From assembly GCA_035236585.1 (NCBI GenBank), contig CP141130.1, positions 80,361,944 to 80,425,943 of the forward strand: a DNA stretch of 64,000 nt, read 5' to 3'. The notes beneath the pieces were generated by a model, which did no database searches, was not told the DNA's origin, and saw nothing but the letters and a program-made list of their open reading frames with translations. Position numbers and translations under genes: made by a program. This DNA comes from Warburgia ugandensis. Its lineage: Eukaryota; Streptophyta; Magnoliopsida; Canellales; Canellaceae. This document shows positions 1-64,000 of this stretch, piece after piece; positions within the stretch are counted from its first letter, which is position 1; each line of letters begins with the position of its first letter.

Positions 1-651
1 TCCAATCATCTTAAATATTTTATATCCTTGGTAGCTCATGTTAGGAATAATTTAGAAGGGAAGCCTTGGCGCAACAGTTGAATTATCATTGTATGACCTA
101 AAGGTTGTAGGTTTGAGGCATAAAAACAACCTCTTGCAAAATGCAAGGTGAGGCTGCACAATATCGTCCCATACCACATGTGCAAGAGCTTTGTGCACTG
201 GGCTACCCATTTTTTTAATGTTAGTAATGACTTGGATAGCTTGGCAACAAGTTTCACAACTATTAGATTTTTTTTATGTTAGTAATGGCTTGAATGTTTT
301 TGTTTAAGTTTCTTTAGGTCAAAAATCACAAGCACCTATTTTTATTAATTCTTTTTAAAACCCAAAATGAGTACTTAGGATTGTTCAAATGAATTGATTT
401 TTTATGGATTACCTATTTTGCATATCCTAAACATGATGACCTGCTTTGGATCTAAATAATAATAATTAAATTTACCAAAAAAAGAATGCATACTCCTTAC
501 ACTCCTGTTAAGCATGTATGGACTCTAGATCTTTTCTCTTGTGTGTTCATTAGCAAAGCAAGTTTTTGGAGTGAAACACCTTATTTATGCTGATTTTTTA
601 TTTATTATAAGCTAAAAATTACAATGCAAATTGCCTAGTCACTACTCACAT
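1..651 (+). repeat. Repeat unit copy 1 (Au SINE plus about 430-bp AT-rich segment)
   Basis: After the SINE at about 57-215, the stretch from about 230 to 651 reappears almost unchanged at 14837-15262 and 15393-15810. The shared blocks include caagtttcacac, the segment around ctttaggtcaaaaatcacaag, and the ending ctagtcactactcaca. No open reading frame is conserved among the copies. The unit is cut at 651 by the solo LTR that starts at 652, so copies 1 and 2 were adjacent before that insertion. Confidence 0.8.
57..215 (+). mobile_element. Au-type SINE (degenerate)
   Basis: Starts with gaagccttggcgcaacagtt, a tRNA-like box A, followed by a box B relative (ggttgtaggtttgaggc). The diagnostic Au body follows: cctcttgcaaaatgcaaggtgaggctgc, then a diverged form of the GC-rich block, and an end at ctttgtgcactgggctaccc plus a T run. 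Compared with the copy at 34080 it has lost most of the cttgtggtccgcc segment. Au SINEs are RNA polymerase III-derived, non-autonomous retroposons common in angiosperms. Confidence 0.8.
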
Positions 652-1327
652 TGTAACATCCTAGGAAAAAAAAAAGAGAGGAAAAAAAAGGTTAAACAAA
701 AGGGGGCCAGATTTGATATTGGCACCCCCACCTCCTTAAAGGAACCCGACGTAGTTGTCGGGTTTGTTCTTCCCAAAACCCGATAGAACAAGAAAAGGAA
801 AAAAAAAGAGAGAGAAAGAGAAGAAAAACCCAACATGAAGGGAAAAGAAGAAGAAGGAGAGGAAGGAAAGGAAGAAGAGAGAGGGAAGAGGAGGAGAGAA
901 AAAAGAAAGAGGAAGGAAGGAGAGAGGGAACTCGCTGGGGAAATCTGTCACGCCGGCGAGTAGGAGAAAAAGGGGGTTTAGGGTGTGACTGATTTTCAGG
1001 TCATCGCCGAAGATGACATTGGCTCGGATCACTAATCCGAGTTGATCATGTTGTCCAGCACGACAAGACAAAGAAAACTCCCAAGTTTGTTGGGAGATCT
1101 GAGATGATCTGGACCATTGATTGGAGGGGAGACAATGCGTGTGGTGAGATTGAAGGGTCTCAAGCAAAATGGTGATCAATCCGAATTATCCGATGGTGGA
1201 AAACACATGAAAATGCATCCAAAAGGTAAGATCTACAAAACCCTATTTCTGATTTTTGAGATTTTGGCTAGATCCGCACTGTTCATACTAGATCTAGGTT
1301 TTTCTAACAATATAGCTGTTCATTTCC

Positions 1328-4300
1328 TGTAACACCCCGGATTTTTAAGACAATTTTTTTTTTTTTTTTTTTTTAATGTAATGGCAATTTAAATAAGAAC
1401 ATTTGGGATCCCATGAGAAAAGATTTATTTAACATTTTACTAAACCTATCTCAAAAACTCCGGGTGTTAATTTTCCTTTCACAAAATGGCGTACATGTAA
1501 TTTAAACATAAATAAATAATCCACGTATAAATCAACGTCAAATAAATAGGCGCCTTTATTTTAAATCAAATAAACATCCAAAAGACAGTAATAATATGGC
1601 CCAGGGTCTATCCATCATAACATCCCATATAAATGTCCAATATATGTCCAAAGATCTAAATCACATCCAAATATAAAGTATGCATCTCATAATAAAATCC
1701 AAATGATAATCTGTTTAATGACTCACATCTTGTCTAATACTATAGAAAAATGGTCTTGTGACTCTCACGGCTTCTCAAGACCTTGCTTTTCTGTTATCGC
1801 GCTGAGATCTAAGGCATTGCAAACAAAGCAATGCCTCGACAAAGCTATCTTGTGTAGGTACTTAGACAATTAATGTAATAAATGCAAGAAATAATGAACA
1901 GCATTGATGAAAAGTCTAACATTTATGGAAATAGTGATATCATAATGCCATGTTCAAATAAATGCCAATTTATTCCATATGCTAAAACATGAAATTCACG
2001 GAGTTAAAACATGACATGAATCAATAAATGGAGCATACAACAAGAATAAGGGCACCCTAAGGTAATGGGTCCCACCACATCGCACGAACATCACGATCGG
2101 GGTACACATAGTCAACCTCGAGTGTCGTCACACCCAGGGCATACCATCTATAACAATGCTCATCATACATGCACACATAACAAGAATATGGGCCATCATG
2201 CTGCAGTGGCAACCCTCCATGGGTATCAACCACCGCCGCTCCCCGTGCGACACCATAACGGGGAGACTTAGGCGTCTGTCCCCATGGAAAGGCTCGGGCC
2301 GTAGTGTGGACTATCCATGTTACCAAACCCTACCGAATGCCATCTATGGGCGGTGTCATCATATCACAAACTCATCACATCATAATCTCGGAAGGTGGGT
2401 GGCAGGCCCTATCCCTCCCAGCATGGCCCACCCAGGGCGAGAGCACCGTCATCAAATATAAAACACGGAAATCATATGTATATGCTAAAACTCAAGAGCA
2501 CTTATAGCTTGCAATCCCCAAGACATGCCCCTCATCCACAGGGTTAGCCTTTATCAAAGGACCGAATTTAATAAGCCTCTATTCTCATTTCCATGTAAAT
2601 CCATGCATTTTCTATATATATAATAAGAAATAAGTCTCTACAGTAAGCATAACAAATTAACATCATGCTTGTAAAAGCATTTGAAATAAGTTTATTCGGT
2701 AAAAGATTTCAATTTGGAATAACCATCCGTACGCAATGTCGCATGAAATCCATGGTAAATAAAAATCGCAATTTAAAACACAATCACACATGATCTATGT
2801 TTAAACATGGTTTAAAAATCAAGTCAAAGACATTAGTTGTCGTCACCTACCTCGGTGTGAGATCAACTAGCTTGCTAATAACTCCCTTTAATTGGTATAT
2901 TCAAGTGCACTGTACATGTCACATTACTATTTTAAAATTTTTCTAAATAAAAAAGTGGTCATTTCTAAGTTTTTAAGTTAAAAGCCCAGGTCAGCGTCGT
3001 CAATACGGTCCATAACGCCTCTTTCGGATCGTGATTTGGACCTCTACAGCTCCCCAAAAATCAAGTTTTAGTGAAAACTACCCTCAAATGGGGCTGCGGG
3101 ACCACCATAAGGTGGTTTAGCCGGCGGCGCCCGCACTTCCGCCGGTTTACACCGACGTACACGGGCGCACGAAGACGCACGGCGTCGCAGACGCGACGGA
3201 ACGCGCGCGCGCCCGGCACCGTGGCGCAGCGCGCGTGCGTCACGCGGTCGCGCCGAGACGCGCCGCTGCCCCGGTCCCCACGCGGCGACCAACCACGCAC
3301 GTTCGCACGCACGCGCGTGCCGCGCACGCGTGCGGCGGCGGACGTCATGTGACGTGCGTCCCTCGTGCGTCACGGAGTGCGTCTTGGCGTCGGCGGGGGC
3401 GCGGCAGCGCTGCTGACGACGGCCTGTAGGAGAAGACGGGATTCGGTCCGCCTCGGCAATTTCTGACTCCGAGCCGTTTGCGTGATTTTTGCGCCATTTT
3501 CTTCAGAATTCTCTCTAGAATCCATTTATGCCCTCCTTTTTCACTAATTTTCTCAAAAACCATGGTTTTTAAACGATTTTTCCCAAGTTCCTAAAAACCA
3601 CACTAGGTACTGGGTTATGAGTTTTAGAGCAATTCCACCGTTGGATCACTCCCAAATTTAAAGGGTTTGCTCTTGGGTGTCTTGTGCACTAGTTGGACGG
3701 TGCGATTTCCAAACGGACAACGTTTGGTCTATGAAATCACGCTCCAACAGGTGGCGTGCACAAAACTCCCAAAAATCCAATTTTTTTTCCTAATTTTTAA
3801 ATGGTTTTCTAATTAATTTTCTAATTAATAAATGAGAGAAAAACATAGGTTTTGAGGCTTACCTTGCACCTGCCCGGAGTTGCTCGTGTTGCCAGGGGCT
3901 CCACTCGCCGGAAAATCCAAGTTTTTAATTTGGGGGTGTTGCGTAAATACTCAGAGGAAAACGCTCCAAGTGGAGCTGCCAACTGAATCTGGAGGAGTAG
4001 ATATAGGCGCTAGAGTCCCAGGGAAGAGAACCTCTTCCATTCACGCCTCTTTCCACGTCTCTCCGGCGATTTTTCCGGCCTTTGGTAGAGACGTGTGGAA
4101 AAACGGAAGGGTGCCGGTATCAATTTGGGCCCTGTGTTACACGTTTACGTCAAAAGACCATTTTGCCCTTACAACTTTGACGGCTCATGACTCCCTCGTT
4201 TGAGCCCGTTTCTCGCGTTCTTGGTGGCGTTGGATTCGTATCGACGAGCACTTTCTAATTATTATGTTTTCGGGAAATAATTTCATCCATAAATTTTTAT

Positions 4301-4355
4301 TTTAATTTATTTAATAATTTCTTATTTTTATCTTAAAAAAATTAAGGATATTACA
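1328..4355 (-). repeat. Left (3') LTR of the chromovirus
   Basis: 3,028 bp. It matches 8998-11976 along its length, with long identical AT-rich blocks separated by short clusters of indels. About 3110-3430 is extremely GC- and CpG-rich (runs of cgcgcg and gcgtcg), in contrast to the AT-rich remainder. All ORFs inside it (for example 2057-2507 and 3061-3563) are chance frames in LTR sequence. Confidence 0.95.
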
Positions 4356-4368
4356 TTCTTCCCTCCTT
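4356..4368 (-). other. Polypurine tract
   Basis: On the minus strand AAGGAGGGAAGAA immediately precedes the 3' LTR start TGTAATATCC. This is the expected position and composition for the plus-strand primer of an LTR retrotransposon. Confidence 0.9.
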
Positions 4369-4389
4369 ATAAAAATTTAGTCCTCGAAA

Positions 4390-4737
4390 TTTAGCTACAT
4401 ACCTCTATGTAAATAACTGCGGATGGATCTTTCGCATATCCTCCTCGGTCTCCCGGAGTAGTCTCTGTCTTGAATGATGCCGAAAGGACTTTGACCAAGG
4501 GCAATGGTCTTATTCCTTAACTCCTTGACTGCGGTATCTAAGATGCGCCTTTGGTCTCTCCTCAAATGTCATGTCACCAGATCTCCACGGGATCTGCTCC
4601 AATACATGTGAGGGATCAGCACGTATTTCCTCAGGCATAGACACGTGAAAGACGTCATGCACATTCTTACTTGTGGTGGTAAGGCTAGGCCGGGTATGCC
4701 ACCGACCCAACTCGTCGTAAGATCTCGAAAGGTCCAA
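4390..4737 (-). pseudogene. Chromodomain-like C-terminus of the chromovirus
   Basis: Frame 4510-4737 reads DVFHVSMPEEIRADPSHVLE, the chromovirus linker. After further frameshifts the region 4390-4510 gives pieces resembling PLVKVL and EEDMRKIHPQLF, as in plant chromovirus chromodomains. These domains target integration to heterochromatin. The assignment to the chromovirus lineage rests mainly on this tail. Confidence 0.75.
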
Positions 4738-4739
4738 TA

Positions 4740-5680
4740 TACAGGACTAAGCTTTCCTTTATTTCCAAACCTCAACACCCCTTTCATAGGAGAAACTTTC
4801 AAGAATACATGCTCGCCCTCAAAGAACTCTAAGACCTTTCGCCTCTTGTACGCATAACTTTTACTCGTCGACCGTGGTATGGTAACCTCTTCCGAATGAG
4901 TTGAACTTTCTCTGCACATTCTTCCACTAACTCAGATTTCACCACGCGTCTTTCTCCTACATCACTCCAACATAAAGGTGGCCAGACAAGGTCCGCCATA
5001 AAGTGCCTCATATGGAGCCATCCCAATACTAGCGTGATGACTATTATTATAAGCAAATTCCACCAAAGGTAAATGATCTTCCCGGCCTACCCTTCCAATC
5101 CATAACACAGGCTCGTAGCATATCCTCAATAGTCTGGATGGTCCTCTCGCTCTGTCAGATACGTACGAGGATGGAATCTTGTGCTAAATTTCGATCCTCG
5201 ACCCTAATGCCTCTTGCACGCTCTTCCGGTATTTTGAGGTAAATCGCGTATCTCGATCCGATATAATTGTCAAGGAACGCCATGTGGCTGACGATCTCCT
5301 TAACATATAATTTCGCTAAGCTATCCCATCCCGATTTTTGTCGATAGGAAGGAAATGGCTTGAGACTTGGTCAACTGTCCACAACAACCCATATCATGTC
5401 GTGGCCGGCTAGCGGTCCTCGGAAGACCTAGAACGAAGTCCATGGTAATATGGTCCCACTTCCACTCTGGGAAGGTCCGGTGTAGTAGTCCCGATGGACG
5501 CCGATGCTCGACCTTGACTGGCGGACAAGTCAAACATCGTCTTGCTACGCACTCTCCAACATCCTTTTTCATACCATTCCACCGTAAATGCCTCTTGAGA
5601 TCCCGATACATCTTCGTACCCCCGGGATGAATTGTGTAAGGGGATTGGTGTGCTTCTTGAAGTAACTCGCGCTTCAATTC
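4740..5680 (-). pseudogene. Integrase remnant of the chromovirus
   Basis: Frame 5321-5677 contains the HHCC zinc finger (histidines in EAHQSPYTIHPGG, cysteines in RCLTC) and the first catalytic region KWDHITMDFVLGLP. Weak remains of the later DDE segments are spread over three frames at 4980-5310. Frame 4569-4919 carries the GPY/F-type C-terminal region (SPMKGVLRFGNKGKLSP). Repeated frameshifts make it non-functional. Confidence 0.9.
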
Positions 5681-5878
5681 GTCATCTGCCGTACTACCAA
5701 CCTCCCCTTAAATCTAACTCCTCCATCGGTCCCCTCGAAAAATGTGTCTTATCGCCGATCCTTGTGTTTCCTTGTCTTTTGCCCCGTGCCTCTAAGATCC
5801 CGTCAAAGAACTTAGGCCAGAGTCGTCAAATTGGCAATCATCACACCCGCCTTCTGCTCGGGGCATCTCGCAACGACG

Positions 5879-6200
5879 TTAGCCTTCCCGGGATGGTGCG
5901 TATGGTGAAGTCGAAGTCCTTGAGATACTCCATCCATCCGCCATTTGCCTCATATTCAATTCACTCGAGTAAAGAAGTACTTGAGGCTCTTGTGATCGAG
6001 TGAATACCTCAAATCTCTCACCATAAAGATAATGTCTCCAGGACTTCAACGCAAATACCACGGCCGCTAATTCCAGGTCATGTGTTGGGTAATTTACCTC
6101 ATGTGTCTTCAAAATGCAGACGCATGGCAGGTACCTTCCCATGTTGCATCAACCTTGCTCCTAATCCCTTGCCGGGCGTCACAATAAACTACATAACCGC
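5879..6200 (-). pseudogene. RNase H remnant of the chromovirus
   Basis: Frame 5879-6142 reads THDLELAAVVFALKSWRHYL followed by YGERFEVFT and, after a break, ELNMRQ. This is the Ty3/Gypsy RNase H domain that removes template RNA. Frameshifts disrupt the segment after EVFT, where the catalytic aspartate region is expected. Confidence 0.9.
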
Positions 6201-7318
6201 CCCGGATGGTAAGGTCAATACGGAGACGGTAGTAAGTCTCCTCTTGAGCTCTTGGAAGCTCTCCTCGCAAGCCTCGGTCCATACAAATTGAGTGTCTTTC
6301 CTAGTCGGGGTGGTCGATGGTAATGCGATCTTAGAGAATCCCTCTATAAAACGATAATACCTCGCTAAACCGGAAAGCTGCGTATCTCGATCCTTTGTCT
6401 TGGGCCTCTCCCGGTGTAGTACTTGCCTCCACCTTTCTTGAATCCACGGCCACTCCATCTTTAGGGATATGACGTGGCCTACAGAAATGCACTGGTCTAG
6501 CCAAAAATCACACTTACGAACTTGGCATACAAGCGATGTCGACGAAGTGTGTCCCACACCGTGTGGAGATGCTCTCTATGTGTCTCATGACTAAGGCGAA
6601 TAAATCAAGATGTCATCCACAAATACAATCACGAACTTATCCAAATAAGCTCGAAAGACACGGTTCATTAGGTCCATGAACACCGCAGTGCGTTCGTCAA
6701 TCCAAACGGCATCACTTTAGGAACTCATAATGACCATAACGGCTCTAAAGGCGGTCTTCGAGATATCCTCTTCTCTAACCCTCGGTGATGATACCCGACC
6801 TCGGATCTATCTTGGAGAACACTTGTGCCGATTGGAGGCGATCAAATAAATCATCTATGCGTGGCAAAGGGTATCGGTTCTTTATAGTAACACCATTCAA
6901 CAACCCAGATAATCAATGCATAGTCTCGGTGATCCATCCTTTTTCTTCACGAAAAGGGCCGGGGCTCCCCATGGTGATCCACTCGGCACGATGAAGCCCT
7001 TATCCGGTAACTCTTGCAATTGTACCCGAAGTTCTCTCAACTCTGCTGGAGCCATCCTATATGGTGCCTTAGAGATGAGCGTGTACCCGGCACCAAGTCG
7101 ATGGTGAAGTCAATCTCCCTACTTGGCGGCAATCCTGGTAATTCCTCGGGAAATACGTCGACAAAATCACGGACAACATCAATCTCGTCTTGCTGTGGCT
7201 GCTCCTTTTCCTCAACTGTCACATATGCGAGGAGTGCCTTACACCCTCGTGCATAAAATCGTGCCGCCTTCATAGCAGAAATGATGCATGCACACTGCCG
7301 ATCTTTCCTACGGAACAC
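6189..7318 (-). pseudogene. Reverse transcriptase remnant of the chromovirus
   Basis: The linker and start of RT (frame 7037-7318) contain [20 protein letters not shown], a hallmark of plant Ty3/Gypsy. The catalytic motif VFVDDIL is encoded at 6606-6626. The RT thumb/connection (frame 6189-6557) includes GLARYYRFIEGFSKIA and FVWTEACEESFQELKRRL. The pieces fall in different frames and have internal stops. The family function is copying element RNA into DNA. Confidence 0.92.
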
Positions 7319-7560
7319 TATTTCTGGTTGCCCGGGTATAAGAAAAGTGACTCGCTTCTTTCGAGTCTACCATAGCACCATAGTTGGCTAACCAATCCAT
7401 CCCAAGAATAACATCATAGTCTACCATGTCTAATAAGATGAAGTCTGTGTCCATACTCACGCCTGATATCTCTACAAGTATATCTCTAATATATTCTGTA
7501 GTCTCTACTGTCTCTCCCACAGGTGTCATAATATCTAATCCAAATGCTAGTTTGTGTACA
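7308..7560 (-). pseudogene. Aspartic protease remnant of the chromovirus
   Basis: The frame 7308-7529 contains DVILGMDWLANYGAMVDSKE, the conserved C-terminal part of plant Ty3/Gypsy proteases. The catalytic D-S/T-G region upstream is not readable in a continuous frame. In an intact element it would cleave the Gag-Pol polyprotein. Confidence 0.85.
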
Positions 7561-7679
7561 CATACATCAAGGCAAGATGCAAAAATACATGATATAAAAG
7601 AATGTGTAGAATACGTGTCAAAAGAACTTTGGCATGTCTATGCGAGGCCCAGAAGAGTACAGCTCTACAACCTGGTGTG

Positions 7680-8853
7680 ATGCACACGTACTGTCTGATG
7701 AGATGGCAAATACTCGTCCCGGCTACGTGGCGCGTTAGTTGCCTCTCGCACCCATCTACGTACGCCTCGCCCCTTAGGGCAGTCCTTAATGAAATGGCCA
7801 ACGTCTGCAGGTTGAAACACCGTATGGCTGTCTACGGTAAGGTGTATAGGGCTGTCTGTGGTTGGGGCTGCCTCTGGCTGGCGTGGTCGGCCGAATCTAT
7901 TACACCCTCGCCCCGGGGTGCCAACCCTTGCACCTATCACATCTCTTCCTCTCGAGCGTCTCTCTTAAATTTGGCTGTGGTGGATGGCACGATGCCCCAT
8001 GTGTACGCATAGCACCAAATGGCCGCTTGCCCTTAAAGTGGAACGCACTCCTCTATTCTGAGAGAGTTCTTCTCATGCATGGACGCCATATCGGCGTGAC
8101 ATCTCGCAGAAGTGGGTCGAGAAGAAATCACGCGATCTCTCAGCCAAGGAGTCAACCCATCCACAAATCTGTCAGTTGCCTGCGTGTGCGAGGCCGGTGC
8201 GTGAGGTGCAAATCTCCTCGGTCGTGTAAATCGGTTCAGTGCTGGCGAGCGTCATATCTCTGCTCCCGGGGTGGCAAACTCCTTCTTCATGGACTGCAAT
8301 GCATGGGGTGGAAAATCTTGAGTGTCAAAAGCCCGTTTAAAGAGGCTGCCCATGTCATCGTCTCGGTCGGATACGGTCGGGTGAGTGTGGTACGCCACCG
8401 AAGCCAGGCCTCACCTTTCGGCGGGTAGGAGGCTACTCTAACTTGATCATCTGGTGAGATCTTCATAGCGTCGAATGTCCTCTCCGCCTCAAAATAACCA
8501 TCGCTCACCTCCTCGTGTTACCATCGCCATAAAGGGTTTCACCATCTTTTGAAACCTTTCCAATAATTTGTCGGTCTTCTTAGAGTCACTCGTAGCATCA
8601 CCCTCCGTGGCTCTGATGTGAGTGGTTCTGTCTTGGTTGAGAGGTGAATCAAGAAACCATGGGTGCCACTTTAGGTGGTGGAATAAGGCTAGGTTATTGC
8701 AACAGTTGTCCTAACTTTCTGCCGTATAAGTGGTACGAGTCCTGACATTAACCGATTCAATAACTCGGCATCTCGATCCCCTTGATCAGAGGACTCAGCA
8801 GGTGGAGCCATGGGTGTAGCAGGGGTAGACCTTGTCCTTCTCCGAGGAGCCAT
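7680..8853 (-). pseudogene. gag remnant of the chromovirus
   Basis: The likely original start is the ATG at 8853 (beginning MAPRRRTRS), about 130 bases inside the primer site. Frames 8287-8508 and 7665-7940 give recognisable Gag pieces. They include ERTFDAMKISPDDQVRVASY, typical of the retrotransposon Gag domain, and a zinc-knuckle remnant VGHFIKDCPK. The first two cysteines of the CCHC knuckle are not readable in that frame. Several frameshifts separate these pieces, so no full Gag can be made. Gag would form the virus-like particle and bind element RNA. Confidence 0.85.
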
Positions 8854-8981
8854 CTATCAAAATTTTACATGTCACTAAGTGTAAGTTCCTCTCTCATCGT
8901 TTCTCTCTCTACAACTATTATGGGTAATTTGTTATTCACATATAAATGGACATTCACAAGGATTATGATGGACTAGACTGG

Positions 8982-8993
8982 GCTCTGATACCA
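8982..8993 (-). other. Primer-binding site (initiator Met tRNA)
   Basis: On the minus strand the sequence is TGGTATCAGAGC, the standard plant LTR-retrotransposon primer site matching the 3' end of initiator methionine tRNA. It lies four bases inside the 5' LTR boundary. Confidence 0.95.
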
Positions 8994-8997
8994 ACTT

Positions 8998-11976
8998 TGT
9001 AACACCCCGGATTTTTAAGACAAATTTTTTTTTTTTTTTTTATAATGGCAATTTAAATAAGAACATTTGGGATCCCATGAGAAAAGATTTATTTAACATT
9101 TTACTAAACCTATCTCAAAAACTCAAGGTGTTAATTTTCCTTTCACAAAATGGCGTACATGTAATTTAAACATAAATAAATAATCCACGTATAAATCAAC
9201 GTCAAATAAATAAGCGCCTTTATTTTAAATCAAATAAACATCCAAAAGACAGTAATAATATGGCCCAGGGTCTATCCATCATAACATCCCATATAAATGT
9301 CCAATATATGTCCAAAGATCTAAATCACATCCAAATATAAAGTATGCAGTCCATAATAAAAATCCAAATGATAATCTGTTTAATGACTCACATCATGCCT
9401 AATACTATAGAAAAATGGTCTTGACTCTCACGGCTTCTCAACACTTGCTTTTCCCGTTATCGCGCTCGAGATCTAAGGCATTGCAAAACAAAGCAATGCC
9501 TCGACAAATATCGCTTGTGTAGGTACATAGACAATTAATGTAATAAATGCAAGAAATAATGAACGACATTGATGAAAAGTCTAACATTTATGGAAATAGT
9601 GATATCATAATGCCATGTTCAAATAAATGCCAATTTATTCCATATGCTAAAACATGAAATTCACGGAGTTAAAACATGACATGAATCAATAAATGGAGCA
9701 TACAACGAGAATAAGGGCACCCTAAGGTAATGGGTCCCACCACATCGCACGAACATCCCACGATCGAGGTACACATAGTCAACCTCCGAGTGTCGTCACA
9801 CCTGTGCATACCATACTATAACAATGCTCATCATACATGCACACATAACAAGAATATGGGCCATCATGCTGCGGTGGCAACCCTCCATGGGTATCAACCA
9901 CCGCCGCTCCCCGTCGACACCATAACGGGAGACTTAGCGTGTCCCCATGGAAAGGCCAGGCCAGGTAGTGTGGACTATCCATGTTACCAAACCCCTACCC
10001 AGAATGCCATCTATGGGCGGTGTCTATCATATCACAAACTCATCACATCATAATCTCGGAAGGTGGGTGGCAGGCCCTATCCCTCCAGCATGACGCCCAT
10101 AGGCGAGAGCACCCGTCATCAAATATAAAACACGGAAATCATATGTATATGCTAAAACTCAAGAGCACTTATAGCTTGCAATCCCCAAGACATGCCCCTC
10201 ATCACGGGGTTAGCCTTTATCAAAGGACCCTAATAAGCCTCTATTCTCATTTCCATGTAAATCCATGCATTTTCTATATATATAATAAGAAATAAGTCTC
10301 TAAGTAAGCATAACAAATTAACATCATGCTTGTAAAAGCATTTGAAATAAGTTTATTCAGTAAAGATTTCAATTTGGAATAACCATCCTCAGACAAATGT
10401 CGCATGAAATCCATGGTAAATAAAAATCGCAATTTAAAACACAATCACACATGATCTTTATGTTTAAACATGGTTTAAAATCAAGTCAAAACATTAGTTG
10501 TCGTCACCTACCTCAGTGTGAGATCACTAGCTTGCTAATAACTCCCTTTAATTGGTATATTCAAGTGCACTGTACATGTCACATTACTATTTTAAAATTT
10601 TTCTAAATAAAAAGTGGTCATTTCTAAGTTTTTAAGTTAAAACTAGTCCGCCGTCGTCAATACGGTCATAACGCCTCTTTCGGATCGTGATTTGGACCTC
10701 TCTAGCTCCCCCAAAAATCAAGTTTTAGTAAAAACTACCCTCAAATGGGGCTGCTTGGGACCACCATAAGGTGGTTTAAAACCGGCGCCCTTTTCCGCCG
10801 GTTTACACCGCGTGCACGGGCGCACGAAGACGACGGCGTCGCGGCGCCGCACGGAGCCGCGCGCGCCGTGCGCACGCCGTGACGCACGCGCGCGTGCGTC
10901 ACGGCCGCCGGGACGCGCCGCGTCCCGGTCCCACCGCGGCAGCCCAACCACGCACGTTCCCGCACGCGCGCGCGCGCCGCGCGCACGCGTGCGGCGACGA
11001 ACGTCATGTGACGTCGTCCCTCGTGCGTCACGGAGTGCGTCTTGGCGTCGGCGCGGGCGCCGACGCCGGAGAAAACGACCGGATTAGGTTCGCCTCGGCT
11101 GAGCTCTGAGCTCCGTTTGCGTGATTTTGCGCCATTTTCTTCAGAATTCTCTCTAGAATCCATTTATGCCCTCCTTTTTCACTAATTTTCTCAAAAACCA
11201 TGGTTTTTAAATGATTTTTCCCAAGTTCCTAAAAACCTCTCTAGTCTTGGTTTTTGAGTTTTCTGAGCAATTCCACCGTTGGATCACTCCCAAATTTAAA
11301 GGGTTTGCTCTTGGGTGTCTTGTGCACTAGTTGGACGGTGCGATTTCCAAACGGACAACGTTTGGTCTATGTAATCACGCTCCAACAGTAGCGTGCACAA
11401 ATCTCCCTAAAATCCAATTTTTTTTCCTAATTTTTAAATGGTTTTCTAATTAATTTTCTAATTAATAAATACGAAAAACATAGGTTTTGAGGCTTACCTT
11501 GCACTGCCGGAGTTGCTCGTGTTGCCGGGGCTCCACTCGCCGGAAAATCCAAGTTTTGCTGTACAGGGTGTTGCGTAATACTCAGGAGAAAACGCTCCAA
11601 GTGGAGCGTTTTGGAACCTGGGGAGGGTAGATATGAGCTGAGTCCCAGGAAGAGAACCTCTTCCATTCACGCCTCTTTCCACGTCTCTCCGGCGATTTTT
11701 CCGGCACCGGTAGAGACGTGTGGAAGACGAAGTGCAGTATCAATTTGGGCCCCTGTGTTACACGTTTCTGTCAAAAGACCATTTTGCCCTTACAACTTTG
11801 ACGGCTCATGACTCCCTCGTTTGAGCTCCGTTTCTCGCGTTCTTGGTGGCGTTGGATTCGTATCGACGAGCACTTTCTAATTATTATGTTTTCAGGAAAT
11901 AATTTCATCCATAAATTTTTATTTTAATTTATTTAATAATTTCTTATTTTTATCTTAAAAAATTAAGGATATTACA
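8998..11976 (-). repeat. Right (5') LTR of the chromovirus
   Basis: 2,979 bp; pair of the LTR at 1328-4355 and ends with the same terminal 10 bases. As the 5' LTR it should carry the element's promoter on the minus strand. The CpG-rich block corresponds to about 10790-11080. ORFs inside (9730-10295, 10718-11163, 11427-11811) are not genes. Confidence 0.95.
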
Positions 11977-14800
11977 TTTCCTAATCCAAGCTTAGGGATT
12001 GGTAATTAAGTACCTGATGTAGCTCAAATCAAACTGAATTGGTCAATCTAGGCTGACAACTTATCTGATGATTTTAGTCATTCGATCTATCACTATTCAT
12101 ACAATGACTTCTTGACGTCTGATCGATGATCAGATGTCATGGATGAGTTATAGAGCATTGAATTAACTAGGATATGGCAAAAAATATATATTAAAAGATC
12201 TAGATGGGAATTGATTGATAATCTGAACTGGCTAATCGAATAGTAAAGGAAGAAGGACCTAGCAATGTCTGATTTGTGATCAGGTGCCACCATTACATCC
12301 TAAACCCAAATTGACATAAGACAAGCTAGGTTTCATTAATCCATTAGCTCAAATGTTTAATAACATAGGGAGATCAAGATTAGACCACTTCTAGCCGTCG
12401 GATCACAAATTTAGGGAATGAACAACAAATCAAGGACGATTTAACACTATTCCTCACTTCTAATCAATGGTCAGTCATTGATGAGCGATAAATTAGAACC
12501 AAAATGGCCTTAGATGATCCTTGATGTGGAAAATGGACTAATTGTCTAGGTAGCTGAGATATATTGAAGATCTAGATATGAAATTGGATCCAATTGGATG
12601 ATCTGAACCGCTTAGAATTCTTAATTGGATTAATTAGTTAGAATTACTAAATTGATATTTAATTTGGGGCGATTAGGTGAGGATCTTTGATAAAATCAGT
12701 GTGGATGCTGATGATCAAGCACAATTGAGGCAATCAATATCAGACACAATTGAGGCAATCAGTGGATGATTTGACCAAGCAAACAACTGAAAGTTGTTCA
12801 AATTGACTGTTCAAGGTAAGATTTCAGTCTTAATTATTTGATGGAGTGATTTGATTTCAATTACATATGATTGAGCATGATATTCATGTAGTAATGCTTA
12901 ATTAATGGATGTAAATGATAAATTACCGAGATTGAAATGATCTGAGCCTAATAGCTCTAAATATGCAATGATATAATTAAGAAGAATAACTAAATGATTA
13001 TGAGTATGCCCGATTAAGTATGATTTGAATTAGTAGTAATTAAGGTTGGTCCCGGCTTGAGATTTTATGGTTGGGAATCATTGAAATATCTTATACACAA
13101 TGTATTGAAAGATGAAAAAGTAATGATTGTGTAATTAAGAATTCAAGTTAGGTGAATTGGATTCTAAGTGTGACTGGATGTGATATGTATCTAGGTGATG
13201 GAACTATGGAGGGCTGCACTAGAGTTGGGTTTGATTGATTCGAGAGGTACAGACGAGTGGTACTTCGTCTGAGGTAGGTGATTACATTTGAGATTTTCCC
13301 ATGATTTCTTAAATCATGGCGTATTATTTGAAACTTTGAGGTGTGGGTTTTATGCTCTACCATGTTTCATGAGATCATTTTTCAGCATGTATTGCCAATA
13401 TGCTTGCTACTTCTTTTGTGCATAATTTATGCACTGTTTCTAATATATTTCAGTCGCATCAATTTGATTATTGAGGAGGTTATACACTAATTTTCAATGC
13501 ATGATGTTGATATATTGAATTACTCTCTCGATTTGGTTTTATCAAGAATGATTATGGATTATCATGTTTTCATGAAAATTCTTTTATTTTACATGGTTGA
13601 TATTATGACATTTGGATCTACATGATTTAGCCTTATATTTTAACATATGACTCATGGTACACTACCATATCTTTGACCGGATCTTATTTAAATTGTTACA
13701 CATGAGAGTTTCTATGCTTTGTCGATCGGGACAATTAAGGTTGTAATGGGATGCATCCCCCCAACCCCCGCCGTGAGTGCCTGAGTGCCTCGTGTGGGTG
13801 AAAAGGTAAAAATGGGATTGGAACGCATCTTTCTGTGAGTGCATGAGTGCGAGTGAAAGGGTGAAAGCGGGATTGGAACACGTCTTTCCGTGAGTGCCTG
13901 AGTGCCCCATCGTGAGTGAAACGAAAAGTACTAAGAGTTAAGCCCACATTGTCGTGAGTATACTTGAGACACTCATAAGGCTTGATTGTGCATGATGTTT
14001 TGTTGATTTTAACAGGCATTATATCATTTTGTAGGCACATGCTTTCATTGTGTCGATGGAAGTATATCCATGTATTTTTCTCATGCTTTGTATGTCATGA
14101 TGCTCAGTATTTGTATTGATTTGTTTAGACCATGATTCTCCTGTATTATTCATCATGGATGTCTGATGTTTTGTGGGCTTTATATGTATTCATCTTATGA
14201 GATTTACCATGATATTGATACTCTATGCTATATGATTTTATTACATTTGTTATTGAATGTGAATCACCTACACAAGCATAGTTTGTTAAGGCATTGCTTT
14301 GTTTGTAATGCCTCAGATATAAAGAGTTACAAAAGGTGGATGCGTTGATAGATAAAACAAAAGTGATGACGGTTCCCAATGAAGCATTGAAGACATTTTA
14401 GAAATGATAATGTACTTTATTATGACTTGATTCTTTTATCCACTATTGGAGTACACATTTTTATTGAAAATTGTGTTTGATTTGGATGGATGGGTGTGGA
14501 GACTAAGTCTCCCATGTATCATGTCTTATACTGTGTTATTAGGTGATTTTTGTATTACACATTTTATGTGCAATGGTCCAAAATACAAAGGAGACTGTCG
14601 GATTTTTAGTAGAAATGAGATTTCATTTCACCATTAAATCCATAGTTTGTGATTATATGACTCCCGAGACTTTAAAATAAATGCTTTTATTCTAGTTTTG
14701 TTTTTGGTTACTTTAAAAGTCAAAGTTTTTAAAATAGGGACCCCGACTATTTTTATAAATTGTTATTATATTGTTGATAAAACCCCGAAGTGCCACACAT

Positions 14801-15262
14801 ATACTCCTAAATCTTGCAAATTGCAAGGTAAGGCTGACTTGGATAGGTTGGCAACAAGTTTCACACATATTAGATTTTTTTTTGGTAAAGACCTATTCAA
14901 TGTTTTTGCCTTAAGTTTCTTTAGGTCAAAAATCACAAGCACATACTTTTATCAATTCTTTTAAAAACCCAAAATGAGTACTTAGGATTGTTCAAATGAA
15001 TTGATTTCCTATGGATTACCTATTTGGCATATTCTAAATATGATGAACTGCTTTGCATGTAAAAAATAATAATTAAATTTACCAAAAAAAGGAATGTATA
15101 CTCCCTACACTCCTCTTAAGCATGTATGCACTCTAGAACTTTTCTCTAGTGTGTTCATTAGGAAAGCAAGTTTTAGAAGTGAAACATCTCATTTATGCTG
15201 ATTATTTATTTATTTATTACAAGCTAAAAATTACAGTGCAAATCACCTAGTCACTACTAACA
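14801..15262 (+). repeat. Repeat unit copy 2 with truncated Au SINE
   Basis: Starts atactcctaaatcttgcaa, carries about 25 bases of Au SINE body (cttgcaaattgcaaggtaaggctg), then jumps to the segment shared with copy 1 from about 14837. It ends cactactaac at 15262, directly joined to copy 3. Confidence 0.8.
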
Positions 15263-15830
15263 TACTCCTAAATCTTGCAAAATGTAAGATAAGACTACAC
15301 ACTACACACCCTTTGTGGTCCGCCCCTTTCCCATATTGCATGTGTAGGAGCTTTGTGCACTGGGCTGCCCATTTTTCTTATGTTAATAATGACTTGGATG
15401 TTGGCAACAAGTTTCACACATATTAGAATTTTTTTTTTGGTAAAGACCCATTGAATGTTTTTGTCTTTAAGTTTCTTTAGGTCAAAAATCACAAGCGCCT
15501 ATTTTTATTAATTCTTTTAAAAACCCAAAATGAGTACTTAGGATTGTTCAAATGAATTGATTTCTTATGGATTACCTATTTTGCATATTCTAAACATGAT
15601 GAACTGCTTTAGATCTAAAAAATAATAATTAAATTTACCAAAAAAAGGAATGCATACTCCTTACACTCCTCTTAAGCATGTATGGACTCTAGACCTTTTC
15701 TCGTGTCTTCATTAGGAAAGCAAGTTTTGGGAGTGAAACATCTTATTTATGCTGATTTTTTTTTTTACAAGCTAAAAATTACGGTGCAAATCACCCAATC
15801 ACTACTCACATACTCCTAAATCTAATCCCC
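15263..15830 (+). repeat. Repeat unit copy 3 with 3' half of an Au SINE
   Basis: Tandem to copy 2. The Au SINE part is at about 15272-15385 (gcaaaatgtaagataagact, ccctttgtggtccgcccctt, gagctttgtgcactgggctgccc). The AT-rich segment follows to about 15810, ending cactactcacatactcctaa, after which similarity to the other copies stops. Confidence 0.8.
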
Positions 15831-18700
15831 CGCCAAAGGGGAAAGCTTGATCCTCTAACAAACTATGCCTTTGTTGCCTATTTTTCTTTAATTGCCCATT
15901 TAATCTCCTTGATTTTACCCTTAGAATATGCTTGGTTGTAGATTTGAGTTACTGCTTTTTCCTTTTGAGCAGAAATTTAGATTTTGTTTACTTTATAATT
16001 CATTATTTATATAAAAAATTATCATTTAGGACTTTACTTTTCTTATCTCATTTTCTAATATAATTATTTTTTTAAAGGCAATATAAATGTTATTATTATA
16101 CTAATCAATATCATTACAAGAGAAGTCACAAATGAGAGAGGATCAGAGCTATAAAGAGGTCCGATGAATGTATTTTGCCTTTGATCAACTCCCACGGGGC
16201 CTAACTCGACTAAGAGGATACAAATACATTTATTTACACAATTAATGAACATTATTCTAGGATTGCAATCCAGATATATTTTGATGCAATAAACCTAGTT
16301 AATAATTTGTTGCCTTGCTACTTCATATAATTGTATATCTAATATTGTATATAGTATAGGACCCAAGTGGGCCAAATCTCCATCATCCAGTTCATTAATT
16401 TGACAGATAATGAAAAGGCCATTCCATCTACAATAGTTTAGTCTTTGATTGGACATTCTTAGACCTAGTGCCCAAACGAAATATTTATTAAAATTTATCA
16501 GATTTAAATTGAAAAAATTATATATGTTTAAAAAGGGATACAAACCAATCTGATTCGTTAAATCCAGGACCCACATAGACTTATCACATGTATCTGCAAA
16601 TATCCATTTAAAAGGGAAAATTTGGAAATAAATATTTAGAAAAAAAAAAAAAAAACTTAGCTAGTTGTTAAATAGTGTTTATCCTTTGAGTATCACTAAG
16701 CGTACATGCTCAAGAGGATGAGAAGGTGTATACACCCAATTTCCCCTGCAAACTAAAATATTTATTGCAGATCTAAGATATTCATCATGTTCAGAATACA
16801 AATAGTAGGTAATTCACAAGAAATCAATGCATTTGAATGATCCTAACCACTTATTTTGAATCTTCGAAAAAATTAATACAAATGAATGATCATTATTGTT
16901 ACTAAAGAAGAATTAGCATCCGACCATTCAATAAGGTATGAAGTTTAACTTCTAGCCTATTTATATTATTCCTAATATTATGAATAGCTAAGATCTGCAT
17001 AAAAAGTTTTACCTTACATGAGAAAATGGGTGCACACATACATTCACTCCTCTTGAGCTGAACATTTTCCGAGACTTACCATCCGACACCAGATAATATA
17101 GTTCTTCCTTGATAAAAAAAGTGCCTTGCTAAGTAGTAGAACTCTTATAGAAAAATAATAAGGAGCCGTGTCCGCTATTACTTGATACGAGTGTGATTCG
17201 TATGATTAGCAGCCATCAATTTATATTATTCTAATTAGATTCATTTAATCTGTGTGATTTTTGGGCCAGCAGATGCATATACAAAGTTAAAGAGATCAGA
17301 TGAATGGATCGGATCAATCAAAAGTGAGCCCCTTCACACTAACATGGGACCCACAGGGCAATTTAATTAAAGCAAAATAATCCTCATAATACAGTGACAA
17401 TCATGATTATGTCTTTAAAAGAACTGTATGCAGATTTGCACCGTGGGTTTTCCGTAGTCTTCAAGAAATGGATCAAATGGAGGGATCAGATCATCCGAGT
17501 TCACTCATCAACAATCAATAGATGTAATGGGTCACCTCCGACGTTACCATGATGACTGGGCTAACAGCTTATTTTTCAGATTTAGGTCAAATTTTCATCA
17601 TTCATGTGAAGATTGGGTTTGGCCATTGAACTTACAAGGTCATCTTTTATCATCTTTAATGGTCGGTGAATGAAGGTCATCTGGATCGTTCAAATTAAGA
17701 TCAGGGTTACGGTCTAATCCGACCATTGGATCTAATAAGTGCTTGAGCATTTGAAGATTAAGGGTAGCCTGATCCAACGGTTGGAAGTGGATGACTTGAT
17801 ATGATAAATTTCGTAATGAGGTTGCAAGGGAATTTGAGGATGTTAGATCTTATAGCCGTCTGGGCTTGATCATTATTAAAGCAGCGGCATTTTGGATTGA
17901 TATGACTACTATGGCCCACCACATATCATATACATCATTTGGGATCAAACTTTGCCAATCATATAGTGGGACCACTTCTTCAAATATCCCGACCATTCAT
18001 CTAGCTTGAAGTTTAATGAACGGGTCGCATAAGAGAAGTAAGCCGTTCGATTATTTTCACTGCATCGCTTGTCCATAGATGGCTTAGCACACAAAATGGT
18101 TTGGGTAAGGGTAAAGAAAGTGGGTTGTTTTAAGATAAGTTTTGCCTGAAGAAGAGCAGCCTTAAGATAATCCAAGCCGTTCATCTGATTGTCCAGCTTT
18201 CAATATCTCCTGGGAAAAAATTGAGATGATTGGAAGATTCTAGCATCCTAAAAATCGGGTTTTGGGAGTTGATCCGGGACATCCAAAGTACAATTTTCAG
18301 ATTCTAGAATGATCGTTAACGTCCAAAGCAAGAGAAACTAGATGGAGTTAGATCAACGAAATATAAAGCCCGTTACAAAATTTTTTATGGAAAATGATTT
18401 CTAAATGTGGAAAAGGACACTACCTACCTGGGACTTTGCTTTGGTTGATCGGATTCGCTCATCATGTTTGCCCTGCCACGTAATGAACGGTTTAGATCAC
18501 CCAAATATGGGTCCATCTTGGTTGCTTTGTCTTCCTCGACGGGATTTCTGACCCAAGTGCACTTTGGTCATTTACCAAACCTACTATGCAACCCGAGAAT
18601 CAAAGGGACAATCTCGTAATTTGGCTCGATGTAAAACCCTAATAGTCCAGACGCACCGGGGGTTACAGGCAGCCCATACTGGGGTTAAGCCGAACTGCCA
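15831..18700. other. Intergenic stretch, no gene seen
   Basis: AT-rich sequence with a poly-A run near 16640 and short ORFs (16064-16576, 17945-18184) that have no recognisable domain or codon structure. The part closest to the MRF gene (about 17160-18700) is less AT-rich and has many short phrases of the type gatccaacggttgg, but I see no definite mobile element. Confidence 0.6.
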
Positions 18701-18740
18701 CGTGGACGAAGGAAGGGATGTGCTCAAAACTTCCCCATCT

Positions 18741-18777
18741 GCTGACGTGTAAATCGAACCGAAACCCCTCTATATAA
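18741..18777 (+). promoter_or_regulatory. Core promoter of the MRF gene
   Basis: A TATA box, TATATAA, is at 18771-18777. It is followed by a pyrimidine-rich stretch (about 18781-18850) where transcription probably starts. An ACGT-type element, gctgacgtgt, lies 25-30 bases upstream at 18741-18750. The leader would then run to 19411. Confidence 0.7.
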
Positions 18778-19129
18778 ACCCCTCCAACCCATCTTTTCCT
18801 TTCTCTCGCTCCCTAATCCCTCTTTTCTCACTCTACAGTTTCCATTCTCCTGCATCCATCCCGCTTTTTTCTCTCCCTTTTCATCAGTCGGTAGCCAAAA
18901 TAAGAGTACGAGAGAGAGAAAGAGCGAGAAAAGCATTTCCCGATTGGTGCAAGGGTTCTCAGCTAGGGTTTTTGCGGCCATTTCTACGTTTTACGACAGC
19001 TGCCGGGGTCTTTCGCCGGCGATCGTCGGTTTTGGTCTGAGATTCGGCGGTTTTGATCCGTGCTTCGTTTTCCGGCGTCTTGGCTCGAGATCCGGGCCAA
19101 GACTGGAAGCATTTCTCTCTGCAACTTCA

Positions 19130-19411
19130 ATGCAGGAGTAGACTGCGGTAATCAGTGATTTATTCGAGTTGTATCGAAGGAGATCCTTGCTGTTCACAGT
19201 TTTATGATTCTTGCTGTTTGAGAGGTGAATATGATCTATTTGGTGTAATTAAACTGTATTTCTTGTTAATCTGTTGTTCTGAATTTTTTCTTTGTTAGAT
19301 TTTGTGGATTTACTGGTTTTTAATTGTAATCACTTCTCTTCTGAGTTTTTCTCAACGAAAACACGTGAAAGTCTGATGAGATTGTATCGGTGAATGATTG
19401 CTGGAGTGTAG
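19130..19411 (+). promoter_or_regulatory. Five short upstream ORFs in the MRF leader
   Basis: ATG-started mini-ORFs: 19130-19141 (3 codons plus stop), 19204-19221, 19231-19248, 19376-19393 and 19394-19411 (each 5 codons plus stop). The last two and the main ATG (19412) form an unbroken in-frame chain, stop codon directly followed by start codon. A possible short leader intron (donor about 19225, acceptor ttgttag at 19298) would remove 19231-19248 but keep the chain. Such uORFs usually reduce or regulate initiation at the main start. Confidence 0.65.
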
Positions 19412-22400
19412 ATGGCGTCGAATCAGGGATTTCTGACTGAAGAGCAGAGGGAGACGTTGAAGATAGCGTCTCAGAATGCGGAAGTTTTGTCCTCGTCTCC
19501 GAAATCGCCGGCATCATTGCTTCAGGATCATCAGATGAAAGTTGTCACAGGCGGAAAGGCTCCGACTGTTGGATTTGCTGTTAGGCACGTCCGCCGATCT
19601 CACTCTGGAAAGCTTGTCCGAGTTAAGAAGGGTAAGTATTTTTTCATTCTTCTTGCTATGGTTGGTGTTCATCTTTTTGCGAGATGATGAAAAACTGCTT
19701 TACCTGCAGTGATTTTTTCATCTACTGTCCTGTCCTCTTTTTATATTTCGTTTGGTAACGAGTTGTTGAAACTCTTAGGGTTTAAGTGTTTTCTGCTTTG
19801 GTTGTAGTCATGCTTTATTGTGGCTCTGGATTGTTTCATTATATCCTTCTGTGCGCTATTGGTTCCAAAGTTTTTTTTGAACTAGTTAGGGATTATCTTT
19901 TTATATGTCGATATTTCGAAATTGTTTATAGCACTCCAAGTTTTGAAGTGTTTGTTCAAAAAGATTCTCTGGATTCCATTATTGTTCTGGATGTAAAGAT
20001 GCTGGAAGTAGGTATTGATGAGAAACTCATATGCAAATTTTTAGTTCTTCGAAGGTAGAACTCTGAAATATCCTCTCTTGGAGTCCCCTTTTGACTCTCA
20101 GATATGGTTCTATTAGGTGCATGAAATATATGATATATGACAACCAAAATGTTCTCCATTAATCTTCTCAAGTGTCTGATGACGATCTACTGCGCATGTC
20201 TCTGCATCTTCTGCTGGGACATGCTTTGCTGATCACGCACATAATATGCTCGAAATATGGCTCAACAGAAGATGCAGAGGTGTTCTTTGACTTATGCTTT
20301 TGTTAGGATCGTTTCCTTGTATCAGAAATCTTAAGGTATTTATCTCCCCCCCTCCCTCTCTCTCTCTCTCTCTCTCTAATTCAACGCTTTATACTTGTAG
20401 TTGAAGCAGCATCTCGAATCGTTCAAAGCAATTCTAGAACCTGTTACCAAAGGAGTTACATTTTTTGTGCAATACTCGTTGTCATCTGTATTCATCCTTT
20501 GACTTTCTCCTCCATAGTGATACTAATATTGGATACTTATTACTTAGCTTCTACGGAAGTGGCAGCCTTTCAGAAACTGTCGATTTGTGCACAATGCTGC
20601 ATCCACTACCTCCTACCAACCATCCTTTGTCGGATTGCAAGTGCCACTAGGAAGTGTTGATGTGAATCCTGAATGCTAGGAGGAAATGATGTTACACTCT
20701 GATAATTCTACTTCCTTTTAAAACAACTTGCTTCAATTTGGACACCTGCTTCCTTTTCAACGTGTTTCTAGTTATGAGGTCCTGGGAAAACATGTTTTCA
20801 ACTTTTAAGATGTCATTTGTTCTGTCCCTCAGTCTCATTATGGTCAAGTTCCAATGCAGATCAGCCACTGCTTCCAAACGATGGACATAAATGCTTGTGG
20901 CTATTATAAGAAGCTTTTTACACATGAGAAAAGAATTATTCCATAATGCTACACAAGCCTTTCTATTTAAAAGTATATGGTGTAGCTGTGAATAACATGC
21001 CTATGAGTTAGCTTTCCGTTTTCAGTTGGTTGGTCATCATTAGGACCAGGATAACATTGCAACTGAAAGGAAAACAATCTTCATGTTGTTTATTACCATC
21101 ATGATTGCTCTTCATTGTTTTTTTGCTGAAGCTACATGTTAGTTACTGTTTTGTGCATCATCCTTTTGTTACAAATTCACCACCAATCACCTTCTTTGTT
21201 TTGAAGTGATATTGGCAGTTTCTTTGGACTATATTATATGTTACTAATTCTACTTCATAAATGTTTTAGATGGTGCTGGTGGCAAAGGCACGTGGGGCAA
21301 ATTACTAGATACCAGTGCTGATTCACGTCTTGATAGGAATGATCCAAACTATGACAGTGGAGAGGTAGTTTCTATTCCTTGCTTGTCAGCTGTTGGCTTA
21401 AAGTGATTTAGTTAAAACATTTATTTCTGTCCACTTTCTTCTCTACTGTTAGCATCAGTTTTATAGACAAAATAGTTGGTTTTGATGGTTGGGAAGTGGA
21501 AACTAAATACTGTTGCTTAAAGATGCTAGAACTCAAAAGACTGAGACCAGGATTCTGAGGTCTACAAGCATTTGCTTATTCCTAGGTCCATCTTAATTAT
21601 TTTAAGTCAATTTTCAAGCAATGGGATTCACAGGTTCCATATGTTTTAAATTCTTTTAAATATTTATTTCTTTATTCTCCTACTATTGCAGGAACCATAT
21701 GAATTAGTAGGTTCTGCAATCTCTTCACCAACCCCTTTTGATGACTACAAAAAGGCTGTGGTTACCATAATTGAAGAATACTTTAGTACAGGTGACGTGG
21801 AAGTAGCTGCTTCAGACCTCAGAGATTTAGGCTCTGATGAGCATCATCACTATTTTGTTAAGAGACTGGTCTCCATGGCAATGGACAGGCATGACAAAGA
21901 GAAGGAAATGGCATCCGTTCTTCTCTCAGCTTTGTATGCTGATGTGATCAGCTCTGACCAGATCAGCCAAGGATTTGTCATGCTTCTTGAGTCTGCTGAT
22001 GATTTGGCACTTGACATACTTGATGCAGTTGACGTCCTAGCTCTGTTTATTGCTCGTGCAGTTGTTGATGACATCCTTCCACCAGCTTTTCTTACTAGAG
22101 CTAAGAAATCACTTAAGGAGCAGTCAAAAGGACTTCAGGTCATACAGACTGCTGAAAAGAGCTACCTATCAGCTCCTCATCATGCAGAGTTTGTGGAGCG
22201 GCGATGGGGTGGCAGCACCCACATCACTGTTGAAGAGGTAAAGAAAAAGATAGCAGATCTATTGAGGGAATATGCCGAGAGTGGAGACACGGCAGAGGCC
22301 TGCAGGTGTATAAGGGAATTAGGGGTCTCTTTCTTCCATCATGAAGTGGTGAAAAGTGCTCTTATCCTTGGCATGGAGATACAAGCAGCCGAGCCACTTG

Positions 22401-23506
22401 TATTGAAATTGTTAAAAGAAGCAGCTGTTGAAGGTCTGATAAGTTCTAGTCAGATGGCAAAAGGGTTTGGTCGTCTTGCTGAAAGACTTGATGATCTCTC
22501 TCTAGATATACCCTCTGCAAAAGAAATGTTTCAATCATTGGTCCCAAAGGCTATCTCAGAAGGATGGTTAGATGCATCATTTTTCAAATCCTCAGGTGGA
22601 GGTGGAGGTGGAGAGTACAGGGATGAAGAGGATGAAAAGATGAAGCGGTATAAGGAAGAGGCTGTAACCATTATTCACGAATACTTCCTTTCAGATGACA
22701 TACCTGAACTCATCCGGAGCCTTGAAGATCTTGCTGCTCCCCAATTCAACCCAGTCTTTCTTAAGAAGTTAATCACCCTTGCCATGGACAGAAAAAACAG
22801 AGAGAAGGAGATGGCATCTGTTCTCCTATCGGCGCTTCATACGGAGATCTTCTCAACTGATGATATCGTGAATGGTTTTGTCATGCTTCTGGAGTCTGCA
22901 GAAGATACGGCTCTTGATATATTGGATGCTTCAAATGAACTTGCTCTCTTTTTAGCCAGGGCAGTGATTGATGATGTCCTTGTTCCCCTAAATTTGGAGG
23001 AAATCAGCAGCAAGCTCCCACCTAATTGCAGTGGTAGTGAGACTGTCCATATGGCTCGGTCACTTCTTGCTGCTCGTCATGCGGGCGAGAGGATTCTGAG
23101 GTGCTGGGGAGGTGGTACTGGTTGGGCAGTGGAAGATGCAAAAGACAAGATAACAAAGCTTTTGGAGGAGTACGAAAGTGGAGGTGTTGTTGGGGAAGCC
23201 TGCCAGTGTATTCGTGAACTTGGGATGCCCTTTTTCAACCATGAGGTAGTTAAGAAAGCGCTGGTTATGGCTATGGAGAAAAAGAATGACAGGATGTTGG
23301 ATCTGTTGCAAGAATGCTTTGGGGAAGGGCTGATTACCATCAACCAAATGACAAAAGGTTTTGCTAGAGTCAGGGATGGGCTTGATGATTTGGCTCTTGA
23401 TATTCCCAATGCTGAGGAGAAATTCATTTCATATGCAGACCACGCCAAGAAGAATGGATGGTTACTGTCATCCTTTGCAGCTTCAGCTCCAGTAGCTGCT
23501 GCCTGA
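19412..23506 (+). CDS. MRF: MA3 domain-containing translation regulatory factor (MRF type, PDCD4-like)
   Basis: Three coding exons: 19412-19631, 21270-21364 and 21692-23506, with GT-AG introns, joining in frame to 709 residues. The N-terminus MASNQGFLTEEQRETLK and the segment RHVRRSHSGK...GAGGKGTWGKLLDT match plant MRF proteins. Four MA3 domains follow at about residues 122-240, 285-400, 425-536 and 585-700. Domains 1/3 and 2/4 are the more alike pairs (for example KEMASVLLSAL in 1 and 3; CIRELG in 2 and 4), so the protein looks like a duplicated two-domain unit joined by a glycine-rich linker (residues 407-412). MA3 domains bind eIF4A; in Arabidopsis MRFs associate with eIF4A and ribosomes and are regulated by TOR/S6K under energy limitation. 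Length is close to known MRFs (about 700). The start is the first ATG in frame giving the conserved N-terminus; the previous in-frame codon is a stop. Confidence 0.95.
20347..20380 (+). repeat. CT microsatellite in MRF intron 1
   Basis: A run of cccctccctctctctctctc within the first coding intron (19632-21269). No other notable structure is seen in this 1.6-kb intron. Confidence 0.9.
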
Positions 23507-25400
23507 AAGACGGTAACCTTATCTTCTTTTTGACTTGTTGTTACCTTGTCTCACTTGTACTGTATTTTCTGTTTGTATACTTGAGAAGTTTCAGGGGGAT
23601 TTCTTTTGATGGTTTCCACTTTCCATAGTGTTGTTGATCCATGCTCATGTATAAAAGAATAGCCATTTGGTTGGTTTGCTTCTGTTTGGAAAGCCCTTAG
23701 ATTGATTTTTTGATATGTCAGATTTGGAAAAGGGAAAGAGATGAGATACACTGAAATTGCTCTTATCTTCTTGGGACATGATGTGTTTTACAGGTGTTCC
23801 CATTAGGTATAGAGTATCTGATTATTCTACAGACAGTAATGCTGCATTTTTTTCTCTCAAATAGTATTGCTTCCCTGATATTACATTCATAGGTCAGTAT
23901 TTGCTGTTGCATACTGGAGTTGTAAGCACACATTGAAGATGTTTTTCTTGCTTGAGAATACATTGTTCCCATCCCTTTTTTCCCCTTGGAAAGACAGTTT
24001 TTTCTATTTATAAATTGGCCCTGCATCTTCTTCTGGAGATTTATAATGTCTGATACCGTATGAAGTCAAATCAATAATTTTCATTGTTTGAGAGCGGAAA
24101 GATGAGCTATTTCCAACTTCTAATGATTCCCTGAGATCTACAGACTGTTAATGTTTCATTATCGATATCTTTTGTTAAGGAAAAACAAGAGAATGCAGAG
24201 TATGCGTCAAAGTAATGAGACAAGTCGTAGCGGCTGGATGTTGTTGATGACAGAACACTACTCTTGCTTTCTTACAATTGAGTATGCGTAGTTCAGGAAG
24301 TTACAGGTCCTTCTCTCTTGTGCTGGTTTTTAGTTGGCTCGTTTGGACTCTTTCACTTAGGGGGGGGTGGGGTGGGGGTGGTAGTTGAAAGTAACATGGG
24401 GGTTAAGCTGCCAATGAATTCATGTTGCCCTTGGTATGAACGGTTTATCTACTCACCTTACCCCATAGCGTTGCCAGCTGCTTTGTTTCAATTTTGGCGT
24501 GTACCCTGTTGCAAAACACTTGTTGTGTTAGTATACCAAATAAATTGGCTGTTGGCGTGAGAAAGCTGGACTGTAACAGATTCAGGTATGTCGATGTTAG
24601 TCCGGAGACGGGACAAACTAACTGGACCACGACCTTGGACCACAATTGCCGCATTTGCATGCAGAAATTGCTCTAGAACGGTGTCTGTTTATCAACCGTT
24701 TTAAAAGATAGCGAGGAATTTGACAAGTGTGTTCCTAGTGGACTGAAAGGTAGACTTCTTGCCATTTTAGAGGTTTGAAGGTTTTATTGTTGCTCTGCGA
24801 TGGACTGATCCAGTTTCACTCATTGGCCTGATGGGATGATGAAATGTGTTGGCTAAGGCCGAAAGGATCCTCTAGTCATTCGAGGGCCGTATTTAGACGG
24901 ATTTGCGATTCCTTGAGCACTCTGGGTGTCGTGTTTAAGACGAGTGCCGCGTTAGGACACGTAGAAACCCACTTTAACTGTCATTTAGGGTGCGATTTGA
25001 AGAAAAAGCGGCGGAAACTGCTTTTTTTTTTGGCATTTTTTTAACCGAAAGCTTTCATCTAATTCAATATTAAATCTCACATATTCTTTTTAAGTGCACT
25101 AAGGGCCTCCTTTTTTTAGTTTCTTTGAATTGAAAAATAGACAGTTCGGTGATATATATAGCGTTAAATTGCTGGTGTAAAATGTAGGTGACATTTAACT
25201 AGTCAAGGAAAAGGTTTTTAACTGTCATTTTTTAGCTAATTAAATATCACCTAATCTTTCTACCTGCATGAAACAACTAAAATTAACACACCCTATATAT
25301 ATATATGGGAGCAGTAATTTCATTAAATAGTTGCAAGTGTTTTTATTTTATTACTTTTTTTCAGCCAAATAAATGCCACTTGCACAAAATAGTTGAAATT
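23507..25400 (+). other. MRF 3' region and intergenic sequence
   Basis: The first 200-250 bases after the stop are T-rich and probably form the 3' UTR; gtataaaagaat near 23649 is a possible polyadenylation context, but no canonical signal is decisive. The rest has no supported gene. A G-rich block at 24360-24382 (eight G, then GGGG, GGGGG and GG separated by single T) is a G-quadruplex candidate. Confidence 0.6.

Positions 25401-25402
<2 letters not shown>

Positions 25403-25461
<59 letters not shown>
25403..25461. repeat. (CT)n(AT)n microsatellite at LINE 3' end
   Basis: About 15 CT units followed by about 14 AT units. It abuts the 3' end of the minus-strand LINE copy that starts at about 25465, as expected for the simple-repeat tail of an RTE-like element (read GA/TA on the LINE strand) or for insertion into a microsatellite. 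Confidence 0.85.
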
Positions 25462-25464
<3 letters not shown>

Positions 25465-25465
<1 letters not shown>

Positions 25466-27700
25466 TGTAGGGGTCGACTACATGAATCTTATTCATTCAT
25501 TTCTCTCTATTAATTACCATGGCTTCATTTAATTCTAAAGTTTTTAAATCTTTTCTCACTATTGATGTCCACGTTCTTTTGGGCCTTCCCCTTATCCTTT
25601 TAGAACCTTCTACTTATATCGCCTCACTCCTTTTAGCCGGTTTCATTTTCGGTCTCTTTTGAACATGTTCAAACCATCTAAGTCTAATATCTCTCATATT
25701 CCTATTGGTGCTATCCCTAAATTTTTTCTAATAATTTCATTCCTTATTCTATCCTTTCTTGTCTTACCACTCATCCATTTCAACATCCTCATTTTTGCAA
25801 CGCTCATCCTATGGGCATAATGTTCCTTAATTGCCCAACACTCTGATCCATAGAGCATGACTGGCCTTGTGGTCATCTGATAGAACTTTTCTTTTAGTTT
25901 AAGTGGTACCCACCGATCACACAAAACTCCAGATACACATCTCCATTTGTTCCAACCTACTTGGATTCTTTGGGTAACCTCCCTCTCAATCTATCCACTC
26001 TCATGAATTATTGATTCTAAGTACCGAAAGTGGTCTTTTTCGGGGACTTCTTGGTTATCAATCTTGACTAGTGTTCCATTCCTACTCCTCTCCTTACTAA
26101 AATTGCATTATATATATTCTGTCTTAGTTCAACTAATTTTAAATAATTTAGATTCTAATGCTTCTCTCTATAACTATAGCTTTATGTTTATACCCTCTCT
26201 TGCCTCATCAAGTAAGACTATATCATTTGCAAATAGCATGTACCAAGGAATCTCCTTGTGCAAATATTTTGTTAACTCATCCATAATCAATGTGAAAAGG
26301 TATAGGTTCAATGCAGATCCTTAGTGTGATCCTATAGTGATAGGAAAATCACTGGTCTCGTCACTAGTGGTCTTAACATTTGTTACTGCTCCTTCATACA
26401 TATATTTAATTATATCTATATATCCCCGCAAAACCCCTTACTCGCCCAACAACTTCCATATTTACTCTCTAAGGACTATATCATAAGCTTTCTCTAAGTC
26501 GACAAAGATCATATTGAGGTCTTTCTTCCACTCCCTATATTTCTCTACCAATTGTCTTAGTAAGAAAATAGCTTCAATAGTAGACCTCTCAAGTATGAAA
26601 CCAAACTGTTTTTCTGATACACTTGTCTCATATCGTAACCTCTTCTCAATCAGTCTTTCAAAAAGTTTCACAGCATGGCTCATAAGTTTAATCCCTCGAT
26701 AATTAGTGCAGCTCTTTATGTCTCCTTTATTCTTATCAATTTGTACAATAGAGTTTTTCTCCACTCATCAGGCATTTTCTTTGATTTTATAATCTTATTA
26801 AACAACGTTATCAACTAAACTATCATAATCTCTTATATGCTTTCAAACCTCTATTGGTATACCATCGTCCCCAATGGCCTTTCTTGATTTAATCTTTTTA
26901 AAAGCCTCTTTCACTTCAGGTATTCTAATCCTACATTCATATATATAATATCCAATATTAGTTAGATTTATAGTATTTTCAATCCCTATATTCTCAAAGC
27001 CAATTTCATTTAACAATTTTTGAAAGTACATTTTCCACCTTTGTTTGATCTCATCATCTTTGACTAACATCCTTTGATCATCACTTCTAATGCACCTAAC
27101 ATGATCTAAGTCCTTAGCATTCTGTCCTCTTACTTTTGCAAGTTTAAACACATCTTTCTCACCTTCTATTGTCCCTAGGCTATTATAGAGTTCATGATAT
27201 TTTTTAAGTTTAGCCTCACTTACTATTCTCTTAGCAACCTTTTTAGCATTCTTATATTGTTCATAATTTTCATTATTTCTAGTCTTTTGCAATGCTTTAA
27301 AATATATCTATTTTTCTTTAATAACTTTTTGCACTCTTTCACTCTACCACCATGTTTCATTTATTAATTGTCTTTTACCTTTAAATATACTCTTAAGACA
27401 TCTTTTACTACTTTCTTAATGGACTCAGCAATATTAATCCACATGGTATTTACTTCTGTTTCATAGATTCAATTTCCTTCTACCATGACCTTATTTGTAA
27501 ATAAGGTTATTTTCTCCTTTTAAGTTCCATCACTTAGTTTTTGAATACTATTAAGTTCATTTCCTTTATTCCATCTTTTGATATGGATATCCATAACCAT
27601 TAACCTATGTTGTGAGATTAAACTCTCACTGGATATCGCCTTACAATCCTTACACATTGTTCGTTTAGTATTCCTAAATAGAAAAAAGTCTATTTGGCTT
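25465..27700 (-). mobile_element. RTE-like LINE copy 1, 5'-truncated and degenerate
   Basis: Read on the minus strand from 27700 downwards it gives, in order: the end of an endonuclease domain (SQIDFFLFRNTKR near 27690), a linker (frame 26843-27292, with RIPEVKEAFKKIKSRKAIG and DDGIP), reverse transcriptase (frame 26462-26764, with NYRGIKLMSHAVKLFERLIE and MIFVDLEKAYD), and the C-terminal region (frame 25694-25924, with MLYGSECWAIKEHYAHRMSV). This is the order and wording of plant RTE-type LINEs. Frameshifts and stops between the pieces rule out activity. The 5' end with most of the endonuclease is missing. Confidence 0.9.
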
Positions 27701-27904
27701 TTATGAAATTTATTTTTAAAAGTTATAAGTATTCATCCCTCTTCTTAAAAAGTGCATTTACAATAGCCAAGATACACACACACACCCCATCACACTAAGA
27801 GAAATAGACCAAGGTCCTAAATGGACCTTAGGCAAATGTATTTTACCTTTCCATTAAAAGGAGCCCACATTTAGATGACTCATTCATGTCATTGATTCAA
27901 ATTA

Positions 27905-27906
27905 AC

Positions 27907-27939
<33 letters not shown>

Positions 27940-27945
27940 AGACCT
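27905..27945 (-). repeat. (TGA)n tail of LINE copy 2
   Basis: On the plus strand a run of tca trinucleotides; on the LINE strand it reads gtcttgatgatgatg..., the simple-repeat tail seen at the 3' ends of plant RTE elements. Confidence 0.85.
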
Positions 27946-29150
27946 TATCTTGATTACGGGTTGGCCACATGAATCTTATTATTTCATTTCTCTCTGTTAA
28001 GGGTTTATTTAGCCTCAAAGTTTTTAAATCTTGTTCTAACTCAATAAAGTCTATGTGGAGTCCTTCCTCCTCTTCTTATATTTCTCTATCAATTGTCTAA
28101 GTAGGAAGTTAGCTTTTATTTTAGACTTCTCAAGTGATGAAACAAAATTGGTTTTTGGATACATTTGTCTCATGCCTTAGCCTTTTCTCAATCATTCTTT
28201 CAAAAAGTTTATAGTGTGACTCTTAAATTTGATCCCTAATAATTAGTACAACTTTGTATGTCTCCTTTATTCTTATAAATTAGTATAAAAGAACTATTCC
28301 TCCATTCATCTTATATTTTCTTTGATTTTATATTAAACAACTTTGTCAACTAAACTACTCCAGGATCTCTCATATGCTTCCAAACTTCTATTAGTATACC
28401 ATCTGGCTCTAGGGCCTTTTCTGATTTCATCTTTTTCAATGTCTCTTTCACTTTAGGTATTCTAATCCTACAATCATATCTATAATGTTTAATGTTATTT
28501 GGGTTACAGTACTTTCAATCCTTATACTCGCAAGGTAATTGTCATTTAGCAATTTTTAAGAGTAACCTTCTTACCTTTGTTTGATCTCATCATCTTAACT
28601 AGTACTCATTTATCATCGCTTGTAATGTACTTAACGTGATCTAAGTATTTATCCTTCCATTCTCTTATTTTTGCAAGTTTGAACACATCTTTCTTACCTT
28701 CTCTTGATCATAATTTATTATAGATGTCATCATGTCTTGAGTTTAGCCTTACTATTTATCTTAGCAACATTTTTAGCATTCTTATACTACTCAAAGTTTT
28801 CATTATTTCTAGTCTTTTGTCATGCTTTAAAATACAACCGTTTTTCTTTAATAACTTTTGGTATTTTTTCACTCCACCACCAAGTTTGCTTTATTGATTG
28901 CATTTTACTTTTAAATACTCTTAGGACATCTTTGGACACTTTCTTAATGAATTCGGCAATATTAATCCACATGGTGTTTACTTCTGTTTCATTATTCCAA
29001 TTTCCTTCTGCTATCAACTTGTTTGTGAGTGAGATTGTTCTATCCTCTTTTCACCACTTAGTTATTGGATATATATTAAGTTCATTTCCTTTCTTCCATC
29101 TTTTAATGTAGATATGCATTTATGATCTTCTCTCATAGAACAGGTTTTAT
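27905..29150 (-). mobile_element. RTE-like LINE copy 2, internally deleted
   Basis: A second copy of the same family in the same orientation. The region 28340-28830 parallels 26850-27300 of copy 1 (for example ggtattctaatcctaca in both), and frame 28820-29017 contains TWWWSEKIPKVIKEKRLYFK, the linker after the endonuclease. Most of the C-terminal RT part present in copy 1 (25560-26480) is missing, so 27960-28030 (3' end) joins directly to RT-proximal sequence. Confidence 0.85.
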
Positions 29151-29251
29151 TATTATAATTCTATCACTAATTCTTTTAACATATACAACTTTATTTTTTA
29201 ATTAGTTATCAACTACTAGCCTTATGTCATTTCTATTATTGTTGTTTTCTA

Positions 29252-29390
29252 TATACCAGATCTTATACCCATCAATTTTTCTAATTTTAACCTTTTCATA
29301 CTTGTTTATTAGATATACCAGAGCTTATACCCATCAATTTCTCTAATTTTAACCCTTTCCTACTTATTTATTAGATACAAACGATGTTAA
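29252..29390. repeat. About 65-bp tandem duplication
   Basis: The phrase atataccaga(t/g)cttatacccatcaattt...ttattag occurs twice in direct succession. The function is not apparent. Confidence 0.75.
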
Positions 29391-29929
29391 ATCTCGTATG
29401 TTTTATTGTATCTACTAACTATAGACTTTTACTTGTCAATGTGACTATATTTCCTATGATGATACAAATCTTATTCTCTTAAGTTAGCTTATTTACCCAC
29501 ATACTTCTCGACCCTTATGATATAAACCCATACCTACTTTTCACTACACTTGGGTTGTAGTGCAATGCGTCACTTTTGATGGAATGCTCCAGCAGCCGTT
29601 GCCCAATTTTGATGACACTCAGGATTTGATATAGCATGTTGCTTTTAAGGGAACGCCTAAGCATCCCATGCCCATTTTTCAATGTACTCCAAATCCAACA
29701 TTGCATGTCGCCTACAAGGGACACCCTAGCTTGAAAGATTTTTCATAATCAATTCATGTTATATTATGTTTGTTTAAAGTGAAGAAGTTGAAGATGATTT
29801 TCATTATTTTCTCTTCTTACATGCGAACGAATATACATATGTATATTCATTTGTAAGTATGAAAAATAATAATAATAAAATCATCTTCAACTTTTTCACA
29901 AAAGGTTTTACTTGTCAGTTAACTCTTGA

Positions 29930-30060
29930 CGCAACTTCCTTTTCTCTGTGAGCCCGGGACCGGTATCAATAGAGTTATACCAGTAGGAAGGCTTGAACCT
30001 CCAACCTTGTGGTTCCATCATTAAAAAGACCATGCTTTGAAGAGTTGAATTCAGACTTGT
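29930..30060 (-). repeat. Possible tRNA-derived element of a second SINE family
   Basis: On the minus strand, gttggaggttcaagcctt resembles a pol III box B, with a box A-like stretch about 35 bases upstream. It differs from the Au body. No target-site duplication was found, so this is only a candidate. Confidence 0.3.
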
Positions 30061-31807
30061 GTTTATACAAATTTTCAAAACGGTCCTTTTCTTGTGATAG
30101 AAAATTAAGTTTTCAATTGCTAGAATTATTCAGATTACATGCTGTTTGAACTACTAGTAATCAGCCAAGACAATGACATGAACCGATTAATCATCTAAAT
30201 GTGGCCTCATTTCATAGCAAATTTTGAGGGTTTATAGCTAAGGTCCATTCAGGCTGTCGGCCTAGAATTCCTCTATTTTAAATTGCATACGAGCAACCAC
30301 TATGCCAAACATCCGCAAAACAAATGTTGGGTGGGAATTTTTCCAAAGGATTGGTGTGTTGGTGGGTTGGTTGGATCTTCAAATTTGATCCCGACATATG
30401 TATCTGGTTGGATTTTACAACACAGTAAAACCTCTGATTTCTTTCCTACTGCTAGCATGTCTGTTGCTGTAAACAAAAGAATCCACAGCAACCATTTGCA
30501 CACCCGCTATGTAAGCAAGGTTTTGCCATAGTATATAAAATCAAGTCGGCACTACCAGAGGTTCTCACATACACGTTTGGATCATAAAAAAACCAGGATT
30601 TGTTCTCAGTTGGCAGGTTCTTCGAATCTTCCAATTTTGAGGAAAAAAATCTCTTGAACAGCGGAAGCACAAGCAGGCGTTCTGTTCATCTAATCCTTGA
30701 CGCAGTACAGCTATGAGTTAGCAATTGAAGTTCCTTGTTGTTAGCCAACTTCAGTGTTCAATGATGACAGCAGGTGGCTCATCCATTGATCAATTTGAAA
30801 ATAGCAGGTTCATCTCAGGCATTTATTTTCTACAGAAGTAGGAGGATACTCGAGCGTTCCATCTCCTGCATCCTTTGATAAGGCCCCACCAAAACACACT
30901 CTCCCTTGCCGGTGTATTGCTTATTGATTTGCAAGAAACAACTTCCAAAATTGAAACATTATCAAAATAGAAATAAATATAGTTAACACCAAAATTTGAG
31001 CAAGTTTCATACAACCTATTTTCTCAAGCCTAGTTATCTTATCTGCAACCAGATTTCCTGTGGTTCCCTGGAATTTGGATCAGGATAACATACAAAACCA
31101 TGCCCCCTCAAGAACCTATTCTACGAGATTTCCCAGACTGAGGATCAAGATAGCATACAGAAAGATGCCCCTTCAAGAACTTCACGGTTCCTTCCCTGCA
31201 GAAGCCAACAAACATCTTTGCCACTCCCTGAAATACATGAGACATTAAATCAGCCCGCTAGTACTTAGATATTTTAAAATCTCAAATTAAGAAAGATACG
31301 ATTTACCAGAATCAAATTTGTTTTTCAAAGCGACTAATTTATGCATCAAACATCATGAGCTATTCCAGAACAAATTTGCTCTCCTTGAAGGAATCCAAAA
31401 AGTTTTCACCCTGAAGAAAAACAACAGGAACATGGAGCATGAAATATCACCATTATAGGAAGGATTTACAGTATGAACTGGGACACGTCTTCATTTTAGA
31501 AAGTGAGTGTTGTAAAATCGTCTGGGAAAATAAAATGCTCTTTAACCAAATCCTCCATCAGTAGTTATTCAAATGGTTGCCGTATACACTACTAATGACA
31601 ATCATCTCTAGTTCTCTACATATAATTTGCATATCATTGTGCCACACACCTCACCAAGGTTGTTAGGCCTCCAAAGAAACAAATTAAGAATTTATAGGAA
31701 TGGGAAAGTAGACTGCAAAAGGTCAACTTTGACCTATCTCACATTGCAGTGGAAACATGCGAGGCCCAGTAATCTTATATTTTCGCTGGACTGCAACATT
31801 CAGATAT
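30061..31807. other. Region downstream of ALB4, no gene seen
   Basis: Short ORFs at 30283-31248 lack any recognised domain. The part next to 31807 is expected to hold the ALB4 3' UTR, possibly with further non-coding exons; no clear signal fixes its end. Confidence 0.5.
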
Positions 31808-31912
31808 CTAAGCTTCATTTCTTCCACTTTCCTGCTCCCTTCTCCTGTCAAGAGTGCCATTTTCAACAGATTCATTGTCCCTGTTTGTACCATAGACTTC
31901 GACAGTATCTTC
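31808..31912 (-). other. ALB4: Last coding exon of ALB4
   Basis: Too short for an ORF scan. An acceptor tgcattgcag precedes GAAGATACTG, giving 34 residues (EDTVEVYGTN...ESGRNEA) and a TAG stop. It is in phase 0 with the donor AAAG|GTGGAG at 35457, and resembles the acidic, Asn/Glu-rich end of Arabidopsis ALB4. If the 35457 donor is not used, translation would end at 35428 after nine other residues; that alternative 527-residue form could also exist. Confidence 0.75.
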
Positions 31913-34900
31913 CTGCAATGCACATGCAATAGATGATTCAACATTACTAATGGAGTATCATAATGTAACACTACTAAAGGGCAGTCCTAGTCCACGAAGC
32001 TCCTGCCTATGCGGGGTCCAAGGAAGGGGCGGACCACAAGGGTCCATAGTATGCAGCCTTATCTTGCATTTTTGCAAGAGGCTATTTCTACGCCTTGAAC
32101 CCATGACCTCAAGGTCACATGACGACAACTTTTACTGTTGTGCCAAGGTCCACTTCATAATGTAACACTACTAATAGAGTAAAATAATATGATACCACGC
32201 CCAAATCACAATGTAGAATATTTATGCAGGCTAGATGAAAAGAAGTGTGCAATATTTCTTACATGTGGTCAATACATAATATACTGTCAAAGGTAACTTT
32301 ATCTAAACAGATGATCTTGAAGAAATTTCTAGGAGTCCTTAAACCATTGGAAGAATCAGAGCCTCCGTGGAACTAGAAGGAAATTAGTGCACTCCTGTTC
32401 TTCTGGGGGAAAGCTTTAATCAGATGAGACAGGAAAGAGAAGAAACACAGAAATAAGAGACATGATATCTGCTTCATTCATAGTCATAATGGCGACTTCT
32501 CTATCACTTTTCAGATTCACTAAAAGTATGATATGCATGATATGGAGCCATCAAGATTAAGGATTTTATCCATATTTGAGCAATTTGAATGAATGATCCC
32601 AATTGAAGACATGCCTCACATGAACATCTACTGCGACTTGCCATCATCCTTGGGAGGATACAGTGTCAGCCTGTGCAAGAGAGCATTAAATGCAGCCAAT
32701 ATAGAAAAGGTGATACTTTTGCGAGGTGAGGAAACGTCAATGAACTGGACCATTTTAGCATTAAATAGTTACTTCTCAGGGTTCCACTTCCTATTTGTCA
32801 ATGTTTACTTGACACTTTTTCCTTCTTTTCTTTTCTTTTTTACTTGTGAATGGGGAAATCCCTTTACCAAATATGGATGAGATTCTAAATCCTTTCCATT
32901 ATTGATGCCACCTTCAGTGAATAATGGTCCCAGATCTATGATTAGAAGCATGGACTCGTATGTCAAAACAACAAAAGGTGTTAGACATGGCAACCATAAA
33001 CGGGAAAGTAATGGATTTATTAATCAAGCATGCAGATCACATAGATTCTCGTTGACACCCAGCTTAGATAAGTCAGAAGCTGAAAAGAATATTATAGTCA
33101 TAATAAATAATGAAATAAAGAACAGGAAAGTAAATTAAGAAAAAGTAAGACTTCTGCAGCACCAGTCACAGTGCCCTGCATTTTGCAGCGACACCCAATA
33201 GTAATACCAGAACACTCATGCGATGTTGGAACCAAATTGAAGATATCAAATATGTAAAGACTTTAACAGGACTAGTTATTAGTGTCACACTGTTACTCAA
33301 TGGTTCTACCTTTTGGTCGGATACATTCTATTGGGTGCTGTTAGCCAGGAAGAAATAGGACATGACTGCTGTTGTTTGAAGTTCAACCATATTTAACAGG
33401 AACCATGTAATGCCATTACCTGGCATGAAACAAAAAGTTGAGAAAAAAGAATGCACTCAATCATGAGTTAGTTTGCCAATTCACAGATCACAGATGCTTG
33501 TTGAGGTTGGCAACTAGAAGTTTAAAATCATTATCTCAGACCTAGGTCACATATGCAAATAAAATCTGCAACCATATCTATGATCAAGATTTAGATTACA
33601 CTATGTTGATTCTAGTTTGTCACATCTATGACAATGTTATATATGCTTCACTTACCTGTGACACCTAGAGAGCTGTGTAGGTCTAATAAGATGCTGCAAT
33701 ACTCATACTAGATGCTGCATGGATGCTTCTTTCAGTCAAAAACTATCATGTAAAACATATCTCATTCTTCAAATAAACTATCATGCTTTCTATTATTAGC
33801 ATGAGACATTTAATATTGTGCATTATATTAATATTTTTTCTTCAGCTTCAATCTAGTTAAGTTTATAATATTTTTACTTTATACATGTCCTTTGTTTCTT
33901 TCATAGTATAGGACATTCTAGCTGTATCCATCACTTGGATTTTAAAAAAATGCTGAACTGCATCTATTTCTTGCATCCATGTCTGCATCAACATCCAGGT
34001 CATCGTTACATTGACAAATGTAATTCATCTATTTGCTTACTTTATGTTTACATTCCTTACTATATGCATCTTTGTGAATGGGAGCCTTGGCACAACAGTA
34101 AAAAGCTGTCATGTGACCTTGAGGTTACAGGTTCAAGGCGTGGAAACAGCCTCTTGCAAAATGCAAGGTAAGGCTGTGTACTTTAGGCCCTTGTGGTCCG
34201 CCGCTTCCCCGGACCCCGCATAGGCAGGAGCTTCGTGCATCGGGGCTGCCCTCACTATATGCATCTTCATGAGCATTGACATATGTTGCAGGTTGCAAAA
34301 ATTGTTCATTTATATAGAGTATATGTTTCACATTCATATTTGAGATCTGTTGACCAGTTAGAGTTCTCACAGTTAATGGTTTTTGGAACCTTCCATGGAC
34401 AAGAACTGATATGGGGATTGAACTCCATTGCTATTCATGGTGTTTTGAACATTTCCTAGTTGATGATTTACAGTCTACGAGGCTCTCTTCAGAATCCCTT
34501 ATCACAGGGTTCTTACCACCTTTAAAGTGTTTGCCCATTCTGGATTTGTTTTGTGGATCCTAGAGGTTCCAAAATCTTGCTTTCTGCATGTAGATAACTG
34601 TGAACTATTGCGAGGTCAGGAATTATTGATTTCATGATAAAAATGGTTTTCGGGCAAGAATATTGGATCCAAAAGAAAGGAACAATTTCCAGAAAAAAAA
34701 TAAGTTAATTAGTTCTGGAAGTCATTTACAAAGTTCTTAGCTGTAACTATAGTTAGCAGCCCCTTGCATCATTTTGCTAAAGATTTTTAGCAGCACATAA
34801 TCAAGGTAAAACCATGCAGGCAAGTTCAATGTATTAATGCAAATGACTTCAAAGGCCGCATAAAATAAGATTAATTCCTAAGGACCCCTGTCGTTAGGTG

Positions 34901-37900
34901 TGTCATTGCCTTCTATTCTTTGATGAATCTCAATAGGGCCAGTCACTAGATATGAGGGGTTCTTCCACATTCATTGGCAAGCCAATAGAATTTCATGTCC
35001 CTCTTGTCTTAATGACATGATTGAACCAATGGCTTCTTGAGTTACAAGCTGTTTATACTCTCGTTTTGATAAAACTAAAACAAAATGGAGAACTGCAATT
35101 GGCTTGCCTAAGATTGATGATCACAAAAGAAAGAGAAAAGGATAAAAAGAGAAGTGACAAAACATATAATGCGTACTTATTCAGGCATAACCATGTTTCC
35201 AGCATCAACCATTTTGGGCAAGTATAGGTTACCAAATCTTATAGTACACTTCTTTTCACTGACTGTTTTCCATTTGTCAATTTTGCAACAAACCCTGGTA
35301 GAACATATGCATAACATAAAACAGTAAAAAGAGCATGATTACTGTAGGAAACTTGTTCAAGTAAAGCATAAATTTAAATATTTGCTCTCTTCTATGATTC
35401 ATCTATTCATATATGAGTAAGAAAGCTTCAAAAGCAAAATTCTGCAGAAAACTCCACCTTTCTAAGATCTTCACAGCAATCAGATTCATTATTCATCAGA
35501 TTGTTACTTCTAGAGGCCAAGCCACCATTTGTCATCTTAGTTAGTGCTATCTGATCTTCTTTTGAGTCATGTGTAGAATGACCACCATTCACTTCAGTGA
35601 CTCCAGCATCAGTCGAATCATGTGATAAGGTTAAAGACTGCAGTGTTTCATCCTTAGCCTTGACCAACTCGCCTTCTACAATTCCATCCACAAGCTTCAC
35701 TGCTTCAGCCTCTTGCTTCTGTTCCTCATTTGCAATATTAGCTCTTTTAGATGCCTCTTCTGCTTTCATTTTCTTTTCTTCCTTTTCCTTTCTTCTCCTA
35801 GCCTCTTCTTCCTTTATCTGTTTAAACCTGGAAGCCACTTAAGGAAACAAATTAGTTAAGAACCATTAAGAGAAGATGCACATGTGAAGTGAGGATGCAA
35901 TAAGTATTAACCTTTCACCAGGCCGTGGCCCTCCTGAAGCAGGCTTTTCTCCTTGTCTCAATCCTGCTTTGTTGGAGTCGACTTCAATAGCAGACTTTGG
36001 GATTTTTGGTTTTTCTTCCCTAATGGCTTCATCAATATACTGCCTAACAGGATTCTTTGCACCCCCTAGCTTTTGAAGCCATATCTGTTGTGCTGAGCTC
36101 AATATGTTATTCGTGAACCTAAGGAAAGAACATGTATCATTATGTTATTTCTTGCTTAATTTTTATAAAGAACATAGGAAAAGATTTATTAAGATGGTTT
36201 TGACAGTAGGAAAGAAAGAGATGCACTTTCATCTATTAAAGAATCACTGTTGCCTACATTTTCTTTTCTTTTTCTTTCGGAAGGTCACTGCTGCCTACAA
36301 TTCAGAAAAAGGAATATCCCTCAATGGGAAACTTCGCACACTGTGTATCATGAATAATCACAAAACAAGGGCCGAAAAGAAAATTCAAACTTTAACATCA
36401 AAAAAAGCTACAAAAGCAAGTTAAATAGACAGAAATCTCTTCTGCACATCAATATGTCAGGTACAACATCAGCATACGTGGAGTCTGGAAAGGAAGTAAC
36501 TACACTGATCAAAATGCAAAAGTCAACTACTTTATTCAATATTGTTGCAACTTTCAGACTGAAGGTATTTTAAGGGTCATTCTGGAGCAACTCAAGCATA
36601 ACAAGCCTCGACAAAAGTCAAAGCAAGAAATAATGATGTCAAATGGGAGAAGCGGGAAAAGACTCTGAATTCACCACCAAATTTCAAAAGACAGTGAATC
36701 CCTTGGAACAAAGATTGCAAAAACAGGATCATCACAAGGCCAGATATAGCTTTCCTGTGAGTTTAGGAGAATCAGTTCATGCTGTCTCCTAATAGGTCTG
36801 ATTTAAAGCTGGGCCTAAGATTTTAATATATGGGAAGGCACTGAGAAATTATATCATGTAGCCAGCCATATATACATCCAACATCCTTTGATTTGGATAT
36901 GCCCGGATCTTTTATTTATTGGCTTTCAGCCACATACAATTGCAGTTATACATATTTAAAATGCAAATTGGAAAAAGCAGAATGTAATTGCTAGGTTACG
37001 CGTGGAGAATGATGGTAAAAACTTAGCATATACAGCAAGTATTTGGTTGACAAAATTAGGTAAACAGTTTTCAGATCAAATCTCAAGGTGAGCACACCAT
37101 ATTTTTTCTATTGACCAACAGGAATGAACACCTTAGTATTAAAAGTTAGAAGGACAAACTGCATGGCAGAAATTTTCTTGTAGAATACAGAATGGCCAGC
37201 TAAACTTTAATGCAATATACCAACCTTCACAACTATTGTAAATAAAATATCCTCACTGCATTCTTATGATTTGGATCATATTCAACTGCAGTTGAGCTTC
37301 AGCTTCTTAAGCTTGGAAAAAGAATTGTTTCTAAAAATGATAATCATAACATACAAAGTGCTAGTCATTTTAGAACAAGTCTAACCAATCACGGAGAAAC
37401 ATGGATAAGGCCTGCTCACCAATAAAGACTTAGCCCAGAAGGAACTGAAAGAGCAAAATAACCAATCATTAATGGGAGGAACTTGGTCAGAGCTTGAGAG
37501 TTCTTCTGACTTGGATCATTACCCTGCAAATTATATATGAATGGAAATTAATCTGACGTGCATCAGAGCACTAACTGGCATACCAAAAATTCAATAGTTA
37601 AAAATGCATAATCTCATAAAACACAAGAAAAGGGATAAAAGAAATAGCAAGGTATTAGGTCCGCATCGGAACCGTACATCAGTACTTTTCAGTTTTCACA
37701 AACTCAAGACAAAATAAAAAACTCACAAGAAGGATAGAGATGGTCTAAGGACATGGCAAGTCAAGATAGTAAACAACTAAGAAAAAACATAATATAACAA
37801 ATTAGGAAGCCAAAAATGTCAGATACATAAAAATGGAAACAATCAAGTTTAACATCAATTTAGCTTGGTTTTAAGGATTTTGCTGTGCTTATATTCACCT

Positions 37901-40900
37901 ATTTTCATTAAGGTAGGTACTTTTTAGTTTGTCAGGCCAAGAATTCAGACAAGTTTCAAGTCAATAACTGAGCTTATGTGGAAATTCCAGAGGAATGAAA
38001 GGCCATATATCAGTATATGCCCCTAAATTTGAATAAAAAATCTTGTTTCAGGAACTTCTTTTGCTTAGAAACATTTCTAGAGAAGTTCTCTGATTTCATA
38101 TATCAGTATATGCCACTAAATTTGAATAAAAAATCTTGTTCCGGGAACTTCTTTTGCCCAGAAACATTTCTAGAGAAGTTCTCGGATTTCAATGTGAAAG
38201 TATTAAGTATAAATATAAAGTCATAAGTAGGGAATCTTGCAAAATGAAATATAATAATACCCTCAGATATAATAAATGGAAGTCTTGCAGAGTTGAAATA
38301 CAATAATACCCCTAAAATATAATAAACAGAAGTCTTGCAAAGCTATTATGATAATAAGATGAAATTCGGCCAAAGGAAAACAATGTAATGCCATATTTAG
38401 AAAGTACAAGAGATTCTTAAAAGCTCCATTCTGTTGTGCAAGGAAAAGGAAACAATCAACTAACCTGGGATGATTGCATGATTTGAATTGAGATATACTG
38501 TGAAACAACCAACAGCACAGGTAAGACAAGATATGCGAAGGTGTCTGACCACCCTAGGGGTGGATGACCATCCTGTTACAAAATTAGGCATCTAGGAATT
38601 AGGATCAGATCTACATGAGTTTGCGAAGGAAATTGGAGCTACTTGCTCCAAAACAAAATAATATCATGAGTGAAATGACTCCAAGGTGAGTGGACCATAT
38701 TTTATCAGTATCAGACATAAGATGACACTAAAATGATGGGCATGAGATCCCAATTTCTTGTTCTTTAGTTTGTTCTGATGATGTTTCATCATGCAATACT
38801 TTCTCAGATATTATACACTATATGCAAGACAAACAAGAATCATCAACCCTTACATATTGCTCATATGGAGTGGACCATATTTTATCAGTATCAGACATAA
38901 GATGACACTAAAATGATGGGCATGACAGCCCCATTTCTTATTCTTTAGTCTCCTCTGATGATGTTTCATCATGCAATACTTTCTCAGATATTATACACTA
39001 TGTAAGACAAACAAGAATCATCAGCCATTACATATTGCTCATATGGAGACATTAGTACTCGAGTAGCTGGGATGAATTTGATAAGATATGCTACTTAATT
39101 ACCTTTGGCACAAGATGCAACTTAATCAATCACATGCATTTGTAATGTTTCTAATGTCTGCATCTGGTGCATCAGAATTGATTGACTCTAAGCTGTATCA
39201 GAATTGAATTTTTCCATCCAACAGAAATCAGTTGATTTCCAATGCCTCTATTTTCTGCAGTTCATTCTTGAATACTTCTACAAGTTTGGGATCCTCTTGA
39301 TGAACCACACAGCATTTGGAGGAAAAAATGGGAAAACTGTATATAACTTGCAACAGAATCATGTAGGTATTTTCTTCCTAGTTTACAAACGTACTGCAAC
39401 AGAAATGACTAGATACCAGCCTATCATGATTTCCAGAGATGTATTAATAACTATATCTTTTTATTTAATTGTTCATAACATATAACTAAAAAAGTATGGA
39501 TTTTCTTTCTGAAATAAAAATGTACCAAGTAAAAAAGAATCGGTATGAGATTAATCAGACTTTTCACTAGAGTATGGATAATGTCTTTGACGTGATTTTG
39601 TGGCTAAGCTACATTAAAGTTGAGCTGGTCCATTTTTAGAACAAACAAAATACATCTTCCATCAATAATGCAAACTATGAAATCCAACTTTCTGAAGTGT
39701 CAGTTTTTTTTTTTTTCTCTTAATGGGAGATCGTTTCAACAACTTTTGAGGAAGAGTTAGCTCTAACTATGCCTTCTCTAGATATCTTATACTCACAACA
39801 TTCTCACCAACAGGTAGACACACACATGCTCAGTTTTGAATTCTGATCACCCAGGTGGGAGACTCCTGCTTGTCCACTCACTAGAAGGCTTTGGTACATT
39901 TTTAAGTAACTTGTTTATGTAGTAGGGGGCAACGCATTCAGTAAGTACACTAGATCTAAAGAACTTGATGTAAACATCACTTTACAAGTTGACATCTTCT
40001 TTCAAACATTTCACTTACTATGAATGGAAAAAGCCAAGAGGTACCACTGCCATTCTGCCTAGCTGCGATTGTAGTTGGGCCAGAGAGAGACGGTATCCAG
40101 AAAAAGCCTTCAGTAAGGAGCCCCTTGAGACCAGATGAAAAAATGTAGTTGGATATCAGATTTAGATGAGAGCATAAAATCTGAAATTAAATGTACACTT
40201 ACAAATATGGGTGACATATACCAAGGAAAGCCAACAACATAAAATAGATGTTACCTCATCTGCTACATTTGAAAGAGCCCTGTATAATCCAATCCAAACT
40301 GGTATCGTAGCTAGAGTTGGTAGGCATCCTGACAAAAATATGGAACTTTGTGAGTTATGTCTGTCAGTTGAACTTTTACTAGGTATTGTAAACAAAGTCT
40401 ATAAAGACCTCATGTCAATTGAAGGATGTAAAAATTATAAAGTTTTGTCCATGTGCAAAACTACACGACATATCCAGAAGATATATACAGGGTCTTAGTA
40501 GGTTAGGATATTGCACTGTCCTCGTTAAGGTCCATGGACATTTGACATCAAGCCCATTTGATGGATGTCCATGGACATCCAGCTTTGTCTTTTTGTGGAT
40601 CTACACTATGCCATAGACATCCAGTTTTGTCTTTTTATAGACATCAAACAATATAACAATAATTTATTGAGGCATTTTGTGACAATGCAATTTTTAGATT
40701 AAAATAATATTAAACTGATACCTCCACCAATAGAATTAAACTTGACGCACATTAAGAAATAATCAAATATTATACTAAACGGGCCTACTTAATAAATTAG
40801 AACTGCTAACAATGCTAATGGGCCGGCCTAGTCAATAAATTAAAACTGCTAGCAATGTTAATAGGCCAAATTAATCCCAAGCCATGGATGGAATATAAAA

Positions 40901-43900
40901 GGGGCAGCCCCGGTGCACGAAGCTCCCGCTTATGCGGGGTCCGGGGAAGAGGCGGACCACAAGGGCCTATAGTAGGCAGCCTTACCTTGCATTTTTTGCA
41001 AGAGACTGTTTCCACGCCTTGAACCGGTGACCTCAAGCCATGGATGAAATATGCCTGGCATTATTCTTAGTGGGCCTAATTAGCCCCAAATTAAGTTAAA
41101 TTGTAGCATGCCTAAATTGTTAAATTGGACCTACTAATAATGCTAATGGGCCTAATCAGCCCCAAACTCTGGATGAAATAATGCCTACTTAAAATTGCAG
41201 TGAGCATAATTAATCCTAAAACTAGATAAACTCTAGCAGACCTAATTGTTAAATTGGACTACTAAAAATGCTAATAGGCCAAATTAGTCCCAAATTTTGG
41301 ATGAAATAACACTTACTAATAATTATAGTGAGCCTAATTAATCCCAAAACTAGTTAAACCTGTCATTTTAAGCAGATTGGTTGAGCTATACCATTCATCT
41401 AATACATTGGAGACAGGATATAAGTAAACCGAAAAATAAGCAGACTGGTTGATTCTAGCATCTCATGAACTGCAATTTTTATCTTTTTCATGGATGCTTA
41501 GAAACCATATACAAGCAATAGATCACATTTGAAAACTAATTTTTCGGTACTTGAGTCACTGCATTGGTAAGATTTTTGGCTTATGGATATCAACTTTCAG
41601 AAGCATACCCCATTGCATATAAAAAATCAGCAATAAGATTATCCATGGATGATGATCTAGTCCCTTGCTAGTGCATGTGGCAGCATTCAAAAATAGAGAA
41701 AACAGTGCTAAAGCCTTGGACTGGTTGTTCCTAACCAATCTTAGCAGTATAGGCTGTCAAGAACAGGGTACCAGACTTACTTATTCATTGACAATACTAT
41801 CCACGTTGGGTTGTTGATAAATGAACGCCCTTTCCTTTTATATTCCCTGAACAGTACTTGAATCCAATGAATCAAATGTTTAGAACTGTCAGAGAGATAC
41901 CAAATCTTGTGCAGCACTTGGAAATACTGGATCCTACTTGTGCACAATCAAATGTGTAGGACAATTATTATATCAAGATCTACATTTTGGATTATTCGAA
42001 ATACTGGGCCCTGCTTGTGTTTTTCTTACTGAAATTTTCCAGCCAAATATGGAATTGATATTTTCCAACCAAGCGAAGTGGGCGGGTATAGGTTTATTTT
42101 TTGTGTCGTGTCAAGAGAGAGAAAAGGGTCTCAAATCGTCAAAATCCATAAAACCATGTGTCCACGTGGACAATGTAATGTCCAAAACTGGCCCATTTTC
42201 ACCTATGTTTTTAATTTTTTTCTTTTCATGGACATTCATAGTGAGGATGTCTAGACATTGATGCATACCATTGACTAACATGGAAATTCTTTGTCTAATA
42301 CCAACATCCTAAACCACTAACAGGGAGGTTTGACAGAATATTGGGATACTGATTTATTAACATGAGTTTTCTGATTGTCCATGGACATTGGCCTGGACAA
42401 TGTAATACCCCAATCCACTAAGACCCTGGTAGGTTTTTAAGAGTTACAGCAATGAAAAACAGAAATCCAGCGGGACAGTGTAAACAGAATAGGAGCATTC
42501 ATTATTTACTGAATAAGATGAGCTCCAAGTATTCCCAGAACATAACAACAGAGCAACAAAATCCTAAGCAAGCTTTTCTAATGAACACAGAGGTCCAGGC
42601 AATTCCACCAGAATAACTTAAAAATTGTAATGCAACTTAAATCTAAATCATAGTATTATCACCTGCCAATGGGTTTACACCAGCTAATTTGTACAAGCGA
42701 GCAGTTTCAAGTTGTATTCTCTCCTGCAAAGGGATATAAACGGTTCATTGTCAGCTATCAGCAACAGAAAGTTATCAAATGAAATGTCTTGAATATTGAC
42801 TGAGTAAAATTTAGGGACCCGAGAATGGCTCTTTCATTCATAGATGGTGGACATGTAATTTCCCTCCAAGATATTCATATTCAGGATAACGCCAATTTAG
42901 TTGCACAATATTAAAGAGTCATTCATCCCAAGAAGAAGTCATAATTTAAGAGCTTTTAAAAAATGTGTGCTCTCCTATTCAACTCTCTGGTAGAAATTAA
43001 CAGTGCACTAGTTCTAACTTTTTGTAGTTTGCAAAAGAGAAACATTTGAAATCTCAAACCATGACTCAGCAGACCATTGAAGAGTTGATAAATGGATGGC
43101 TGAAACAATGGCAGGACAAACAGTACATGCATGGGTAGACAAATAGATAGATGAAATATACAATAAACACTTGCTAATTTATCTGCCACTAAACTATCAA
43201 TAGTATGTGACAGCATAACACAATAACCATAAGTTTGGTAAAATCTAGGCCTTTAATATCTTAAAATAGCATACAAAATAAAACTCCAAGGTTACAATGG
43301 CAAGTTTTGAACATTTTGACCTGTTATCATCAGTAGGGGCGGCAAAATATGACACGACACGATAACACGACACGAACCCGACACGAATTTAGCGGGTTCG
43401 GGTTGAGTCTTATCGTGTTCGTGTCATTTTCGGGTTACCCAAAAATGACACGCCAAAAATCGTGTCGTGTTCGAGTCAATCAATTTGACCCGTCGTGTCG
43501 ACCTGTTTGACACGCGACCTATTTACTCATCACCTTGACATGATTCTAACCTATGGAATGGTTGAAAATATAGGACGGTTCTTGAGGAACCGTCTTATAT
43601 TACTCATGTAATATAGGACGGTTCTTCAAGAACCGTCCTATATTGCGAGTTATATAGGACGGTTCCAGAATAACCGTCCTATATTGCTAGTTATATAGGA
43701 CGGTTCCTGAAGAACCGTCCTATATTGCGAGTTATATAGGACGGTTCCAGAATAACCGTCCTATATTGCTAGTTATATAGGACGGTTCCTGAAGAACCGT
43801 CCTATATTGCTAGTTATATATGACGGTTCTTCAAGAACCGTCCTATATTACTAAAAATTAGCTAAAAATCATTAATACATGAAGATTCAAGCATGAGTAG

Positions 43901-46900
43901 GCTATATATGTGGATAAGAATAGGTATTAACTAATAAATATAAAAAATAACAAAATTTTCCTAATTTTCGTAACTTATTTTTTTTGAAAAATTTAAAAAA
44001 AAAACTAAATTACAAAAAAAAAAGAGATGAAAACATTATCACACATGAATACACAACATGGAAAAGCTCTATATGTGGATAGAAATACTTTTCAATGAAG
44101 AAATATGAAAAAACAACGACTTTTTTTAAAATTTTCGTAATCGATTTTTTCAAAAAACAAGTAGAAACCTAAAAACAAACTCAAATCTAGAGCAAAGAAA
44201 TATAAAACTCAAATGGAATGCTTCTCATACACATAGAACTAAAACCCATCAAGATCTATGAAAAATAGTTAACGAAAAACAAAAAAATAAATGCAGATTA
44301 TAAAATTTGTAAATACATACCTTTTTTGCTTAAATCATGAAAGATCGAAGAGGAATGGTCGTTTTCACCTTCTCAGACTAAAACCCATCAAGATCTATGG
44401 AAAATAGTTAACAAAAAACAAAAAAATTGAAAAAAAGGGTACTGGCTTTTATGTTTTTTATAGAAGCGTATCTGATTGTAAAATTCGTAAATGCATACCT
44501 TATTTTGCTTAGATCCGTGAAACATCGAAGAGGAATGGTCATTTTCACTTTCGCAGTAGTTTGGACCGTTGGAAGATTGAAAATTTGAAATTAGGGTTGA
44601 TCAAGGTGAAAAATGATATATAGAACAATATATGACGGTTTTTAAATAACCGTCCTATAATATATATAATGAAATATATGATGATTTTTTTTATAACCGT
44701 CCTATAAGTTATATAGGATGGTTATTTTATTTATTATAAAGTTATAAGACGGTTGTTAACATGTTGTTGCATAACCGTCATATAAACTATAAGAGTTATG
44801 TATTTAATTAATCTTAGTTGAGGATGTATTTAAATAAAAATAATTATTAAGTATAGAGTAAAGAGTAAAGAGTAAAGAAAGAGTTATGTAATTAACTCAT
44901 CTTAATTTTCTGAAGGATGAGCTTCAAAAGATAGAGCATATATGTAATTAACTCATCTCAATTGAGTATCAACTTAAAAACAAAGTTATGTAAATAACTC
45001 ATACTGTCATACTCAATTCAATAGTTGTTGAGGTTGAGGATGAGTAAAGTAAGTGTTATGTATTTAACTCATCTGATCTCAGTTGAGGATCAGCTTAAAA
45101 AAGCAAAGTTATGTAAGTAACTCATACTCAATTCAAAAGTTGTTGAGATAAGTAAAGAAAGAGTCATGTAATTAACTCATTAGGTAAGAATGGTGAATGA
45201 GAATAGAAACAATTATGTAATTAACTTAGTAGCTTGAGAGTTGAGAATGAGTATAGAAAGAGTTATGTAATTATCTCATTGGTGGATAATGAGTATAGGA
45301 AGGGTCCGAAGGGAATAGTTATTAGTTATGTAATTAACTCATTAGGTGAGGTAAGAATGAGATAAGAGAATAGGAGTTATGTGTTGAATTAACACAAATG
45401 TTGAATGATATTACTAAGGGAGTTACTAAATTTTACTCTACATGAATGATGGATCAATGGATTATGGATGAATGAGTTATTCCTAATATATTATCATCAA
45501 TTGGGAGCTAGAAATGAGAAACAAATATTGACTTATATGAGTTGGATACATGATATTCATGAATTTGATTAAAAAGAGATATATTAGATCAATTGGTGAT
45601 GACATGTGAAATTAACATAAGAAAATAATTAGCATTTATAATTTTATACAATATTTGTCAGTTAGTTAGTCTCTCACTTTACTTGTCCTTGTACAAGTTA
45701 CAAAACTTGGTTAACTAATTTTGTACTAAGTGTGACTTGTAAGTTTGTAATTGATAATGTGTAACTAATCTTAAAATGTTTTATAAGAAAATTAGAGGCA
45801 GGTGTATAGGTATAGCTAAGTCTTAGGTTATAACTTATAGTTATAGCAAATAATCGACCGAGCGGGGGGCTTTAGCTTAAGACTTCTAATTCAATTGGAT
45901 AATTGGATTTGAGCTTACTTACTTACATACAAAAAGACAAAACAATTGCCTTGAGAATTAGTATATAAAGAGTTATGTAATTATCTCATTGGTGGATAAT
46001 GAGTATATGAAGGGAATAGTTATTAGCTATGTAATTAATTCATTATTTGAGGTGAGAATGAGGTCAGAGAATATGAGTTATGTATTGAATTAACATAAAA
46101 GCTTATCAAGAGAGAATTAGAAGGATATTGATATGATAACTTTGGTGAAACTAAAATTAATTATGAATTGTAGCCTATACTATATAGTGAAAATTGAAAA
46201 GAAGTGGCATTGAGGGTAAAATGAATAATAATCATGAGAGAAAAAACACATGTTAAATGATATTACTAAGGGAGTTACTAAATTTTACTCTGCATGAATG
46301 ATGGATCATGGATGAATGAGTTATTCCTAATCTATTATCATCAATTAGGAGTTAGAAAAGAGAAACAAATATTGAGTTATATAAGTTAGATACATGATAT
46401 TCATGAATTTGATGAAAAAGAGATATATTAGATCAATTGGTGATGACATGTGAAATTAACATAAGAAAATCATTAGTATTTATAAATTTATACAATATAT
46501 GATAGTTAGTTAGTCTCTCACTTCACTTGTACTTGTACAAGTTACAAAACTTGGTTAACTAATTTTGTACTAAGTGTAACTTGTAAGTTTGTAACTGACA
46601 ATGTGTAGCTAATTTTAAAATGTTTGATAAGAAAATTAGAGACAGTGTGTACGTTAGCTAAGTCTTAGGTTATAACTTATAGTTATAGGCTTATAGCAAA
46701 CAACCACCAGCTAGGCTAGGGTGCTTTAGCAGCTTAGCTTTAGCATAAGACTTCAAATTTAATTGGATAATTGGATATGGGAATTGGGCTTACTTACATA
46801 CAAAAAGACAAAACAATTGTCTTAGACTAGATTGACTTTGTAGACCTAGATAATTATTAATTAGTTAAACCTTTATGTTTTCAGTTTTCATTTTGTTTTC

Positions 46901-49900
46901 CCGCCACTACAAGGGGGGCCCACACGTCGGATCTAACATTAAGGACTCAAAATATTTGACAAATGATTGAAGTGTAAGTTTCATTAACTCTAGTTGCCAC
47001 TTGCCAGTTTGGAATTGGAGGAAAGAAAACTATCTGTCCCTGTCAGGCAGGTCGGCGCCAAGGCTAGGCCGTTTGCCGACATAGGCAGACTGGTCACTGG
47101 AAGTCTGACACATCACAGTCACGCTCATAGATTGGTAAAGTACTAATAAACCATATCCATATGTGTAAAAATAGGACGGTTAGTCGTTAACCGTCCTATA
47201 AAACATAGCATATAGGACGGTTATGACATAACCGTCCTATAAAACATAACATATAGGACGGTTATTTCACAACCGTCCTATAAAACCCATAACATATAGG
47301 ACGGTTCTGATATAACCGTCCTATAAAACATAACATATAGGACGGTTATTTCACAACCGTCCTATAAAACATAACATATAGGACGGTTATTTCACAACCG
47401 TCCTATAAAACCCATAACATATAGGACGGTTCTGATTTAACCGTCCTATAAAAACATAACATATAGGACGGTTATTTCACAACCGTCCTATAAAACCCAT
47501 AACATATAGGACGGTTGTGAAATAACCGTCCTATGTTTTGTGGTTGGTTTGGCTCCATTCACTTGGGAGCAGTTTTTTTACTAAGTCGTAATAGGGAAAT
47601 CAAGTCGTTTCATGTCGTGCCGTATATCCAACACAACTCAGTCAATTAATCGTGTTACACAGGTCGTGTCGTGTTATTTTTTTAAGAATCGGGTCGTGTA
47701 CGAGTCATAGGTTTTTGACACGACTATTAATCGTGTCGTGTTCGTGTTGACCCATAACTCTAATCGTGTCGTGTTCGTGTCGCCACAAACACGACCCGCC
47801 AACCCGAATTGCCACCCCTAATCATCAGGTACTTTTCCATGTTTGAACCTAGAGTTTCTATTTATTGCATCAAGTGCAATCTGATTGATTTTTGAAAATC
47901 AAATGCAATCTCCAAGTTCTCTCAAGTGTCAAATTTGTATGCTGCCAAAGATGAAGATTTTGCTTATTGTATCCAAGGCCTGAATCAGAAAAGCACGTCA
48001 GAGGTTTTATCCCAAGAACATTGTCCTGGAATATGCTCAGTCTAAAACAGACTCCACTAGAAAGTTAATCATAACTGTGCCTGATTTACAATCAAGAGTT
48101 TCTCAACTAAAAAATTCATGAAACCAGACCAAGCTCTGGAAACTTGAATCACCAATCAGAAGCAAATTAAAGGCAACAGGGGAATGGATGGAGCAGTGCT
48201 TAAATAAGTCGGTCTTCCCCTCTTCCACGTGCATAAGAAAAAGGAACACTATCTTCTTCTATAACCAAGAAGTCCAAGCCAGAGCTTCATGGTGAAGAAC
48301 CAAATGAACTCAGTCCCCATTTAGGCTAGAAATTTTCAAATCTATATCAAACAACTGTCACATTATCAGGATCTGTTCCTTCTTCATTCCTAGATTAGCA
48401 TTATAACAACAGAGAAAATATATGATGATAAAATCATTCTAGCTTGAACTTGCCTGATGTAGGACAAACAATCTCCACCACTAACGGACGAACCTAGAAT
48501 CTTCTCCTCAAGACATACTTCCATTCTACTATCAAGAACTTACAGATGCAACCAGTTGTACAAGAAACTTACTAGGAAACCAGAAAAACAGAATCATGAT
48601 ATGCAAGCTACAAGGCATCAAATGCCTGGTATATTCTTAACATCATATAAAAAAACTGGCTTCTCACCTGAAAATCCCAAGAGTACATAACATCAGATCA
48701 ATTTACCACTGAAAACTTAATTTAGCCTAACCAATCCTAGCCCTTGATCCAGCAGTCCAGAAAGATCTTTTTGACAAGAACAGGAGTCTACATTTCCTAT
48801 TCTTGGGACCAAGCATTTTTTCATACGGATTCTCAAAGGCATAAAATACAGAGAAAATCCTTTATCAATTCTTTAAGAAGTATAAAATAGTATACTCCCT
48901 AACTAGAATCAATTACTGACTTACTAAGATACATAAAGTCATACACCCTTTAAGAACACCAAACAGGATATTACTTACAACTGCTTTCACTAGGATCTAG
49001 CATTAACAATGGGAATCGAGAAACTAGGATAGCCTTTGGTGACACAACTTGGCATTGTTTCATGAAAGAAACAGAAAGGCAATGCCGTGATGATTACAGC
49101 AGAATCGCGAAACAGATCTTAAAGATATCATCTTTTAATTGTGATTGCAGAGAGAGAATGCTCGAAAAGTAAGTCTTGCTCAACCTGAACAATCTAGTGC
49201 CAAGGCTTGCTGCAACATAGTCAAGGTGAACAAATCATCCCCTTTACTGCTAAAACAGTATTTGGATATGGCAAAGAAGGCCATACTCCAAATACTATTT
49301 CAATCTGGATTGAAATAGTCTCATTAACCAAGACAACAATGTAGATTGTCAGCACAGCCTACCGACATAACTGAAATCTAACACAACTTCCAAATAGCAG
49401 AAAGTAGCTAACTAGCTACTTCCATGATGCTTTCTCTTCCTCTTTTGAGATTGGGAAAAAATGTATAAACAGAAATATGAATAGAACGACTACAGGCCTT
49501 GCAAAAAACAGAAAGGTCTCAGACACTCGGGGACAGCATCCTGTAAAGCAATTAGAACCAGTAAGCTTCAACTATTTAAATGCGAATAGCATCTTCCTTT
49601 TTCCTGTGGGAGATACGATCACATTATCCTCATCTTGGAACTCTGTTTCGACCATCATGCATGATGAATAGAAGCATTTGTCTCTCAAACCCATTTTAAG
49701 TAGTTATGTAGGTATCTAACAGCATTAATGTTGCCCTTCACATGCAAGTAAAGAAAGATACAAAAAACAGCAAGTAAGAGTACCTGATCTCCAGCATAGC
49801 GCTGTTGGATTGCCTTTATTTGGGGCTGTAAAGCTCGCATTGCCATTGCAGATTCAACCTGAAATGTCTAACTTTCAGCAACAAGTTTGATAGATAAGGA

Positions 49901-52875
49901 GAAAATTCAGCAAGCTGAATACTTTAAAGCATAAAAGAAACTTTCAAAATTAACCAATCTGAAAAATAAGTTTCAATAGAGATATTTAATCTGCTTAGCC
50001 CTGTGTAGGGGTCGGAGTTGGGGGAGATGGGGGGTAGTGGGGCTATAAGAAGAGACTCATATAAGGCAGCACCTTCTCTGAGGTCCCTGATAGGGCAGGA
50101 GAGAATGCCCTAACCAAGCAGCCTACTCAGACAGGCTGCTCTGGCCCATCATGCTCTGCTTGTTTCTATTTTCAGCTAAGGAGCTCTACATGATAACAAA
50201 CTCTGCAGGAGAGTCTCCCCATCTTGGATCAAATGGGACAACAATATCCAGTATTCTAGAAAGGACTAATTATTTGGAGTTCATTCAAGATAAAGAAAAC
50301 GACCAACTAACTTTAGAAGAGTTGCTACTACAGCAACAAAATACTTCTGCACTACAATAATTAAGTAAAAACACAAAATAACCATGTCAGCATAAATTTC
50401 CCAATTCCAACTCGACCAACATGACCCTTCCATAGAAAGAAACAACAATAGTATGAGGAGGTTCCTTTCTCTGGTCCAGTAAAGAAGAGCAGTAATTATT
50501 TTGCAGCATAATTTGAATAAATACATTTCCATTGGGAAGCACTTCATCAGATCTTGAAAGGACTTCTAACTCAGAATTTGTATTCTTGAAATCTGTATCC
50601 AAACGCGTTCCACTCAGTTTTGTTTCATTATCAAATATTAAAAAAAGCAAAGCAGGTAAGGTGACTGTTACATCAAAGGAGCCAAAGGAAGGTAGATTTG
50701 GTAAGTTCAACATAAGAAAGAGTAAGAACAAATAATCTACTAATTTTTAACAGAATTGAGAATCTTCTGACATAGAATAACAGAACCTAGAAACAAGACT
50801 GGATTCTGGTATTGGAAGGGAAAGAAACAGCTGGCAGAAGAGGAGGAAATAAAAGAGAGAACAGAAGGAAGGAAGGAAGGAAGGAAGGGGGGAATTGGGA
50901 GGCTCTAGCTCCTCAAAAGCTAGAATTGTATTTTTTCTGGAATTCTGTAAACATACCCGTACATGTAAAATAAGCAAAGCTGGATCTGTCAGCCTGCTTG
51001 TTGTATATTGAATCTCTGTAATTGAGTTTTTCCATAAGAAATTCATTACTATTCTTACTGGAATTGTGAGTTCTATCAGTGACTAATATATAGAGCTCCA
51101 ACCCAGACACTTCCAGATGATAATAACGCTCTTTATTTTATCAGAGAAATAAAACAAAACAGCATGAGATCTCTCTTCGCCCCTACAAATTTATATATAT
51201 AATCCACTTCACCTCACCATTAAAAATGAATCCTGATATATCATAGTTGGACCAGAGAAATGGATCACTCAGGAGCTCAGGACATCCATATATGGAATTT
51301 CAAGATGTTCAGTTTAAGGGAAGATACTTTATGTTAGTGATGTTGGATGGTTGGAGAAACTTCTGGTTTCCAGATAAAATATGATTCCTGACAATCTTTA
51401 AAATAAATGTGGTTGGGAATTTTTAATACAGTATTCCAACCAGCCATTTCATAGTAGGCAACATTAGCTGACCACAATATTGAATTACTATCTTAGAGAT
51501 TCATAGCAGACCTGTTTTCTTGTCAGAGGAAATGTGGCAGCTTTAACGATAACAGTTAGGAGAATAATTGCAAAACCATAAGAATATGGAACATGCAAAG
51601 CTGAAAGTCCATCTTTCAGAACCTGCAGCAAGTTCAAGTTATCAGGTTCCAAGTTCAAAGATTGCAAATAGGAGCAATAAAAATTTATAAACAAATCCTA
51701 AAACTAACAGGATAATTTATGAACTAGAAAGCAAGTAAACATCCATAAATTTCTCAAGTTGCTGGCCCGAAAACAGTAGGATGAGCTTACCTCTTCGGAA
51801 AGTAAAAGGGTATACTAATAATTTTCCATTGCATACTCTAAGACATTCGCCCTATTACTGAACTAAATTATCTGCATTTACCTATTCTGATAGCTGCATT
51901 TGTGATTTTAGCAATTCGACATAAAGTACTCCTTTGTGAACAAAAAATACTTGTACGTGGATAGATTTGTCGTTCTTGTAGTATGACATAAGTGAATGCA
52001 TGAAACCCTTCTCATGTACTTTGTTATGAATTCCCTTGCATTTATTTTATGCATCACTTATATCTTCCTTAATAAACAATCAATAAAATGAAGAAATTAA
52101 AACCAGAAGCAATCAATAACAGGAAAAGACTATGAATTTGTAGTCCCTTTAATTTTGTTTTGGTTAACAACAGCGAGCAAATTTGTCCGAAGAAACTAAA
52201 AAGTAGTACCCCTGCAATGCTTGCTAAATGTCAATACTTTCGGAACTTCAGCTAATCTAATTCCCTTTCAAACAGAAATTCAAAGAAGAAGAGAAGAAGA
52301 ATAGTATCAGCAAATCCAATACACTCTATTCACAATCAGGGTTAACTTAAAATCACCTTGGACAGAAGTTTTTAAAGAAGAAAGCACCAATGATAAGCTT
52401 ATAAGTCAGCTGATACAACTCTACTGTATGAACAATATGTACTTCAACAAATGTAACTAAAATTCCCAAACAAGGACATAAATTACTCAAAAACCATAAA
52501 CCTACAAAAACCCTCCCCAATTTCAAATTTTCTAACCTTCAAAACACTCTCCAGATAATTGGTAATCCCTGACAACCAATCACTGCTCTGTTTCGACACA
52601 TTCGCCGAATCCGAATTCACAGCAGCATCAGCCAATGTGTAGAAAACACCTTCCGCTCTACTGAACACTTCCCTGATCAAACCCTCTGCACTCTCAAGAT
52701 CTGACAGCGAAGACCTAACCACGAAAGAATCGACAGTTCTGATTTTGCCGGGAAAATGAGATTTTGCCCGGAAGAAACCGCAGTTTCGAGGCGTGAATGG
52801 ATTTGAAGTTCTTGTTCGATCAGAGATGGGGGAGAGAAGGAGGGTTGGGGGTTGGAAGGAGAGAGAAGGAGCCAT
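31808..52875 (-). CDS. ALB4: ALBINO3-like protein, chloroplastic (ALB4, YidC/Oxa1 family)
   Basis: Eleven minus-strand exons join in frame with GT-AG borders: 52537-52875, 51512-51622, 49784-49858, 42663-42723, 40255-40328, 40019-40123, 38465-38572, 37420-37523, 35912-36118, 35458-35827 and 31808-31912 (552 residues). The first about 55 residues are Ser/Pro-rich like a chloroplast transit peptide. The YidC/Oxa1 core covers about 114-345, with hydrophobic segments near 125-146, 197-217, 268-287 and 306-326 and conserved CLPTLATIPVWIGLYRALSN and PLMIGYFALSVPSGLSLYW. The tail (about 396-440) is highly charged and probably coiled-coil. Sequence details (YRALSNVADEGLLTEGFFWI, IQIMQSSQ, WLQKLGGAKNPV) match ALB4 rather than ALB3, and the basic cpSRP43-binding tail motif of ALB3 is absent. 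ALB4 sits in thylakoid membranes and helps assemble ATP synthase and other complexes. The ATG has a good context (AAAATGGC). Confidence 0.95.
31978..32154 (-). mobile_element. Au SINE in ALB4 intron 10
   Basis: Full-length minus-strand copy, flanked by a perfect 20-nt target-site duplication beginning tcataatgta (31958-31977 and 32155-32174). It contains the cggaccacaagggtccatag and tgcagccttatcttgcattt blocks and a box B (reverse complement of gaacccatgacctc). It has the same orientation as the host gene. Confidence 0.95.
34080..34253 (+). mobile_element. Au SINE in ALB4 intron 10 (antisense to gene)
   Basis: Full-length copy from gggagccttggcacaacag to the end cggggctgccctc. It is flanked by a 14-nt duplication actatatgcatctt (34059-34072 and 34254-34267). 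Box A (ggcacaacagt) and box B (ggttcaaggc) are readable. Confidence 0.95.
38006..38345. repeat. Tandem duplications in ALB4 intron 7
   Basis: A 93-bp unit occurs twice (38006-38098 and 38099-38191, nearly identical), followed by a second, about 52-bp duplicated unit (about 38233-38345, phrase tcttgca...aataatacccct...aataaa). The frame at 38017-38226 is only this repeat and not a gene. Confidence 0.85.
38688..39051. repeat. About 180-bp tandem duplication in ALB4 intron 6
   Basis: tggaccatattttatcagta... occurs at 38691 and again at 38871, with high identity through ttacatattgctcatat. A few substitutions and small indels separate the copies. Confidence 0.9.
40760..41400. repeat. Degenerate tandem repeats of about 130 bp in ALB4 intron 4
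   Basis: The phrases gctaatgggcc, ctaat(c/t)agccccaaa, tggatgaaata and ccctaattgttaaattgga recur several times. An Au SINE is inserted in one unit. Confidence 0.7.
40897..41033 (-). mobile_element. Au SINE, 5'-truncated, in ALB4 intron 4
   Basis: Minus-strand copy containing gggcagccccggtgcacgaa and the ggcggaccacaagggcctat block, ending at ggtgacctc, so the tRNA-like head is partly missing. It is flanked by a near-perfect duplication caagccatggatg(g/a)aatat at 40878-40896 and 41034-41052. Confidence 0.93.
43567..43850. repeat. Left subterminal hairpin array of the hAT element
   Basis: Seven palindromic units of the form tataggacggtt-loop-aaccgtcctata, starting at about 43567, 43610, 43651, 43692, 43733, 43774 and 43815, a period of 41 (first gap 43). 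Loops alternate between ccagaat and cctgaag in units 3-6 and the spacers tgcgag/tgctag alternate largely in step, so a dimer of 82 bp was amplified. Confidence 0.97.
44219..44560 (-). repeat. Internal duplication with gene-start-like sequence in the hAT element
   Basis: The phrase ctaaaacccatcaagatcta...gaagaggaatggtc occurs twice. On the minus strand the higher copy has ATGACCATTCCTCTTCGATG followed about 30 bases later by a donor-like AAG|GTATGC; the lower copy has ACG instead of ATG and the same donor. It looks like a duplicated first exon of a former gene, perhaps a lost transposase; this is speculative. Confidence 0.4.
45238..46825. repeat. 0.7-kb internal direct duplication in the hAT element
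   Basis: Copy one (about 45238-45950) and copy two (about 45951-46825) share long blocks such as gagttatgtaattatctcat, gatattactaagggagttac and acttggttaactaattttgt. Copy two has an extra stretch of about 150 bases near 46100-46250. The sequence is very AT-rich, without coding potential. Confidence 0.9.
47170..47535. repeat. Right subterminal hairpin array of the hAT element
   Basis: Nine palindromic units with the same core as the left array (ataggacggtt...aaccgtcctat), spaced about 40-43 bp. Loops are mostly atttcac and ctgatat, and spacers aaaacataacat or aaaacccataacat differ from those on the left. The two arrays therefore expanded separately around one conserved arm. Confidence 0.97.
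50008..50042 (+). other. G-quadruplex candidate in ALB4 intron 2
   Basis: Four G runs (GGGG, GGGGG, GGGGGG, GGGG) with loops of at most 8 bases, on the strand opposite the gene. It lies in intron 2 close to exon 3. Confidence 0.6.
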
Positions 52876-53068
52876 TTTCTAATCCAAGGATAAGGAAAAA
52901 CGAGGATAAAGAAGTTTTATCCGTGTTTTGGTGCTGCGTGAAATAAAGCAGTGGCAGTTTTGGAGGAAGAAGGAAACCCTTGCGGTGGTGTTTGCTTGGA
53001 GTTTTAAATTGAGGGGAAAGTGCGGAAGGCCTCGCTGATGCAAGTGGGTCCCAGTAGATTATTTTTTT
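52876..53068 (-). promoter_or_regulatory. ALB4: Putative ALB4 promoter/leader region
   Basis: Sequence upstream of the ALB4 ATG. No unambiguous TATA box is seen. Two ggata(a/g)a motifs near 52888-52905 (GATAA type on the plus strand) could be light-response I-box relatives. Assignment is by position only. Confidence 0.35.
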
Positions 53069-53264
53069 TGGAATGCTATACTAGAGTGCGACAATATGAC
53101 ACTTCGCTATATAGTCGCCAACTTTTGGCACGAATGGGCCCACCTATGGAGCATCTGAGCCGTTCATCGGATTATTTTTGCTTTTGGAATCTTGTAAACT
53201 AAAAATCGGGAGATTAAATAACTCGACTACTGTATATGTAAAAACAAAACTTACCATTTATTTC

Positions 53265-53700
53265 AACGAACAGAAGTATAATTTTATCGATGCTAGATTC
53301 ATCCATTTTGGAGTCATCTTGGATATTCCTAGACGTCCAAGTATGCATTAATCTGGTGAACGGTACAGATTATCCAAAGGTGAGCCCCTTTACGTAGAAT
53401 TAAAGTTCATCCACTCTGCACAATTTGTGTATATTCCTACACATCCAAAGTTAGATTAATCAAGTCAACGGGTGAGATCATCCAAAAGTGAGGTCCTTTA
53501 TCCATGTGCTAAAAATCATAATTTTGATGCATTTCGCATATTTCTATTCATCCAAAGCTGGATTAAACAATTTTTTCATGCATTTACATATTCCTATACA
53601 TTCCCAAGCTAGATTAATTAGGTAAATGGGTCAGATTATTGAGGGCAGAAAACAGATGAGCGGGTGAGATCATCTAAAGTTAGGCTACTTCATGTAAAAG
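53265..53700. repeat. Degenerate tandem repeats of about 115 bp upstream of ALB4
   Basis: Recurrent phrases: atattcct(a)cacatcca(a), gctagattaat, aacgggt(c/g)agat(t/c)atccaaa, and (a/g)tgag(c/g)ccctt. At least three diverged units are visible. No ORF. Confidence 0.6.
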
Positions 53701-53819
53701 TAAGCAAGTAGATTTGTTTTAGCAAATGGACACATAAGATTTGAAATGACAAAATTGGTCTTACTTAATGGTCAAATTTTCTAAAAACGTCATTACTTAA
53801 TCACGTAGACATCTACGAA

Positions 53820-53960
53820 CCTTGGAGCAACGTTAGAATTATTGCCGTGTAACCTTGAGATTATGGGTTTCAGGTATGGAAATAGTGTCCTGAAAAATAT
53901 AAGATAAAACTGCATACTATTGACCTTCATAGTCCATCCTTCTTTGGACCTATCCTTTTT
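53820..53960 (+). mobile_element. Degenerate Au SINE fragment
   Basis: Reads cttggagcaacgttagaa...ttgagattatgggtttcaggtatggaaat...gataaaactgcatactattgac, an aged Au copy with recognisable box A and box B positions and body. The 3' part is lost or diverged. Confidence 0.6.
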
Positions 53961-53994
53961 TCATAAGAATGCCAACTAATGAAAGAGGTGATGA

Positions 53995-54513
53995 TAGGCC
54001 TGGCAATTCGGGTTGACGGGTTGTGTTTGTGACATGTCGAGACCAACCTATTATAGTATATGGGTTGACACGAACACGACCCACTTAATAATCGTGTCAA
54101 AAACCCATGACTCGAACATGACACGATTATTAAACGAGTTGACATGACACGACTTGTCTAACATAATTAAATAAATATAAAATAACTAATATATGACAGT
54201 TTCAGGAGAACCGTTAGTTTCAGACGAACTGTCCTATATTATAGTAATTTATATAGGACGATTTCTGATGAACCGACCTATATTTTCAACCTGATTAGTT
54301 AACAGCTTGCGGGTTAAATGGGTCAACACGATGAATTAATAGGTTACGTGTCAAACAAGTCAACACGACGGGTCAACATTGATTGACCCAAACACGACAC
54401 GATTTTTTGCGTGTCATTTTTGGGTTGATTCGAAAATGATACGAACACGATAAGACTCGACCCTAACCTACTAAATTCGTGTTATCATGTCATGTCATAT
54501 TTTGCTACCCCTA
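53995..54513. mobile_element. 519-bp hAT MITE related to the element in ALB4 intron 3
   Basis: Left end TAGGCCTGGCAATTCGGG and inverted right end TAGGGGTAGCAAAATATGAC correspond to the right and left ends of the 4.5-kb element, so this copy lies in reverse orientation. Both about 200-bp subtermini are homologous, and between them are only about two eroded hairpin units (54190-54290). The duplication ACTAATGA is at 54514-54521 on the right and 53975-53982 on the left, with 12 extra bases between the left duplication and the TIR. Confidence 0.85.
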
Positions 54514-54610
54514 ACTAATGAGCAGAAAATTAATATAAAATATAAGCCAAAAAAGTTATTAATAACTGATTATTATGTGACCTGTGATGTTGGGTATACT
54601 TTTACACAAT

Positions 54611-54988
54611 GGGAATGCTGGTGCAGAGTGCGACAACACCTCAATTAGCTGTATAACTCCACTACTTTTGTATGGTGGGGTCTATATGAATTATCTATGC
54701 CGTTCATCTAACTCTTCTAGCTCTAGATATGCAAAATTCACGCCAAAAGGACTTAGCATCCAAATTTTTTTACTTTACGTTGCTAGATGCACCTATAGTC
54801 GGGAGTTTTACAGAAGCAGCCGCGATCTACATTCAATAAACCATAACACAACATTTCTTGGATGCCAGGGATGAACTTTTTTTTGGCATGATTTTAAGGC
54901 AGATGAAATGAAATCAACGACATGGATCAACGCTACGCAGGCCCACCATTGTAAAGTTGGCGTTATCGCACTGTAGTATAGCATTTCC
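54611..54988. mobile_element. Possible MITE with inverted ends
   Basis: Left gggaatgctggtgcagagtgcgac and right (inverted) ggaaatgctatactacagtgcgat are imperfect inverted repeats. A third, isolated end gaatgctatactagagtgcgac lies at 53071. I found no convincing target-site duplication, so family and borders are uncertain. Confidence 0.45.
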
Positions 54989-56200
54989 AGCTCTTTAAAT
55001 TTTTAGTTACATGGCTGGTCCCACCAAATGTTAAACAAAACAAGACAGTAGAAACATGAACAATGTGGGGAAAATGGAAGCTTAGTCAAAAGGTCAAAAT
55101 AAATTACTTGAATTATGACTTCTCCTATGAACTTCTTGTCTTAGAAATTAAGAAATGATATCTTCACCCTAACTTTGTGGGCCCGAGATGTAGGTTTTTG
55201 CCATAAGTCAATGACTCAGTATTTAGTTACCTAAGTATATTTAGTGGACTTGATTTAAAGTGTAAGTAGATTACCAGATAATAAGGCACCTCTCCTCGTT
55301 GTGCTTCGCCAGAGGTGTTCAAGTAGATTTAGAAATTAATATAATAAGTTTTAGATAGTTTGTTTTATAATTCTTCATTGCAATAATAATAATAATAATA
55401 ATAATATATTTGATAGTAAAATCAATCAATTCACATGTTTTTTAATCTATTAAATATTTAAAGGTGGGACAATGTAATAAATAAGGTGGACTCTATCTTT
55501 TTTTGTTTTTTACTTATTTCCAGCCAATCAAATGTTATTTGTTCTTTGCACCTACATAAAACAGCTAAAATTAACACACCCCTAGAGAGAGAGAGAGTTC
55601 TTCCACTTATCATGCCAAAGCCAAATATTTTCTCCAGTTCCAACCATCCAACCAATAACTTGGTTCAGAAGCATCCTAGCTACAAAATTTACTTTCTATG
55701 CTGCTAAACTATATGGCTTAGATTTGACATTTCAAAAGGATTTATCTCTAAGATGTTTCACCTTTATAAATTAATTTAACCCTAAGAGACTTATTATTTG
55801 TACACTTTGCATACCCAACTCATTCTTGAAGTGTATATCCATCTTCATCAGATGTCTAACCCACCAGAAAAATTCACATGAAGTAAAGAAAGTAGAAGTA
55901 AGATTTAATAAAAAGAAGTTTAATATAAAATTAAAATAAAAAAGATAAAAAGGAGAATTCTTTCAAAATTCTGAAAGAAGATGAATGAAGAATCATATTA
56001 GGTTTTAAAATCATTAACTCCCAGAGTAACATGTCATTGCTCATCCTTGATCAAGGGAATCCAATTAGCCTACTGTTACTGGACTGGGTTTCTGCTCTAT
56101 CACAAGATTCACAAGCAAAACTCTATTTAAGTGGCTGAAGTATACAATTCTTATCGCGATCATGATATAATCCGAAGGCAAATTACAAAAATAATGTAAT
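54989..56200. other. Intergenic stretch, no gene seen
   Basis: AT-rich with an ATA microsatellite at about 55386-55408 and a short GA run near 55586. Short ORFs 55458-55707 have no recognisable content. Confidence 0.6.
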
Positions 56201-56206
56201 AAAAAA

Positions 56207-56345
56207 GGGCAGTTTGGTGCACTAAGCTTTCGTGTATGCAGAGTCCAAGCAAGAATGAACCTCAAAGGATCTATAATATGCAGTCTTATCTTACATTTTG
56301 CAAGAAGCCGCTTGCACACCTCGAACCCATAACCTCAAGGTTGAA
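56207..56345 (-). mobile_element. Au SINE (diverged)
   Basis: Minus-strand copy: gggcagtttggtgcactaag, then the ccaagcaagaatgaacctca and tgcagtcttatcttacattt blocks, and box B region cgaacccataacctcaagg. The 5' head is missing. Confidence 0.8.
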
Positions 56346-57300
56346 TTAGGAAAAACCAAAAAGATAAGGCCATTGAATGATCTATTTGGGTCTCTTTTTT
56401 TCCCCCTTAATTCCTTTATAGACCCTAAATTTCAATGGGGTTGAAGCATACTTTTAAAAGTGTTTGAGTAATCTACTTTATAGTTCTTCAAGTGTACGAG
56501 TATACAAAAATAATAATAATTATGAGGAATGATATATAATTCTTCACATGCTTACACAATGGTTCTACTATCGCTATATTTTAATATGTTTATTTTGATT
56601 TGCTCAACATAAGATATTTAGTAGCCCCTAAAAACTATTCCAATTGGATAATGTAGAGTCTGAGAAATTTTTAACTACCATGTTTAATTTATCCTGTTTA
56701 TAGATCTATCATGCTTGATAGTTTTTTTTTTTTTTAATAAAGGCAATAACCTTGCTAGAAATAGGTTTGATAATAGTAATGGGCCTAGAAACAAGTTAAA
56801 AAATGATGAATATGACTATTTTGACTTGTAGGCCTATTACAATTTTAATAACTTATGATCGTGAGAAATAGGTGAAAATTAATAAGTATATAAGTCACAT
56901 AGATTGGGACAAGTTTTATTTGTGGGCTCATTATTCTTTTCTATTGATTTTGATATTAATGAGACTAAAATCAAGTAAAAAGTAATAAAACATGTGTTAT
57001 TTGTAGGTCATTAAACTTAAATTTATATGCTATGATGATTATAAGCCCATAAATATTGTACTGTGGCTGCAGGATGATAGTAGGACTGTAACTTAAATGC
57101 CCTCAAGCACAAAGTAGCCCAAGGCACATTTAATTTATTACAATATTTTTATAGGACAAATAAAAAGCTGTCACATGTCACAGTTGGTTAATTTTGTAAA
57201 CTCGGCAAATACAACAAATTTTACCATAAATTCCACTAATTTTCACCCAACTCCCATCTAATTAATTACAGGTGTAGATCCGATAAATCAGTTTGGAAAG
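56346..57300. other. Intergenic stretch, no gene seen
   Basis: AT-rich sequence; poly-T run near 56720. No coding, RNA or mobile features recognised. Confidence 0.6.
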
Positions 57301-57305
57301 TCCAG

Positions 57306-57465
57306 TAGGAGTTCCAGTGCACGAAGCTCCCGCCTATGCAAGTTCCGAGGAAGGGGTGGACCACAGGAGTCTATAGTACGCAGCCTTATCTTACACTTTT
57401 GTAAAAAGCTGTTTCCACGCCTTAAACATGACGACAAATCTACCATTGCGCCAAGGCTCCCCTTC
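57306..57465 (-). mobile_element. Au SINE
   Basis: Minus-strand copy from ttccagtgcacgaagctccc through cgcagccttatcttacactt to the head gcgccaaggctcccc. Box B is damaged (ccttaaacatgacg). Target duplication not identified. Confidence 0.85.
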
Positions 57466-57878
57466 CGCTAAAACCATAGAAAAAAATGAGAAAATTGTCC
57501 GAATCCCAAAAGCCCCGGCTCAAATTAGTAACCCTTGGCATAATCTCAGCTGTGGTGTATGGTTGAAGGCTCACCACCGAACCAGGATCTCATGATCAAA
57601 CATCAGATCTTCATCAAGTGTCTGTGAGACATTACTTTTGTTCACGTCAGACATGATCTGGTAGCTGACTTACCACACACTACCTTCCAGCGTATATGCC
57701 CTTCACCCAACTAGGAAGTTAGCTTGAATCTAGAGACAGATGCAGGCAACCAGTACTGTCAGGATCCAACCTGATGATCAATTTCTCAGCCCCATCCTCA
57801 GATATGTATATTTAATCAAAAGTTTTCAACATTTAGACAATTAAGAGGTGCCCACTAGGTTTTGGTCCCATGCCAAAC

Positions 57879-58124
57879 TGTGAAGCCCTGGGCCGATGAG
57901 GGCGAGCCAAGAGAAGGCTGACAGACTTCTAAGTTGAGGTGAGGGACAGAGAGTTAGTCTCACATTGCTTGGGAAGAGGAAATTAGGCTGTTTATAAGAG
58001 TTCAGGGAACTCTAATGGTCACAATGCGTTTTCCTTAGGAAATTAGGGAAAAACAAAACCGTGAGGGATGTATATGAACCCGAAGCGGACAATATTGTGA
58101 CTGTTAGAAAGCCGGGGTGTTACA
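57879..58124 (+). mobile_element. Solo TRIM-like LTR
   Basis: 246 bp from TGTGAAGCCC to CCGGGGTGTTACA, flanked by the 5-bp duplication CAAAC (57874-57878 and 58125-58129). Inside are agagttagtctcacattgct and a TATA-like tttataagag, the same promoter block found in the units at 61853-63037. Its last 13 bases are identical to the 3' end of the chromovirus LTR read on its coding strand. Confidence 0.88.
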
Positions 58125-58500
58125 CAAACAGATGTACCTCTTTAACATCTAAGCCCAACCAACATCCAACATCTTATTTGAGTCTTAACTGAGGCAGGTT
58201 GGATCAAAGCATATCAAACAGCCCAAATCATCCAACAAAGACCAGGTTTTAGATCAACAGATTCAACACCATCCCCTTAGCAAACATTAGGCCCAAAAAA
58301 TGATATTAAGAAAAATGAAACAGTCATTTTCTTTTGGCTTTATCATTCTCAACTGTATAGAATTCACAATAACAACAAAAGGGGCTGTTTTGGAATTTAA
58401 GTGGTAACAATATGCCTATTTTTGTGTGGTTGGGTGGTGATAAGAAAAGCTGGTGGAATGGACATTACGAGGTTCATATTTGGCCAATGGACACTCTCTA

Positions 58501-58570
58501 GATAAGGATAGAATCTAGAGGAAACCTTTCTATTGGATGCCTCTTTTCCTACTTTGTATTCCAATTCTCA
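58501..58570 (+). promoter_or_regulatory. PSBY: Possible light-responsive promoter elements of PSBY
   Basis: An I-box GATAAG at 58501-58506 and a CCAAT motif at 58561-58565 lie about 170 and 110 bases upstream of the PSBY start. I-boxes are common in nuclear photosynthesis genes. No clear TATA box is seen. Assignment is by motif and position only. Confidence 0.45.
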
Positions 58571-58672
58571 ACACAAAAACTTCTCCAAATCTGATCTAAT
58601 CCAGTTCTCTTCATCCTTGCAAGCTACTTGAGAAGAAATACTACACCCAAACTCCTTAAGCTGCTGCACTCA

Positions 58673-59269
58673 ATGGCAACCATGACCATGGCCATGCTCA
58701 ATGCCAAGTGCTTGAGCCCAAACTCGCTCAATCATGTCAATCCCTCCAAGCAGGCCATTAAACCAATCTCTCTTCTCTTACTTCAAAACCTTCCAAAGGG
58801 CCTCGCCAGCCCAAAATCCACCATCAAGTCGAACCCACCACCTCTACTCAAAACTGCCATCGCCGGTGCTATCTTCTCCTCGTTGAGCTGTTGCCACTCC
58901 GCCTTGGCAGCTCAACAGATTGCCGAACTAGCTGCCGAAGGGGACAACCGTGGACTTGCACTCCTCCTGCCCATAATTCCAGCCCTTCTATGGGTCCTCT
59001 ACAACATCCTTCAACCAGCTCTTAACCAGCTTAACCGCATGACGGAAACTAAAGGTGTGATCATCGGACTGGGTCTCGGAGGATTGGCAGCTTCGAGCTT
59101 CATTTCAACTCCTGGTGCTTCAGCCGGAGAAATTGCTATGGTTGCCGAGGCCGTGAATGACAACCGGGGTACGCTTCTTTTGTTCGTCATCGCTCCGGCC
59201 ATTCTTTGGGTCCTTTACAACATCCTCCAACCAGCTTTGAATCAGCTAAACAGGATGAGATCTGAGTAA
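58673..59269 (+). CDS. PSBY: Photosystem II core complex proteins PsbY, chloroplastic
   Basis: Single-exon gene, 198 residues from the ATG at 58673 (MATMTMAMLNAKC). The open frame extends upstream only through non-ATG codons. Order: chloroplast transit peptide (about 1-55); a first hydrophobic signal-like segment ending in the thylakoid-type site HSALA|AQ (about residue 79); first PsbY peptide (about 80-123, GDNRGLALLLPIIPALLWVL); a second hydrophobic signal (about 128-147) ending GASA|GE (about 151); second PsbY peptide (152-198). The two mature peptides share WVLYNILQPALNQLNRM, one transmembrane helix each. PsbY is a small polyprotein cut into two thylakoid peptides near cytochrome b559 of photosystem II. 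Length is close to Arabidopsis PsbY (189). Nothing looks damaged. Confidence 0.97.
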   Translation: MATMTMAMLNAKCLSPNSLNHVNPSKQAIKPISLLLLQNLPKGLASPKSTIKSNPPPLLKTAIAGAIFSSLSCCHSALAAQQIAELAAEGDNRGLALLLPIIPALLWVLYNILQPALNQLNRMTETKGVIIGLGLGGLAASSFISTPGASAGEIAMVAEAVNDNRGTLLLFVIAPAILWVLYNILQPALNQLNRMRSE

Positions 59270-59404
59270 TACTTGTTAAATGATGTTTAAATGTTGATAC
59301 AAGTCTCTTCGACTGTATGAAGTTTCGGTGTTTGAAGTAGAAATATCTCTTCAGATGATTGTTGAGTGGGTTGGTATTTCCAGGATTTATGTATATCATA
59401 AACT

Positions 59405-59488
59405 CCCGTGAGATAAGGGCCAAACACAAGAATCTATAGTACACAGTCTTATTTTGTATTTATAAAAAATATTGTTTTCACTTCTAGC
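59405..59488 (-). mobile_element. Au SINE fragment downstream of PSBY
   Basis: gggccaaacacaagaatctatagtacacagtcttattttg... matches the middle of the Au body in minus orientation; both ends are lost. It lies about 135 bases after the PSBY stop, so it may fall in the 3' UTR. Confidence 0.6.
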
Positions 59489-61852
59489 CCAAGTTAATGT
59501 ATATATGGTTCTTTTATTCTTCGTGGTACTGTTGCCATCTGATCTTTGGATGAAAATCTCGTGGACACGTTCAAGTTTCCTTTTGAAGCAAATGAGGATT
59601 ATGAGATGGTTAATTACAAGTATTAATATCTCATATCTAGTCGATGGCAGGATAATAGCTATAATATCCACTAGTTTTAAATTCTAAGAAATATTTAATT
59701 TTGTAAAATTATGAAAAATTAGAAATTTTAAAAAATTAAGAAAATTTGAAGATAAAATCTCGAGTTGAAACCTCAATAATTGTAGCGTGCTCGAGAAATG
59801 AAATACAACGCCTATAAGAATGCTAAAATTGGAGACCGAAGGAAAAATAATTAATTATTTTAATTTTTATATTTAATTAAAATTAATAGGAGGGGTAAAA
59901 TCATAAATTTGCAGGTAGGGTCACAAAAAAGTCATTGAAACTAAGAGTTGACTAGCATCTATGAGATAAGGTGATGATTACCATAGATGCTGGTAATCAT
60001 TTCAAAATAAAAAAAATAAAATAAAATAGATTTGAAAGAGGTGGGGTTTTAAATGCATTTTCCCCATCTCGTTTCCCATAATTAGTCCCCCGGTTTTGTG
60101 TGCCATCCGCGACCGTAACAATCGGGAAATGACGCAGCTTACCCTTAGTGCAAGCGGCCATGGACTTCTCTCCCCTCTGACCAACTAGACCGAGGTAGGC
60201 ACTGTCCCCTCTTTCCCCCTCTCTCTTCCGGCATTATTTTGAAGTTAGTCATTCTTTTGCCGTTTTCCGATAAGTTTTAGGTGTCACTATTCTTTTTGAA
60301 ATAAGTTGATGAAACGGTACCAGATGATGATCTGAACCGTTTATCTTGTGCATGATGACACAAAGAAAAAACTCGTGAATTTTCATGGTGATCAGACGAC
60401 TATGGACGCTAAATAACTTAGAAAACATTAATAGGGATATTTTTTAAAATGTGGTAAAAATCATGTAAAAATATGAGAAAATGCCAAAATCTGTGAATGA
60501 GGAGCTTAAAAGTGGATTGTACATGAAAAACTAAACAAAACGACGCAAAAATGGCCAGATTTGGGCACCTGGGGATCACCGGCAGCGACTGGAGTCCAAT
60601 TGTCGTCTTTGATGATAGCCGACTAGCCCGGGTGTCATTCCCAGTGAAGGCAACTAGGGAGTCGGCACGCGCAGCAGGAGCGGCACAATGCACAACAACA
60701 TGCGGGACGACACGCTAGTGGCACGTGCGACACAATTTAATTTATTATTATTATTTTTAGCTGTTCATTTACAAAAAATATGATTTTTTTGAGTTACAGA
60801 GGTCCAAATGACGATCCGAAAGAGGCGTTGCAATCATCTCAACAGTGCATAGATTTGAACACCTTTTAAACGGTTAAATCACTAAATACCATTAGATAAC
60901 CTAAATCAAGCGAATCAATGGATGATTAGGCCTTAGATATTGATTATATGCATCAAATATAAGATGATTTATGGGATTAGTAAGGTAGATTGCACATGAT
61001 TATCAAGAAAAGTAATCTTGATCATTGATCTAATCAAGAGTCTTGGGGTTGGCTGATCAAAGAGCGATTTGACTGTCAAATCAAGGTATAATTATAGTGA
61101 CATGTTTAAATTACAAAATAAACACTGAAATTAGAGAAATCATAATAAGAATAGTTAGAATTGATGTTCAAATGTCAAATATGAATGTTATAGAGAGATC
61201 CAACAGTCGGATAGTCTCCAAATTTCACAAGATGTTAGGGACTAACCATTCATTGATTAAGGGGAATAAACTACGTGAATCATGACTTAGATTGATGCTC
61301 AAAGGCTACAAATAATTGTCTAGAGGTTAGAAAAACCTACATCTAGTACATGATTGACCTAATAGAGGGTAATCAGACGATCTGGGTCGTTGATCCAGGA
61401 TTAATGGCTAGATCAATGAAGTTATCACTTGAATTTGTTTACTTTAAGATGTGAGAACGTCAAGTGATAAATAACTTGTGATATGATAGCTACATCAGAG
61501 TGCACGACGTGACATTATTTATGTGCCTGATTGGAGTATTGTGTTTTATCGCGGTAGGTGATTTCATTTGAAATTTCTTCGTGCTTTTAGTGATTATGAC
61601 TCGTTCTCTAAAGTTCTTGTGGCATATGTTTTTGCATCTTATCATGTTTACATAAATATGTTCCTACTTCTTGTTAGTAACATGGCATTTGATTTTGCGA
61701 ATAACCATGTTTTATATGTGATGGATTGTATTTATCATGAACTTTGATCATACTTATTGAGGTTATTTTAGAAAGTTTTTTCATTGTTTATGACACATGT
61801 TGTTGATTTATAATGGGTGTTTCTACCCTGTGGGTACTATGCTAAGAGGGTT

Positions 61853-62459
61853 GTCGTAACAGACTGGGTTTCCAACAGTGTGATATTGTTCGCTTGACAG
61901 CACGGCTTTAAAACGCATCACACCAGTTAGAGATTCCCGATCTCTTATAACCAGCCCAGATCCCTCTCCCTAAGTGATGTAGAACTAACTCTCAATCCCT
62001 CATGCTTCGTCCCTCAACTTATCTTGGGCTACCTCAACCTATCTTGGGGCATTCCCCTCAAGGCATCTTGGCGACTACAACGGTTCACCTTTTCTCCTTT
62101 AGGGACACGCGTCCATGTGTGTTTCCACACGAGCGCCCACGTGCGGTTAACCCTCCCCACCACGAGGGGAACTAACTCTGATACCATCTGTAACAGACTG
62201 GGTTACCAACAGTGTGATATTGTCCGCTTTGGGATTAGCCCGCATGGCTTTAAAATGCGTCACACTTGTTAGAGATTCCTGATCTCTTATAACTAGCCCA
62301 GATCCCTCTCCCCAAGCGATATGGGATTAACTCTCAGTACCTGCCGCTTCTTCCCTCAACCTATCTTGGGCTACCTCAACCTATCTTGGGGCATCCCCCT
62401 CAAGGCATCTTGGGGGTTAGCCACCCACCATCGAGTCGGGGTTAGGCTCTAATACCATT
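61853..62459 (-). mobile_element. TRIM-like LTR units A and B (minus strand)
   Basis: Two LTR-like units in tandem (about 61853-62110 and 62189-62445). Each contains the reverse complement of agttagtcc-cacat and ggctggttataagag and the doubled phrase cctatcttgggctacctcaa. Each has next to it a primer-site-like sequence, ctctgataccat (62177-62188) and gctctaatacca (62446-62457), complementary to initiator Met tRNA. No coding sequence. The pattern is LTR-leader-LTR as in terminal-repeat retrotransposons in miniature. Confidence 0.75.
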
Positions 62460-63037
62460 GTAACACGCGGGGACGGGGTGTCCCCGAAGGGGGAGCGGTG
62501 AACTGTTGCTGTCGCCAAGATGCCTTGAGAGGGACACCCCAAGATAGGTTGAGAGACATAGGCAAGAGGTATCGAGAGTTAGTCCCACATCGCTAGGGGA
62601 AGAGTTGTGGATTGTTGATAAGAGTCAGGGGTGACTCTACCAGTAACGATGCTTTTACTTGGGCAATTGGGTAAGAACAAAGCTGTGACCACTGGCGGTG
62701 TATGGGCCCCGTCAGTGGAAAGCGCACAATATTGTTACTGGGTAGGCCTCCTAGCTGTTACAATGGTATCAACACGTGTCCCTAAAGGGAGAAAAGTGAA
62801 CTGTTGTAGTTGCCAAGATGCCTTGAGGGGGATGCCCTAAGATAGGTTGAGGTAGCCCAAGATAGGCTGAGAGACGAAGCGGGAGGTACTGAGAGTTAGT
62901 CCTGCATTGTTTGGGGAGAGGGATTTGGGCTGGTTATAAGAGATCGAGAATCTTTAACAGGTGTAACGCGTTTTAAAGCTGTGCGGGCTAAGCTCAAAGT
63001 GGACAATATCACACTGTTGGAAACCCGATCTATTACA
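62459..63037 (+). mobile_element. TRIM-like LTR units C and D (plus strand)
   Basis: Unit C (62459-62762) runs from TGTAACACGCGGGG to CTAGCTGTTACA. It is followed directly by a primer-site-like atggtatcaacac and leader, then unit D, which ends gatctattaca at 63037. Both carry gagagttagtcc and a TATA-like ttataagag or ttgataagag. Units C/D face units A/B head to head. Confidence 0.75.
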
Positions 63038-64000
63038 ATTGTAGGGTTGGCCCCCGCCCTCTGACTTTGTGATGATGATGATTAGACATTGCTCTTAAGT
63101 AGTACAGGGCCAAGTACGTAGGTGGTGGTATTATGGGTAATTCCCCCCTACCGGTCCGTTCCTCCCCATGGGGATGGAGAAAGTCTCCCGTTTATGTGTT
63201 GATGGGGACCAATAGCAGTTTAGATCCTGTTGTGGTTGCCAGTGCAATATAGTAACCTATACTATTATTCTGTATGCTCATGTGGGCTTATATGTGGGGT
63301 GAACTGGGGTAAGGTAGGCCTAGGCCGCGAGTGACTTTAGGAGCTAATGCGGGCTGCGCAGGAGGAACCTAGGGTTGGTATGAGTACTCATCATCGGCGA
63401 TTGAGCATCGTGAGATGCTCTTGGGGTTTGTTTTTAGTACAGTGTCCTATTTATCATGACTTGCATGTATATTCTTTTGTGAACATGGACTCGTATTGTT
63501 TTGATGGTCACACATCCATACTTTGATCATACTTTGCATGTTATCATGATTTGACTTGATATCTATTCGATCTAATTTATGATTTTCATATGTTATTTCA
63601 TTATGGGCGTCCAATTATTTGACGTGCCTTGTACATGTTTATTTTATGATATTCACCATGATATTGATACTTTACATCACGTGATTTTATTAAGCTTTAA
63701 TTGAATGCGATCATGTACACAAGCATAGCTTGCTTGTGCCTCAGATTTGGAGATCGATAGCCCGAAAGGAAAGCGGGTGGAGTAGCATTAATTTGGGCGA
63801 GGACCTGAGGACCATTTACCTTTTTGTATTCAGAGATAGATTAGTATACGTCTCTTAGACTTGTATTAGACTTTTGGGACTTTACTTGGATGTTTGTATA
63901 TTTTGATATATTGGACCTATACCATTGTATAGTGTGCATATACATTCACGTGGATGATGTGGTGATCGTAGATGAAACTTGGGGCTTTTGGACTTATATC

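Follow-up and report, generated by a model that had tools for sequence, protein, structure and literature searches.

Within an intron of an ALB4-like gene, the 64,000-nucleotide stretch of Warburgia ugandensis DNA analysed here (the window) carries a hAT-type element of 4,487 bp with an array of palindromic units near each end. To judge from its alignment to longer relatives, this element is a non-autonomous internal-deletion derivative of a large hAT family, lacking both of the genes that the long members carry. The palindromes of this two-gene family probably serve as sites for a protein that the element itself encodes.

The window element and its palindromic units

The element is framed by a perfect 8-bp duplication (Table 1), and both arms are dense in ACACG/CGTGT repeats: 12 lie in the 233 bp of the left arm, a density of 51.5 per kb where the window as a whole has 1.3 per kb, and 12 were counted in 292 bp on the right (47536-47827). 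A profile search found neither of the hAT transposase domains PF14372 and PF05699 in the window copy. The patches of its central region are collinear with the long relatives E1-E4, matching 9772-12356 in E1; on this alignment, the region is the residue after both genes were lost. The host exons were placed by peptide anchors, in part presumed from ALB3/ALB4, and the PF02096 exon pieces in the window score under the curated cut-off. Provided that the anchors are complete, the flanking minus-strand exons place the element in intron 3, where an earlier sequence-only reading of this DNA had put it; that reading had also described a hAT element with hairpin units near both ends, and the 8/8 duplication and the seven plus nine units seen here bear it out.

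Table 1. Features of the window, with positions counted from its first letter
Feature	Position	Strand	Remark
hAT-type element	43334..47820		starts with TAGGGGCGGCAA, stops with TTGCCACCCCTA
Target site duplication, 8 bp, left copy ATCATCAG	43326..43333	.	same letters as 47821-47828
Target site duplication, 8 bp, right copy ATCATCAG	47821..47828	.	8/8 match to left copy
Left hAT arm: TIR TAGGGGCGGCAA and subterminal ACACG/CGTGT repeats	43334..43566	+	relatives have the same arm
Left array, 7 palindromic units, spacing 43,41,41,41,41,41	43570..43846	.	unit pattern
Central region	44284..46913	.	aligns in patches to intergenic region of long relatives E1-E4
Decayed central array of units	44627..44790	.	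unit pattern and alignment; counterpart in central array of long relatives
Right array, 9 perfect palindromic units, spacing 41-43	47171..47534	.	unit pattern
Right hAT arm, terminates in TTGCCACCCCTA	47536..47820	+	arm sequence, ACACG/CGTGT repeats
ALB4-like exon preceding element, third exon anchor	49784..49858	-	peptide anchor
ALB4-like exon following element, fourth exon anchor	42661..42723	-	peptide anchor
Short decayed family copy, 519 bp	53995..54513	-	arm and unit match

Each unit has the form ATAGGACGGTT-N7-AACCGTCCTAT. The seven and nine units do share an arm, as had been claimed, and this arm (ATAGGACGGTT/AACCGTCCTAT) is 11 bp long, one base longer than had been given. Units are spaced 41-43 bp apart overall (means 41.3 bp left, 41.9 bp right), and 14 of the 16 are perfect over their 22 arm bases, the remaining two having one mismatch each. 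At up to 3 mismatches the window contains 18 unit matches (the two arrays account for 16, the central block and the short copy for one each), and dinucleotide shuffles of it (n=100) contain none. The short copy, its left arm 80% and its right arm 79% identical to those of the window element, has two units within 6 mismatches (the better at 2) with a third, broken unit between them, in the same place as in the large element; its flanks TCATTAGT/TCATCACC agree at 5/8 positions. Neither this copy nor the decayed central array was part of the earlier finding.

The consensus units of the left and right arrays are identical at 22/22 arm bases versus 6/19 bases of the loop and spacer (Fisher p 1.5e-6), or 8/19 with one array inverted (p 2.4e-5), in keeping with the sequence-only claim that the arm is kept while loops and spacers vary. 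Spacer identity is 31% in parallel and 48% in antiparallel, with shuffled spacers at 25 +/- 10%, so a weak relationship between the two arrays, as inverted repeats, is possible. All 32 arm CpGs are retained, though CpG is depleted in the middle of the element (0.47 observed/expected). The likeness of the arms could also come from tandem duplication and concerted evolution. Were the units a selfish minisatellite, homogenised by slippage and conversion with no protein bound, one might expect the two- and three-unit blocks that recur within the arrays, and the right-array loop that is the exact reverse complement of another (chance about 1.3%). Homogenisation should, however, preserve spacers and loops too, and the left and right arrays share mostly their arms; moreover, arrays stand at the same four places in 4/4 long elements. 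We hold such an origin to be highly improbable.

Could the arrays act as RNA? Read-through hairpins would then be diced to small RNAs that control the family, and predicted folding is strong (z -23.7 with the left array folded as DNA and -21.2 with the right array folded as RNA). The layout resembles plant hairpin-chain miRNA precursors in Rfam, all under their gathering scores: MIR1319 (71.1 bits, gathering 116.6), which has a CGGTT/AACCG core, MIR4374 (60.9, 105) and MIR6136 (39.5, 99), which has GACGGTT/AACCGTC. A commentary on the Tam3 stabiliser loci NSt/OSt describes hAT copies, including one inside an intron 3, that have dsRNA-capable end motifs and yield small RNAs from the transposase-motif end (PMC12449043); those are rearranged copies, whereas the arrays here, known from sequence alone, are inherent to the family. 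Against an RNA role, such repeats fold well anyway and also match unrelated models, for example mir-299 and mir-640, and no window sequence attains an Rfam gathering score, which rules out membership in a miRNA-precursor family. Arm-pair changes across elements are one-sided in 204 cells and compensated in 2, in a set whose arm conservation is partly built in because its units were picked by likeness to the arm. This imbalance fits a constraint on a DNA site rather than on RNA pairing. Hairpin folding may be a by-product and not the reason for conservation, and control of the family by small RNAs from the arrays is distinctly unlikely.

The hAT family and its long members

In the window's own 1.12-Gb genome the unit pattern has 4,717 matches, and the reversed control has none. 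The 16 stretches among the matches listed have the same hAT arms in 16/16 cases and a CACTA end in 0/16, and the genome contains no exact CACTACNAGAA-GACGGTT pair; because of this, the unit arrays belong to the hAT family. None of the 16 elements lacks a unit when up to 6 mismatches in 22 are allowed. Hairpin-free hAT copies, which the sequence-only reading had named as evidence against itself, thus did not appear, in a sample chosen by units except for the window's short copy and a second copy in L027 (best unit at 3 mismatches); given this sampling, copies without units may exist as a class. Duplications match at 8/8 in 10 of the elements, 7/8 in two, 6/8 in one, 5/8 in one and 1/8 in two (L022 and L029, retained in all counts), with unpaired surplus arm pieces in L029 and L033 left out of the element counts. 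Of the 16 elements, which share a short TIR, 10 start exactly with TAGGGG(C/T)GGCAA and 14 terminate in TTGCCANNCCTA. Prokaryote or viral relatives are ruled out: the unit pattern occurs in seven prokaryote stretches and in no viral contig, a looser two-site pattern occurs in four viral stretches, each of these stretches has a single unit, and the hAT-arm pattern has no match in the search of these contigs.

Four relatives of 12.9-16.6 kb each have an 8/8 duplication, CCCAACAC, CATTTGGT, CAGTTCAT and TTGAGGGC, and since these differ the whole unit moved. Each carries a hAT transposase gene in its right half and, read divergently from the opposite strand, a second gene in its left half, here gene b; the landmarks found have identical order and orientation in 4/4. 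The four array clusters of each long element lie inside each hAT arm and on both sides of the central region, so that each gene is bracketed by arrays. The transposase has PF14372 and PF05699 above cut-off in 4/4 and, in E1, a zf-BED match of 18.4 bits, just under the cut-off of 20.6.

Gene b matches Peptidase_C48 at 25.8 bits (cut-off 20.7). Its best relative, P0001 (E 9.8e-23), is collinear over both halves and has Transposase_24 and Peptidase_C48, an order that some CACTA elements reportedly show in their ORF2 (PMC8978399, excerpt). Transposase_24 is assigned to gene b solely through this relative; the first half has no Pfam match, whole or frame by frame, and single-frame Pfam scans of the gene found nothing. 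Neither gene has a long open frame in E1-E4 (longest 235 aa), a measure that lumps introns with decay. Gene b is common: of 3,629 candidates, 150 were scored and all are 83-100% identical. Four further copies (C14, C10, C2, C12) have left-arm sequence 3.5-4.2 kb downstream in 4/4; the left-arm end is present in three, and the C2 copy has arm bases 121-198 only. The C48 motif is found in 0/30 of the stretches L040-L069, a count that carries no information because they end before its place in E1-E4. In an exon unused for copy choice, pN/pS is 0.745, compared with 0.83-0.97 in the controls, and an in-frame stop interrupts 9 of 29 distinct copies; selection on gene b is weak in these copies.

The likeness to CACTA elements

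The sequence-only reading had likened the hairpins to CACTA subtermini, and the likeness now extends further, as the long relatives also have a gene related to CACTA-ORF2-type proteins. Are the arrays a separate CACTA element? The motif CACTA[CG][AT]AGAA is absent from all 16 unit-bearing stretches, and nowhere in the genome does an exact match place CACTACNAGAA within 30 bp of GACGGTT, although the CACTA transposase PF02992 is common (150 of 5,074 candidates scored). The array borders of the window element show no CACTA-like end (4-6 mismatches of 11-12); a few 11-12-mers elsewhere in the element differ from a CACTA end at 2 positions. Of the matches listed for C1, C3 and C12 (40 to gene b, 34 to PF02992), no gene-b match lies closer than 124 kb to a PF02992 match. 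Transposase_21 was not found in the E3 frames scanned, a set without stretches such as L033:9001-10000 minus, and E1, E2 and E4 were scanned solely around the transposase. Nor is there a 3-bp CACTA duplication: the hAT ends have 8-bp ones, and the array borders offer no CACTA end. The marks of a hAT element are present, namely an 8-bp duplication, a shared short TIR and, in long relatives, transposase domains. A separate CACTA insert as the present structure is ruled out by the hAT arms in 16/16, the CACTA ends in 0/16 and the 124-kb distance, which upholds the earlier attribution of the arrays to the hAT element.

As a past origin of the interior, a CACTA insertion is possible: the arrays and gene b would be the relic of a CACTA element inserted into the hAT, its ends since lost. 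The Transposase_24-Peptidase_C48 order (PMC8978399, excerpt), the stem-loop chains described in CACTA subtermini (PMC2613891, excerpt) and the two-mismatch 11-12-mers would suit such a history. The missing ends and CACTACNAGAA-GACGGTT pairs, the distance between gene b and PF02992, the E3 frames and the likewise array-bracketed transposase gene speak against it, and we consider it unlikely.

Candidate binding proteins and what they would mean

The sequence-only reading had taken the units for protein-site repeats, and as far as the letters tell they resemble such repeats near both ends. Under the favoured reading of a two-gene hAT family, the palindromes are putative sites, in double-stranded DNA, for a dimeric protein that the element encodes. 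Bound at the end arrays, this protein would help to pair the transposon ends for excision, which the hAT transposase itself would perform from the TIR and the ACACG repeats; bound at the central arrays, the same protein would control the promoters of both genes. The window copy could be mobilised in trans, since its end sites are retained. The two candidates for the binder are the transposase, through its BED domains, and the gene-b protein, in a role like that of TnpA/TNP1 in CACTA elements; in our view the gene-b protein is slightly more likely. In the CACTA element Tgmt*, 12 + 2 subterminal stem-loops are proposed TNPA-like sites (PMC2613891, excerpt).

Rather doubtful is the alternative that the units are sites of the hAT transposase itself, bound by BED dimers, with gene b a captured passenger without an array role. 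Precedents exist in Hermes, whose two BED domains cooperatively bind a quasi-palindromic subterminal repeat pair (PMC10368747, excerpt), and in Ac, whose transposase cooperatively binds AAACGG repeats (PMC3260210, excerpt); the near-threshold zf-BED match in E1 and the weak purifying selection on gene b point the same way. However, the dense ACACG/CGTGT repeats in the outer 230-290 bp of the arms could be the transposase site, and gene b, with at least 150 scored copies, keeps its position and orientation in 4/4 long elements. A bolder form of the favoured reading is more tentative: a modular hybrid in which hAT excision and gene expression depend on the CACTA-ORF2-type protein and its palindromic arrays. 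Non-autonomous copies, the ALB4 one included, would then keep their arrays because both proteins are needed in trans.

Like Ac/Ds, Tam3 and Hermes, the family has TAGGGG..CCTA-type TIRs, 8-bp duplications and subterminal repeats, and the transposase of its long members has a hAT-like RNase-H and Dimer_Tnp_hAT. hAT elements usually measure 2.5-5 kb and have one gene. Unlike them, this family has relatives of 12.9-16.6 kb, a CACTA-ORF2-like second gene on the opposite strand and four palindrome arrays with 11-bp arms; the grapevine Hatvine families reach a maximum of 5.5, presumably kb (PMC2528002, excerpt). Like Ds, it has deletion derivatives (PMC3260210, excerpt). With CACTA elements (En/Spm, Tam1, Tgmt*) it shares stem-loop chains near the ends (PMC2613891, excerpt) and probably a Transposase_24-Peptidase_C48-type gene (PMC8978399, excerpt), Transposase_24 here via P0001; unlike them, it has a hAT transposase and 8-bp rather than 3-bp duplications, and CACTA ends and Transposase_21 were not found. 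Our literature search found no hAT element with such arrays and did not pair hAT with Transposase_24 or C48.

From its sequence, the family seems to blend two transposon systems, because a hAT transposase is joined by a helper-like gene such as has been reported from CACTA elements and by arrays near ends and genes. The usual view takes a transposon superfamily as a closed set, with its own enzyme, ends and accessory factors. A hAT family that combines palindromic units by the thousand with a CACTA-type gene would point to independent movement of the accessory module; if so, the accessory-protein module of CACTA elements could be shared between transposase superfamilies. The function of Transposase_24-C48 proteins would become directly testable, because the predicted binding site is defined to the base. 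Hairpin chains in plant introns, and perhaps those in annotated miRNA precursors, can be transposon ends and call for caution.

Unit arrays inside the arms of the window element

The hAT-type copy in the window carries two chains of palindromic units, in which 11-bp arms, ATAGGACGGTT/AACCGTCCTAT, enclose 7-nt loops and recur every 41-43 bp. Fourteen of the 16 units are perfect, and the unit pattern matches 18 times in the window versus none in 100 shuffles. The sequence-only reading had proposed seven and nine hairpin units with one common arm, hAT ends with an 8-bp duplication and a position in ALB4 intron 3. All three hold: ATCATCAG flanks both ends, and minus-strand exons of the ALB4-like gene lie on either side of the element; counted by exon anchors, the intron between them is intron 3 (the PF02096 exon pieces score below cut-off). 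Each array sits directly inside an outer hAT arm rich in ACACG/CGTGT, with 12 copies per 233 bp on the left (51.5 per kb) and 12 per 292 bp counted on the right (41.1 per kb), against a background of 0.3 per kb in the element middle and 1.3 per kb across the window. The interior shows no visible coding capacity, its longest open stretch being 70 aa, and no Pfam family scores above cut-off there in six frames.

Feature coordinates (window positions unless a contig or E1 is named) and Pfam scores (hAT-like_RNase-H / Dimer_Tnp_hAT, bits)
Feature	Location	Strand	Details
Window element	43334-47820		target duplication ATCATCAG
Left array	43570-43846		seven units
Right array	47171-47534		nine units
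Third unit block	44627-44790		decayed
ALB4-like exons	49858-49784 and 42723-42661	minus
Short relative	53995-54513	minus	519 bp
E1, long relative	C1:62707-79347		duplication 8/8; 77.4 / 38.7
E2, long relative	C1:1001370-1014279		duplication 8/8; 67.2 / 28.8
E3, long relative	C1:7118717-7131991		duplication 8/8; 33.1 / 66.1
E4, long relative	C1:812221-828615		duplication 8/8; 72.2 / 77.1
Interior patch	44284-44904		E1 9772-10539
Interior patch	44791-45598		E1 10695-11516
Interior patch	46788-47324		E1 11796-12356
Direct duplication within window element	45391-45952 and 46243-46823		86% identical
Second small palindromic repeat	44881-45123		GAGTTA-TGTAAT-TAACTC type; 3 near-exact copies, further degenerate ones
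Retrotransposon polyprotein-like open frames	5321-7637	minus	by eye
LINE reverse transcriptase-like open frames	26462-27307	minus	by eye
Plant MA3/PDCD4-type-like open frame	21650-23506		618 aa; by eye

The view that the arm is conserved and the remainder free is borne out by the consensus units of the left and right arrays, which agree at 22/22 arm bases versus 6/19 loop and spacer bases (p 1.5e-6; 8/19 with one array inverted, p 2.4e-5). All 32 arm CpGs in these arrays are intact amid CpG-depleted surroundings. Sixteen elements supplied 171 units with a 7-nt loop, detected by arm likeness and so biased towards conserved arms; 1,669 of their arm-pair cells show no change, 204 have a one-sided change, 2 are compensated and 6 are changed on both sides and unpaired. 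So few compensated changes would not be expected if pairing were the conserved property, despite the detection bias. Folding is strong in both arrays (z -23.7 and -21.2), which any repeat of this kind would show. In the last unit (47506-47534) the loop is GTGAAAT, the exact reverse complement of the ATTTCAC loop found in four further units of the right array, as though it had flipped between its arms (chance about 1.3%).

Long relatives with two genes

Four long relatives in the same genome, E1-E4, carry 8/8 duplications of differing sequence, which suggests that each moved as one unit. In their right half a hAT transposase reads left to right, with both domains above cut-off in all four and a BED zinc finger in E1 scoring just below it. 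The left half holds a second gene, gene b, on the opposite strand; both genes diverge from the central region, and the landmarks found of both keep the same order and orientation in 4/4. Unit clusters number four per relative, one inside each arm and one on either side of the central region. Of the autonomous partner with the same subterminal arm that the sequence-only reading suggested looking for, E1-E4 show the hAT transposase homology and the units, but no intact gene was found in them.

Scanned frame by frame in E3, gene b gave no Pfam match, and Transposase_21 was not seen in the E3 frames scanned. Once its exon-like pieces were joined by hand, the second half matched Peptidase_C48 (25.8 bits, cut-off 20.7) and the first half no Pfam family. 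A protein search of a 5.8-billion database, in which 7,997 candidates were scored, yielded three relatives; at the top stands a 796-aa protein of Phlomoides rotata (E 9.8e-23), collinear with both halves and carrying Transposase_24 (31.9 bits, cut-off 28.7) and Peptidase_C48 (30.1 bits). Purifying selection is only weakly visible in the substitution ratios: pN/pS is 0.745 in a gene-b exon unused in copy choice (shifted-frame controls 0.972 and 0.836, antisense 0.831; in-frame stop in 9/29 distinct copies), 0.595 in the exon used for choosing copies (controls 0.972, 0.936, 1.078) and 0.744 across four copies of a transposase segment (controls 0.966, 0.885, 1.000).

Patches of the window element's interior match the central region of E1-E4 in collinear order, and this interior has no counterpart of the E1 gene-b landmarks (2.3-5.8 kb) or transposase landmarks (13.5-13.9 kb). 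With ordered central patches present and both gene stretches absent, the window element is best read as an internal-deletion derivative that retained both sets of end sites, much as Ds-del stands to Ac. Window 44238-44560 is a repeated leader-like sequence that looks, on the minus strand, like the end of an exon with GTATGTATT after it. Related stretches recur several times in E1, 5' of gene b at 8688-9866.

The family across the genome and the CACTA alternative

The unit pattern has 4,717 forward matches in the genome and 0 in the reversed control. The element sample was selected by units: the first places listed, 16 stretches within the initial 7.7 Mb of contig C1, were all taken, and the window and four gene-b flanks were added. 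The 16 stretches and four gap pieces resolve to 14 elements, or 16 once the window's own two are counted, whose target duplications are 8/8 in ten, 7/8 in two, 6/8 and 5/8 in one each and 1/8 in two. Lengths fall into short (0.5-1.5 kb), middle (3.5-5.3 kb, including the window element) and long (12.9-16.6 kb) classes. Short forms tend towards GGCCTA or AGCCTA ends, long and middle ones towards CCCCTA; these are perhaps subfamilies. At L027:1959-3583, in one fetched stretch, two consecutive short copies have near-identical 8-bp flanks (CTTTACGC/CTTCACGC) and may stem from a tandem duplication.

Could the arrays be a separate CACTA element inserted into the hAT? In the CACTA element Tgmt*, stem-loop arrays have been proposed as sites for TNPA-like proteins (PMC2613891). 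A left or right hAT arm adjoins the units in 16/16 sampled stretches, however, and 0/16 show a CACTA end matching the search pattern; as a present structure this alternative, which the sequence-only reading had named as one possible refutation, was rejected. Genome-wide, no exact pairing of CACTACNAGAA with GACGGTT at up to 30 bp occurs (reversed control 1; variants such as CACTAGTAGAA fall outside this pattern). The short copy in the window, 80% identical to the left and 79% to the right arm of the window element and with flanks agreeing at 5/8 bases, has decayed units at the matching place and the same arm-to-first-unit join, GGTTGAAAATATAGG; this shared layout also argues against a separate insert.

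One exon of gene b (150 scored of 3,629 candidates) occurs on 14/14 contigs at 83-100% identity, and in four short flank stretches taken at the predicted distance, on C14, C10, C2 and C12, left-arm sequence lies 3.5-4.2 kb away in 4/4 and a CACTA end in 0/4. Three include the arm end, the C2 stretch only arm bases 121-198. Although the genome is rich in CACTA transposase genes (150 scored of 5,074 candidates), the listed places on C1, C3 and C12 include no gene-b/Transposase_21 pair closer than 124 kb.

Small RNAs and candidate binding proteins

Parts of the arrays resemble, below gathering score, the hairpin-chain miRNA precursors MIR1319, MIR4374 and MIR6136. In these Rfam models short hairpins seem to follow one another in chains (spacing about 42-44 nt in MIR1319), and the models may themselves be transposon site arrays. 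A small-RNA sequencing paper (PMC3433442) lists miR6136 sequences from Panax ginseng that contain GACGGTT and AACCGTC. According to a commentary (PMC12449043), Tam3 stabiliser loci, one of them in a host-gene intron 3, act via small RNAs from an end bearing transposase motifs. Silencing is a plausible by-product of the arrays.

The hAT family has two layered repeat systems: the outer arm carries the ACACG repeats, and the palindrome lies inside the arm and around the centre. TnpA of Spm acts at element ends in synapsis and in gene control. The simplest reading gives each protein one site type: the transposase would occupy the outer ACACG repeats and TIR, and the gene-b protein the palindromes, helping synapsis at the ends and, at the central sites, controlling both genes in the manner of TnpA. 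Among hAT elements, palindromic subterminal sites bound by BED-domain pairs have been shown for Hermes (PMC10368747) and cooperatively bound AAACGG arrays for Ac (PMC3260210), and an ORF2 with Transposase_24 followed by Peptidase_C48 is described for some CACTA elements (PMC8978399). This hAT family with gene b has conserved site arrays; protein binding to the palindromes is inferred, with the gene-b protein a slightly likelier candidate than the BED domains of the transposase.
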